From IMG/VR virus record IMGVR_UViG_3300042560_002553, positions 1 through 44,842 of that record: DNA of 44,842 bases, one strand, 5' to 3'. Source of the DNA: a virus. This document shows, piece after piece, positions 1-44,842 of this stretch. A model generated the notes under the pieces. That model did no database searches and had not been told where the DNA came from. It saw only the letters and a list, made by a program, of their open reading frames with translations. A program made the position numbers and the translations under genes. The first letter of the stretch is position 1, and every line of letters starts with the position of its first letter.

Positions 1-129
1 ATAGGCGAATACCTTGACCACTATCGTGATGCTGACGCAACAGATAAAGCAAATGCATCCATGAATACGCATTCGTGGGTAACCAAAGCAAAGAAGCAGG
101 CAGAGTACGCGATTATGTCGCGCGCCTAG
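1..129 (+). CDS. C-terminal end of an unknown protein (partial)
   Basis: Reading frame 1 is open from the first base of the window to a TAG at 127-129 and gives 42 residues ending ..AEYAIMSRA. The start lies outside the window. The fragment is hydrophilic, with several Lys and Ala residues, and shows no motif I recognise. It lies on the same strand as the two genes that follow, 18 bases upstream of the next start, so it may belong to the same transcript. Confidence 0.55.
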   Translation: MGEYLDHYRDADATDKANASMNTHSWVTKAKKQAEYAIMSRA

Positions 130-147
130 GCGCTCAAAAATGAGATA

Positions 148-603
148 ATGTCACCAAGGGAAATAAAGGATTGGTGGTCATCAATGTCAGAGCAACCAGA
201 TGAAAATTCGCCAGACCAAAATGATGGCCCAAGCAGGGACGAACTCCTTGAATACATCAGCGAGTTCATGAAAGAGGGAAGGCATGCGGAGAAAATGTAC
301 CGCGACAACTTTTGCGAACTGGTAGTCAACAAAATTTTTCAAGATTTTGGCTATGAGGGATTGTGTAATTTAATGGTTAAAATCGATGGAAAAGCGAATT
401 GGATTTCGGACATACTTATAGAAAATTCTGATTTCGATGACGTGCTTTTTAAGAAATACGGCACATATGACCCAGAGATTTGCGAAAAAGCGAGAAGCAC
501 TGAAGCGATAATGGAGATGAACTCCAAAATTTGGAGACTCAGAAAAAAGTATGCCACAGTCATCGTTGACGAAATCATGTCCGACACCAAGAAGGCCAAA
601 TGA
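148..603 (+). CDS. hypothetical acidic phage protein
   Basis: An open frame of 151 codons. The product is acidic at the N-terminus (a Glu/Asp/Pro/Asn stretch around residues 13-30), followed by a mostly helical part ending in a Lys-rich tail. No family is recognised. The ATG at 148 has no clear Shine-Dalgarno sequence. The ATG at 184, preceded by GGTGG, is a possible alternative that would remove 12 residues. TGA-GATAAT at 141-149 resembles an extended -10 box and would fit transcription starting just before the 184 start. The stop codon overlaps the next start (ATGA), so the two genes are probably translationally coupled. Confidence 0.7.
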   Translation: MSPREIKDWWSSMSEQPDENSPDQNDGPSRDELLEYISEFMKEGRHAEKMYRDNFCELVVNKIFQDFGYEGLCNLMVKIDGKANWISDILIENSDFDDVLFKKYGTYDPEICEKARSTEAIMEMNSKIWRLRKKYATVIVDEIMSDTKKAK

Positions 604-893
604 GAAACCGAAGGCGATACGGAAGCCCTGTCGGTGACCCGCTTGGCTTCTTGGGGACGGCACTTGGCCGCGAGGTTAGGGCCGAAGCAAAAAAGGCCGA
701 GAAAGAATTGCAGTCAATAACCGAAGACATGTCACTGGTTGAAGCCAATAAGTGGTTAGCCAAAAATTACCCAACCCTGAAGTGGGTTGAAGTCAGAAGG
801 GACGCGCTCCTAATTGGTGACAAAAACCAAAAATTCTCCAATAAACAAAAGATAATTGTCGTTGGTGGAGAGAAGATTTTTGCTTCTAATTAA
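600..893 (+). CDS. hypothetical small basic protein
   Basis: 97 residues. The ATG at 600 overlaps the stop of the preceding gene (ATGA), a typical coupling arrangement. The N-terminus is Arg-rich (MRNRRRYGSP), followed by a charged helix and a C-terminal half with alternating hydrophobic residues (KWVEVRRDALLIG, KIIVVGGEKIF) that looks like beta strands. No family is recognised. It ends tail to tail with the minus-strand gene at 890-1114, the two stop codons overlapping by four bases. Confidence 0.65.
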   Translation: MRNRRRYGSPVGDPLGFLGTALGREVRAEAKKAEKELQSITEDMSLVEANKWLAKNYPTLKWVEVRRDALLIGDKNQKFSNKQKIIVVGGEKIFASN

Positions 894-1114
894 AGGAATT
901 TGCTGGCATCAAGGTCAACGCCGTACAATTTCCTAAAGTCGGCGCACAGCGGCTTTATCGCTTTTGGTGTGCCGTGAGTGAAGTATGGTCTCGTGCCAAG
1001 GTGTGCTGGTGGAGTTATTTTGTACTTGTTTCTAAGTACCTCCACGTTGAAACCAAGTTTTTGAATTTCTTTAATGAATCGGTTGATTTGCTTACTTCCG
1101 TGTGTTCTTGCCAT
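890..1114 (-). CDS. HicA-like small protein (dsRBD-like fold), function unproven
   Basis: 74 residues from the ATG at 1112-1114 (MARTHGSKQ..). The frame stays open upstream to 1405, but that part overlaps the ParB-like gene on the other strand and has poor composition, so the short start is chosen. The layout, a helix (INRFIKEIQKLGF), two strands (VEVLRNKYKI), a proline turn and a final helix (IKPLCADFRKLYG), resembles HicA-type small proteins found in phages. The canonical catalytic GSH histidine of HicA toxins is not evident, and no HicB partner is adjacent. I would not call it a toxin. The resemblance is from memory of the family and is moderate. Confidence 0.5.
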   Translation of the reverse strand: MARTHGSKQINRFIKEIQKLGFNVEVLRNKYKITPPAHLGTRPYFTHGTPKAIKPLCADFRKLYGVDLDASKFL

Positions 1115-1217
1115 AGTTTCTACAGTCAAGCCGCAAAATGATGAAAAAACAACCTGTGTCGAACGCCACACAAAAATCCCAAAGCCACGTTGTGTTGCTC
1201 CAATAACACCCATAGCG

Positions 1218-1223
1218 TATGGT
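1218..1223 (+). promoter_or_regulatory. -10 element of a probable leaderless promoter
   Basis: TATGGT lies five bases upstream of the ATG at 1229, so transcription would begin at or next to the start codon. It fits the same pattern seen before at least nine other genes in the window. Confidence 0.45.
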
Positions 1224-1228
1224 CCACT

Positions 1229-2077
1229 ATGAGCACCAAAAACACCAAATACACCATTCCTGCCGAAGTCACGGTTGCCGTTGAGGTCATTACCCCAGCG
1301 ATTGCAAAAAAGATGCTGGAGGGAAACACAGACAATCGCAAACTCCGTCGTCAGCGAGTTGCGCAGTACACCGATGCCATGAAGCGCGGGATGTGGGAAA
1401 TTCAAAACGATGCAATCACCATCTCTAAGACTGGCAAATTACTCAACGGACAGCACCGTCTGACAGCGATTGTTGAGTCGGACCAGCCGTGCCAATGCGT
1501 CGTTCTGCGTGGTGTCGAAGACAGTGCATTTACCGCTATTGACTCTGGCCTTTCTCGAACAGTAAACGACTCTCTTGTTGCTGCTGGGGTGACGTCAAAT
1601 GCGACTCATCTTTCCCCAATTGCCAAGACTCTCATCGGGATGGACGCTGGAATCAACATCTTCGATACTGCTGCAATGGCTCTCGTGCAACGTCACGATG
1701 TGGTTGATTATGTGGAAAAAAATTCGGAAATTCTCGACTGGGCACTTTCGGTTTCGCGCAAGGCAGATTCTGCCGTCGGTGGCATTAGGCATGCCTGGGG
1801 CGTTTTCGCAATCCTTGCTGCCCAAAAACACGGAACGGAAAAAGTCGATGAGTTTGTCAATTTGGTTGTTGACGGAGCAGGTTTGAAGCCTGGTGATTCA
1901 CCACTTGCGCTCCGTAACTGGCTGTCACGCCAGCGTGGTTCGTGGTCTCGAAATGCCAGCAAAACCAACATTGCCGTATATATCAGCACATTCAATAAGT
2001 GGATGGCCAGTGAGAAGGTCTCAGTTGTTCGCCCGTTTGGTGGCTCTTGGGAAAACTTCCCAGAGGTCGTTGATTAA
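1229..2077 (+). CDS. ParB-like nuclease-domain phage protein
   Basis: 282 residues from the ATG at 1229. The frame is open back to 1190, but the leaderless -10 box and the better composition favour 1229. Residues about 10-100 carry the ParB/Spo0J N-terminal-type fold as found in phage proteins: a helix with RVAQYTDAMKRGMW, then ITISKTGKLLNGQHRL, where NGQHRL is the hallmark. The rest is helical with no known domain, and no helix-turn-helix centromere-binding part is obvious, so plasmid-type partition is not implied. In actinophages such proteins are common with unknown role; DNA binding or CTP/nucleotide binding is possible. Its stop overlaps the stop of a minus-strand small gene. Confidence 0.75.
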   Translation: MSTKNTKYTIPAEVTVAVEVITPAIAKKMLEGNTDNRKLRRQRVAQYTDAMKRGMWEIQNDAITISKTGKLLNGQHRLTAIVESDQPCQCVVLRGVEDSAFTAIDSGLSRTVNDSLVAAGVTSNATHLSPIAKTLIGMDAGINIFDTAAMALVQRHDVVDYVEKNSEILDWALSVSRKADSAVGGIRHAWGVFAILAAQKHGTEKVDEFVNLVVDGAGLKPGDSPLALRNWLSRQRGSWSRNASKTNIAVYISTFNKWMASEKVSVVRPFGGSWENFPEVVD

Positions 2078-2220
2078 TTCAGTTTACGAAGGGAATCTTT
2101 CCTCACGGTAACTGCGTTGAGCAATTCTTCTACTTGCTCATCGCTCATTCTGCGCGACACCTTGTCGCCAATGAGGTTCACCGCTAGCGAACCGCGAGGT
2201 TTCTTCGTTTTCTTTTTCAA
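2074..2220 (-). CDS. small basic protein, TTG start, coupled to the upstream gene
   Basis: A 48-residue frame starting with TTG at 2218-2220, which overlaps the TGA of the gene upstream (TTGA). AAGG lies a few bases before the TTG, inside the end of the upstream gene, and would serve as ribosome binding site. The product starts with a Lys/Arg-rich segment (KKKTKKPRG) and ends in a helix (MSDEQVEELLNAVTVRK). It has no homologue I recognise. Support is the coupling, the Shine-Dalgarno position and the sensible composition; the short length keeps confidence moderate. Confidence 0.5.
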   Translation of the reverse strand: MKKKTKKPRGSLAVNLIGDKVSRRMSDEQVEELLNAVTVRKDSLRKLN

Positions 2221-2459
2221 CTGACCTTAAACCACGACTTCACGCGAGCAAAGAAGCCCTTCTTGGTCTTCTCGGTCAACTTAAAGTCATCGGCTTGAAT
2301 TGCCTTCCACGTATCGGCAACAAGGTCCTTGACTTCGTCCGTTGTGGGCACATCAATTTCAATCTTGTCAACTTTTGGAAGAGGCTTCTTCTTTGCAGCA
2401 GGCTTCTTCTTAGCGGTAGACGTCTTTTTCTTTGCAGTGTTTTTCTTGTTTTTGCTCAT
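2217..2459 (-). CDS. lysine-rich histone-H1-like small protein
   Basis: 80 residues. The first 30 are almost entirely Lys, Ala, Thr and Pro in AKKK-type repeats, like the tails of histone-H1-like bacterial nucleoid proteins. Residues 31-80 form a short acidic then helical segment (DEVKDLVADTWKAIQ) ending in FFARVKSWFKVS. The tail suggests binding to DNA or another polyanion; this is inference from composition only. The gene is followed, with overlap, by a small TTG-started gene. Confidence 0.65.
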   Translation of the reverse strand: MSKNKKNTAKKKTSTAKKKPAAKKKPLPKVDKIEIDVPTTDEVKDLVADTWKAIQADDFKLTEKTKKGFFARVKSWFKVS

Positions 2460-2503
2460 GGCTTGTACCCTAATCCATTATCCCCTATTACCGTTGCAAC
2501 TAT

Positions 2504-2512
2504 TGCTACTGT
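2504..2512 (+). promoter_or_regulatory. extended -10 element, leaderless promoter
   Basis: TGC-TACTGT (TGn plus hexamer) is followed by six bases and then the GTG at 2519. This geometry supports the GTG as start and predicts a transcript with no leader. Confidence 0.5.
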
Positions 2513-2518
2513 CGTTAT

Positions 2519-3145
2519 GTGGATACATACCTCGACCCATTTTCAAAGATTGCCTTGACACTGACGGCGTCGCAGTTGGCCAAGAATCTTATTGTTAAGT
2601 CGGAGGGTGTCGGCGAAGACTTGGCCTTTAACTTCTTTGCTTGGCGTAATGACACGCCCCTGTTGTGTGCTCAGTTGGAGTCCAGGTTCATGAAAGAAAG
2701 CCACCAAAAAAGGTTCTCAAGATGCTATGAGTTAATGCGCGTTCTAAGGTTCAAATTGGGCATTCAGTCCCTCACCTTCATAGCCGAAGGGTACGTTGCC
2801 AACGAGCAACAAAACAAAGAACTTTCCTTGGCCTTCCTTGAGCCAAATTCTGGGGTCAAGGAATGCCTTACCGTGATTCATTGCGAGGAAAACAAGCCTT
2901 CGTCAGTTCCAGACGTGTTCCTTTTTTCAATGCCCTATAGTTACGGGGTTGGAAGGTCCGTTTCGTGGGGGCACTTAATGGAGTTCTCCCAAAATGCCGT
3001 AAGCACAATAAAAAGATATTCATATCCAGCCATGCTCCACGGCGCATTTAGGAGGCAGGTCGATGAAGAAACCTCCTCGAGCCCACTTGACGAAGACACA
3101 ATAAATGAAATACTTAGTTATGGTTTCCTGGTACAGGAGTTTTAG
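2519..3145 (+). CDS. hypothetical phage protein
   Basis: 208 residues starting at GTG, chosen because an extended -10 box lies six bases upstream. The product is a mixed alpha/beta soluble protein with no signal peptide or membrane segment and no recognised motif. It stands alone on the plus strand between a minus-strand pair and a minus-strand tRNA whose 3' end abuts its stop codon, so it is probably its own transcription unit. Confidence 0.65.
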   Translation: MDTYLDPFSKIALTLTASQLAKNLIVKSEGVGEDLAFNFFAWRNDTPLLCAQLESRFMKESHQKRFSRCYELMRVLRFKLGIQSLTFIAEGYVANEQQNKELSLAFLEPNSGVKECLTVIHCEENKPSSVPDVFLFSMPYSYGVGRSVSWGHLMEFSQNAVSTIKRYSYPAMLHGAFRRQVDEETSSSPLDEDTINEILSYGFLVQEF

Positions 3146-3218
3146 TGGGCCAGACGGGAATTGAACCCGCGACTTGCACTTTATAAGAGTGCTACTCTAA
3201 CCACTGAGTTACTGGCCC
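3146..3218 (-). tRNA. tRNA-Ile(UAU)
   Basis: The minus strand folds as a full cloverleaf: acceptor GGGCCAG/CTGGCCC with discriminator A, D stem ACTC/GAGT, anticodon stem GCACT/AGTGC around loop CTTATAA, and T arm GCGGG-TTCAATT-CCCGT. The anticodon TAT reads AUA. CCA is not encoded. Most bacteria, including Actinobacteria, read AUA with a lysidine-modified CAU tRNA, so a UAU tRNA is a phage addition that would help decode the ATA codons in this moderate-GC genome. Confidence 0.93.
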
Positions 3219-3244
3219 TTCTCGCATAGAAGATAGCACTGCCG

Positions 3245-3250
3245 TATAAT
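3245..3250 (+). promoter_or_regulatory. consensus -10 (TATAAT), leaderless promoter
   Basis: A perfect TATAAT ends five bases before the ATG at 3256, which places the transcription start at or beside the start codon. It lies just upstream of the minus-strand tRNA gene and drives the opposite strand. Confidence 0.6.
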
Positions 3251-3255
3251 TGACC

Positions 3256-3564
3256 ATGGTCTTTTACAAGAACTCTTTTTTACAGAATTACAGAGTCGGC
3301 GATAACGTCAATATTGTTCCAGCGGATAGAAGCCCATGCCCTGTCTGTGGCCACCCAACTGGCGATTGCGTTGGGGAATCACCAAAGCCAGACCACATCG
3401 CTGGGATGGGCTCCAACATGATGGAAACTTCACAAACTTATTTAGTGGAGAATGACGTTTTTGTCGAAAAGCAATTGACGCCAACTGTTACGACAAAAAT
3501 TCTTGTACACCCTAAGGGAAAAATCATTTCTGTGACCGAAGCAAAAAAATTAGGTCTACTTTAG
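3256..3564 (+). CDS. small zinc-ribbon-like phage protein
   Basis: 102 residues from the ATG at 3256. A TTG two codons upstream lies inside the -10 box and is rejected. The segment SPCPVCGHPTGDC gives a CxxC...C cluster suitable for a zinc ribbon or half knuckle. The C-terminal half (about 60-102) is a small beta-rich domain ending in a helix, EAKKLGLL. Small proteins beginning with a CPVCGHPTGDC-type motif are frequent in actinophage-like genomes. The function is unknown. It precedes the ribonucleotide reductase gene by 66 bases. Confidence 0.7.
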   Translation: MVFYKNSFLQNYRVGDNVNIVPADRSPCPVCGHPTGDCVGESPKPDHIAGMGSNMMETSQTYLVENDVFVEKQLTPTVTTKILVHPKGKIISVTEAKKLGLL

Positions 3565-3630
3565 ACTCTTTCTGTATTTGGCCCTGTGGTACGCTGGGCA
3601 ACTCAAAATCAAAGAGACGGGGAAAATCTC

Positions 3631-5550
3631 ATGCTTGAACAATCATTTGTGGACTCCTATTCCCAAAAAACACCACCTTGGGGTTTTGGTGGGCTTGGCG
3701 AAATAGTTTTCTTGCGCACGTACAGCCGCAAGAAAGAAAACGGCGACAACGAGACGTGGACTGAAACTCTCCAGAGGGTTATCAACGGCGCCATTGAGGC
3801 TGGCGTGCCGCTTACCGATGCGGAGGCTGAGCGCTTATTTGACCATTGTTTCAATTTGCGATGCTCTTTCTCTGGCCGCTCCCTGTGGCAGATGGGCACA
3901 CCGCTCGTAAAGAAGTTCAATGCAACATCCCTCAACAACTGCTACTTCACCAACATTGAATCAATAGAAGATTTTGAAATGTTGTTTGAATACCTCATGC
4001 TCGGTGGTGGTGTCGGATTTTCAGTTGAGCGTTCAAAAATACACGACCTTCCAAAAGTAAAGTCTGGCGTAGTTATCGCCCATGAACGTTCAAACGACGC
4101 AGACATAATTGTTCCAGATTCGCGTCATGGTTGGAAGCGTTTGCTGCATGCTGTTCTGAAGTCGTACTTCGACACTGGAAAGTCATTTACTTACTCCACA
4201 ATTCTGGTTCGCGAATATGGAGCGCCGCTAAAAACATTCGGCGGAACTGCAAGTGGACCTGGCGCGCTCATCGAGGGAATTTCGGATATTTGCAAGGTGA
4301 TGGACAACAGGGTTGGCAAGAAACTTCGCTCCATTGACGTGCTTGATATTTGCAATATCATCGGTCGAATTGTCGTTTCTGGCTCGTCTCGACGCTCTGC
4401 ACAAATCGCAATCGGAGACCCAGATGACGTTTTGTTTATTCGAGCAAAAAATTGGTCGTCTGGTTCTGTGCCAGCGTGGCGCGCAAACAGCAACAACAGC
4501 ATTTACGCAGACTCATATGAAGAAATCATGCCAGAGTTATGGAAGGGGTATGACGGCTCTGGTGAGCCCTACGGCCTCGTCAATCGAAAGTTGGCTCGCA
4601 AGTATGGGCGCCTTGGCGAACAGAAAACCGACAACTCAATTGAGGGCTTCAATCCTTGCGCGGAAATTGGTCTTGCAGACGGAGAATCGTGCAATCTAGC
4701 CACGATTTTCTTGCCAAACGTAGAAGACAAAGAGCAATTGATGGATATTTCGCAGTTGCTCTACAAGGTCCAGAAGCACATCACAACAATGTCGTACCCG
4801 TACGACAAGACGACCAACATCGTTAGGAAGAACGCCAGACTTGGCCAATCAATCACTGGAATCCTTCAGTGTTCCGAGGAGCAGATTTCCTGGCTTGATG
4901 ACACCTATACGAACTTGGAGAAGTTTGACGCTTCCTGGAGCGTTTCAAAGAGCCTTCCGAAGTCCGTGCGTTTGACAACTGTTCAGCCTTCTGGAACGTT
5001 GAGCCTTCTTCCAGGCGTTACCCCAGGCATTCATCCCGCCTACGCCAAGTACTACACGCGCCGTGTTCGATTTGGTTCTGCTGACCCGTTGGTTGAGGCA
5101 TGCCGTAAGCGTGGCTACAAGGTGCAGTGGGACATCGGCATCGACGGCCGCGAAGACCACACTCGCTATGTTGTCGACTTCCCGTGCAAGTCGCCAGATG
5201 GCGCAGTATTGGCCTCCGAAATGACGGCAATTCAGCAACTTGAGTGGGTGAAGAAGATGCAGACTGTCTGGGCGGACAACGCTGTTTCCGTGACTGTTTA
5301 TTACAGACTGGAGGAACTGCCAGAAATCAAGGAGTGGTTGTCAAAGAACTACGACACTTCCGTTAAGTCTGTATCATTCCTCTTGCACACAGACCACAAC
5401 TTCCCGCTCCCCCCATATGAGGAGACCACTAAGGAGGAATACGAAAAGGCAGTGTCAAAGATTGACATGTCCATTCCGCTTGTCCAGCGTTCTTTCGATG
5501 GTGAACTGACCATGGACGATTGCGCGACTGGCGCCTGCCCAATCAAATAA
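3631..5550 (+). CDS. nrdJ: adenosylcobalamin-dependent (class II) ribonucleotide reductase
   Basis: 639 residues from the ATG at 3631, preceded by GGGGAAAATCTC. The longer GTG-started frame from 3586 covers an extended -10-like TGG-TACGCT at 3587-3595 and is less likely. The enzyme reduces ribonucleotides to deoxyribonucleotides for phage DNA synthesis, using coenzyme B12 to make the thiyl radical. Visible family features are NNCYFTNIES (first redox Cys), LMLGGGVGFSVERS, the FGGTASGP loop, the catalytic NPCAEIGL with the Cys and Glu of the active site, QPSGTLSLLPG, and a C-terminal CATGAC pair that re-reduces the active site. The length and absence of an NrdB gene fit the monomeric class II type. 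The host must supply or import B12. Confidence 0.93.
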   Translation: MLEQSFVDSYSQKTPPWGFGGLGEIVFLRTYSRKKENGDNETWTETLQRVINGAIEAGVPLTDAEAERLFDHCFNLRCSFSGRSLWQMGTPLVKKFNATSLNNCYFTNIESIEDFEMLFEYLMLGGGVGFSVERSKIHDLPKVKSGVVIAHERSNDADIIVPDSRHGWKRLLHAVLKSYFDTGKSFTYSTILVREYGAPLKTFGGTASGPGALIEGISDICKVMDNRVGKKLRSIDVLDICNIIGRIVVSGSSRRSAQIAIGDPDDVLFIRAKNWSSGSVPAWRANSNNSIYADSYEEIMPELWKGYDGSGEPYGLVNRKLARKYGRLGEQKTDNSIEGFNPCAEIGLADGESCNLATIFLPNVEDKEQLMDISQLLYKVQKHITTMSYPYDKTTNIVRKNARLGQSITGILQCSEEQISWLDDTYTNLEKFDASWSVSKSLPKSVRLTTVQPSGTLSLLPGVTPGIHPAYAKYYTRRVRFGSADPLVEACRKRGYKVQWDIGIDGREDHTRYVVDFPCKSPDGAVLASEMTAIQQLEWVKKMQTVWADNAVSVTVYYRLEELPEIKEWLSKNYDTSVKSVSFLLHTDHNFPLPPYEETTKEEYEKAVSKIDMSIPLVQRSFDGELTMDDCATGACPIK

Positions 5551-5559
5551 TGCTATTGT
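5551..5559 (+). promoter_or_regulatory. extended -10 element, leaderless promoter
   Basis: TGC-TATTGT starts right after the nrdJ stop codon and is followed by six bases and the ATG at 5566. It matches the pattern at 2504 closely. Confidence 0.55.
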
Positions 5560-5565
5560 TGCGGT

Positions 5566-6231
5566 ATGCCAGAATTAAATGCAAATATCCCGCCAGTACA
5601 TTGCTTGGTTAGGGGTAATTTTCTCAGAAATCAAGTAGACAGTCACGAAAAAAAGTTTCCTGTTGTTATTTTTGGTGTTGCTTCAATAACTGACAGGGCA
5701 CCAGTATTTCACTTTCTCATGGAGGATGGTGGTGTGTGGTGGAGGGCGCCAATAAACGCGTTTTGCACCAATGAAGACAGTCCAGAGGTAGACATACACG
5801 ACCTGGTTATGTGGAATTGTTTTTCTCCGTATATAACTGTCACTGTTTTTGAGCATATGCGAGGAAGGTCGATGACATACGTCGACCGCCACAAGCAAAA
5901 TGTAAACGGAAAATATTTGTTCACAATGGATTGGCATCATCCAGAAAACAACATCGCAGACACAAACTACTCAATAGAGCCAGCAAATCACAAATGTGGA
6001 CACCTGATACTCAGGGAAGACGGGAATTTTGCCATACAGCCAAACAATAGAATTCGCCTGTGGGACCCTTCGCACACAACAAAGAAGGGCTCTAACCTAA
6101 TTGAGAGATTGGTTAGCGATAGGGTCTGGGGTGTGGAAGATGGCAATAAATGGATGACTTCCGACGATGACTACGAACACGTAAGGTACGAGTACGAAGT
6201 AACAAATTTTGACAAAAAGAATAAAGACTAA
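5566..6231 (+). CDS. hypothetical phage protein
   Basis: 221 residues with a leaderless-type promoter immediately upstream. The protein is beta-rich with many aromatic residues (VWWRAP, VMWNCFSPY, DWHHPEN) and a hydrophilic C-terminus (FDKKNKD). It has no signal peptide or membrane helix. I recognise no family. Its position directly after nrdJ and before tRNA-Arg hints at an early or metabolic role, but that is only context. Confidence 0.65.
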   Translation: MPELNANIPPVHCLVRGNFLRNQVDSHEKKFPVVIFGVASITDRAPVFHFLMEDGGVWWRAPINAFCTNEDSPEVDIHDLVMWNCFSPYITVTVFEHMRGRSMTYVDRHKQNVNGKYLFTMDWHHPENNIADTNYSIEPANHKCGHLILREDGNFAIQPNNRIRLWDPSHTTKKGSNLIERLVSDRVWGVEDGNKWMTSDDDYEHVRYEYEVTNFDKKNKD

Positions 6232-6254
6232 AACGTTTTAGCGTTTAACAAAAT

Positions 6255-6327
6255 GCCCTCGTGGCGCAATGGATAGCGCAACTGACTTCTAATCAGTAGG
6301 TTCCAGGTTCGAGTCCTGGCGAGGGCG
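6255..6327 (+). tRNA. tRNA-Arg(UCU)
   Basis: A full cloverleaf: acceptor GCCCTCG/CGAGGGC with discriminator G, D stem GCGC/GCGC, anticodon stem ACTGA/TCAGT around loop CTTCTAA, and T arm CCAGG-TTCGAGT-CCTGG. Anticodon TCT reads AGA (and AGG by wobble), codons used often in the Arg-rich giant proteins of this phage. CCA is not encoded. Confidence 0.95.
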
Positions 6328-6330
6328 CGC

Positions 6331-6336
6331 TATGCT
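6331..6336 (+). promoter_or_regulatory. -10 element, leaderless promoter
   Basis: TATGCT is followed by six bases and the ATG at 6343. It begins four bases after the end of tRNA-Arg, so tRNA and protein gene have separate signals. Confidence 0.5.
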
Positions 6337-6342
6337 TTTGTT

Positions 6343-6597
6343 ATGGAAGAATTCTCAGAATCCGCAAAACTTTCCCTCTGGCCAATTGCAATATTCGAAA
6401 CAAGGTATGGGGGAACGTATGAATTTGGCGCCAAGTGGTTTGCGTTTCCGTTTGACGAACATCGAGAACTGGAAGAACAAGCGCTTGGCGAAGATGCTGA
6501 GTGCTCGAATTGGTTTGCTGGCAACAAGGACGGAATAGGACTTGGGGAAACCCCAAATGACGCACTTTCTGATTTGTTCAAAAAGCGTCTTGGCTAA
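6343..6597 (+). CDS. hypothetical small phage protein
   Basis: 84 acidic residues. The pattern of a beta segment (TRYGGTYEFGAKWFAFPF), a central EDAE loop, and GIGLGETPNDALSDLFKK near the end looks like a compact alpha/beta domain of a type common in phages (a GxTPxEAL-like helix cap). The function is unknown. It ends tail to tail with the MazG-like gene, overlapping by four bases. Confidence 0.65.
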   Translation: MEEFSESAKLSLWPIAIFETRYGGTYEFGAKWFAFPFDEHRELEEQALGEDAECSNWFAGNKDGIGLGETPNDALSDLFKKRLG

Positions 6598-6923
6598 CGG
6601 CTGTCGCCGCTACCAGCGATAACTCCGCGATTCTTTCGGTCAGCCAATTTATCTATATTCATCATTGCTACTGCCTCTAGAGTCGTATTGAGTTCAAGGG
6701 CAATCTGGGCAACGTACCAAAGAACATCACCAAGTTCTTTGCAAATCACCTGTGCTTCGTGTACCCCAACGACGGATTCATTGTCCCTGATGATTTTCTT
6801 CAATTTGCCAGCCACTTCACCAGCCTCAGACGTCAACCCAAGAACCAAGTATTCAAGAGCCTTGTCTTTTGGGTATACGGCAGTTGATTCTGTCGCTGCC
6901 TGGTAGTCATTAAACCCAACCAT
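6594..6923 (-). CDS. MazG-like nucleotide pyrophosphohydrolase
   Basis: 109 residues from the ATG at 6921-6923, with GGGA seven bases upstream; an earlier GTG (to 6935) is in frame but worse placed. The all-alpha NTP-PPase fold is clear: SEAGEVAGKLKKIIRD gives the ExxE metal site (Glu33, Glu36) and KELGDVLWYVAQIA gives the ExxD site (Glu63, Asp66). Such enzymes hydrolyse (d)NTPs to monophosphates and pyrophosphate. In phages they may clean or adjust the nucleotide pool or lower ppGpp signalling. Its proximity to nrdJ fits nucleotide metabolism. It lies two bases downstream of a small membrane-protein gene and is probably cotranscribed with it. Confidence 0.92.
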   Translation of the reverse strand: MVGFNDYQAATESTAVYPKDKALEYLVLGLTSEAGEVAGKLKKIIRDNESVVGVHEAQVICKELGDVLWYVAQIALELNTTLEAVAMMNIDKLADRKNRGVIAGSGDSR

Positions 6924-6925
6924 TT

Positions 6926-7063
6926 TTATTCCCACATTTCTGGATTTGGATGGCCCATTTCCCTGCGCACCTTAATTGCCATTTTCAACATTGATATTGC
7001 AATTAGTGGCAAAAAAACAAAAAACTTAGCCATCATCGCTACTTCTTTTTTGATTTTTTCCAT
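6926..7063 (-). CDS. small single-pass membrane protein
   Basis: A 45-residue frame, MEKIKKEVAM.. to ..PEMWE. GGGAAG directly precedes the ATG as a ribosome binding site. Residues 13-31 (AKFFVFLPLIAISMLK region) are a hydrophobic helix, with Lys residues on both sides. The stop lies two bases from the MazG-like start, so the two are likely an operon. The function is unknown. Confidence 0.55.
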   Translation of the reverse strand: MEKIKKEVAMMAKFFVFLPLIAISMLKMAIKVRREMGHPNPEMWE

Positions 7064-7079
7064 AACTTCCCAGTGACAC

Positions 7080-7250
7080 ATGCTACTAGATAGTTATGCC
7101 TTTGATAAGGGGCTCTTTGCCATAATTTCACCCATGCTTGTGACGTTGTTATTTTTGACTTTTACGTATGTTGCAATGCATTTTGCCGTAAGGAAAGCGG
7201 TCGACAGTTATGAGGGGTACGGCCAAGGAGGCGACCCTACGGCTCAATAA
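7080..7250 (+). CDS. small single-pass membrane protein
   Basis: 56 residues if started at the ATG at 7080, or 38 if started at the ATG at 7134. Residues about 13-34 (AIISPMLVTLLFLTFTYVA) form a membrane helix, followed by a polar tail ending GGDPTAQ. TGC-CATAAT at 7118-7126 lies seven bases before the 7134 ATG and would make that start leaderless. On the other hand the segment encoded between 7080 and 7134 looks like ordinary protein. I keep the longer form but cannot decide. It is divergent from the previous small membrane gene and ends inside the ferredoxin gene's end (14-base overlap). Confidence 0.5.
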   Translation: MLLDSYAFDKGLFAIISPMLVTLLFLTFTYVAMHFAVRKAVDSYEGYGQGGDPTAQ

Positions 7251-7497
7251 AGATGCATTCCCCAGGGCAGTCCTCCGCTGCCTGTATAACGTCATCAAGA
7301 ATCGCTTCTTGGAATTCGGCCGTTTCGGTCATTTTTAGTGCTGGTTCGTTGCCCTTGCCGTCTGCCCCAAAAATATTTGGCCAAGATGGATTCTTTACAT
7401 ACGCGAGTCCGTCCGAGTGCATCATGAAGACATCTGGGGCAAGTTCCGCACACAGTCCATCGCCAGTGCATAGGTCTTGGTCAATCCAGACTTTCAT
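7237..7497 (-). CDS. single-cluster ferredoxin
   Basis: 86 residues. The cluster ligands are Cys10, Cys16 and Cys77-Pro, the CxxXxxC...CP pattern of short ferredoxins that carry one [3Fe-4S] or [4Fe-4S] cluster. The middle position is Asp13, which in some ferredoxins ligates the fourth iron. Cys81 is an extra cysteine. The opening MKVWIDQDLCTGDGLC and VFMMHSDGLAYVK are very close to actinobacterial ferredoxins that pass electrons to cytochromes P450 or similar oxidoreductases, which supports an actinobacterial host. Its ATG overlaps the upstream stop (TAATG). The electron-transfer partner is unknown and none is encoded nearby. Confidence 0.9.
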   Translation of the reverse strand: MKVWIDQDLCTGDGLCAELAPDVFMMHSDGLAYVKNPSWPNIFGADGKGNEPALKMTETAEFQEAILDDVIQAAEDCPGECIFIEP

Positions 7498-8003
7498 TAT
7501 CTATTGTACGGAGTCGATTTCCATGTCTCTGGCCCAGCGCCGAGGACGACGCCAGACCTGACCAAATCGTTCCATCGTTGGTGATTTTCTGGACAATCTC
7601 TTCTTGTGTCGTCTGGGCAAAAGTTATTTACATCAAACGCCAAGTAAAAACCTTGGGCGTCTTTGGGGTTGTCTCCGTCCTGCCTGCTTCCATCTTCATT
7701 AACTAGGTTCCCATACACGTCGGTATGACAGCCAGATATCCAATTCACCCTTCGCTGAAAGTCTTCTGGAGACAACTTTCCTTTACCAAATATATCGCCA
7801 TCGCGACATGTTTTCAAATCGTTCAAGTCTTCTGCCTTAAAGTTCCAGTCATATTGATGAATTATGTCTATTTGCCAATCTTCCAATAACCACTTTTCGC
7901 ATGCTGAGCATGGAGAATTTCCACCAGCGCTGTACCATCTCACATATCCAGAACCGCAGTCCGAGCGGTGATAAACAATTCCTCCGCCATTTTGCTTTGC
8001 CAT
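7497..8003 (-). CDS. hypothetical Cys-containing protein
   Basis: 168 residues with eight cysteines, including SPCSACEKW (CxxC) near residue 33 and further single Cys later (CRDGD, SGCHTD, NFCPDD, RDCPE). These could bind a metal or form disulfides. There is no signal peptide. No family is recognised. The gene lies between a Cys-rich protein and a ferredoxin in what looks like one operon (intergenic gaps of one base and a stop/start overlap). Confidence 0.65.
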   Translation of the reverse strand: MAKQNGGGIVYHRSDCGSGYVRWYSAGGNSPCSACEKWLLEDWQIDIIHQYDWNFKAEDLNDLKTCRDGDIFGKGKLSPEDFQRRVNWISGCHTDVYGNLVNEDGSRQDGDNPKDAQGFYLAFDVNNFCPDDTRRDCPENHQRWNDLVRSGVVLGAGPETWKSTPYNR

Positions 8004-8004
8004 A

Positions 8005-8400
8005 TTATTTTTTATCCTTCTCTCTTAGCGTTACTTTTTCGGCTGGTATGGCAGCAAGCCTGCAGTAGCCACCTGGTTCTATTTTTGCTGCAATAATTTT
8101 GCAAACTTTTTCCGATTCGTAGTGAGCGCAATGCTCACAGTAGATTCCCTTTGAATAATTATCGTTGTCTTTTTTGTCAACATATCCAACCCATATTCCA
8201 TTCCCGTCATTGTCGGCCAACTTGCCAAATCTCCTGGCAATAACTTGCATAGCAGAAATAAATTCTTTTTCTGCTGGCGGATAGTATGGCGGATTTACGG
8301 AAGTTGGGTCGGCTGGAACCTCTTTGCCACGTGAGTCGTTGGATTCAAAACGAACACCCTTAATTTCACCTTGATAATCAGCCCACGTCTTGTTGTCCAT
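8005..8400 (-). CDS. Cys-cluster phage protein, high-potential iron-sulfur-like spacing
   Basis: 131 residues. AAGGAG at 8408-8413 is seven bases from the ATG at 8398-8400 but only one base from the ATG at 8404-8406, so the later start is chosen. The C-terminal part has CEHCAHYESEKVC followed by GGYCRLAAIP, four cysteines in a pattern seen in many phage proteins of unknown role (C..C.....C ... GyCrl..IP) and resembling the ligand spacing of small high-potential iron-sulfur proteins. Iron or zinc binding is inferred. The central segment EFISAMQVIARRFGKLA is helical. Confidence 0.65.
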   Translation of the reverse strand: MDNKTWADYQGEIKGVRFESNDSRGKEVPADPTSVNPPYYPPAEKEFISAMQVIARRFGKLADNDGNGIWVGYVDKKDNDNYSKGIYCEHCAHYESEKVCKIIAAKIEPGGYCRLAAIPAEKVTLREKDKK

Positions 8401-8650
8401 CGCCATGCTCCTTGTTGCGGCCAGTAGAAATCATCAGCCCAGCCAGGGTTCCAGTAATGAATGTTGCCACCGACGAAAGCACACCAAAGAACATCTTGTC
8501 ATTTTCTGCCTGTGCACCGATTGGCTGGGCTACAAAAACGAGGGCGTAGAGGACGCCGATTGTGGTGAGTGTAAGGACCAACCCTAGGATGCAGCCAACA
8601 ACAAATTTAAGTCTTGCATCAAGTTCTTCTGCTGTGTATCTTTTCCTCAC
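8378..8650 (-). CDS. two-helix small membrane protein (holin candidate)
   Basis: 90 residues from the GTG at 8648-8650, preceded at good distance by GGAAGGAG. The frame is open further upstream to 8761, but that part overlaps the lipoprotein gene. The ORF has two membrane helices, about residues 14-38 (FVVGCILGLVLTLTTIGVLY) and 53-73 (FFGVLSSVATFITGTLAGLM), with a charged N-terminus and polar tail. That size and topology fit class II holins, but also many other phage membrane proteins. No endolysin is adjacent. Its start overlaps the lipoprotein stop (GTGA). Confidence 0.7.
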   Translation of the reverse strand: MRKRYTAEELDARLKFVVGCILGLVLTLTTIGVLYALVFVAQPIGAQAENDKMFFGVLSSVATFITGTLAGLMISTGRNKEHGDGQQDVG

Positions 8651-8838
8651 GGCTGTTCTCCTTCCCAATCGAAACCGATTAAGTCTTTCGAGCAGGCGCC
8701 ATCTACTTTGCACATCGGCGGATTGCATTCTGGGGCCTCCCAGTTTTCTGGCTCTTGGCATTCGTATCTGTAATGACCGTCATAACCGCACGAAGCAAGA
8801 ACAACGGCCAAAACAGACGCGAAAATTACCTTTTTCAC
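8647..8838 (-). CDS. small lipoprotein
   Basis: 63 residues from the GTG at 8836-8838, where a TATAAT six bases upstream indicates a leaderless transcript. The longer frame to 8967 crosses the promoter and terminator and is rejected. Residues 1-16 are a signal peptide (KK, then VIFASVLAVV) ending in the lipobox LASC with lipidated Cys17. The mature part is short and has four more cysteines (ECQEP, ECNPPMCKVDGACS). Phage-encoded lipoproteins can block superinfection or act in lysis; neither is shown here. It is followed at once by the two-helix membrane protein. Confidence 0.75.
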   Translation of the reverse strand: MKKVIFASVLAVVLASCGYDGHYRYECQEPENWEAPECNPPMCKVDGACSKDLIGFDWEGEQP

Positions 8839-8844
8839 CTTACC

Positions 8845-8850
8845 ATTATA
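8845..8850 (-). promoter_or_regulatory. consensus -10 (TATAAT), leaderless promoter
   Basis: TATAAT on the minus strand is separated by six bases from the GTG start of the lipoprotein gene. It comes directly after a hairpin that would stop transcripts from the upstream gene. Confidence 0.6.
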
Positions 8851-8856
8851 AAACAC

Positions 8857-8884
8857 AAGGACCGCGCCTTTCGGCACGGTCCTT
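8857..8884 (-). terminator. intrinsic-terminator-like hairpin
   Basis: AAGGACCG and CGGTCCTT form a perfect 8-bp stem, extended inside by GCC/GGC around a C/A mismatch. On the minus strand it is followed by GTGTTTTA. It lies about 40 bases after the stop of the virion-like gene and just before the lipoprotein promoter, which is a sensible place for termination. Confidence 0.65.
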
Positions 8885-8923
8885 GAGCGTCCTAAGGTAG
8901 TAGGGCGAACTATTTGTCTGTAA

Positions 8924-9436
8924 TCAGACAGTCTTGCCAGTCGCGGCGCCAGCGGTCGTGGTGCCATTCTCCTGGTAGGTGTTCACGTTGGCAGCGGTGA
9001 GTCGGCCACCATCATGTCCGCCACGGCGGAAAGTGAGGGCGTACTCGTTGGTGCCATCGCCATCGAGGTTGTACTGGTCCACAACCAGGGTTACCATGAG
9101 GTTTGCGCCAGCAGTGCTAGAACCAACCTGGGTGAGGTCGACTTCGAGAACTTCGCCAGCAGCAAACGCTGTGTAGGCCTCGGTCGTCGAAAGGGCAATG
9201 GCATCATCACTTGAAGCACCATCAGCAATCGAGAAGGTTCCCATGACGGTTGAACCCTTTTTGATGTCGGCGGTCAGTGCTGCGCCAACTGGGGCAGTCG
9301 TGACAGCGGCAGCGCCACCAGCAATACGACCCTTGAATGGCATCACGAACTTGACAGTCGAGGAAGTCGACAGCGTCCCAGGAATCTGGGCAGTGACGGT
9401 TGATGGATACGGGTATGCAGTCGGTTGACTTGACAT
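8924..9436 (-). CDS. beta-rich probable virion protein (head decoration or fibre type)
   Basis: 170 residues rich in Ala, Thr, Val and Gly with almost no Lys, Cys or Trp. AGGAGG lies at ideal distance from the ATG, the strongest ribosome site in the window, and a -35/-10 promoter sits about 80 bases upstream, so high expression is expected. The pattern STVKFVMPFKGRI, GAALTADIKKG, AAGEVLEVDLTQVGS and GANLMVTLVVDQY is typical of jelly-roll-like beta sandwiches found in phage decoration or fibre proteins. The sequence cannot decide between decoration, tail and fibre roles. Confidence 0.65.
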   Translation of the reverse strand: MSSQPTAYPYPSTVTAQIPGTLSTSSTVKFVMPFKGRIAGGAAAVTTAPVGAALTADIKKGSTVMGTFSIADGASSDDAIALSTTEAYTAFAAGEVLEVDLTQVGSSTAGANLMVTLVVDQYNLDGDGTNEYALTFRRGGHDGGRLTAANVNTYQENGTTTAGAATGKTV

Positions 9437-9496
9437 AATTAATTCCTCCTATGGAATTGTTGTTGACTAAAAGATTAACACGCAATGCAATTTGGC

Positions 9497-9517
9497 GTTG
9501 CAACTTTTTATTGCAAC
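9497..9517 (-). promoter_or_regulatory. 7-bp perfect inverted repeat at the transcription start
   Basis: GTTGCAA - 7 bases - TTGCAAC, lying over the predicted transcription start and overlapping the -10 box of the virion-protein promoter. It could be a protein operator or a 5' stem that protects the mRNA. Confidence 0.4.
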
Positions 9518-9542
9518 ATATCTACACGAGCGATTTAGTCAA
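9515..9542 (-). promoter_or_regulatory. sigma70-type promoter for the virion-protein gene
   Basis: On the minus strand TTGACT (-35, 9537-9542), 16 bases, then TATGTT (-10, 9515-9520). About 80 bases of leader follow before the AGGAGG site and the ATG at 9434-9436. Unlike the leaderless genes, this gene has a full leader. Confidence 0.5.
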
Positions 9543-9574
9543 TAAAACAAAGCCCAAAGTGGCATTTTTATTTA

Positions 9575-10435
9575 TTAATAGATATTCTTGACAAAGCCAA
9601 CATCTGGCATTTGTCGCGCTTTCCCCTTTGCGGCAAGGTCAACCCAAACCCCGTGCTCGTGATATCTGTCGTCGCTGAGGTCTCCATCAACAACTGGTAT
9701 CCCCAGGTAGGAGTCAAGCACGCTTCCGTTCTTTTTTCTGTTTGTAACTATCGCCGCAGTTCCACCTCGCGCAAGGAATGAGCGAACACGTGCCAAATCT
9801 GACTTTTCATTCATGCTGTAAACAGCCCTATATTTGCGCCCAACTTTCCCATCTCCATGAAGAATCGCTGGATTTTTTGTGTAGTCGTAAATGTACACAT
9901 TTGGCATCTTTGGGTGACCATCGGAGAGTGTTGGCAGAATCGAATACCAACGCAGGTCACTGTTTACGTTAAGTCTGACAAGAACTTTTTCGTTTTCATC
10001 AGAGTGTTTTTTTATTTCTGAACCGAGTATTCTGAGAAAATCAGTAGGATGTTTTGCAAGAAACTGCGTCTTGACATTTCGTGCTTTTTGCACGCTTGAA
10101 TAGCGCCCATTCCCATTGTCGAGCACACAAACGCTCGTGCAGTGCCCACGCCATGCGCATGTCTCTATGCCAGAAACATTTGCATGTTGAATCGTTAGGC
10201 CAACTGTGTATATTTCCGACTTTTTTAACTTGTGTTGAACGGATGGAAGCGTCAAAAGGTCAGCATAAGAAGAGAAACCGTTTTCAATCCTAAACTTCTT
10301 CCATGTTGCTTTTGATTCTTTTACATTGATTCCATCAACACCTTCATTGAAGGCCTTATCCAGTTCATCACCTTTTGATTCGAGCAAAAACGAAAGTACT
10401 GGTCGCTTATCTATGCTTTCTTGAATTCCGTCCAT
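9575..10435 (-). CDS. GP88-like phage protein
   Basis: 286 residues. Around residues 81-120 the protein has TIQHANVSGIETCAWRGHC, then a third Cys (SVC), and GRYSSVQKARNVKTQFL. This matches my recollection of the gene product 88 family first named in mycobacteriophage L5: a three-Cys cluster, then a K/R-N helix, then a domain with LRWYSILPTL and a late GRKYRAVYSMNEKSD. A metal or Fe-S cluster at Cys93, Cys99 and Cys103 is plausible. The biochemical function is unknown. It overlaps the thermonuclease end by 25 bases and is probably the last gene of that operon. Confidence 0.7.
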   Translation of the reverse strand: MDGIQESIDKRPVLSFLLESKGDELDKAFNEGVDGINVKESKATWKKFRIENGFSSYADLLTLPSVQHKLKKSEIYTVGLTIQHANVSGIETCAWRGHCTSVCVLDNGNGRYSSVQKARNVKTQFLAKHPTDFLRILGSEIKKHSDENEKVLVRLNVNSDLRWYSILPTLSDGHPKMPNVYIYDYTKNPAILHGDGKVGRKYRAVYSMNEKSDLARVRSFLARGGTAAIVTNRKKNGSVLDSYLGIPVVDGDLSDDRYHEHGVWVDLAAKGKARQMPDVGFVKNIY

Positions 10436-10812
10436 GTTTTGTCACCAACTCCAAAATACTCTCTTGCGTATCCTGCCTGAATTATGTCTGTATTTAGACA
10501 CGCGGTAGTTGGGTCATCAACTTTTTCCGACGAGTAAATCTTAGCCAATATTCTTCCATACTTGTCATTCTTATCAGGGATGGTGTTAACAAAAACCCAC
10601 TGGTGACGAGTCAGCCAGTCCTTGGTGAAGGACTTGGCCTTTAGGCCCATCTCCTTCTCTGCAAGGTCTTTTGTTCTTGACTCTGGCGTGTTTACGCCGA
10701 ATAGGCGAACTCGAATCTTGTGGTGGATGTTGAAGCCAAGGTCAATCATCAAATCGACCGTATCACCATCGATTACATTAAGAACTTTGGCCCCATACCA
10801 GAAGCGATTCAT
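10411..10812 (-). CDS. thermonuclease-family (SNase-like) nuclease
   Basis: 133 residues from the ATG at 10810-10812, three bases after the upstream stop. A staphylococcal-nuclease OB-fold domain fills the protein: VIDGDTVDLMI (residues 13-23, metal-binding Asp), RVRLFGVNTPESR (34-46, with Arg36 and Glu44 as catalytic residues) and KYGRILAKI (84-92, Arg87). The usual Ca-binding Asp next to TPE is Asn41 here, a variation that may weaken calcium binding. There is no signal peptide, so it acts in the infected cell or in the virion. Substrate would be DNA or RNA; degradation of host DNA for nucleotides is a natural guess. Confidence 0.9.
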   Translation of the reverse strand: MNRFWYGAKVLNVIDGDTVDLMIDLGFNIHHKIRVRLFGVNTPESRTKDLAEKEMGLKAKSFTKDWLTRHQWVFVNTIPDKNDKYGRILAKIYSSEKVDDPTTACLNTDIIQAGYAREYFGVGDKTWTEFKKA

Positions 10813-10814
10813 AT

Positions 10815-12482
10815 TTAGACAATCCAACTTTCAGGATTCTTTTTCTTCGGTTCGCTATTGCCAGAACCGCCAAGTCGGTCAACTGGTTTGCGCGGCCTCT
10901 TCGCACGATTGCGAGCATCTTCTGCTCTTTGGCTTGAGCGGTCAGCAGGGCGCATGCGTTCCTGGCGTTCTCTTTCTGCACGCTCGTTGGATGACTCTTT
11001 CTTTTTGTCCCTATTGCGCCTGTCTTCGTTGTCCTCCCACGAGGTGTCTTTCTTTGGTTCTGGATATCTATCTGCTGGCAAACCAGGAACATATCCATCT
11101 GGGTATTTTCTCTTTGGTGCACTTGAACTTGCCTTCTTTGGTTCTCCAGCAGCAACTCTTCTGTCATACTCTGCTCTCGCTGCACGCCTTGCTGTTCTTT
11201 CTTCATCGCTTCGCTCGGAAAACTTTGCCGTTGGCTTCATGCCTGCTTTTCTAAGTTGATTTCTGACAAATCGTTTTCTGTCTTTGTCTTGGTCAAACGC
11301 TTCTCTTGCAGCACGCCTTGCCGTAACCTCTTGTTCTGACCTATTTGTTCGATTTGGGGTGATTCCCTGCTCTCGCAAACTGCGCCTTACCTGTTTCCTT
11401 GTTCTTTTCTCAAGGAATGCGTTTGGGTTCTTCTTTGGCGCTGGCTTTTCATCTGGCGTTCCATCGTTAATTACGCCGTCACCGTCGTGGTCTCTTGTTG
11501 CATCTGAGTTGCCACTCCCACCACCGATAGTTGGGCCAAGACTCTTTTCCTCAACATCATTCCACGAATCTTTTTTCTTGTTCTTCTTTGCGTTTTCATA
11601 ACGCTCAAGCATCCGTCTACCTTTTGCTGCAAGCGCAGCGGCATCATCTGCATTTTGTGGAACTGGCTCTCCCCAGGCTGCGGCAGAAAGGGCGAGCCTT
11701 GTAGGGCGACCCTTTTCGTCCTTCATTGGCCCAGATGGGTTCGTGAAGAATCTTGTAAGGAATGAGCCTTTGCGGCGCATCTTCTCTGGAGTGTCCGCTG
11801 CGCCCTTAACGCCAGGCTTGAGGTTTGCACCTTCTGTTCTTTTGAAGTGCGCTCTCCCAGCAGCCGTAAGTCCACCCTTTGGGTCCTTCAACTTTTTCTT
11901 TGCTGCCTTTGTTTCAACCTCATCAGGGCAGCATTCGCTCTTACTTTCGACTGGAACGCAGTTGGGGACCATTTCCCCGCCCTTGCCTCGCTTCATGCCG
12001 CGCTGTTCGTAACCCTCCCAGCATGGATTACCCGCTGCTTTGAGTTCTGTTTCGTCGGAAACTTCCTTGTATCTCTTTCTTCTTTTCTTGCCACGTCTAT
12101 TTGTGAGTGCTCTTCTTGCAAATGCAAAACCAGTATCGAACAACCACTTCAGTTCTTCAGCAGACTCTTCGTCTCTTGATTCTGGGTACATTGAGTTGAA
12201 CTGCTCGTCGCCCATCTCATCGAGATATTCAACAAATTTCAATTCTTTTTCGCTGTAGTTTTCCTCGTCCTCATCTTCGTCTTGATTGTCTGGGTCTGCG
12301 TCTGGGTCGAATCCGTCTGCAACTGGCTTCTTGACTCCCTTTTTGGGTTTTCCATTGAAGTCGACACTGTGCGCACCACCCATGCCCATGACCTTCAACT
12401 CGCCAGTTTCGTCATCGATTACCGCAAGTGCTCGACCATATCTGGCAATCATTTCTTCTAGATTTTTTGGCTCGATACTCAT
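10815..12482 (-). CDS. DUF6321-like multi-module basic protein with calcium-loop motif
   Basis: 555 residues from the ATG at 12480-12482, preceded by AAAGG. In order: an acidic region (60-115); CWEGYEQRGMKRGKGGEM then VPNC (154-176), a short motif shared by many phage and giant-virus proteins; a DUF6321-like domain (198-296; KDPKGGLTAAGRAHF, GSFLTRFFTNPSGP, RLALSAAAWGEPVP); a DHDGDGVINDGTPDE calcium-type loop (331-345); two copies of a 40-residue basic repeat (RKQVRRSLREQGI.. and RKRFVRNQLRKAGM.., each ending ARRAAR.), and a highly charged tail. DUF6321 was recognised from memory. The DxDGDG loop links it to the giant proteins upstream, so it may also be a head-associated protein. The function is unknown. 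Confidence 0.75.
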   Translation of the reverse strand: MSIEPKNLEEMIARYGRALAVIDDETGELKVMGMGGAHSVDFNGKPKKGVKKPVADGFDPDADPDNQDEDEDEENYSEKELKFVEYLDEMGDEQFNSMYPESRDEESAEELKWLFDTGFAFARRALTNRRGKKRRKRYKEVSDETELKAAGNPCWEGYEQRGMKRGKGGEMVPNCVPVESKSECCPDEVETKAAKKKLKDPKGGLTAAGRAHFKRTEGANLKPGVKGAADTPEKMRRKGSFLTRFFTNPSGPMKDEKGRPTRLALSAAAWGEPVPQNADDAAALAAKGRRMLERYENAKKNKKKDSWNDVEEKSLGPTIGGGSGNSDATRDHDGDGVINDGTPDEKPAPKKNPNAFLEKRTRKQVRRSLREQGITPNRTNRSEQEVTARRAAREAFDQDKDRKRFVRNQLRKAGMKPTAKFSERSDEERTARRAARAEYDRRVAAGEPKKASSSAPKRKYPDGYVPGLPADRYPEPKKDTSWEDNEDRRNRDKKKESSNERAERERQERMRPADRSSQRAEDARNRAKRPRKPVDRLGGSGNSEPKKKNPESWIV

Positions 12483-12492
12483 GTGTTTACCT

Positions 12493-12816
12493 TTATTTTT
12501 TATTGGCTTCGTTGTATTTTTCAAAATCAAATGGGGGCAATTTTATTTTTTCTTCTTGTTTCGGACTTGGATTTTCCTCGAGCCACTTCTTCATTCCCGA
12601 AACATATTCTTGGCTACCCATACCAAATTCTCGGGCAAGCACGGACGAGACGCCGTCATGTCGCCGAGACCATTTTCCGAATGGTGTTTTTGACATCTCA
12701 ATCCTGTCGGCAATTATTTGTTCTTTGCCCTCATACCAATCTTTGGCCATCTGGGCTGGCGACTTGACTGGTTCATAATCGAAGCCATAATCCTTTGGGT
12801 GTGCAAATGTGACCAT
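12493..12816 (-). CDS. hypothetical protein
   Basis: 107 residues with AAGGAAAT upstream of the ATG at 12814-12816. It opens MVTFAHPKDYGFDYEPVKSPAQMAKDWYEG and has a helical middle with RRHDGVSSVLAREFGMGSQEYV. No family is recognised. It sits ten bases upstream of the DUF6321-like gene and four bases downstream of a small basic gene, so the three form an operon. Confidence 0.65.
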   Translation of the reverse strand: MVTFAHPKDYGFDYEPVKSPAQMAKDWYEGKEQIIADRIEMSKTPFGKWSRRHDGVSSVLAREFGMGSQEYVSGMKKWLEENPSPKQEEKIKLPPFDFEKYNEANKK

Positions 12817-12820
12817 TGTT

Positions 12821-12970
12821 TTATTTCCTTTTCTTTTTCTTCGTTCTTGGGGAAATACCGTACATAGCCACCATCCATTCCTCGAATTTTTCTGGTACCC
12901 CAGAAGAATTCAGGGCAAATCGGCCGAATTCGGTAGTGTGCATTTTTTGACCATTGTCATTTTTGGCCAT
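12821..12970 (-). CDS. small basic-tailed protein, leaderless
   Basis: 49 residues, MAKNDNGQKMHTTEFG to a RTKKKKRK tail. The ATG at 12968-12970 has TATCAT exactly six bases upstream, the leaderless pattern. The middle segment VPEKFEEWMVAMYGIS looks like an amphipathic helix. There is no family match. It is probably the first gene of the operon that runs to the GP88-like gene. Confidence 0.55.
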   Translation of the reverse strand: MAKNDNGQKMHTTEFGRFALNSSGVPEKFEEWMVAMYGISPRTKKKKRK

Positions 12971-12976
12971 ACAACA

Positions 12977-12982
12977 ATGATA
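12977..12982 (-). promoter_or_regulatory. -10 element, leaderless promoter
   Basis: TATCAT, six bases before the ATG at 12968-12970 on the minus strand. It would drive the operon from 12970 down to about 9575. Confidence 0.5.
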
Positions 12983-12989
12983 CCTTTGC

Positions 12990-13217
12990 CTATATGTCCG
13001 AAATAGAAAGTCTTTTTAGCATTTCGTCTAGCAATTTTTCGTTTTCTTTTTGGCTATAGAAGTATGTTATTGCAAGCGCCGCTTCTTCTGGGTCACTTTC
13101 ATCTTCTGAAACAAGTGCAGCAACAGTCTGTGCTTGCAGCAGCCGCTTTGGGTCTGCGTCCAGAAAACTCCTGAATATCTCAGCCCGTTCTTCTTGGGTA
13201 AAACGTGGTTCTGTCAT
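12990..13217 (-). CDS. hypothetical small helical protein
   Basis: 75 acidic residues, mostly helical (TQEERAEIFRSFLDADP, EAALAITYFYSQKENEKLL). A TATACT box seven bases before the ATG suggests leaderless transcription. The gene lies just after the capsid-gene hairpin. No function is recognised. Confidence 0.6.
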   Translation of the reverse strand: MTEPRFTQEERAEIFRSFLDADPKRLLQAQTVAALVSEDESDPEEAALAITYFYSQKENEKLLDEMLKRLSISDI

Positions 13218-13224
13218 ATGTGTC

Positions 13225-13230
13225 AGTATA
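13225..13230 (-). promoter_or_regulatory. -10 element, leaderless promoter
   Basis: TATACT on the minus strand, seven bases from the ATG at 13215-13217. It sits directly after the GC-rich hairpin that follows the capsid gene. Confidence 0.5.
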
Positions 13231-13243
13231 AAGCAGAACCCCC

Positions 13244-13279
13244 GCCCCCGCCGAATATATCTCGGCGAGAGGCGGGGGC
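13244..13279 (-). terminator. GC-rich hairpin after the capsid gene
   Basis: GCCCCCGCC (13244-13252) pairs with GGCGGGGGC (13271-13279), a perfect 9-bp stem; an alternative inner stem GCCGA/TCGGC is possible. It lies about 20 bases after the TGA-TAG of the capsid gene. Only a short T run follows on the minus strand, so it may end transcription imperfectly or protect the capsid mRNA 3' end. Confidence 0.6.
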
Positions 13280-13300
13280 GCTACTTAAGCGCTTTGCCTA

Positions 13301-14620
13301 TCAGGCAGGGGCGCTGTCGAACGAGACACGCACGAACGACTCTGGACGCTTGACGGCCAGCGCAAGGCGCTGCTCGGCAAGAATCACAATGGCGTTGCGG
13401 ATGAAGAAGTCCGCGTGCTGCTCGCTGATGCGGATGTTCGCCTGCTCGCGGTCGTAGAGTTGTGCACCCTGACCGAACGAACCGACGAGCGCGGTGCCTT
13501 CTGGCATCGCGACGCTCTCCACCAACGGAACTCTCCAAACTCGCGGCTCACCGCCGAGAGCAACGGACGCGGCGACCAGGTACTGGCCGTTCGCATCCTT
13601 GGTCAGTTCAATCTGCTCCCAGTCATTCGGGTGAATGACGATGCCTGATGGCTCGTAGTAAGCCAGCAGCGACAAGGTGACCGCACGACGAAGTGCATCT
13701 GCGCGCGAGTCCTTCTTGTTGTTCTGTGCATCGGTTGCACCAGACGACCAGTTGTAGGTCTGGATGCCAGGGGTCTTCAGAACGCCGAGCAGGTTTTCAC
13801 CAGTGCCGTCGCCGAGAAGAATCTGAGCATCTTCCTGAAGACGCAGACCGTACATCAGTTCGTTGTCGATGATGCTGCGCAATTGCGGCTCATCGGCGAG
13901 AACGTTGCGGTGTGCCGCTTCCCAGTGGGCAAGCGTCTTGACGGACGTCTGCGCACCTTCGAACGACATGCTGGACTGCGGCTTGATTCCAAACTGGTTG
14001 CCAACTCGCTCAGCGACTGCTGCGGCGTTGTTGGTGAAGCCAGTCATGCGGAAGTACTCGATGACGGTCGAGGTCGTCGAACGCGCTGGGAAGAGGTCAC
14101 GGACTCTCTTGGTGCGCTTCGGCGGAACAATCATCGGGTCACGCTGCACGGTGCCGAACACTGCGTTGGCGTTGTTGCCCATCGTGCCAGTTGGGAGCGT
14201 GGTGTACACGTCCTTCACTTGGATGGAGCCGTTGTACTGGAACGGAGCGGCCATGTTTGCGCCGTTTCGACCGTTGCCGAGGGACTTGAACTCGGCCGAA
14301 GCAAGGAATGCCTCACCGATGCTACGAGTCTCGACCTGGCTGAACGACTGAGCCTGAGCGGCGGCAGCCTGGGCAACCGACTCTCTAGCCTGTGCGCCAC
14401 CCCACGACTCGACTTCGCCCATTGCCTCAAGGCCGCTGATGAGCGACTTGATTTCGCGAATGTCGGCCATGTTCTTGTCGAACGCGGTCTTCTGTGCTGT
14501 TGAAACGACGACAACGCCGTCTTCGACGCGGAAAGAATCGGCAATTGCCTTATTTTCCGACATCTTCGAACGAAGTGCGCCTTGCAATTCGTTCAATCTG
14601 CTGGTGTCTTGAGTAGACAT
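13301..14620 (-). CDS. HK97-fold major capsid protein
   Basis: 439 residues from the ATG at 14618-14620. The N-terminal region (1-99) is a helical, charged delta-type domain; the mature part shows FPARSTTSTVIEYFRMTGF, LAHWEAAHRNVLADEPQL, a RLQEDAQILLGDGTG segment, GVLKTPGI and PSGIVIHPNDWEQIEL, all typical of the Phage_capsid family. A likely protease cut is between Arg99 and Ser100 (QVETR|SIGEAF), close to the Lys103|Ser104 position in HK97. Codon use is clearly more GC-rich than in neighbouring genes, as expected for the most highly expressed protein. The 152-base gap upstream holds a possible promoter (TTGAGC, about 15 bases, TACACT on the minus strand). An in-frame ATG 15 codons upstream is less likely. 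Confidence 0.93.
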   Translation of the reverse strand: MSTQDTSRLNELQGALRSKMSENKAIADSFRVEDGVVVVSTAQKTAFDKNMADIREIKSLISGLEAMGEVESWGGAQARESVAQAAAAQAQSFSQVETRSIGEAFLASAEFKSLGNGRNGANMAAPFQYNGSIQVKDVYTTLPTGTMGNNANAVFGTVQRDPMIVPPKRTKRVRDLFPARSTTSTVIEYFRMTGFTNNAAAVAERVGNQFGIKPQSSMSFEGAQTSVKTLAHWEAAHRNVLADEPQLRSIIDNELMYGLRLQEDAQILLGDGTGENLLGVLKTPGIQTYNWSSGATDAQNNKKDSRADALRRAVTLSLLAYYEPSGIVIHPNDWEQIELTKDANGQYLVAASVALGGEPRVWRVPLVESVAMPEGTALVGSFGQGAQLYDREQANIRISEQHADFFIRNAIVILAEQRLALAVKRPESFVRVSFDSAPA

Positions 14621-14772
14621 GTGATTATTTACTTTCTTGTGAGTATTTGGACTTGTTGCTTTCATGGCTTAGGTAAGCACCCAGCCCTTGGATATCAAAG
14701 ATACAGAAAATATTTGCTGCGTAGTGTAACTACCAACAGAATTGCTCAAACGATTGTGTGTAAATTGATAAA

Positions 14773-17700
14773 TTACTTTTTGGGGAAATTTCTCTTAAAC
14801 CAATCAAGGTTGGAGTCGCCACCCCTATGTCCGCCATGCTGCTCTGACCAAGCCTTGAACTTTGGTTCGTCTATTGCTGTGAATACGCCATCTTCTATTT
14901 TTGCGATGACCCTTGGCGCAGCACCTTTGGGAACATCCATATCCCAGATATACATTGTTTGCCCTTGGCCTCTTCTCAGGCTGTCTGTTATCCAGCCGTA
15001 AAGACCATAACCTTTGTTTCGTATTTGAGAAACTGGGAGTTGGCGTTTGCCCTCGGCATTTCTTGCTCTGACGCGAGCCTCGGCCTTGTCGTATGGCAAA
15101 TAAGGAACATGGAAAACCTTCTCATACGCGTTATCTGAAGTCGTTTTGTAGTCGTGGAGCCTGTATCCAGTCCCTTCAGTAACAATGTCCATGCCCATTT
15201 CTTTGGCGTCGTTGACGGTTCTGGTTGCTGAATGAGCAGACTCCCTATGAACCATCTCGGAGCCCTTTCCTCCCTCGTATCCCTCAATTCCCATCTTGAT
15301 GAAATCTGGGTCGACATGGGCTGCGCCATTCTCGTCAGGTATTAATCCTTCTTTCTTTAGGTATTCGGTCAACGTACTTTTGCCGACTCCTCCTGGCCCA
15401 ATTATGTGATAGTGCCTTCTTTTTCCTACTGGTCTATTGCGCTTGTCTGGGGACACTCTGTCGAGAATGATTTTTGCCATTCTCTTTGCTCCAATGTTTG
15501 CGTAGTCCTGTGTTGTGGTTGGACCAGAAGACCTAAGCCTTCTACCAGAAGTATTTTCTGGGCCAAATTGAGTGTAAAAACGCAAAAGCGTCTTCCAGTC
15601 TCTATCCGAAAGGTCGCCATCTCGCTTATGTTTTTGCGCCAAAGAATATGGGATGTTGAATGACGGTCTGCCATTTGCCCAGTTAACAAAATGTGTTTTT
15701 GAGGATGTTGGCCATTCTTTTGGCGGAGTTTTGGCCATTTGCCCAAGGCTCATTGAGCGTAGCGATGATGGCCCTACCGACATACTCATTCGCTGGCTTC
15801 TTAACCCCCGTTTTGCATTTGCAACATCTACGTCATGCGTTTGAACGTCAACTTGAGTGTTCCTGTCCCCAGTCATCAAAAGGTTTATTTCTTCATCACT
15901 CAAACCTATGTCTTTAAGTTTTTTTATTGAGGCTTCGAGTGTTTCTCTGCGTCTGTCAACTTGCCTAATCGGACGGCCTCGCTCGTCTCGACGTATCATC
16001 CCACTACTTCTCAGCGTGTTTTTGCTTTGTTCTTTGAATGAGTCGCGCATTTCAAGCACTCGTCTCTGTGCTTCCTCAAGTCCGCCATCTTCTGAACTTA
16101 CATAATCGAATTGGAAACTTCCGTTATCTCCAACCCACCTAATCGACGCATTGTTTTCTCTGTCGTCTTCTATTCGGAAGAATTGATACGGGCCTCTAGG
16201 GTCATCGAGTTCATAGAAAAGTGGGGGCCGCCCCACCGAGCCAGGCTTTTTTCTTTTTCTGTATCTCACAAAACCGTTGGGAAAATGTGTTGGGTTGCTT
16301 TCTGGGCCATCTTTTCTTGGGCTTAATTTTCCATTCACTCTTGCTTCCCATTGCGGGGTATATTTTGTCCCTCTTGGGTAAACGTCTCCACCCTCGCTTC
16401 TTAGCGTGTTTGGCTTGTCGGAATCACCGAACTCCTCTATTTCGTTTCGTTTTATTGCGCGCTTCAGCAATTCGGAAGTTCTTTGCTTTGATATTCCAAG
16501 TTCATCTGCAATTCCTTGAATAGTTGCTCCGTTTCTGCGCAATTCAAGAATTTTCTTGTCCCTTTCGTCAAGGGGATTTGGCTGCCTATTTGTGCGCCTG
16601 TCCACCTCCCCCTTGGCCGTCCTTTTGACGGGTGTTTTCTCCTTTTCTTCGTCTTGCTCTAGCCATGCCTCGCCCCAAATGAGTGCTGGGTGCAAATCAA
16701 GCGCAGATATAGAAAGTCTGTCTGCATCAACTGGGTCAAGTGACGCTCCTGGTTCGTGAAGTGCATCCATTGTTGCCCTGCTGACACCAAGCGTCTGAGC
16801 CTGCTCATCTCTATTGGCCCTCAATCTTATTTTGTCGTAATTGAGTATTTCTTTTGCTTTGAGTTTTCCACCCTTTTTGATTTTGTCTGGGGTTAACCAT
16901 CTATTGTCGGTTCTTGACGCAAACCATGCTGGCTCAAAGCCCCTCTTGCCAGATGACCTTAGGCTCGTATTTATTTGTTCTGCTGCCCTAGTTGGGTCTG
17001 GCATTTCCCTTGATGTTCCATCAAAGATGAATCCATCGCCGTCAACGTCGCGTCTTACTCGTGGGTCAAGAACGCCCTCAATTCTTTCCGCCGAGCGCAT
17101 ACTTCTTCGCATTCTTCTGGAAAGTGAACCTGGACCGCTTGCTCTTCCTATTGCTCGTCCAAGTAGGCCTTTGTTTTCATTGAGTTCTTCGAAAAGTGAC
17201 TTTTTTCTGATTCTTTGTCTTCTGTTTTGTTCGTTGAGTTCGCCGCGCACGATAGTGCGAATCATTCTTCTCTGAGATTCTTGTTGGCCTCTTCTTCCAA
17301 GAAATGTGGTTCCAGCAAGCCGCGCGTAATCGGAATTACTTGTGCATGGCATCCAGACTGTTCGTCCAGTTGCTGACGGCATTCTTCTCACGCCTATGCA
17401 GCCAAGCATTCTGCTTCGTTTTCTTGCTGACTCTATGTCGGTGAATACATCTGGGTCATTGTCTCTTGGTGTTACACCAGGAATATAAGACTTGCTTCCA
17501 AGTGTCACATCTGGAAAAGCAACAATTGGAGCGGAAACTATTCCGCCACCCTCGAGAGTCGCAAAACCAAGCGGCTTTCTCTCTTTGAGTTTTTCCCAAC
17601 CCCTTTTCTTCTTTCTTCCTTTTGCTTTTCTAGTGTTGTATCTAGCGTGCAGTTCTTCAAACGCAGTTTTGTTTTTGGGTTCTGCCGCTTTTGAAATTTT

Positions 17701-17829
17701 TTCCAATTCTTCTGGCGTTTCGCACGGCATCCATTTGCCGTCTTTTTTGTGTGCGCCAGTGCAACCAATCCATTGGGCAGCACGAAGGGCAAAGACCCTT
17801 GAGTTGGTGTCTGACTGCCCATTCGCCAT
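14773..17829 (-). CDS. giant modular protein with C-terminal zeta-toxin-like kinase
   Basis: 1018 residues. In order: two Cys motifs of the form GC.G..(x)..WMPC (22-36 and 143-162); a basic region; LGRAIGRA (223-230) and the calcium-loop module GVLDPR..RDVDGDGFIFDGT (252-272) followed by PDPTR; an HTH-like segment (about 325-390); a second, sigma-type HTH (GATIQGIADELGISKQRTSELL, 434-455); several LRS linkers (290, 476, 605, 675, 690, 765); and a P-loop kinase domain (about 803-985). The kinase has Walker A GPGGVGKST (811-819), VDPDFIK (839-845) in the place of the catalytic Asp of zeta toxins, IVTEGTGYR, and ARVRARNAEGKRQLP with the phosphate-binding arginines. Zeta toxins phosphorylate UDP-sugar precursors of the cell wall. 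It is probably packaged in the virion and released by proteolysis (inference). Confidence 0.8.
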   Translation of the reverse strand: MANGQSDTNSRVFALRAAQWIGCTGAHKKDGKWMPCETPEELEKISKAAEPKNKTAFEELHARYNTRKAKGRKKKRGWEKLKERKPLGFATLEGGGIVSAPIVAFPDVTLGSKSYIPGVTPRDNDPDVFTDIESARKRSRMLGCIGVRRMPSATGRTVWMPCTSNSDYARLAGTTFLGRRGQQESQRRMIRTIVRGELNEQNRRQRIRKKSLFEELNENKGLLGRAIGRASGPGSLSRRMRRSMRSAERIEGVLDPRVRRDVDGDGFIFDGTSREMPDPTRAAEQINTSLRSSGKRGFEPAWFASRTDNRWLTPDKIKKGGKLKAKEILNYDKIRLRANRDEQAQTLGVSRATMDALHEPGASLDPVDADRLSISALDLHPALIWGEAWLEQDEEKEKTPVKRTAKGEVDRRTNRQPNPLDERDKKILELRRNGATIQGIADELGISKQRTSELLKRAIKRNEIEEFGDSDKPNTLRSEGGDVYPRGTKYTPQWEARVNGKLSPRKDGPESNPTHFPNGFVRYRKRKKPGSVGRPPLFYELDDPRGPYQFFRIEDDRENNASIRWVGDNGSFQFDYVSSEDGGLEEAQRRVLEMRDSFKEQSKNTLRSSGMIRRDERGRPIRQVDRRRETLEASIKKLKDIGLSDEEINLLMTGDRNTQVDVQTHDVDVANAKRGLRSQRMSMSVGPSSLRSMSLGQMAKTPPKEWPTSSKTHFVNWANGRPSFNIPYSLAQKHKRDGDLSDRDWKTLLRFYTQFGPENTSGRRLRSSGPTTTQDYANIGAKRMAKIILDRVSPDKRNRPVGKRRHYHIIGPGGVGKSTLTEYLKKEGLIPDENGAAHVDPDFIKMGIEGYEGGKGSEMVHRESAHSATRTVNDAKEMGMDIVTEGTGYRLHDYKTTSDNAYEKVFHVPYLPYDKAEARVRARNAEGKRQLPVSQIRNKGYGLYGWITDSLRRGQGQTMYIWDMDVPKGAAPRVIAKIEDGVFTAIDEPKFKAWSEQHGGHRGGDSNLDWFKRNFPKK

Positions 17830-17838
17830 GAGCGAAAC

Positions 17839-18243
17839 CTACTTCTTTGGTTTATAAGCCTGCATTAATGCAGATATTGGAGTTTCTGGAAAGCGCTTTT
17901 GATAAAGACGTGCCTCATCCAGGTCCTCTTTGAATTCTTTTTCAACGTCATTGAATGCGGATGCCAGAAGTTTCGGGTCGACATCATAAATTGTCTTACC
18001 CTCTTTTATTGCATTCTTTTGAGCAACAACAACGAGAGAGTGAACGTCCCTGATTGCTTCCGCAAGTTGCTCGCCACGCTCCGTTATTGATGGGAATCCC
18101 CAATTTGGAGTGCCTGGTGTGTAGTCCCAACTTTCCTCGCCTCCATCTATATCCCTGAATGGCGGGTAGTCCATGAGCGTCAGGAGTTCACGTTCTTTTT
18201 CGGACATTTTCTTCATTCCGTCTGAATAGTTCATTTTTGTCAT
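17839..18243 (-). CDS. hypothetical helical protein
   Basis: 134 residues, starting with an ATGA overlap with the stop of the giant gene upstream. It is acidic and mostly helical (EQLAEAIRDVHSLVVVAQKNAI, LLASAFNDVEKEFKEDLDEARLYQKRF). No family is recognised. Lying between two giant effector-like genes, it might be a partner, chaperone or antidote for one of their enzymatic domains, but this is speculation from position only. Confidence 0.65.
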   Translation of the reverse strand: MTKMNYSDGMKKMSEKERELLTLMDYPPFRDIDGGEESWDYTPGTPNWGFPSITERGEQLAEAIRDVHSLVVVAQKNAIKEGKTIYDVDPKLLASAFNDVEKEFKEDLDEARLYQKRFPETPISALMQAYKPKK

Positions 18244-21200
18244 CCGTATCTGCTGGTTATATCGTCCCTACGTTTAATAAGGGTATCAGCAAGTTGCTTT
18301 GCTCTGGCTGGGTCGGTGACAACAGCCGATACGGTCTTCCTAATGTCATCGTCGGTTATGACGGAAAGACCTTGCGCTTGACGCTTTAGTTCTGCGGAGT
18401 CCATGTTGCGGAAATCGTATGTTCCGTCTTTTTGCATGGTGTCCATTTCTCCAACTGAGGGCCCGAATGGGGTTGAACCGCTGCCCTTTCTTGCGCCTTG
18501 TGCCCTGAAGTCCAGGGAGCCACCGACGTCAATTCTCACCGCATTCCCATTGCCATCAATCAAAATGTTGTCGTTCAATGGGGCATCCCAGTTAGCAAGC
18601 CATGCGTCAATAACAAAGCCCTTTCGCGCTTCATCATTATCACTTGTTCCTGTTGGCATTCTTACATTTTGCAACATTCTGGAAAGCATTACTGGCTCGT
18701 TATTGTTGGTGCCCATCTGCAAATCTGCGGTTGGAACTCCAGCAAGTTCGTAGAGTTTTGATGCAAGTACTTCCGTCTGCATTCTTTCCTCTGCCTGTTT
18801 TTGCGTTTCGCCGTTCTTTCTTAGTTTTGTGTAATAGCGTGTTCCGTCTGGCGCGGTCAACATCTTTGCTGGGTTTGAGCCAGTTGTTGGTGGGGTGCTT
18901 GATTTCCATGCATCAGTATTAACTGGGCCGCCAGGTGCATTTGGCGCACTTGGCGTCGATGGCGGCTGCGGTGCTTGTGTTTGTGGTGTTGGCTGCGTTG
19001 GTGTGTTTTGCTTTGCTCCAGCCCTAGTTCTTCTTGGTCTTCTCTTTGCCTCGCCGACCTGTTTTGCATTTCTTGTCCAAGAGGTCCACGCCTTTGGTCG
19101 TCTTGCGCCATTGCTGTCAGATATCATTGCATCAGCCTGGACTTTTGTTGCTGGAGCCTGGAATGCCGCAAGAATTGTTCTGTTGTGCAACAACATCGGA
19201 GTTCCCATGCCACTGCCATTGTTTGTATCGATTACGTCAACGCCAATGATTGGGGCAATCATTTCTGGCGAACGCTGCTTAGAGAAACGATAGAGATAGT
19301 CAATAGAAGAGAGCAACTTTTCCTTTGTTTCGGCAATTCTTGCCTGCTCATCCTGCGTGCCCTTTGGCATCTTTGACAAAGCATCCATCCTGTCTCTTAG
19401 TTGCTTGACAATTTGTCCGCTTCTCGACGCCTCGGAGGCGAGTTCTGGCATAACTGCATCTATTTCTGCAACAATCTCTTCTGGCTCCATGGCTTTTGCT
19501 GCTTCCCTGCCGCCAAGTACCTTGAACCTTTCGATTATTGGGCCAGTCAAATCCCCCATTCGTGAGTGCTCTTGTTTAATTTCACTGTGCATCATCACGT
19601 CGGCCGTAGGTGGAATCATGGCGATGATTGTGTGCCTGTCGTCTTGGCCGCTTCCGTGATAACCCTCCCACTCACCTTGATATGCAAAGTATTCGCCGAC
19701 CCCGTATGCCGAACCACCTTGTCCAGGAATGAATCTGCCCTCCTGGGTAAGGAAGCGCTCAACATATGATTCGCTGTCAACTTTTTCGTGGCCAGTTCCA
19801 CGGACCATTACTTGCCAACCAGCATCGAGAAGCGCTTTAACTTCGTCTTCCTTGACAAGCGTTGGCGTTTCTGCGTATCCAGCGTTTTCCCAAATCCTCT
19901 TAAGCAGGGTCTTGTGTTCGTTTTCTACGTCTTTTTCTGTTGCGCCTTTGCGTTTCTTGCTTTGAATTCCAATCAGGTCGTTATCCAGGGCGTGCAATAG
20001 GTCAACAAAACCGTCAGATATCTCAAGAGTATTTTCTGCTGGATTCGTCTTGACTATTCCAGACTCATCTTTTCTTGCCTTCGAGTCTGCCGCTAGTTCG
20101 TCTGCGTTGCGAGACTTGCGGAATCTTGAGAGCATTGTTCTCTTCATTGCTCGAGCGCGCAATTTTCGTTTCTTTAGTGCAAGTTCTGGGTCAAGGGCGA
20201 CACCTTCCCTGATTCCACCAGCGCGACGTGCAGCACGAAGTTCAATTGCCTTTTCTCTCTCTGGGTCCATTCTTCGCAATCTCTGGAACAAGGACAAACG
20301 CTTTTCTTTCTTTTTTTCGCTTATGCCTCGTTCTTTCTTTAGGTCAATTGCGTCTGGCGCCTTTTTCCTTTGTTCACCGCCCGCATATCCAGCAATGCTT
20401 GAAGAACCAGTCTCCCAACCCTTTGGAACTTTTCCATCTTTGTCTTTGATTATTTTTGCTATTTTCTTTTTAACTCTTGGGTGCAGGTGCTCAAGTGCGG
20501 AAAAATCACCGTCTTCAATCATGTTTAATATTGTTTGAGCATCATCAAGTGCCTGTTGCTGCTCTTTATATCCGTTTTTGACGTTACTGATTGTTGCGGC
20601 TCCGTCCTCGTCGAGTTTTAGTTCGCGAGAATCCTTGTCCGAAACTTCAAACTTTTCAATGTCGCCGTTGGCAACAGCCTGGTCAAGTCTAAGAAGCATT
20701 TCGCTGATGTCACCAGAATTCAATGGGTCTTCCTCTGGGCGCTTTTCATATCGTCCGCCCTCCTTGCCCTTGCCTCGTTTGTATGCTGCAACAACACCTT
20801 GCTTCTTGGCGCCCTTCTTCGTGGCTGCAAACCAGTACTTGTTAAAAAACGATTTGAGTTTCTTGTCAATCGCCTTCTTTTCTTGTTCGAGCGCTTCTTG
20901 AACTGCTTTCTTCTGCTCTGGTGTCAGGGAATCCCAAACTGCTCCATCCCCCTCCATCTTGTCGCGGCCGTACTTTCTCTCCATCGCGCCGTGACCGAAT
21001 TTGCCACCAGGGCCGACTCCTGGGCCTCGCGTTGCGCCAGACTTTGGAACTGGAGTTCGCGTAGTGTCATCGCCAGTTCCTCCAGAACTTCGCAGGGTTG
21101 TGCCCCTTGGGCGTGCCGCCCTCTCCGTGGTGGCAAGCATTCTGCGCGAACTCAACTGCTGTTGAACTGGTCTTCTGCGACCACCAGAACGCAAAGTATT

Positions 21201-23993
21201 GCCGCTGGGGTTGAGCCTCTTTTCAAGGTCAATTAGCGCAACCCTTTCGTCTTCCGTAATATCTTGGTTATTGTCGAGAATATTGCGTACTGTTTCGCGC
21301 AGATATTCCATTTGGTCATCTGGGATGTCTCTGCCGTCGCGAATTTTGTTGAGCGCGTCGACAAAGTCCATTTCGCCAGCGCCATCAGCCATTTCCCTAA
21401 TTCCATCGAGGTTGCCACTTGAGCGCAGGGTGCGGCCCTGCATTAATCTTTCTTCTCGCCCTGGAAGTTTTCGTGTTAGTGGCCTGGCAGGAGCCTTAGG
21501 GAAATTTCCTGTGGCTAAGTCACGCTCAAATTGCTTAAATAGTTCTTCGAGTGGGTCCTTTTCTGGTTTGAGGCCAGGCCCCTTGTTTCGGTCATAGTCG
21601 CCACCGCGCTCAATTAGATTTTCTAGATACTTCTTTCTCTTTTTGAGCATTTCGCGTTGTCTTTGATATCTTTTTGCAATTTCTGGGGTCATCGACTGAG
21701 AACCTATTGGGGCACGAGCATCTACCTCTATCTCCCTATTTAAAGAGTCAAGTTCCTCTTCTGCCGAGTTGAATTCTCTCCTGAGGAGGCGAACTGCATC
21801 TTCCTGGCTCATTGGTCTTCTTTGCCCACCTGAGCGAAGTGTTCTGCCGCCGCCTGGTCGATTTCTGATGCTGTTTTCTAGGTCAATAAGTTCGACGCGC
21901 TCATCTTCAGTAATGTCTGGATTGTTGTCAAGGATATTCCTGAGTGACTCAAGAAGATAATCACGCTGGTCGCCAGTTACTGATTCTCCACGCTGAATTT
22001 TGCCTAATGCATCAACAAGTTCTTCTTCATTGGCGCCCTCTGCTGAGTCAGTTATTTTTTTCAGTGTGCTTGACCTAAGGCCGCGATTTTTTTCGCCATC
22101 ACTGCCGCGGCTTAGTGCTCTGCGAACTTCCTCAACGGCATCTAGTTTGCTGCCGTATAACGCTTCGACTTCATCTGCAGGGTATAGCGATTGGTTGCTT
22201 TTTACAGCATCCCAGTCAGAAACGGACAACAATGCTGTCTCAAGATTTGGGTATGTTTGTTTGTCAAACCACTCATCAAACTCATCCGACCATTCACCTG
22301 GTTCGTCCCTGTTGCCGTCACGCCAAGACTGACTCGAACCGTACATTTCTATTTCGTATTTGCCAGAAGGGGTTTTTGAAATTGACCCCCGATACGTGTT
22401 ATATAAATCATTGCCTTCATCATCTTCACTTATTTTAATCTTCTGTCCAGCATCAAGTTTTTCGGAAAGATTACGGAAGTCATCCATGTTTTCCACATTA
22501 AGGAGCCCTCTGTAGTCTTCGTATTCTGGTTGTGAGCCACGCGAAGCGAGAGTGCGCCCTGCTCTTGAGCGAAGCGTATTTTTACCACTCTTTGCACCAA
22601 CTCTTCTTTCCAGGTCAATGAGTTCAACCCTCTCGTCTTCGCTGATGTCTGGATTATTGTCCAAGATGTTTCGCAGTGACTCCAGGAGGTAATCTTTTTC
22701 GCCTCTACTGAGCGTTTCACCTCTTCTGTGTTTTTGTAGAGCCGTTACAAGCAAATCCTCATTTGCCCCATCTGCAGAATCAATAATTTTTTCAATTGTG
22801 CTGGACCTAAGACCACGATTTCTTCTGGTCTCTGACCCCATATACGTTCGAACAGGTTGCAGTTGTCTACGACGGGAGGAGTCAAACCCGCGTTCTCTTG
22901 CGGCACGGCTGGTTTCTTCGGTCGTCCGACCAAAGATTTCACGTATCTCCCTATCGCGCGCTCTTGCTCGGGTGTCTGTGATGGGGTTGTATCCGATTGT
23001 TCCATCAGTTGGTCTTTGGTCTGGCTCGTTGAGCAATTGAGAAAGCCTGTTGCTGCGCGATGATGAACGCAATCCCCGTCTTGTCGAAGGCGCATTTGGT
23101 TTTTGAATAAATCTTGTGGGGTCTGGCATTTCTCGGAATGTTCCGTCAAAAATCATTCCATCGCCGTCAACGTCTCTTCTCTTGCGTGGGTCAAGAACAC
23201 CAGAAATAAATCTTGATGCAGTTCCCCTCATGTTTCTTGCTCGACCCCTATTGGGTGTCAATCCTCTACCAGCAGAACCAGCCGCCCTGCCGATTGCCCT
23301 TCCTAGGGAGGCTTTTACGTAAACATCAATAATTTCTTTTGTGTTCGAGCCAAGTTCTGCTCTTTTTATTGTTGGCAATCCTGACGCTTCCTGGATGCCC
23401 TTGTTTACTTGGCCGATAATCTTTTGCCCAAACTTACGCTCTGCGCCACGCGACATCTTCTTCTGAATCTCTGACCTTACGTAAGTTTTCGTTGCCCTAT
23501 TCGGCTTTGCCACAAATTGCTTAGTGTGGTTATTGAACGCGAGTTCGTGCATTCTTACTTTTAGCGAAATTTCGTTATGGGCAACTTCTTTTCTGAAGTT
23601 CTTCGCCTTGAAGTTAATTGACTTAACTTTTGATGTCCAGTCGGCGAGAATTGGTCCATCAACAAAAGATGGATACTTCGAGGTGTTTGGGTTTGCCTCG
23701 CCCTTAAGTCTGAATGTTATTATTTTTCCTTCGGCTACAGATTCACCAGCGGCCACTGATTCGTCTGAGTCAAGAATGATGCTTTTCATCATTTGGTCTG
23801 ACAAACCCCTGAACTCCCCAACGGAAACGTTTGCGGGAAGTTGAGTTAGGTCAACTTTATTTTCATTTGCCCACTTGGACCACTCAACGCCTTTTTCTGA
23901 CCATCCGTAAAACTTTAGGTGGCCGTGCGACTTGACGACGACGCCAAAATTGACGCCTCTTACAACGTTCTTTAGGACTGCGTACTGTCTCAT
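18240..23993 (-). CDS. giant modular protein: calcium-loop tag, ADP-ribosyltransferase-like and kinase-like domains
   Basis: 1917 residues; the start overlaps the upstream stop (ATGA). In order: an N-terminal unknown domain (1-225); SLGRAIGRAAG and the tag GVLDPRKRRDVDGDGMIFDG (265-284) with PDPTR; eight LRS linkers (308, 395, 474, 639, 719, 856, 934, 967); three copies of an 80-residue acidic helical unit; a Lys/Arg-rich zone (1040-1300); an ADP-ribosyltransferase-like domain (about 1380-1610) with VMVRGTGHE (Arg1398) and GSAYGVGEYFAY (1427-1438); a Pro/Thr linker (1663-1705); and a kinase-like domain (1706-1917) with an N-lobe GTRYYTKLRKNGE and a C-lobe DAWLANWD..NDNILID..VRIDVGGSL. This last pattern resembles HipA/PI-kinase-like phage domains, with the Asp-Asn and IDVGG residues binding metal. 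Likely virion-packaged effectors (inference). Confidence 0.75.
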   Translation of the reverse strand: MRQYAVLKNVVRGVNFGVVVKSHGHLKFYGWSEKGVEWSKWANENKVDLTQLPANVSVGEFRGLSDQMMKSIILDSDESVAAGESVAEGKIITFRLKGEANPNTSKYPSFVDGPILADWTSKVKSINFKAKNFRKEVAHNEISLKVRMHELAFNNHTKQFVAKPNRATKTYVRSEIQKKMSRGAERKFGQKIIGQVNKGIQEASGLPTIKRAELGSNTKEIIDVYVKASLGRAIGRAAGSAGRGLTPNRGRARNMRGTASRFISGVLDPRKRRDVDGDGMIFDGTFREMPDPTRFIQKPNAPSTRRGLRSSSRSNRLSQLLNEPDQRPTDGTIGYNPITDTRARARDREIREIFGRTTEETSRAARERGFDSSRRRQLQPVRTYMGSETRRNRGLRSSTIEKIIDSADGANEDLLVTALQKHRRGETLSRGEKDYLLESLRNILDNNPDISEDERVELIDLERRVGAKSGKNTLRSRAGRTLASRGSQPEYEDYRGLLNVENMDDFRNLSEKLDAGQKIKISEDDEGNDLYNTYRGSISKTPSGKYEIEMYGSSQSWRDGNRDEPGEWSDEFDEWFDKQTYPNLETALLSVSDWDAVKSNQSLYPADEVEALYGSKLDAVEEVRRALSRGSDGEKNRGLRSSTLKKITDSAEGANEEELVDALGKIQRGESVTGDQRDYLLESLRNILDNNPDITEDERVELIDLENSIRNRPGGGRTLRSGGQRRPMSQEDAVRLLRREFNSAEEELDSLNREIEVDARAPIGSQSMTPEIAKRYQRQREMLKKRKKYLENLIERGGDYDRNKGPGLKPEKDPLEELFKQFERDLATGNFPKAPARPLTRKLPGREERLMQGRTLRSSGNLDGIREMADGAGEMDFVDALNKIRDGRDIPDDQMEYLRETVRNILDNNQDITEDERVALIDLEKRLNPSGNTLRSGGRRRPVQQQLSSRRMLATTERAARPRGTTLRSSGGTGDDTTRTPVPKSGATRGPGVGPGGKFGHGAMERKYGRDKMEGDGAVWDSLTPEQKKAVQEALEQEKKAIDKKLKSFFNKYWFAATKKGAKKQGVVAAYKRGKGKEGGRYEKRPEEDPLNSGDISEMLLRLDQAVANGDIEKFEVSDKDSRELKLDEDGAATISNVKNGYKEQQQALDDAQTILNMIEDGDFSALEHLHPRVKKKIAKIIKDKDGKVPKGWETGSSSIAGYAGGEQRKKAPDAIDLKKERGISEKKKEKRLSLFQRLRRMDPEREKAIELRAARRAGGIREGVALDPELALKKRKLRARAMKRTMLSRFRKSRNADELAADSKARKDESGIVKTNPAENTLEISDGFVDLLHALDNDLIGIQSKKRKGATEKDVENEHKTLLKRIWENAGYAETPTLVKEDEVKALLDAGWQVMVRGTGHEKVDSESYVERFLTQEGRFIPGQGGSAYGVGEYFAYQGEWEGYHGSGQDDRHTIIAMIPPTADVMMHSEIKQEHSRMGDLTGPIIERFKVLGGREAAKAMEPEEIVAEIDAVMPELASEASRSGQIVKQLRDRMDALSKMPKGTQDEQARIAETKEKLLSSIDYLYRFSKQRSPEMIAPIIGVDVIDTNNGSGMGTPMLLHNRTILAAFQAPATKVQADAMISDSNGARRPKAWTSWTRNAKQVGEAKRRPRRTRAGAKQNTPTQPTPQTQAPQPPSTPSAPNAPGGPVNTDAWKSSTPPTTGSNPAKMLTAPDGTRYYTKLRKNGETQKQAEERMQTEVLASKLYELAGVPTADLQMGTNNNEPVMLSRMLQNVRMPTGTSDNDEARKGFVIDAWLANWDAPLNDNILIDGNGNAVRIDVGGSLDFRAQGARKGSGSTPFGPSVGEMDTMQKDGTYDFRNMDSAELKRQAQGLSVITDDDIRKTVSAVVTDPARAKQLADTLIKRRDDITSRYG
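21186..21434 (-). repeat. acidic helical repeat, copy 3
   Basis: Residues 854-936 of the 1917-residue protein: TLRSSGN, then IREMADGAGEMDFVDALNKI, YLRETVRNILDNNQDITEDE and LIDLEKRL, closing with the next LRSGG linker. It is the most diverged of the three copies. Confidence 0.85.
21831..22082 (-). repeat. acidic helical repeat, copy 2
   Basis: Residues 638-721 of the same protein: GLRSSTLKKITDSAEGANEE, LVDALGKIQRGE, YLLESLRNILDNNPDITEDE and VELIDLENS, bounded on both sides by LRS linkers. It is nearly identical to copy 1. Confidence 0.9.
22566..22814 (-). repeat. acidic helical repeat, copy 1
   Basis: Residues 394-476 of the same protein: GLRSSTIEKIIDSADGANED, LVTALQKHRRGE, YLLESLRNILDNNPDISEDE and VELIDLERR, ending at TLRSR. 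The boundaries of the repeat coincide with the LRS linkers, so linker and domain were duplicated together. Confidence 0.9.
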
Positions 23994-26050
23994 TCTCTAC
24001 CTGAAATTAAGTTGTTGAGTGTCTGGTTTTGTTCAACCAGTTTGTCTAGGCGAGTTGCATACAAAGTTTCAAGGATGTTGAGGTGGATTTTCTCTCCAGA
24101 GGTGAGTTTTCCATCTGTGTAAAGCCTTGACTTAAAGTTTGTAAAATTGAATGCTCTAGCCCTCTGAATAAGTGTAGCAATAAATTGCAATTGCTGAGCG
24201 CGCTGTGCTGCTTTTAGTTGTTTGAAATATTGAATATACAACTGGGACTCAGATGGACTCAACAGGTCCCTTAGTGCAGCGTCAGTTCTTTCCCTAATGG
24301 AAATCTTTGACAAATCAGTAAGGCCAGCGCCATCGTTGGAGACTGGTATGAGTTTTCTTGCTCCGTTGTAGTCTGCTATTTCCACAGAACCACTGTTTCT
24401 ATTGGACATATCAGCCAGCAGGTCGGAGACCATTAATCGCATTACCTCTTGCCATGGCGCTGAACCAAATGATGCTTCCGTGTCGACTTTTGCGCCTTTT
24501 AGTGACGTCATTGCGTCTTCGACCAGGTAATTGCGTTTATCGCCAGTTCCAATAAAAGACACATTTGGCGACTCAAGTCCAAGATGTCGTTGAATTTCTG
24601 TTGCAAATCTTTGTGCCAATGCTTCGTAATTTGATGCGCTTGTCTTTTCTATGTATTTGTCGCCATTGGGCATTGTCAGCATTGTTTGCGCATTGTTTAT
24701 CTTGTCGCGCTTGATTTCTGAAACTTTTCCAAGTGCCTGCTGAAGAATGTTTGGAGAGATATCAGAGAGGGAGCCGCCTCTTTGTATATGAGCGACGGCC
24801 GCTGCCAAAGTCGTGATGTCTTTTCCAATTGGAGCAGTTGTTTCTGGCTCTCTTGTTGGCTCAGTTGGAGCCTCATCCTCAACCCTTCTGGTTGCCCTCT
24901 TTCTGAAGGCCATTGTTGCCCAACGTTGTTTGCCTTCATTGTCAATTTCATTTGGTCTCGATATACCGACAAAAGATTCCGAATATCCGATTCCATCACC
25001 AGTCTCTGTGGCAACCATTTTCAATCGTGCAGATGGGTCTTTTGAATTATCTGCTTCCATGGCTGCATTTACCGTTCTTCCAAGTTTTCTTCTTTCGCCA
25101 ACGGTAAGTTGTCTGCGCTTTTCCAATGTGAGAACAGAGCCGCCTGGCAATACATACTTTAGGCTCACGATGCCAGTATTGGAAAGAAGCCCAAGTTCAT
25201 CTTTCCCAATCAAATCAGGGCCAGAAACACTCATAAGGTACGTAGCGCCATCCATGTCTCTATTGTCTGGGATTGTCCTAAGAACAGAGGGCGGAACTAC
25301 TGGCTCAAGGACAAACCCGTCTCTTCTCACCATTCTTGCTGATGGTTGGTCAACTGCACCAAGAGGCTTGACAAGTTTCTTTACTTCAGCCAAATTTCTT
25401 TGCGGGTTCGACATCGTGACTTTTGGAATTTGTGGCGCGCGAGACTGGACAATGTTTCCTGGCTGCTGTCCTGGCCCAAGGACCGTCGACGAAACTTCTG
25501 CTGTTGGCGGATTCAAGGCACGACCAACTCTTCTAATTAAACTGATGGCAGCGCCAAGTGGTCCAGGAAGGGCAAATAGTTTTTGGCCACATGTGGAAAA
25601 CTGATTGTCGGTAAAGCGACCTCCATACTGATAGCCCTCAGGGCATCGAGCAACACCGTCACGCCATGATTCTCTTCCCATCATTCCAGGGACGCCAGGG
25701 GTTAGCGTTCTTGAAATTGCAGAACGTATTGGACTTCTTATGGCACTAAAGTTCCCAGGTGTCGCCACTGAACCGACTGCTTGAATTCCCTGTAGGACAG
25801 GACTATTTGAACTAACAATTCCAATTCTTTTAACTTCAAATTCCCTTCCTCTTCCACCCCTCTTGATTAGCGCCTTAAATGAAATTATCTCTTGGCGGGT
25901 GGCGCCGTATGAGCGCATAACGTTTTGCGGTGATGTTTTTTCGTGAATGAAAACAACACGAGTTTTCTGAATTTCCGAGTCTGGGCAGCACAAACTTTTT
26001 TGCGAAAGTTTTGTAATGCTGGCAACTGACCGTCTTCCAGTTCTCATCAT
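23990..26050 (-). CDS. large protein with C-terminal kinase-like domain and CP.G..FTD motif
   Basis: 686 residues from the ATG at 26048-26050, which overlaps the upstream stop; the frame is open four codons further. An N-terminal part (1-110) is unknown; then RCPEGYQYGGRFTDNQFSTC (about 135-154), a short Cys motif shared with the 2118-residue protein; then a beta-rich region (240-385) with TIPDNRDMDGATYLMSVSG; then a Glu/Pro/Thr linker; and a C-terminal domain (about 455-620) with LTMPNGDKYIEK (strand with Lys), LAQRFATEIQRHLG and MVSDLLADMSNRNSGSVEI..IPVSNDGAG. This resembles the kinase-like fold at the end of the 1917-residue protein, with DMSNRN and NDGAG in place of the catalytic and metal loops. 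Unlike its neighbours it has no LRS linker. Confidence 0.65.
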   Translation of the reverse strand: MMRTGRRSVASITKLSQKSLCCPDSEIQKTRVVFIHEKTSPQNVMRSYGATRQEIISFKALIKRGGRGREFEVKRIGIVSSNSPVLQGIQAVGSVATPGNFSAIRSPIRSAISRTLTPGVPGMMGRESWRDGVARCPEGYQYGGRFTDNQFSTCGQKLFALPGPLGAAISLIRRVGRALNPPTAEVSSTVLGPGQQPGNIVQSRAPQIPKVTMSNPQRNLAEVKKLVKPLGAVDQPSARMVRRDGFVLEPVVPPSVLRTIPDNRDMDGATYLMSVSGPDLIGKDELGLLSNTGIVSLKYVLPGGSVLTLEKRRQLTVGERRKLGRTVNAAMEADNSKDPSARLKMVATETGDGIGYSESFVGISRPNEIDNEGKQRWATMAFRKRATRRVEDEAPTEPTREPETTAPIGKDITTLAAAVAHIQRGGSLSDISPNILQQALGKVSEIKRDKINNAQTMLTMPNGDKYIEKTSASNYEALAQRFATEIQRHLGLESPNVSFIGTGDKRNYLVEDAMTSLKGAKVDTEASFGSAPWQEVMRLMVSDLLADMSNRNSGSVEIADYNGARKLIPVSNDGAGLTDLSKISIRERTDAALRDLLSPSESQLYIQYFKQLKAAQRAQQLQFIATLIQRARAFNFTNFKSRLYTDGKLTSGEKIHLNILETLYATRLDKLVEQNQTLNNLISGRE

Positions 26051-26715
26051 CCACCGCAGCATTTCATAGCGATGTATTTTGCTTTTGCTGGCATACCGTC
26101 GGCGTCTTCGCCTTCAATCTCCCAATTTTCTTCATCGCGAAGATACTTGGTGAACTCTGACTCTGCGTCAATAAATTCTTTGAGTACCTTTATTGCGTGC
26201 TCTTGGTCGCCGCCAGTAACAACTGGAGTTTCCTCAAGGGGCTCTCTCCAGCCCTTTTCTGAATAAAACTCGTCAACTTCCATAAAGTTGGCAGATTTCC
26301 CAAGTGGCTTTGCTGAGCCAACGCTTCTTGCCAGTCTTCCTGGTGCGTTAATTGCCCTGCTGATTCGCTCATTGAATTGGCTATTTGTCCAATTTCTTTT
26401 TTTGAGTTTTCCTTTGCAATTTTTCATTCCAGGATGATGGCATCCTTCGTTTGGCCATAGGCCAGTTGTTTCATGATGAAGCCATGCACAAATGTTGTTT
26501 AGGGGATATAGTTCTGGGTGGTCAGCCAAAATCACCCTACATCTTCTAAACCCACCTGGTTTACGCATGATTGGTCGCCAATAGCGCAAAAGCCTTTCAA
26601 GATTTCCCCTTCTTGGGCCGTAGCCACGAAGAACATCGCCAGTAATTCTTTCCTGGGGCAAATCAAATACAACATCTTGTGGAGCCTTAAACTGATATTC
26701 GTTTTCCTTACTCAT
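26047..26715 (-). CDS. phage protein with conserved RYWRPIM...RRC domain
   Basis: 222 residues. Residues 27-97 contain DVLRGYGPRRGNLERLLRYW, RPIMRKPGGFRRC, ILADHPELYP, ICAWLHHETTGLWPNEG and a late HHPGMKNC. I recall similar segments in head-region proteins of several actinophage-like genomes, but know no function. The His and Cys residues (CAWLHH, CHHPGMKNC) could bind a metal. The remainder is acidic (SEKGWREPLEETPVV..). The start overlaps the stop of the upstream gene and the stop overlaps the next start, so it is coupled in the giant-gene operon. Confidence 0.65.
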   Translation of the reverse strand: MSKENEYQFKAPQDVVFDLPQERITGDVLRGYGPRRGNLERLLRYWRPIMRKPGGFRRCRVILADHPELYPLNNICAWLHHETTGLWPNEGCHHPGMKNCKGKLKKRNWTNSQFNERISRAINAPGRLARSVGSAKPLGKSANFMEVDEFYSEKGWREPLEETPVVTGGDQEHAIKVLKEFIDAESEFTKYLRDEENWEIEGEDADGMPAKAKYIAMKCCGG

Positions 26716-27166
26716 CGTTTTTTGTTCCTCGTTTTAGCCTTTTCGTAGATTTGTTTCGTCCGACAAAGTTGACCATCATTCTTGTCGAAGGAACCTGAGA
26801 TTTTAGTGAAACAAGGAAATCAATTGCCCTGTTTTCAAATTCCAATACCTTCTTGCGTCTCCTCAGCACGTCTTCATTTATGACAACGTCTTCGAGAAGT
26901 TCGCGCTCGACTGGCAAGGCTTTCTCTACAAAAACAGAATACCAGTACGTGCTCGTTTTGGATTCATGTCCGTGCCAAAGTTTTTTATGAAATTGAGTAT
27001 TGGTTATTTTATGTATGTTGTGGTTCCAGTCAACAAATCTCCAAAAATTTGTTACTTTGGTGTCACCAAAACGACCAACCAGGATGCAGTCGGAGTCCTT
27101 GTGGATGGAATCGACAACGTAGTAAACCTTTGTGTCAAGTAGTTTTCCAACAAGTACAGATTTCAC
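26708..27166 (-). CDS. hypothetical protein
   Basis: 152 residues from the GTG at 27164-27166, overlapping the TGA of the 2118-residue gene (GTGA). The first half is beta-rich with aromatic residues (VGKLLDTKVYYVVDSI, NFWRFVDWNHNIHK, TSTYWYSVF); the second half is a basic helix and an Arg/Lys tail. No family is recognised. Its position suggests a co-regulated partner of the giant protein. Confidence 0.6.
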   Translation of the reverse strand: MKSVLVGKLLDTKVYYVVDSIHKDSDCILVGRFGDTKVTNFWRFVDWNHNIHKITNTQFHKKLWHGHESKTSTYWYSVFVEKALPVERELLEDVVINEDVLRRRKKVLEFENRAIDFLVSLKSQVPSTRMMVNFVGRNKSTKRLKRGTKNDE

Positions 27167-30100
27167 TTTTTTTCCTCTTTGTCAATAATAAATGGTGCAA
27201 AGGCATACAAAAGAACAGTAAATGGAATTTCTGTTGTTTCCTCATAGTCATCTGTCTGCTCGGCTGTTTTTATTCCGTCACCAAGACTTTCGAATAGTGG
27301 CCTCACTGCTGCCTGCGCGGCTCCAGAAAGGGATTGCGTTGCGCTCATCATTCTTCCGCCCTGACTGGCACTACTCCACGGCCTGACCTGTATGTCGGGT
27401 CTACGGGAAAACAAAAACCATGCCGTCCATGCTTCAGCAAGTGATTCCTGGGGGCTGCTTGACCCATAGCCAGAAACGCTTGGAATATTGGCGTAATCAG
27501 AATCAATTTCGGAAATTTGGCCGCTTTGGTATATGCGCTTTTTGATTTCTTCACCCTCAGCGCCAGTAATCCACATGGGAATTATCGGCTTTAATCTCAC
27601 CCTCCCGTCACTTGCATCTCTCCCTAGGTAATCCAGGAGGTGGCCCATTTCGTGCACCATGTTTCCATACGTCATTCTTTGTGCAACCATCAAGTCCATG
27701 TCTGCATCAGAAACATTGCCAACACCAGTTAATGTAAACGCTTCTGAAACAAGGCCTATTCCCCTAGATTGACCAAGTCCCCTTATTCCGTTTTGTCTTA
27801 ACTGTTCTGCGTCTTTGCGCGCAATTTCAACAATGTTTTTTGGGTACATTTCCAATTGAAGTTTTTGTTTACCGAGGCCAAACAAAACTCTTCGGTCTAG
27901 CCCAAAACTTCCCATTGTTGCGCTTCTTGCCGTCCAGCCAGAATTAAAATTAACTTTGAATTTTTCTTTTTTAAGGAGTTTGGCGACGTCCCCCAAATTG
28001 TTTAGAACGTCGTCAAGCGCCTGCATTGCGGCATATGCAGCGGCTTCTTCTTCTGGATGTTTTTGACCGTCTGGCAGGCCACCCTTTACATCAATACCCC
28101 ATTTTTCACTGAAATACTGTTTGACCTGCTTTGGCGTTCTTCCAAATTTTGTTTTATTTTCTTCCGTAGTAGCAACCCGCGGGAGACTCTTGTCGTCAAG
28201 ACCGTAGTCCAAATCTGATGGCCCCTCGTTTATTTTTTGACGTGTTGTTCTTCCTGATGAGCGAAGCGATGAAGTTCTTCTTCCAAGTCGTCTCGATATT
28301 CCGCTGTCATCTATCACCATCGCTCCAGCGGACCTGAGGCTTTGCTTTGGAGTTGCGGAAACCGCCCCACCAGAACGCAATGTGCTCATTGCTTGTGGTT
28401 TTGTTTGCTCAAATTCTTCATCCGAAGACACTGGAATCCCAGAATCTTTAATCAAATTCCTAATTCTTACTGCTGCACCACGCTTTACCAAATCCTCTAT
28501 ATCATGGTCCTCTGTTAATCCAGTTTCTTTCATGGTTGTTGGATATGAAGAATGCCTCTCAAAATCGTTTCCTCTACGGTCAAGAAAAGTCACTTTTGGT
28601 TTTTTGCCAGTTGGGTCTGAAACCCTAGATTCAATTTCCGACCTTACTCGCTTTCTTTCCCTAAGTTTTAGAGACAGATTTGCTCTGTCCGCCAGCAATT
28701 CTCTAATCGATTTGACAATATTTTTTTTATTTTCTTGTGGTTCTTCGGAAAGCATTTTTTCAACCAACTGAATATCTTTATCTGGCATTACTCCAGAAAG
28801 AACTTGTCTTGCAGTGGATGGCGAAACATCATTTGAGCGAAGTTCACCTTCGCTCATGTATCGCTGCTGAAAATCTGGTTCTATCCTGATTTCTTCGACG
28901 TCATCCATCGTGAAGCCGCCACCGACTATTGCCTCTGTGTAGTAGCGACCAGTTGCCCCCTGACCATCGTACGCCGTGACGTGGGCGTGATTTTTGGAAA
29001 CACTTGCATCCAACAATGCCGCAATGCGAGACTGCGTGGTGTCGATTCTTGGTCCGCCAAACATGCCAGAGTCGATAGCGCTTGACCTTTGCAGTAAGCC
29101 CGCTTCGAGCAATTCATCATCCGTTGCGCTTCCGTCAAGTGCAACTGGAGTTCTCAATCCATTGAGGGAATCTCCGAAAGTTATTACCGTTCTTTGGGAT
29201 GCTTCTGGTCTCAAAACTATTTCGGACAACCCATATTGATATGGAACTGGGTCTACGGTTTTTCCTTCGTAGAGATTCTGGCCACCTGGTTCATTTGTCA
29301 GAACATCTTCGTTAAACATGTCCATGTTTTCGCCAAAGGAATTCTCTTCTATTGCTTTTCGTCGTCTCTTTGCATTCCCAGCCTGGAATTCAAGTTCGTC
29401 AACATGCAGGTAATAGCCATGGGCAGGGCGAAGTGAATCGTCGGCAGACTCTGGTATTCCCAAAAGAAGTTCGGCGGTTTTTCGCTTCTTTGGGTCAGAG
29501 GCAGCCTGAGAGCCAGATGAATCATGCGTTGTTCTCCATCTGCCAGTTTTTATAAAGCCCATTAACGGTGAGTCCTGGCCGTCGCGAATTCCAGAAAACC
29601 CACTTCCGCGTATCCTGAAACGTGCTCGTTTATCCAGTCCCTCAACCTGCTTCTTCAGTGTTTCGACCAGTATTTGTCTTATTTCTTCTGGTGATTTATC
29701 CTTCATTATTTCAGAAACCTCTGGAGATAGACCTGGCAACTTGCCAACCTTCAGTTGGGCAACGGCATTGTCTAGCGCTTTGTCAACCCGCACTTTTGCT
29801 TCTTCTGGACTTTCAAAGTCGTGGGTTTCGTCCGTAACAATTCCACGTGAAGAATCGCGTTTTGCTTTTAGTTGGTCGCGCAATTCATTGAGTCTTTGGC
29901 GCACTGGCTTGCCCCATGTTATTCCCTGGGCTTCCATTCTGTCTTTGATTGCCACGCTCTGTGCATCTGGTTCACTTGGCACTTGCGTATTTGGACGAGG
30001 TACTGCGACTTCTCCGCGGCCAGCAGAGCGCAGTGAGCGCTTTTGTTCTGCTTGCTCCCTTCTTTCAACCCTATTGATTGCCTTGCGAAGCGTTATTTTG

Positions 30101-33100
30101 TCATCTAGGGAACTTGTTTTTTCTTCTGCTCTTCTTAATTCGCCCTTCTTTTTTGCAAGCGTTTCAGAAATTCTTTCTTGAGAAATCAACGACGCCATAG
30201 CCACGCCGTCGTCGCGAACATCAATTATCTCTATTTCCCCAGGGGGGAGAATAATAGAACCAACTTCTCCTCTCCCAGTTCCAGGTGTGTAGTCTGGCAA
30301 ACCAGAAAATCCTTCTGGAACATTGAGAATTAATCTTTGCGTACTTAGTGGGCCGTCTGGCGCCTGAGTTGTGAACAGGTCATCTGTTGATTTTAGTAAT
30401 CCAGTGAAGTGATTAGAAAGTTCGTATCTTCCACCAATATATTGAGTCGCTGGCCAACCAACTGAACCGAAAGGAACAACTATTTCCGCCGCAACCCCAT
30501 TTGGCAAAAATGAGTTTCCAACAAGGTCTACAAATGGAATAAATTCATTTTCTATTTCGTTTATTATCTTTTCGCCCTCACCAAGAGCAAGCGAATTGAT
30601 TATCGACATTTCACTAGTCGGTTTTGCCCATCTTCTATTTCTCCACCTACTTTCCAAAACTTGTTGCTGCTGAGGGGTGGCAGACTCCATTACGGCATCC
30701 CTTACAGATTTACCCCACCTTGAAACATCACCTCTTCCGTCAAAAGATGCAGTTGATTTCAGCGACAGTGAAGTTAATCGCCTATCCCTTTCTTCCATTT
30801 CAAGCGCAGATGAAATCTTTTGTGCACTTTCAATAATTTGGTTAATGTCTGACCGAGATATCCTCTTGGCCATTCGCCCTATTCTCTTGAGTTTTTCTTT
30901 TCGTGTTTCTACTAACTCAATTGGTGGGACAATCGCCTCGCGGACTTTATCCAAATCTTTGCCCAGATGCAATGGCGCAAGAAAAGCCTCTATTTCTGGC
31001 GTTTTTTCAATTAGGCCCATTTCCACGCCAGCAGATATGTCTGCCTGCATTTCCAGGAATGTAATTCCAGCCCAACGATTTACTCCCTGTCTCATTGCGG
31101 CGGTTTCGTCAAATCCGTTTCTCTGTGCAGCCGAAACAATATTTTGCGCTTGACCCAAAGCCCTGTTCAGACCTTGGGATTCTGGCGTTTCGCCTCTCGC
31201 TGCAAGCATTTTGTTCCTAGCGTTTAATGAATTAAAAATTTCTTCCATTTCCTCAATGGAGCCTGCTTTTGCCAATTCGTTAAGGTAGAAAGCGGTGTAG
31301 TAATGAGATGGTCCGTAAACTCCACCAACCTTGTTGTCTACCAAAACGCCAATTATTTCCCCAATATTTCCAATGGCAGAACTCATTATTGCTGGATTAC
31401 TTATGATTGATGCGTAGTCAAATTCCTGGCCGCTTGCGTCAGTGTATGGAACTCCCTCAATGCAAATTTCTCTTGCTACTTCAAGTGCCTCGGCATTCGT
31501 CATTCCTGGATTTCTGCTTTTTATAAATTCAGAAACAATTTTCAATTGTCTTCCGTGCACGAGTTCGTGATTCATTACGAATAGTCCGTGGGCCATTCCG
31601 CCAAAATGTTCTGCGGTTAGTTCGGTTTGATACCCACTTCCTTCTTTTATTTTTCTTACTTGTTCGCCAAATGATTTGAGGTCGCCAAGGTACGAGCCAA
31701 GAAGGCGTCTTCTGTTTTCAGCAGTTACGACTTCACCAATCGCTTGCAATTTTGCAATTTCTGTTCCAGCAGTTCCACTTGGCTCATATAAGTGGAAACC
31801 AGAATCATTGAGTGTTTCTGCTGGGTGGGAGACCAGCGTTCCGATAATGTCAATGTTTATTCCTATTCGCCCATTTTCTACGTAACACTCGGCAAAAAAC
31901 GGGTCATCTGGGTCTGTCTGAACGATGCTTATTGACCCGATATCGTTTGTCATTTCTGGAGATTGTCGACGCTGCCTAATTATCTGCATCATCGTTCCAA
32001 CTTCGTAACTTTGTGCCTTTGAGTGCGCAAGCATTGCCATCGATAAAAACGTTTGTGCTTTTTCGTCATCTGGGAAAACGTCTTTTGGTGGTGTGCCGTT
32101 TTGAATCGCTGAAATTATTTTTTCTACACCCTCATCCCCATATTTTTCACTAATTTTTTTTAATTCTTTATCAGAAATTCCTTCGATTTTTCCCGCGTAT
32201 ATGGCCTGCTGAACGCTCTCAGCCGCAATCAAGGCGAGATTCCTTCTGTGTTGCAGCATCGCCATTTCTGGATTGTCGTGAAAGTTTTCCCCGTAATAAT
32301 TACGCAGGTCGATATTCCATCCTTCTTCTCGCAACTTATGCAAAGCAAGTGCGGTGCCGCGTTGAACAGATGCTGGGTCAGACTCATCTACTTCAATCCC
32401 AAGTGAACGAATTATTTCCAGCGCATCGCGTTGTTGCCTGCGTATTTCGTCTTTCATTTTTTCTCTTTGCGCAGCAGTTTTGGCAAGTTCATTTATTTCC
32501 GCGCTGGAAAGTTCTGGATATGCTTTGCGTAAAGCCGTTTTGAACTTTTCTTCGTATGTATCTGGGTCAACTATTTCGCCAGTGCCCCTCCCTATAGTTG
32601 CGAGTTCCTCTTCCGCTACTGCCAATTCGCGCGATGCTCTTCTTGCCTCTCCTGCGACACTCTCTGCCTCCAGCGTCTCTCTGGATATTGGCCTTCCGTC
32701 TGGACCAAGCAAGGTTGGTGTGCCAGTTGAACGTAGGGAGGTGCGCTCCCTTAATGTTCCCTTGCTATCTCTGCTAAATGGTGTCGCCGCATCAATTTTT
32801 CGAATTGAATCTTGCAATTTAAAACCAAATCTCTGAGCAAGACCCACCATTGCCCTTGCTACAAGTGGCGAAAAATCAAAACAATTACTTCCGACTTCAT
32901 CAGTGAATTGGTTTGCTGCTGGAACCCCTGGGGGGCATCTGAATTTTCCGTCGGCATCAACAACTATTCCTATCGCCCTTGCCGCAGCCTGGCCTATGTT
33001 CCCAGCAGACTGTCCTATGGTTCGCCCAAGGCTTTTTGCCTCGATGGCACCAGTTCTTTTATTTTTGTTTGCCGAAACAACTCTTACTGATACTTTATTT

Positions 33101-33519
33101 CTTTGTTCTGCCATTGCCCTTCTGGCAACTTCGACCATATTTTTTGGTGCAATTTTTTTTCTTGGGTCAAGCCAACCCATGTTCGCAACGTCGCCCATTT
33201 GCCCATTTTGGTTTATCTTTCGTGGCCTAATTTCAAAATACTGCCCTGGCTTGGCTTTTGCATCTGGGTCGAAAATTCCAGTTCCCATTCGCATGAATTT
33301 TGATTTTGCTTTTTTGCGCTTTTCCTTGTTATCTGCAGATGGGTCACTTGCAGAACGGCCAAGAGATTTGACCGAAATATCTGGAGAAAATGGATAAGCA
33401 ACCACCTGTTTTTGGGCGTTGATGAACCTACTGATTCTCTCCTGCGGCGTCTCTTTTGCCTGCGGGAACAGTCGAGCGCTACTTAGTATGCGCGTAACTA
33501 CGACTTTACGTTCCTGCAT
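27163..33519 (-). CDS. giant 2118-residue modular protein: two HExxH sites, DUF3626-like and ADP-ribosyltransferase-like regions
   Basis: The largest gene of the window, with AAAAGG upstream of its ATG. In order: a basic N-terminus with KSLGRTIGQSAG and CPPGVPAANQFTDEVGSNC (195-213); an LRS linker (262); a helical zone; a metallopeptidase-like domain with HELVH (651-655) and a possible third ligand in FLEMQAD (821-827); a beta-rich region (1003-1105) with GRGEVGSIILPPGEIEIIDV that resembles ADP-ribosyltransferase toxins; LRS (1163); a DUF3626-like domain (1298-1550) with RPAHGYYLH, YGLSEIVLRPEA, TFGDS and YYTEAIVGGGFTMDDVEEI; three LRS linkers (1714, 1728, 1752); and a second metallopeptidase-like domain with HEMGH (1956-1960) and downstream ESLAEAW. 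Family names are from memory of motifs; the HExxH motifs are certain. Effector role inferred. Confidence 0.75.
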   Translation of the reverse strand: MQERKVVVTRILSSARLFPQAKETPQERISRFINAQKQVVAYPFSPDISVKSLGRSASDPSADNKEKRKKAKSKFMRMGTGIFDPDAKAKPGQYFEIRPRKINQNGQMGDVANMGWLDPRKKIAPKNMVEVARRAMAEQRNKVSVRVVSANKNKRTGAIEAKSLGRTIGQSAGNIGQAAARAIGIVVDADGKFRCPPGVPAANQFTDEVGSNCFDFSPLVARAMVGLAQRFGFKLQDSIRKIDAATPFSRDSKGTLRERTSLRSTGTPTLLGPDGRPISRETLEAESVAGEARRASRELAVAEEELATIGRGTGEIVDPDTYEEKFKTALRKAYPELSSAEINELAKTAAQREKMKDEIRRQQRDALEIIRSLGIEVDESDPASVQRGTALALHKLREEGWNIDLRNYYGENFHDNPEMAMLQHRRNLALIAAESVQQAIYAGKIEGISDKELKKISEKYGDEGVEKIISAIQNGTPPKDVFPDDEKAQTFLSMAMLAHSKAQSYEVGTMMQIIRQRRQSPEMTNDIGSISIVQTDPDDPFFAECYVENGRIGINIDIIGTLVSHPAETLNDSGFHLYEPSGTAGTEIAKLQAIGEVVTAENRRRLLGSYLGDLKSFGEQVRKIKEGSGYQTELTAEHFGGMAHGLFVMNHELVHGRQLKIVSEFIKSRNPGMTNAEALEVAREICIEGVPYTDASGQEFDYASIISNPAIMSSAIGNIGEIIGVLVDNKVGGVYGPSHYYTAFYLNELAKAGSIEEMEEIFNSLNARNKMLAARGETPESQGLNRALGQAQNIVSAAQRNGFDETAAMRQGVNRWAGITFLEMQADISAGVEMGLIEKTPEIEAFLAPLHLGKDLDKVREAIVPPIELVETRKEKLKRIGRMAKRISRSDINQIIESAQKISSALEMEERDRRLTSLSLKSTASFDGRGDVSRWGKSVRDAVMESATPQQQQVLESRWRNRRWAKPTSEMSIINSLALGEGEKIINEIENEFIPFVDLVGNSFLPNGVAAEIVVPFGSVGWPATQYIGGRYELSNHFTGLLKSTDDLFTTQAPDGPLSTQRLILNVPEGFSGLPDYTPGTGRGEVGSIILPPGEIEIIDVRDDGVAMASLISQERISETLAKKKGELRRAEEKTSSLDDKITLRKAINRVERREQAEQKRSLRSAGRGEVAVPRPNTQVPSEPDAQSVAIKDRMEAQGITWGKPVRQRLNELRDQLKAKRDSSRGIVTDETHDFESPEEAKVRVDKALDNAVAQLKVGKLPGLSPEVSEIMKDKSPEEIRQILVETLKKQVEGLDKRARFRIRGSGFSGIRDGQDSPLMGFIKTGRWRTTHDSSGSQAASDPKKRKTAELLLGIPESADDSLRPAHGYYLHVDELEFQAGNAKRRRKAIEENSFGENMDMFNEDVLTNEPGGQNLYEGKTVDPVPYQYGLSEIVLRPEASQRTVITFGDSLNGLRTPVALDGSATDDELLEAGLLQRSSAIDSGMFGGPRIDTTQSRIAALLDASVSKNHAHVTAYDGQGATGRYYTEAIVGGGFTMDDVEEIRIEPDFQQRYMSEGELRSNDVSPSTARQVLSGVMPDKDIQLVEKMLSEEPQENKKNIVKSIRELLADRANLSLKLRERKRVRSEIESRVSDPTGKKPKVTFLDRRGNDFERHSSYPTTMKETGLTEDHDIEDLVKRGAAVRIRNLIKDSGIPVSSDEEFEQTKPQAMSTLRSGGAVSATPKQSLRSAGAMVIDDSGISRRLGRRTSSLRSSGRTTRQKINEGPSDLDYGLDDKSLPRVATTEENKTKFGRTPKQVKQYFSEKWGIDVKGGLPDGQKHPEEEAAAYAAMQALDDVLNNLGDVAKLLKKEKFKVNFNSGWTARSATMGSFGLDRRVLFGLGKQKLQLEMYPKNIVEIARKDAEQLRQNGIRGLGQSRGIGLVSEAFTLTGVGNVSDADMDLMVAQRMTYGNMVHEMGHLLDYLGRDASDGRVRLKPIIPMWITGAEGEEIKKRIYQSGQISEIDSDYANIPSVSGYGSSSPQESLAEAWTAWFLFSRRPDIQVRPWSSASQGGRMMSATQSLSGAAQAAVRPLFESLGDGIKTAEQTDDYEETTEIPFTVLLYAFAPFIIDKEEKK

Positions 33520-33545
33520 GGCAGGCGCCTTTTTCTAGAATCGGG

Positions 33546-34886
33546 TTACGATTCTTGGGTTTTGTCTTGTTCAACCTCTGCATTGAGCAACTCGAATTCA
33601 AGCAATTGTGACATGAACTCTGGGTCAACCGCACCTGCATCAGCCTTAGTGCTAACTGTGTCGTCAGACTTGCCACCAGCAACCCAGTTGGCTGGAATCA
33701 TGGACTCTGCGCCAAGTGCTTTTGCACGCTTGATGATGTGGCGCTTTGCGGCGCTCTTGTCCTTGGCGCGACCGAAAGCCTGAATTGCATTCGAAAGGTC
33801 TTCGCGGTTGGAGATTGGATACGAGCCGTCTGGAAGGGCAGAGCCCTCTTCGGCCATTCTTTCTCTTTGCTCTGGCGTAAATGCGCGCTTCAATGCGATT
33901 TCTGCGGCCTCTGCCTCGATGTCCTGCGCATCCTCTTCTTCGTACTTGTCGTAACCAAGAACTTCTCCATCAAGAGAAACGAACACATCGTATGACTTAC
34001 CGTCAATTCCATCGATTTCGACCGCGTAAGCATCGAATCCTTCAAACACGTCTGGCTCTACGGCCACAACATTGCCCTCAATTGACTTAACGGCAATTTC
34101 TGCGGCATCGTTGAAATCAATCAACATCATGTCGTCAACGAGCGACTTTTGCTCAAAGGCATTGCCATCAAGTTTGTGCCAGCCGAGAACTTCGGCGCTT
34201 GTCCCATCAACAAACACCTCAACGGCGCGGCCGTCTTTTGCCTCGACATCAATGACGAACATGTCGGCTTCAGCAGAGTATCCAGAATCAAGGATTTTGC
34301 CATCGAACATGTCCTCTGCAAGACCCTCGACGTGAAGCAGGCCAGGCATGCCCTTTTCAGACATGCAGCCACCCACGCAGTCATCGCAGACAGACTGTCC
34401 GCCTGGGTACACCTTGCGGTCAATAGCGCAGAGGTATCCACGGGCGCCGACATCGGCAGCCTTGTAGCCCATGCTTCTTAGGCGTCTTGTCTTCATTGCC
34501 TCAAGACCCTCGTCCTCATCGTCTTCTTCATCCTGCATGGCGACATCATCCTCGTCATCCATGTCCTCGTCGTCCATGTCCTCGTCGTCGTCCATGTCCT
34601 CGTCGTCCATGTCCTCGTCGTCTTCCATGTCGTCGGCCTTCATCTTCATGGGCTTTTTCTTCCAGCCCTTCTCCATATCGTCGGCGCTCTCCTCGGCGTC
34701 AACCATTTCTTCTTGGTCGCCCATTTCCTGCTCGTCGGCCATCTTCATTTGCACAGGCATTGCGCCACACTTTGCGCAAACCTTTGCTCCTGGGGTATAT
34801 CCGCAACCTTCTGTTGCGCCCTTGGCACATTTGAGTACGGAGCCATCAGTATCCAACTTGACAACCGCGTTCTTGTCGTAATCCAT
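33546..34886 (-). CDS. acidic head-assembly protein, scaffold-like, with zinc-ribbon ends
   Basis: 446 residues with AAGGAG eight bases before the ATG. In order: a zinc ribbon (Cys20, Cys28, Cys37, Cys40); an extremely acidic region (50-130) with DMDDED tandem repeats; RRLRSMG (135-140), the linker motif of the giants; a second Cys cluster (153-174; CAIDR..CDDCVGGC); two PepSY-like repeats around SAEVLGWHKLD and GEVLGYDKYEE; a FTPEQRERMAEEGSALPDGS domain continuing to RHIIKRAKALGAE, which resembles small domains found in phage head proteins; and a Glu/Gln tail. Acidity and its position between protease and giants suggest a scaffolding or packaging role. A TATAAT at 34970 lies upstream, so it can be transcribed separately. 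Confidence 0.65.
   Translation of the reverse strand: MDYDKNAVVKLDTDGSVLKCAKGATEGCGYTPGAKVCAKCGAMPVQMKMADEQEMGDQEEMVDAEESADDMEKGWKKKPMKMKADDMEDDEDMDDEDMDDDEDMDDEDMDDEDDVAMQDEEDDEDEGLEAMKTRRLRSMGYKAADVGARGYLCAIDRKVYPGGQSVCDDCVGGCMSEKGMPGLLHVEGLAEDMFDGKILDSGYSAEADMFVIDVEAKDGRAVEVFVDGTSAEVLGWHKLDGNAFEQKSLVDDMMLIDFNDAAEIAVKSIEGNVVAVEPDVFEGFDAYAVEIDGIDGKSYDVFVSLDGEVLGYDKYEEEDAQDIEAEAAEIALKRAFTPEQRERMAEEGSALPDGSYPISNREDLSNAIQAFGRAKDKSAAKRHIIKRAKALGAESMIPANWVAGGKSDDTVSTKADAGAVDPEFMSQLLEFELLNAEVEQDKTQES
34559..34632 (-). repeat. tandem DNA repeat encoding DMDDED units
   Basis: A 15- to 18-base unit (ccatgtcctcgtcgt, variants with an extra cgt) is repeated about five times in the acidic part of the scaffold-like gene. 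The copy number may vary between related phages by slippage. Confidence 0.85.
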
Positions 34887-34969
34887 TGTTCTGGCTCCTT
34901 ACGTTTTGCAAGACGACAATACCATAGGTATCTGTCTCGCGTTGCATTTCTTGAAATTCGTTTTCACAA

Positions 34970-34975
34970 ATTATA
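34970..34975 (-). promoter_or_regulatory. -10 element (TATAAT) upstream of the scaffold-like gene
   Basis: TATAAT on the minus strand about 85 bases before the ATG at 34884-34886, in the 126-base gap after the protease gene. The -35 region is poor (TCAATC at 18 bases). With the AAGGAG site it gives the gene its own leadered transcript. Confidence 0.4.
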
Positions 34976-35012
34976 CTTCACATCTTTATTGGCGATTGAA
35001 ATCTCCATCAAA

Positions 35013-38000
35013 TCACTTGTCATCTGCCGCAGATGAAGTTTTATCAATAAACGTTGACATAGCCGCCTTCGACAGCATTTCAAGTAGTTCTGCAAAAATT
35101 TCACCACGACTTCCAACAGAACCACGCTTACCAGCAGTCTTCTGCCTATCGATAACCGCCATCACTGCATCAAGTATTTTGTCTGCTTCATCTGCGGTTA
35201 TTTTGATTGAACCAACATTTGTTCTTCTTGAGTTGGGAGTGAATGCGCCAGCCTCGTATTTTTTAATCTTCTCCTGAAGCAAGTTCAGTCCATCCCTTGT
35301 CAGGTCGTTATCCGCTTCTCTTATTTCCTTACCAAGAGAGTCGCCTATCTTCTTCCACCAAGTTGACTCATTCGTTACTTCTGTTCTTGGTTGCTTGCCA
35401 GATGAACGAAGTCCGCCATTTGACTTTCTTCTCCTATGTGAAGACTGAAATTTTCTGGCCATGCTGAAAGATGCTGGGGATTCGTAATCTTCCTCAAAAT
35501 CCGAGAATGCCCTAGACGCATCAAACATTCCTTCGTTTTCATAGTCCGCGCCATCTGCCGCGTCCTCGTCGTCCTCAGCATCAAATTGCCTGGCTCTTCT
35601 TGCTCGACGCGAAAGACTCTCTTGCATATCGGCGTCTGCGTCGAGTTCTTCTTCCCTGTCAAGTCGCTCTCTCCACGTATCGCCAATTGAAGAACTCAGG
35701 ACCTGAACTGCTTCAAGAATTTGTCTTTCCTGTTTATTGAGTTTTCTTTCTTTTCTTGTTATGTCGCCATCTTCCGTATCCATCGTTGTGGAAAGCGAAA
35801 TGAGTCCCTCCTCAAGAACTTCTTGTGCATTTTTAAGAGTTTCTTCAGTTTCGTTGCCATCTTCGTCTGTTATTGCATTTTTAAAATTGTCAACCAAATC
35901 ATCATAGGCAGAGGCAAATCCTGGTGAAAGTTTTTCGCGGTTTCTGCCTACGTACGCGCCAACGACGCTGTTAAATTTGGAAAAAGTCGGACTATCTGAT
36001 TCTTCGTTTTTAGGTTTTTCCGCTAACGGTTTTTTCTTTGGAGTTTCTGGTTTTTCGATTTGTGGTTTTGAAACCTCTGGTTTTGGTGAGGTTCTTGCTC
36101 TTTCTTGTCTTTCACTTCTATCCGACTCTTTCATAAACTTATCGAAAGCCGAGTCAGTTATTCTTCTAACAGTTTTCTGCCATCTAAATGGGCGCTGCTT
36201 TCCAGCGAGGTCAAGCAAAGAATCTTCGTTTTCGCCAATCCAATTAACTTGCTCATCTCCAGACATGCTTTCCCAATTTTTGGGCAAAAGTCCAGCCTCT
36301 ATAAACTCGCTTACATCAAGTTTTTTGGTTATTGAATTTTCTTTTATTGTGGGAAGTTTTTGGTCAGTTCCCACGATTACTGTTCTGCCCTTGGTTACTT
36401 TTCCTGCAGTTGCAGATTGCTCTCCTGCTCGAGGACCTTTTTTATTTACTCTTCTGTACTTTCCAGTTTTTACAATTTCGTCAAGGACTTCAAAAGGGCT
36501 GGTTCCTTTTTGACCAGGCTTCAGTGCTCCACTTTCGGCAAACTTTTCGCGCAATCTTTCAAATTCGGACTTGAATTGCTCAAGTTGTTCTGGGGTTACG
36601 TCGGGGTTTATTAGTTCCCTGTCCCTAACACCTTTTTTGAAACCTTTTGCGACTATCGCAACAATGTTTTCATCGGATATTTGGTTTTTGCTAATCAAGT
36701 CATCAAACATCTCGGTAATTTTTTTATTCATCGCCCGACCAATCAGGACGTCAATGCTTTCGGATACCTTCTTGGGTCCTCGCCATTTTGGATTTGGGGT
36801 GTAGTTTTTTTCTGGACCCTCAGAACGAAGTCCTCGCCGAGGAATATTTGTGGAAGGCGCAAAACGTGTTGGGTCTGGCTGCTCCATCCAGGTTCCATCA
36901 AAAATAAGGCCGTCGCCGTCAACGTCACGCCTAGTTCTTGGGTCTAAAACCCCTTCTATTCTGGCTAGCGCGGCCCTGCCGCGCCTACCTTTTCCCCCGC
37001 CACCGATACCTCTACCAATTCGGCCAAGCAATGACTTGGTTGCGTTTTCCACCGCCTCGTATGCATCTCCAGTCAGCGGAGATGCAATCACAATTCCATC
37101 TTCCGTAACATACGACTCAATTCTGTGGTAATCAAACACTGGGTCGAGAGCCTGCTTTGTTTCAAAGGCGAGTTCTGGCGGACACTGAATCAAGAGGTCA
37201 GTCTTTTGCGACTGGTGTTGATTAATGATGTTTTGCAGGGAGCCAACGATTCCAGAAAGTTGCGCAACAACATCATTGGAATCCGTTGCTGACTTTGCGC
37301 CGTTAATTGCATCTTCCATTTCTTCTGCAAGTGACTTTTCGCTGTCGAGGTCAAAGAATCCGCTCGCAACTTCGCTCCCATATTTGACTGGCACTATTGG
37401 CGCATTTGAAGATGGCTTTTGCTGGACATTTGGGAAATTTGGAATTCTTTCTGGCTTTGGACCAGGCTTTGGCTGGCCAACAACTGGTTGCATAACCATT
37501 GCCGCACCGAGTTTTTCTGGCTTTCCGAACATGAACTGTTCGCCGTCAAAGTAATAGCCAAGTCTGAACATTCCTTTGCCAGCCTTGAGGAATACAACTG
37601 AACTTTCATTTGCCTTCATGACCTTGACTGGTCCACCAGTTCGCGAAGTCAACTCTCTTTCCAGCGCAGCAATTCTGTCGCTATCTGCTGGTTGTGCAAC
37701 TCCTTGTGCAAATGGGTCGCTTGGGCCTTTTGGTTTTTCCGCAACTGCAACCATTCCAGTTGGCATACCCATACCCATGTGCATGCCGTGCATTTTCTCT
37801 TCGTCACTCTTTACGGAAATAGTTCCAGTTAGTTGGTTGGCACCGTGAAGAACAGGGCTCAACTCGTACAACTCGACCTCTCTCAGGATGTTTGCTTGCT
37901 TGGAGTTGTCGTATATTGCGTCGAGTGTCTTGTAGCCAATTGACCACTCTTGCTCTTCTCCAAAAAATGCGACATTTGCAAATGCCTCACGGCCTTTTTC

Positions 38001-38309
38001 TGAATTAAGATTAAACTGCACTTTTGCGTAAAGTCCACCAATACCAGCCATCTTCATCTTTTGTGGAAGTCTTTGGTCATTCGGTGGGACTTCATAGATT
38101 TCAATTACTTTGCCGATTGGGTCATTCCAGTTATGGCCCCAAACAACTCTTGGCTTTCGGCGCATAAGGCTCTTGGCAAACGCCCCAGAAATAACAATGT
38201 CACCAACGGAGTCCTTGTTGCCAATACCAGCGACGAAACACTCGACTATTCCTTGCGCCTGGTCAATATTGAATTGTCCAGAGTTGGCTTTAAATTGAAT
38301 GTCTTGCAT
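35013..38309 (-). CDS. HK97-type prohead protease fused to a long modular extension
   Basis: 1098 residues from the ATG at 38307-38309, with AAGGA upstream. Residues 1-165 are the prohead protease domain (U35 family): KDSVGDIVISGAFAKSL, VVWGHNWNDPIGK with catalytic His about 59, EWSIGYK with catalytic Ser about 123, and VELYELSPVLHGAN. Typical family members are about 200 residues; here more than 900 residues follow: a Met/Gly/Pro linker, a domain with FRLGYYFDGEQFMFGKPEKL (249-268), KSLLGRIGRGIGGGG and the module GVLDPRTRRDVDGDGLIFDG (454-473) with PDPTR, LRS linkers (near 495 and 950), coiled-coil and acidic regions, and a helical C-terminus. The module is shared with two giant proteins. 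The extension may act as scaffold or as docking platform that is cut off during maturation (inference). Confidence 0.88.
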   Translation of the reverse strand: MQDIQFKANSGQFNIDQAQGIVECFVAGIGNKDSVGDIVISGAFAKSLMRRKPRVVWGHNWNDPIGKVIEIYEVPPNDQRLPQKMKMAGIGGLYAKVQFNLNSEKGREAFANVAFFGEEQEWSIGYKTLDAIYDNSKQANILREVELYELSPVLHGANQLTGTISVKSDEEKMHGMHMGMGMPTGMVAVAEKPKGPSDPFAQGVAQPADSDRIAALERELTSRTGGPVKVMKANESSVVFLKAGKGMFRLGYYFDGEQFMFGKPEKLGAAMVMQPVVGQPKPGPKPERIPNFPNVQQKPSSNAPIVPVKYGSEVASGFFDLDSEKSLAEEMEDAINGAKSATDSNDVVAQLSGIVGSLQNIINQHQSQKTDLLIQCPPELAFETKQALDPVFDYHRIESYVTEDGIVIASPLTGDAYEAVENATKSLLGRIGRGIGGGGKGRRGRAALARIEGVLDPRTRRDVDGDGLIFDGTWMEQPDPTRFAPSTNIPRRGLRSEGPEKNYTPNPKWRGPKKVSESIDVLIGRAMNKKITEMFDDLISKNQISDENIVAIVAKGFKKGVRDRELINPDVTPEQLEQFKSEFERLREKFAESGALKPGQKGTSPFEVLDEIVKTGKYRRVNKKGPRAGEQSATAGKVTKGRTVIVGTDQKLPTIKENSITKKLDVSEFIEAGLLPKNWESMSGDEQVNWIGENEDSLLDLAGKQRPFRWQKTVRRITDSAFDKFMKESDRSERQERARTSPKPEVSKPQIEKPETPKKKPLAEKPKNEESDSPTFSKFNSVVGAYVGRNREKLSPGFASAYDDLVDNFKNAITDEDGNETEETLKNAQEVLEEGLISLSTTMDTEDGDITRKERKLNKQERQILEAVQVLSSSIGDTWRERLDREEELDADADMQESLSRRARRARQFDAEDDEDAADGADYENEGMFDASRAFSDFEEDYESPASFSMARKFQSSHRRRKSNGGLRSSGKQPRTEVTNESTWWKKIGDSLGKEIREADNDLTRDGLNLLQEKIKKYEAGAFTPNSRRTNVGSIKITADEADKILDAVMAVIDRQKTAGKRGSVGSRGEIFAELLEMLSKAAMSTFIDKTSSAADDK

Positions 38310-38379
38310 CAAAAATCCTTTTTGCCCTAGCCATAATAAACGACAGACAAAGGCACTCGTTGGAAGTATTGCATATCAA

Positions 38380-38408
38380 TTTCTGTAATTGTGCAGCAAA
38401 TACAGAAA
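38380..38408 (-). terminator. hairpin directly after the portal stop codon
   Basis: TTTCTGTA and TACAGAAA are a perfect 8-bp inverted repeat (with TTG/CAA inside after one mismatch) starting one base after the portal TAG. There is no U run, so it may be a processing or stability stem rather than a true terminator. The protease gene follows 70 bases on; TATTAT near 38330-38335 could be its -10 box. Confidence 0.4.
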
Positions 38409-40442
38409 CTAATTAGCAAACATCCATGCCCTGCGTGCCTCGTTCGCTGAAATCTCGCCGACAGTCTTTGCAAGCAGATTGGAGAAAATAGCGACGCAAC
38501 TTGACCTAAACACAATATTTCGTTGATTTTCGTCTTTCACACCAAGGCTTGAGACATAGGCAGAATTGAGTGCGCTGTACGTCAAGTCGTTGATGTTCTT
38601 AAATCTCTGCATCTGGGCATCTAACTGCGCGATTACATCATGTTGATTAAGCGACTTTTCCGAATAATCAACTCCATCAGAGATGATGGTTGACAGGACT
38701 GGACGCAAATCTTCGTCAAATTGCCTGTTCCATATGTCTGTGTTGAATATTGTGTCTATCGCAAGGCTGCCATTTGAGAGCGACTTCTTGGCCTTAACTC
38801 CGCCCATTTTTTCAAGGGTCACGCGTTGCTGACGCTCGACCGTTCTTTCCAGCGCTCGGCCAAGAATTGCCGACCATCGTTGGAGTGAAACGCTGTCCTC
38901 TTTTGTTTCGATAAGTCCAAACGCCTCTGCAGAAAGTTGCTGTGCTGGTGGCATTGCAGTATTTTGCATTCCAGCGTCCATCGGCGCCGCTGCATCTGGC
39001 GGCAACTGACCACCAGGCGCGACGCCCTGTGCGGCAAGTGAACCAGCCATTGTGTTGGGGTCGAGCGGACTTGCAACATTGCCCTGCTCATCAACCATCG
39101 GTGGTGCGCCTTCTCCTGGCATGCCAGGCACCCCAGGGGGCATGCCAGGTGCGCCAGGTGGCATTCCTGGAACTCCAGGCATTCCAGCCTGTGGCTGCTG
39201 TTCCATTTCTTTTTCAGTGTTGGCGATTGGCGTGAGGTTGGGGTTCATCAAAAGAGAATCAGCAAGGTCGCTCTTTACTTTCTTGCGGCTTGTTGCTTCC
39301 CTGTATTCGTTTGTGCTGATGAGACCCATCTGAACTTCTTCCATGAAGTAACGAGAGCGCTCCTGTTTGTACAAAATCAAAATTGGAACACTTGATACGT
39401 CGAAGTCAACGTAATTAACTTCGTCTAAGTCATCAAAGCCGCGAGCAAGAAGGTCAAGGTGCGGAAGCATTGTTTCATTCCAGAAAACTCGGTGTTCTTC
39501 TGCGGCATTACTGAATGTCCTTCCAGATGCATTTCCAATCACTGATTCTGGAACGCCGAACGCGGCAAGAATTTCTTCTTTTTGTATTTGTCGCATTTGG
39601 ACATACGCAGCATCTCTTGGGTTTGCCGATGTGTCGACATAGTCAACGCCTTCATCTGAAGAAATTACGGTTGTGTGCCCAGCGCGGCCTATATTGCCCC
39701 TGAATCTATTGCGCAATTCATCTTTGTCATCGTCGTCTATTTCTCCCTTTACGACGAGAATCCCACCAGGTCGACCATCGTTGATGAGGTAGTTCCTGTT
39801 GTACACCTTTGCCAAGTTCTCTATCTCTATGGCGACACCAGCAGATTCCATTGGTGTCAGCGACAGGTATGGGTCAAGTGGGTGTGGTCGCCTAATCCAC
39901 AAAACATCTTCTGGCTTCATAATTACTTTGTCGCCCGTTGGCATCTGAACTTCATATCCAGAAATAAAAGTCTTGGGGTGTGGTATTGGGGCAGTGAACT
40001 GCGGTGGAAGAAGATTCAAGCCAATAAGTCTTCCGTCGCGACCTTTGATTTTTTCTATAAACGCACCACGCGAAGACATCAACAACTGCGATGAAAGCCT
40101 GTACCTAAAAATAAATGAATTTTCGCCATCGTTGGATTTTGTGTTGAAAATATCAATCAACGGAGAACGAAGCGCTCTTCTCCCAGTGAGAATCTGTCCA
40201 TCTCTGGAGTTGTCTTTTCTGAGAATAATTGGAAGTCTTGCCTGATTTCCAGCAATTGCGTCAACGCACCTTTGCACCCAAGTTATTTTTTGGAAGCCTT
40301 CGCGGTATGCGCGTTCGATGTCCCACATGTCGTGGTACGGCTTGCCGATGCGGCCTGGGTCGAGGTTTATGGGCGCGCCAGGACCAAGTGCTTTAAATGC
40401 CGCATTATTTAGCGACTTGTTTTTAGATGAGTTCCAGGCCAT
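38409..40442 (-). CDS. HK97-family portal protein with extended C-terminus
   Basis: 677 residues. The core (about 40-400) is a typical Phage_portal domain: ITWVQRCVDAIAGNQARLPI, LLMSSRGAFIEKI, KPEDVLWIRRPHPLDPYLSLTP, NDGRPGGILVVKGE and EILAAFGVPESVIG followed by an AEEHRVFWNETMLPHL helix. The portal is the dodecameric DNA entry ring and head-tail connector seat. After it comes a collagen-like GMPGVPGMPPGAPGMP stretch (about 420-450), a Gln/Ala/Pro region and a 200-residue C-terminal helical domain, making it longer than most relatives (about 400-500 residues). It lies just before the protease gene, the usual order. Confidence 0.93.
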   Translation of the reverse strand: MAWNSSKNKSLNNAAFKALGPGAPINLDPGRIGKPYHDMWDIERAYREGFQKITWVQRCVDAIAGNQARLPIILRKDNSRDGQILTGRRALRSPLIDIFNTKSNDGENSFIFRYRLSSQLLMSSRGAFIEKIKGRDGRLIGLNLLPPQFTAPIPHPKTFISGYEVQMPTGDKVIMKPEDVLWIRRPHPLDPYLSLTPMESAGVAIEIENLAKVYNRNYLINDGRPGGILVVKGEIDDDDKDELRNRFRGNIGRAGHTTVISSDEGVDYVDTSANPRDAAYVQMRQIQKEEILAAFGVPESVIGNASGRTFSNAAEEHRVFWNETMLPHLDLLARGFDDLDEVNYVDFDVSSVPILILYKQERSRYFMEEVQMGLISTNEYREATSRKKVKSDLADSLLMNPNLTPIANTEKEMEQQPQAGMPGVPGMPPGAPGMPPGVPGMPGEGAPPMVDEQGNVASPLDPNTMAGSLAAQGVAPGGQLPPDAAAPMDAGMQNTAMPPAQQLSAEAFGLIETKEDSVSLQRWSAILGRALERTVERQQRVTLEKMGGVKAKKSLSNGSLAIDTIFNTDIWNRQFDEDLRPVLSTIISDGVDYSEKSLNQHDVIAQLDAQMQRFKNINDLTYSALNSAYVSSLGVKDENQRNIVFRSSCVAIFSNLLAKTVGEISANEARRAWMFAN

Positions 40443-40449
40443 TTTTTAA

Positions 40450-40629
40450 CTACTCAGCACCCAACAGATATCCGAAGACTCCACATGCAACTCCTGCAAC
40501 TATAAAACCAACGGGGGGCGCTATTAAAAATCCTCCTACCGCACTAAACAGTATAAATGAAACCATTAACACATTTGCGAAAGTACCCCTGTTGGCTGCT
40601 CCACGGATAAAAGACAGGACTTTGTTCAT
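40450..40629 (-). CDS. small two-helix membrane protein
   Basis: 59 residues from the ATG at 40627-40629, preceded by GGAAGAG. The open frame continues upstream to 40875 but that part is the antisense of terminase and is rejected. Two hydrophobic stretches, about 18-34 (NVLMVSFILFSAVGGFL) and 39-56 (VGFIVAGVACGVFGYL), are joined by a Pro-Pro turn. It has the small size of holin-like proteins but no lysis gene lies nearby. It ends seven bases before the portal start and would be cotranscribed with it. Confidence 0.6.
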   Translation of the reverse strand: MNKVLSFIRGAANRGTFANVLMVSFILFSAVGGFLIAPPVGFIVAGVACGVFGYLLGAE

Positions 40630-40658
40630 GCTCTTCCAAACTAGCGCAAAACTTGGTC

Positions 40659-40664
40659 TACGAT
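40659..40664 (+). promoter_or_regulatory. -10 element, leaderless promoter for terminase
   Basis: TACGAT followed by six bases and the GTG at 40671. The in-frame ATG at 40668 is only three bases from the box, so the GTG is the better start under the pattern of this genome. Confidence 0.4.
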
Positions 40665-40670
40665 TGGATG

Positions 40671-41978
40671 GTGGAAAAAGACTGGAATAAAATTCTTGAA
40701 TACCTAGAACCAAAGCCAGCCCTCTTTTGCCCTGAGGGGCCGTCAATAAATCAAAAGGTTTTCCTAAGAACCTATTCAATAGAGGCATTGTTTGGCGGCG
40801 CTGCTGGTGGTGGAAAGAGTTCGGCATTGCTGATGGCTGCCCTCCAGTACGTAGATGTTCCTGGATATTCGGCAATTCTTTTCAGAAGAACATTTGCCGA
40901 CTTGTCGCTACCTGGTGCCCTGATGGACAGATTCCGTTCATGGGTGACCCTGTATGACGATGTGCACTGGAACAACAACAGTTTTGTTGCTACGTTCCCA
41001 TCTGGCGCACGCATTTCGTTTGGCTACCTGAACAACACCAACGACTATTTACGTTATAAGGGTTCTGAATTCCAATTTATAGGCATGGACGAGGTCACAG
41101 AAATAAGAGAATCTGACTATAGGTATCTGTTTTCCCGACTTCGTCGCCCATCAAGTGGTCCGCTCTCGTCAGTCCCCCTGCGAATGAGGTGTGCGTCCAA
41201 CCCAGCGCCAAACTGGGTTAGACAAAGATTTATTATCGAAGGCCAAGAAAAAGGTCGGATATTCGTTCCCTCGCGGCTTACAGACAACCCAGGTATTGAC
41301 GCAGATTCATATAGGCAGGCACTTTCAGCGTTGGACCCTGTAGAGCGCAAGAGACTAGAAGAGGGTGACTGGTGGTCAACGACCCTCGGCACAATGTTTG
41401 ACCGAACATCGGTAGTTATAATCGACAATGACGAACTACCAGTCGTTACATCATCAGCCAGAATCGTCAGATTTTGGGACTTGGCAGCAACCGAGCCAAG
41501 CCAGTCAACCCCAGACCCAGACTGGACGGTGGGCACCTTAATGATGTTTGACCAAGGAATTGCCTATGTTCTTGACGTTAAGAAAAAACGTCTTAAGTCA
41601 GACAGGGTGGAGCAGTTTATTGCGCAGACCGCCTATGAGGATGGAGTTGGCGTAGCGATAAGAATGGAGCAGGAGCCAGGCTCGTCGGGCAAGGCATTGG
41701 TTGACCAATACGCCAGATACGTTCTTCCTGGTTTTGATTTTGGCGCCAATAGGTCAACTGGCGACAAAATAACTCGCGCAAGACCCTTCGCCGCCGCTTT
41801 ATCTAACGGAAATGTACGGGTGGTTCGCGGCGCATGGCTAAGCGATTGGTTGGATGAATTTTCCGCATTCCCAGAGGCGGCCCCTCACGATGACCAAGTT
41901 GACTCGGCAACTGGGGCATTCAATTACCTAACTGGACTTGGGTTGCCACAAAGGAAAAAAGTTAGTATCGTGGTGTGA
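40671..41978 (+). CDS. terL: terminase large subunit
   Basis: 435 residues if started at the GTG at 40671 (the ATG at 40668 is one codon earlier). The ATPase half has the Walker A EALFGGAAGGGKSSALL (about 38-54), an ILFRRTFADL adenine-type segment, and Walker B FQFIGMDEVTE with the catalytic Glu. The nuclease half has RFWDLAATEP (first metal Asp), IRMEQEPGSSGKA and the late HDDQVDSATGAFNY with the last metal Asp residues. It cuts concatemers and pumps DNA into the procapsid through the portal. No small terminase subunit is identified in the window; it may be among the unknown small genes or outside. Confidence 0.95.
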   Translation: MEKDWNKILEYLEPKPALFCPEGPSINQKVFLRTYSIEALFGGAAGGGKSSALLMAALQYVDVPGYSAILFRRTFADLSLPGALMDRFRSWVTLYDDVHWNNNSFVATFPSGARISFGYLNNTNDYLRYKGSEFQFIGMDEVTEIRESDYRYLFSRLRRPSSGPLSSVPLRMRCASNPAPNWVRQRFIIEGQEKGRIFVPSRLTDNPGIDADSYRQALSALDPVERKRLEEGDWWSTTLGTMFDRTSVVIIDNDELPVVTSSARIVRFWDLAATEPSQSTPDPDWTVGTLMMFDQGIAYVLDVKKKRLKSDRVEQFIAQTAYEDGVGVAIRMEQEPGSSGKALVDQYARYVLPGFDFGANRSTGDKITRARPFAAALSNGNVRVVRGAWLSDWLDEFSAFPEAAPHDDQVDSATGAFNYLTGLGLPQRKKVSIVV

Positions 41979-42006
41979 GTTAACAACTCACTACTAGGAG
42001 ATACTA
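41963..42006 (+). promoter_or_regulatory. nested inverted repeats at the terL stop / next start
   Basis: Outer arms TAGTATC (41963-41969) and GATACTA (42000-42006) enclose inner arms GTGAGTT (41975-41981) and AACTCAC (41985-41991). The terL stop lies in the inner arm, and the AGGAG ribosome site of the next gene lies between inner and outer right arms. The outer stem would hide this site, so it may regulate translation, or the palindrome may be an operator. No T run follows. Confidence 0.55.
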
Positions 42007-42513
42007 ATGTCATTGGATACTTCCGTATTTGAGAAGTGGCGCAACGACTTGATGGAGATTGACGCGCTTCTTGATGAATACGTAAAAACAGCGCCAGATG
42101 TTTCCGAGGCAGCAGAAATGCTTGCGCAACTCAACATGGTCAAACGAGACATGGGAATCATCTATGACTCTTTTGCTGGGAAAATTGGTTCGCTAATGGG
42201 CAACCGTGGAATGGTCGAAACTCAATCTGGCGCAACAATTGAAAAGAAGAGTGCAGTTGACCGCAAGAAATGGGACCACCCAAAACTTGCCAATTGTGTT
42301 GCCGAGCGGCTGAACGAAATGTCAGTTGACATGGATACTGGCGAACGAACAATGACTGCCACGGAGATGGTTGAAAAACTACTTGATTATGCTGCCGTCT
42401 CATATTGGCGAGTTGGGAAATTGGGGGAGTTAGGAATCAATCCAGACCTGTATTGTGAGCAGGGAGATAGTAAAACCAGCATTATCGTCCGATTGGGAGA
42501 CAAAAACAAATGA
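42007..42513 (+). CDS. hypothetical helical protein upstream of the annealing protein
   Basis: 168 residues with AGGAG at 41996-42000. The first 70 residues are long helices (WRNDLMEIDALLDEYV, EAAEMLAQLNMVKRDMGIIY), then a basic GATIEKKSAVDRKKWDHPK segment and a helical end. Small helical proteins at this place, next to recombination genes, are common in actinophages; some may inhibit host nucleases, but I cannot show that here. Its stop overlaps the next start (ATGA). Confidence 0.65.
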   Translation: MSLDTSVFEKWRNDLMEIDALLDEYVKTAPDVSEAAEMLAQLNMVKRDMGIIYDSFAGKIGSLMGNRGMVETQSGATIEKKSAVDRKKWDHPKLANCVAERLNEMSVDMDTGERTMTATEMVEKLLDYAAVSYWRVGKLGELGINPDLYCEQGDSKTSIIVRLGDKNK

Positions 42514-43160
42514 GCGACATGTACAACAGGCTGTCTGAACCATTCCCTCAGGAAATGGAAAAAACAATTAACAAGGGCGGAGCCAATCTCACCTACATTC
42601 CTGTCAGCGAAGTAATTACTCGCCTAAACAAAGTGTTTGGTGTTGATAAATGGTCATACACGATTCAAAAATGTGAACGCGATGCGCTTGACCCAGACTT
42701 CGTTATTGCGCATGTTCGTATTGAGTATTTTTCCAGCGAATTCAGCACAATAGTTCGTGACGGAATCGGCGGACAAAAAATCAAGCGCACCAAGGCTGGT
42801 CAAATTCTTGACCTTGGCGACGAGTTTAAGGGAGCCATATCTGACGCGCTCAAAAAAGCAGCCCAAGCATTTGGCGTTGGTCTCTATCTTGCCAGAAGCG
42901 ACGACGCGATGGAAATTGAGCAGGTTATTGACGCGGCGAATGCGCCACTTTCCGAGCATGACCAAAAATGGGAAAACTTTAAGGAAGCATCCAAGGGTCT
43001 CAACAAAGAGCAACGCGAGCAACTCAGTTCTTTTTGGAAGGCTAATTATGGCGATAAGCCAAAGCCAACTGCAGCAAATCAGGTGACAACCGAAGTTCTT
43101 GATTCTTTATTGGCGGAAACCGTTCGACTGCAGTTCAGCGGAAGCCATGTCACCGAATAA
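42510..43160 (+). CDS. Rad52-like single-strand annealing protein
   Basis: 216 residues. The N-terminal 140 residues fit the Rad52/Rad22 family: LTYIPVSEVITRLNKVFG, WSYTIQKCERDALDP, a beta hairpin (VIAHVRIEYFSSEFS), IVRDGIGGQKIKR, and the diagnostic GDEFKGAISDALKKAAQAFG helix ending VGLYLAR. Such proteins anneal complementary ssDNA and drive phage recombination and concatemer formation. The C-terminal part is a flexible tail. It is directly followed by an overlapping nuclease gene, the usual pair of an annealing protein and an exonuclease. Confidence 0.88.
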   Translation: MSDMYNRLSEPFPQEMEKTINKGGANLTYIPVSEVITRLNKVFGVDKWSYTIQKCERDALDPDFVIAHVRIEYFSSEFSTIVRDGIGGQKIKRTKAGQILDLGDEFKGAISDALKKAAQAFGVGLYLARSDDAMEIEQVIDAANAPLSEHDQKWENFKEASKGLNKEQREQLSSFWKANYGDKPKPTAANQVTTEVLDSLLAETVRLQFSGSHVTE

Positions 43161-43935
43161 CGGAGAAACACTAAAGCCACCACCCCATCTATCGCCATCG
43201 TCTTTGTCGACGTTTGAGCAGTGCCCACTTAAATTCAAGTACAGCAAAATTGACCTTATCCCCGACAAGTCGGGCAAGGAGGCGATGATGGGCAACTTTG
43301 TTCATGATGTGCTGGAAAACCTTTATAAATTGCCGTGGATGGAGCGCACCGTTGACGCTGCTCGCGATTTGGCCAAACAGCACTGGCATTCAACGTGGGC
43401 AGAGCCAGTTACTGGGCTTTTGCGCCGAGAAGAAGAAATACGAAACTTTCGCTGGCAGGCGTGGTTCTGCATCGAAAATTTATGGAAAGTGGAAGACCCG
43501 CAATCTGTTCACCCAATAGGAATCGAAAGCGAACTCAACCATTCCCTTGGCGGAGTCGTGCTGAAGGGTTTTATTGACCGTTACACAAAGTCAGCAAATA
43601 GCGATGATGGCCTTGTAATTTCGGATTACAAAACAGGAAAAACGCCAAAAGCGGAGTGGGTTTCTGACAAATTTGAGCAGTTGCGCATCTATGCCGCAAT
43701 CATGCAGGAAATCCAAATGTTTCCAGTCTCATCATTGGAACTCATATACCTCAAAGATGGAGTTAAGTTCACCGAGCAGGTTACTGCTGAATCTTTGAAC
43801 TCAACCGTGAGCAGAATCTCAAAAATCAAGTCCATGGTTGATGAGCGCTGTGAAACTGGGGTGTTTGAGCCTGTAAAATCTAGGTTGTGCGATTGGTGTT
43901 CCTACAAAAATATTTGTCCAGCATGGAGTAGGTGA
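43147..43935 (+). CDS. RecB-family PD-(D/E)XK exonuclease with four-Cys cluster
   Basis: 262 residues from the ATG at 43147, which overlaps the end of the annealing gene by 14 bases. The catalytic core is present: His53 (GNFVHDVLE), Asp144 (KGFIDRYT) and ISDYKTGK (158-165, with Asp160 and Lys162), then a QLRIYAAIMQE helix. Cys26 (STFEQCPLKFKY), Cys248, Cys251 and Cys257 (LCDWCSYKNICPAW) match the Fe-S cluster ligands of AddB- and Cas4-like nucleases. Together with the Rad52-like protein it would resect and anneal DNA ends. Confidence 0.9.
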   Translation: MSPNNGETLKPPPHLSPSSLSTFEQCPLKFKYSKIDLIPDKSGKEAMMGNFVHDVLENLYKLPWMERTVDAARDLAKQHWHSTWAEPVTGLLRREEEIRNFRWQAWFCIENLWKVEDPQSVHPIGIESELNHSLGGVVLKGFIDRYTKSANSDDGLVISDYKTGKTPKAEWVSDKFEQLRIYAAIMQEIQMFPVSSLELIYLKDGVKFTEQVTAESLNSTVSRISKIKSMVDERCETGVFEPVKSRLCDWCSYKNICPAWSR

Positions 43936-43936
43936 T

Positions 43937-44461
43937 ATGTATATTTCTGATGACGAATTTGCTCGGCTTGTTTCCGAAGATGTCAAGAACAAGGTTTCTA
44001 GTCGCCAGCGGCAAGTTCTTCTTGACCCACAAAATTGGAATAGATGGCAACGAGCCCTGGTTATTTTGATTGATAATCTCGAAAATCAAATAGCAGATAT
44101 TGAGGCAGACCAAGATTCCGATAGAAAGCGTTTTGGCTCAATGGGGGAAGATGGTGCTGTTTTATTGCAAGAGTCTGAATTCGCCTACCAAACTAGAAAG
44201 ACAAAAATTGACCGATTCAAGTTTCATGTGAATAGGCGACTCGATGATGTTATGAAAATGATTGAAACTGGCGCTTCTGACCACGTCAGCAGGGATGTTC
44301 TCACGGTCAATAGCGATGCGAACTTTTACCGCAAGGCGATTGCCAAACACAAAGCGCTTCTTGATGAATTTGACCTTGAAGCCACAGAAATAGATAGGGC
44401 ACTGTGGCGAGCACTCAACAACGAGTGGGCCTTCGAGGAGATAAACGAAAGCAACATCTAA
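43937..44461 (+). CDS. hypothetical coiled-coil-like protein
   Basis: 174 residues, highly helical and charged: RALVILIDNLENQIADIEAD, TRKTKIDRFKFHVNRRLDDV, KAIAKHKALLDEFDLEATEI. It starts one base after the upstream stop, and its stop overlaps the HNH start (TAATG), so it is in the same operon. Such helical proteins next to HNH genes can act as terminase small subunits or DNA-binding proteins, but no HTH is visible and I leave it unassigned. Confidence 0.65.
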   Translation: MYISDDEFARLVSEDVKNKVSSRQRQVLLDPQNWNRWQRALVILIDNLENQIADIEADQDSDRKRFGSMGEDGAVLLQESEFAYQTRKTKIDRFKFHVNRRLDDVMKMIETGASDHVSRDVLTVNSDANFYRKAIAKHKALLDEFDLEATEIDRALWRALNNEWAFEEINESNI

Positions 44462-44775
44462 TGAGGTATCGGAGCAAGAAAAAAGAAGAAGAATACAAAC
44501 TCCGACGACCCCTTGTCGTGAAAATGCTTGAAAAGTACCCTTTTTGTCAGGCTTGTGGCGTATTCGCAAAACATGATGGAAAAGTCACATACCAGCAAAA
44601 CCCCTCTCAGGACATCCATGAACTTGTGCGAAGGTCGCAGGGTGGCTCAATACTTGATGAATCAAACCTTTTGGCAGTGTGCAGAAAATGCCATGACAGA
44701 ATAGGTAGATACCCTCAACTGGCTTTTGAACTTGGGCTTTCTCGTCATCACTGGGAAGATAGACAGGGCGACTAA
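44461..44775 (+). CDS. HNH endonuclease
   Basis: 104 residues from the ATG at 44461, overlapping the upstream stop. The HNH fold is clear: a zinc-binding CQAC (29-32), the DIHELVRRSQGG segment with catalytic His53 and Glu54, ESNLLAV with Asn69, and a second zinc pair CRKCHDR with His78. Small HNH proteins are common in HK97-type phages and can help terminase cleave DNA at packaging sites. The basic N-terminus (RYRSKKKEEEY) would bind DNA. Confidence 0.9.
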   Translation: MRYRSKKKEEEYKLRRPLVVKMLEKYPFCQACGVFAKHDGKVTYQQNPSQDIHELVRRSQGGSILDESNLLAVCRKCHDRIGRYPQLAFELGLSRHHWEDRQGD

Positions 44776-44778
44776 TAT
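44773..44778 (+). promoter_or_regulatory. possible -10 element for the last gene
   Basis: TAATAT overlaps the end of the HNH gene and lies seven bases before the GTG at 44786, consistent with the leaderless pattern. Confidence 0.35.
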
Positions 44779-44785
44779 CTTTGCC

Positions 44786-44842
44786 GTGACAAGCACGGCA
44801 ACCGTCAATCCACCAAAGTTGATGGGCATTGACCTTTCGCTA
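44786..44842 (+). CDS. start of a probable RuvC-like Holliday junction resolvase (partial)
   Basis: The frame from GTG at 44786 runs off the window after 19 codons: VTSTATVNPPKLMGIDLSL. The MGIDLSL at its end matches the first strand and catalytic Asp of RuvC-like resolvases (GIDxSLT). The operon context of recombination nucleases fits. Too short to be certain. Confidence 0.45.
   Translation, partial: MTSTATVNPPKLMGIDLSL

Follow-up and report, generated by a model that had tools for sequence, protein, structure and literature searches.

A zeta toxin-like kinase is the last module of a probable giant polyprotein encoded in the head operon of an uncultured tailed phage

The window analyzed here, a stretch of 44,842 nucleotides from an uncultured tailed phage (IMG/VR record IMGVR_UViG_3300042560_002553), encodes a zeta toxin-like kinase as the last module of a giant head-operon protein. 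Four such giants (1018, 1917, 2118, and 1099 aa) have their domains divided by one short repeated motif, LRS, and their polyprotein architecture is well supported. We consider it fairly probable that they are polyvalent polyproteins of the virion, cut by the prohead protease of the phage into separate effectors, the zeta kinase among them. An earlier note on this DNA had described the kinase behind a single LRS linker at residue 765. This copy is indeed present, but it is one of six in the 1018-aa protein and of 22 across the four giants; the note missed the wider multiprotein polyprotein system in which this kinase is a single module.

The giants are encoded between the portal and capsid genes (Table 1), in an operon with the order portal, 1099-aa, 446-aa, and 2118-aa proteins, two small proteins, 690-aa, 1917-aa, and 134-aa proteins, the open reading frame (ORF) with the zeta domain, and capsid. 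This order was kept in nine related genomes, as far as their contigs extend. The nearest cultured relatives were the Gordonia phages GMA6 and Gray and the Brevibacterium phage Cantare (43 to 47% for the capsid protein and 38 to 43% for the S78 prohead protease). Their head-region annotations include a VIP2-like ADP-ribosyltransferase toxin, an RNA ligase, and a helix-turn-helix (HTH) protein, that is, comparable cargo, but as separate genes; their protease is likewise a separate protein of about 420 to 480 aa, and the linker motif was not found in these three phages. Judging by these cultured relatives, an actinobacterium is the likeliest first guess for the host. A search for relatives in cellular or prophage DNA gave one weak match, on a Halosimplex plasmid. 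A wider scan detected relatives of the S78 protease in at least 539 viral contigs, of which 80 were kept, while no match among 50,697 phage records reached 60% identity. The gene after that of the capsid (10815-12530) encodes a Lys/Arg-rich DUF6321 protein (E 6e-30) without LRS sites. Elsewhere in the window, Pfam matches comprised a B12-dependent (class II) ribonucleotide reductase (3586-5550), MazG (6594-6935), GP88 (9575-10435), a staphylococcal-nuclease-like protein (10411-10827), Rad52 (42510-43160), and a PD-(D/E)XK nuclease (43099-43935), and there were two tRNA genes, tRNA-Ile(TAT) (3145-3218, minus strand) and tRNA-Arg(TCT) (6255-6328, plus strand).

Table 1. Head-operon features of the window. 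The arrow marks a presumed cleavage point.
Feature	Residues	Position (nt)	Strand	Basis
Portal protein, head operon start		38409..40442	-	Phage_portal, E 4.3e-52
1099-aa protein, N-terminal S78 prohead protease, two LRS sites (36816-36830, 35397-35411)		35013..38312	-	Peptidase_S78, E 2.5e-10
2118-aa giant, six LRS sites, two HExxH (31555-31569, 27640-27654)		27163..33519	-	Sites, motifs; domains of relatives
1917-aa giant, eight LRS sites, three 80-aa repeats bounded by sites		18240..23993	-	Site and repeat analysis
134-aa protein beside zeta ORF		17839..18243	-	No family match; adjoins ORF in all but one relative compared
1018-aa head-operon protein, C-terminal zeta-like kinase		14773..17829	-	Zeta_toxin, Sigma70_r4, and DUF3721 matches; syntenic in nine related genomes
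LRSSG site, after shared DVDGDG module	290	16948..16962	-	Sequence
LRSEG site	476	16390..16404	-	Sequence
LRSSG site	606	16000..16014	-	Sequence
LRSQR site	676	15790..15804	-	Sequence
LRSMS site	690	15748..15762	-	Sequence
LRSSG site, directly before kinase module	765	15523..15537	-	Present in each genome's own version
Last module, LRSSG site and zeta-fold kinase	765-1018	14773..15537	-	Pfam, AlphaFold model, PDB fold search
Catalytic core: K817 (Walker A), D840/D842, E885, T887, R919/R923, R929		15043..15399	-	Ten-homologue alignment; residue roles per PMC6356619
GPGGVGKST	811-819	15373..15399	-	Sequence
VDPDFIK	839-845	15295..15315	-	Sequence
TEGTG	884-888	15166..15180	-	Sequence
RVRARNAEGKR	919-929	15043..15075	-	Sequence
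HK97-type major capsid protein, presumed processing site ETR↓SIGEAF		13301..14665	-	Phage_capsid, E 1.8e-45; processing-region comparison

The repetition of the motif is far beyond chance. LRS.G ranked first for enrichment when patterns were counted without supervision, with 15 occurrences against 0.24 expected; in 200 shuffles it never appeared more than twice, and no pattern of the same shape exceeded 5. The 22 LRS copies are encoded by 18 different nucleotide 9-mers, and therefore the conservation is at the protein level. The same codon diversity rules out a DNA repeat or recombination site as the cause.

Each related genome carries its own version of the motif. A blind pattern count retrieved the LRSSG version in two relatives, while others had LxSGR (G004), GLASST (G005), RGARS (G006), RGLxSST (G007), or GFAS (G011 and G012), and G008 showed just a weak motif, RGMxS. 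Enrichment was again strong (observed versus expected, 19 versus 0.25 for L.SGR, 14 versus 0.15 for L.SST, 18 versus 0.29 for RGA.S, and 10 versus 0.1 for FAS.S). Each relative has its version across its own giants, and orthologous junctions bear the version of their own genome; the junction before the zeta module, for instance, reads GRRLRSSG, SGRLRSGR, GRGARSSS, NRGLRSST, or TRGFASSS depending on the genome. The wider scan added the versions LSSG, FSSGR, GLRS, and GLAS. The count reached 374 motif instances on 36 contigs, partly overlapping. The versions have as their common core a hydrophobic residue, any residue, and Ser, followed mostly by Ser, Gly, or Thr. In the partial S78-headed protein of contig L101, the top enriched pattern was an A-N-L-T-like repeat in place of the linker motif.

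These sites behave as module borders. Among nine Pfam-bearing proteins, none of 79 sites fell inside a Pfam domain, against 11.4 expected (P 5e-6, with some of the proteins related and the sites not fully independent), and an ArdcN domain and its zincin remain together between two sites. The full-length model of the 1018-aa protein, which was poor overall (mean of 58), gives a pLDDT of less than 50 to the segments that contain its six sites. The three copies of the 80-aa module in the 1917-aa protein start and end at sites. Modules also come and go between sites: the 130-aa module delimited by sites 476 and 606 of the 1018-aa protein is absent from all relatives compared, and two modules, one kinase-like and the other of 70 aa, occupy different polyproteins in different genomes. 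The N-terminal segment shows higher conservation than the cargo and is followed by the first site at a conserved distance; comparison with the capsid-targeting propeptides of T4 suggests that this segment serves packaging. In three giants, a calcium-loop-like module, RRDVDGDGxIFDGT (17014-17055, 23139-23180, and 36891-36932), is found ca. 30 residues before the first LRS site; a degenerate copy (11457-11495) occurs in the DUF6321 protein, and the module is possibly a packaging signal.

What lies between the borders is diverse. In relatives, S78 heads polyproteins of 3066 to 3522 aa with 8 to 16 sites, which carry ArdcN, MPTase-PolyVal, UvrD, sigma-4 HTH, and WYL domains in various combinations, while members of the 2118-aa family contain RNase_T, an ADP-ribosyltransferase toxin domain (ADPrib_exo_Tox), and weak GNAT and KTSC matches. 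Single chains thus join biochemically unrelated domains (zeta and sigma-4 HTH here; S78, ArdcN, MPTase-PolyVal, UvrD, and WYL in relatives), and the cargo varies between close relatives. It is very improbable that the giants are ordinary structural or scaffolding proteins of the head in which the resemblance of some domains to enzymes is without significance: their place in the head operon and their shared N-terminal segments would fit such a role, but the variable cargo of close relatives, with ArdcN, MPTase-PolyVal, UvrD, RNase_T, and ADP-ribosyltransferase domains, argues against it.

Further regions of the window resemble enzymes by eye and had no Pfam match. Residues 1397 to 1436 of the 1917-aa protein (19686-19805; VRGTG...GVGEYF) look like an ADP-ribosyltransferase core and are largely invariant in ten relatives. 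A HipA/PI4K-type kinase look was noticed at the C terminus of the 1917-aa protein (18240-18920) and in part of the 690-aa protein (23990-26062); the former module lies in the S78 polyprotein of G011 and G012.

The cargo domains of the relatives are typical of polyvalent proteins. These phage and plasmid proteins are likewise large and multidomain, are predicted to accompany the DNA into the host, and mix ArdC-N, zincin MPTase, ADP-ribosyltransferase (ART), kinase, helicase, GNAT, and HTH domains (Iyer, Burroughs, Anand, de Souza, and Aravind 2017, PMC5512222). A zeta-like kinase fused to MuF in phages was already listed in that survey, where assemblin-like peptidases were placed at C termini only and processing was ascribed mainly to zincins. 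Unlike the polyvalent proteins described in 2017, those of this phage group have domains divided by a phage-specific repeated motif common to several proteins, modules that move between proteins, and, in one of the chains, a prohead protease at the N terminus.

Within this phage, one short motif is common to the presumed processing sites of several head-operon proteins, and in each checked genome that covers the protease region of the operon, S78 is itself a segment of a polyprotein with such sites. Phage-specific motifs of prohead proteases have precedents. T4, phiKZ, 201phi2-1, and SPN3US each process capsid and ejection proteins with a prohead protease that cuts at a short motif particular to the phage, in which one position is fixed and the others vary between phages (A-x-E in SPN3US; cleavage after Glu in T4, phiKZ, and 201phi2-1) (PMC5694885, PMC7411985), and in phage P1 both DarA and the capsid protein are cut by Pro (PMC12810830). 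The systems of T4 gp21 (IPI-III and Alt), phiKZ, and SPN3US thus also place a phage-specific short motif in capsid and ejected proteins. In these phages, however, it is mainly propeptides that are removed, whereas here a single chain would be split at many sites, giving several folded modules, and the phage has a prohead protease of the HK97 (S78) type, presumably with x↓Ser as its site. The mature capsid protein of HK97 begins with Ser, and the solved mature HK97 chain, which lacks the first 103 residues, agrees with this. In most capsid proteins of the group, the region presumed to be processed contains x↓S(I/L)G(E/D); the LSSG genomes have LSS there, and this phage has ETR↓S. The match to the linker motif is just partial, and a capsid cleavage site always equal to that motif was therefore discarded. 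By analogy with these prohead proteases, S78 probably cuts at hydrophobic-x↓Ser.

The sequence of the protease does not visibly follow that of the sites. The S78 domain is 81 to 98% identical across genomes with differing motifs, and of the contigs L074 and L077, which are one core-S78 residue apart, one has LSSG sites and the other FSSGR, LSSGR, and MSSGR sites mixed. On these grounds, coevolution of the linker motif with the S78 catalytic domain was not supported. Given that S78 is nearly constant while the motifs differ, either its specificity is permissive or another protease, such as a zincin, does the cutting. The second option, in which the zincin of the 2118-aa protein would cut the same polyproteins, either inside the head or once they are injected, with S78 maturing the capsid only, appears unlikely to us. 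Its HExxH (H651, E652, and H655) is invariant in 10 of 10 homologues of the 2118-aa protein, the zincin region varies between genomes (20 to 54% identity) while S78 is nearly constant, and zincins have been proposed to process polyvalent proteins (PMC5512222); yet this region had no Pfam match in the window, and it is S78 that belongs to a site-bearing polyprotein wherever that part of the operon could be checked. We give still less weight to a motif that is never cut, that is, a flexible interdomain linker or a binding site for the head or scaffold, made uniform by the spread of duplicated modules. Sites do lie between modules in disordered stretches, some modules are duplicated along with their sites, and no covariation of motif and S78 was visible, but nearly every copy has different codons, the motif is common to unrelated junctions in all four proteins, and a pure linker need not keep hydrophobic-x-Ser.

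Cleavage by S78 remains the preferred reading, and the kinase, the last module of the 1018-aa chain, would be among its products. The kinase region spans residues ca. 779 to 1018. All four motifs listed by the earlier note (GPGGVGKST, VDPDFIK, IVTEGTGYR, and RVRARNAEGKR) occur in the order described, and its assignment of a C-terminal zeta toxin-like kinase to a head-region protein was borne out by a match to Pfam PF06414, Zeta_toxin (E 4.4e-8; 33.2 bits versus a curated cutoff of 22.3). A structural comparison with zeta toxin, as proposed there, pointed the same way. For the last 255 residues, an AlphaFold model based on an alignment of 10 phage homologues had a pLDDT of 86.5 and a pTM of 0.85, and the best PDB matches of this model were zeta (1gvn and 3q8x; E 3e-8) and PezT (2p5t), followed by AvrRxo1 (E 3e-7). 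Metabolic kinases, a closer match to which had been named as counterevidence, ranked lower together with polynucleotide kinases (E 6e-5 or worse). Based on this model, the zeta toxin fold of the module is well supported. TM-scores to zeta were only 0.54 to 0.60, and the module is thus a distant member of the superfamily. Single-sequence and profile searches of the domain against solved structures gave nothing significant, so that its kinship to zeta is visible by fold search only. A tblastn search found no such domain in cultured phages, and a fold search of the whole 1018-aa protein against viral structures returned mainly zeta matches and uncharacterized proteins.

The catalytic residues are largely in place. 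K46, D67, E116, R158, and R171 are essential in zeta (PMC6356619), and their counterparts here, assigned by motif and spacing rather than by superposition, are K817, D840 or D842, E885, R919 or R923, and R929. K817, D840/D842, R919/R923, and R929 were invariant in 10 of 10 homologues, and E885 was kept in 8 of 10; the equivalents of E885 and T887 are gone in G011 and G012, the two most distant. In two other relatives, L016 (8939-12322) and L017 (8474-12355), the ORF runs about 550 residues beyond the zeta domain, with RHEWFH (of HExxH type) in the extension, and the E-G-T motif is replaced by T-G-A, possibly marking a degenerate kinase.

A UDP-N-acetyl sugar is the first candidate for the substrate. 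Given that AvrRxo1 structures score almost like zeta in the fold search, a different small molecule is possible. AvrRxo1 is an NAD kinase, and we rate at somewhat less than even the chance that the kinase is real but acts on NAD or a nucleic acid end, for example in countering host defense or in RNA repair. The proximity of AvrRxo1, the polynucleotide kinases that follow it, and the modest TM-scores to zeta speak for this reading; against it, zeta and PezT are the top fold matches, and the module retains the arginines and the E-G-T motif of zeta (E116 and T118). A role as a toxin is possible.

As the earlier note had stated, no epsilon-type antitoxin was recognized nearby, nor any other candidate adjoining the kinase. 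Its suggestion that the 134-residue neighbor might take that role found no support: this protein had no Pfam or PHROG match, and it goes together with the ORF as a whole, also in G012 despite the degraded kinase motif of that genome. The module shares fold and catalytic residues with epsilon/zeta and PezAT but, unlike them, is fused into a head-operon polyprotein and has no recognized antitoxin. A dedicated one is perhaps unneeded, since the kinase would be packaged as part of a precursor.

Put together, the following sequence of events can be proposed. In each giant, a conserved N-terminal segment, which probably directs the protein into the head, would be followed by cargo modules separated by a phage-specific hydrophobic-x↓Ser-(Ser/Gly/Thr) site, here L-R↓S-x-G, with the zeta-like domain as the last module of one virion polyvalent polyprotein. 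The prohead protease would probably cut these sites during head maturation, as happens to the ejection proteins of T4, phiKZ, and SPN3US, so that the capsid would contain the folded effectors as individual proteins, ready to leave it together with the DNA. Injection and action inside the host are what membership in the polyvalent class would imply. Once inside the cell, the kinase would act on a nucleotide-linked substrate by phosphorylation, with slower wall growth or a changed host metabolism as the possible result at an early stage of infection.

The design is a variant of polyvalent proteins and of ejection proteins processed by prohead proteases, and we found no earlier description of it in the openly licensed literature searched. 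A true polyprotein strategy is known from RNA viruses. We hold it slightly more probable than an even chance that a widespread group of uncultured tailed phages uses one as well. The anti-host enzymes to be injected would then be joined in giant chains, one of which starts with the prohead protease; cleavage at a repeated site peculiar to each phage would yield the separate effectors that are packaged, and the same sites would also serve as borders at which modules are exchanged. If so, the motif would be a border marker, and cutting the chains in silico would list the packaged effectors of each phage, including many without a recognizable family. How polyvalent proteins release their separate activities, a question dating from 2017, would become testable, and a new role would be suggested for the prohead protease. 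Since at least 539 contigs carry a relative of this S78 and none of the phage records has one at 60% identity or more, this may be a common yet unstudied way of delivering anti-host enzymes.
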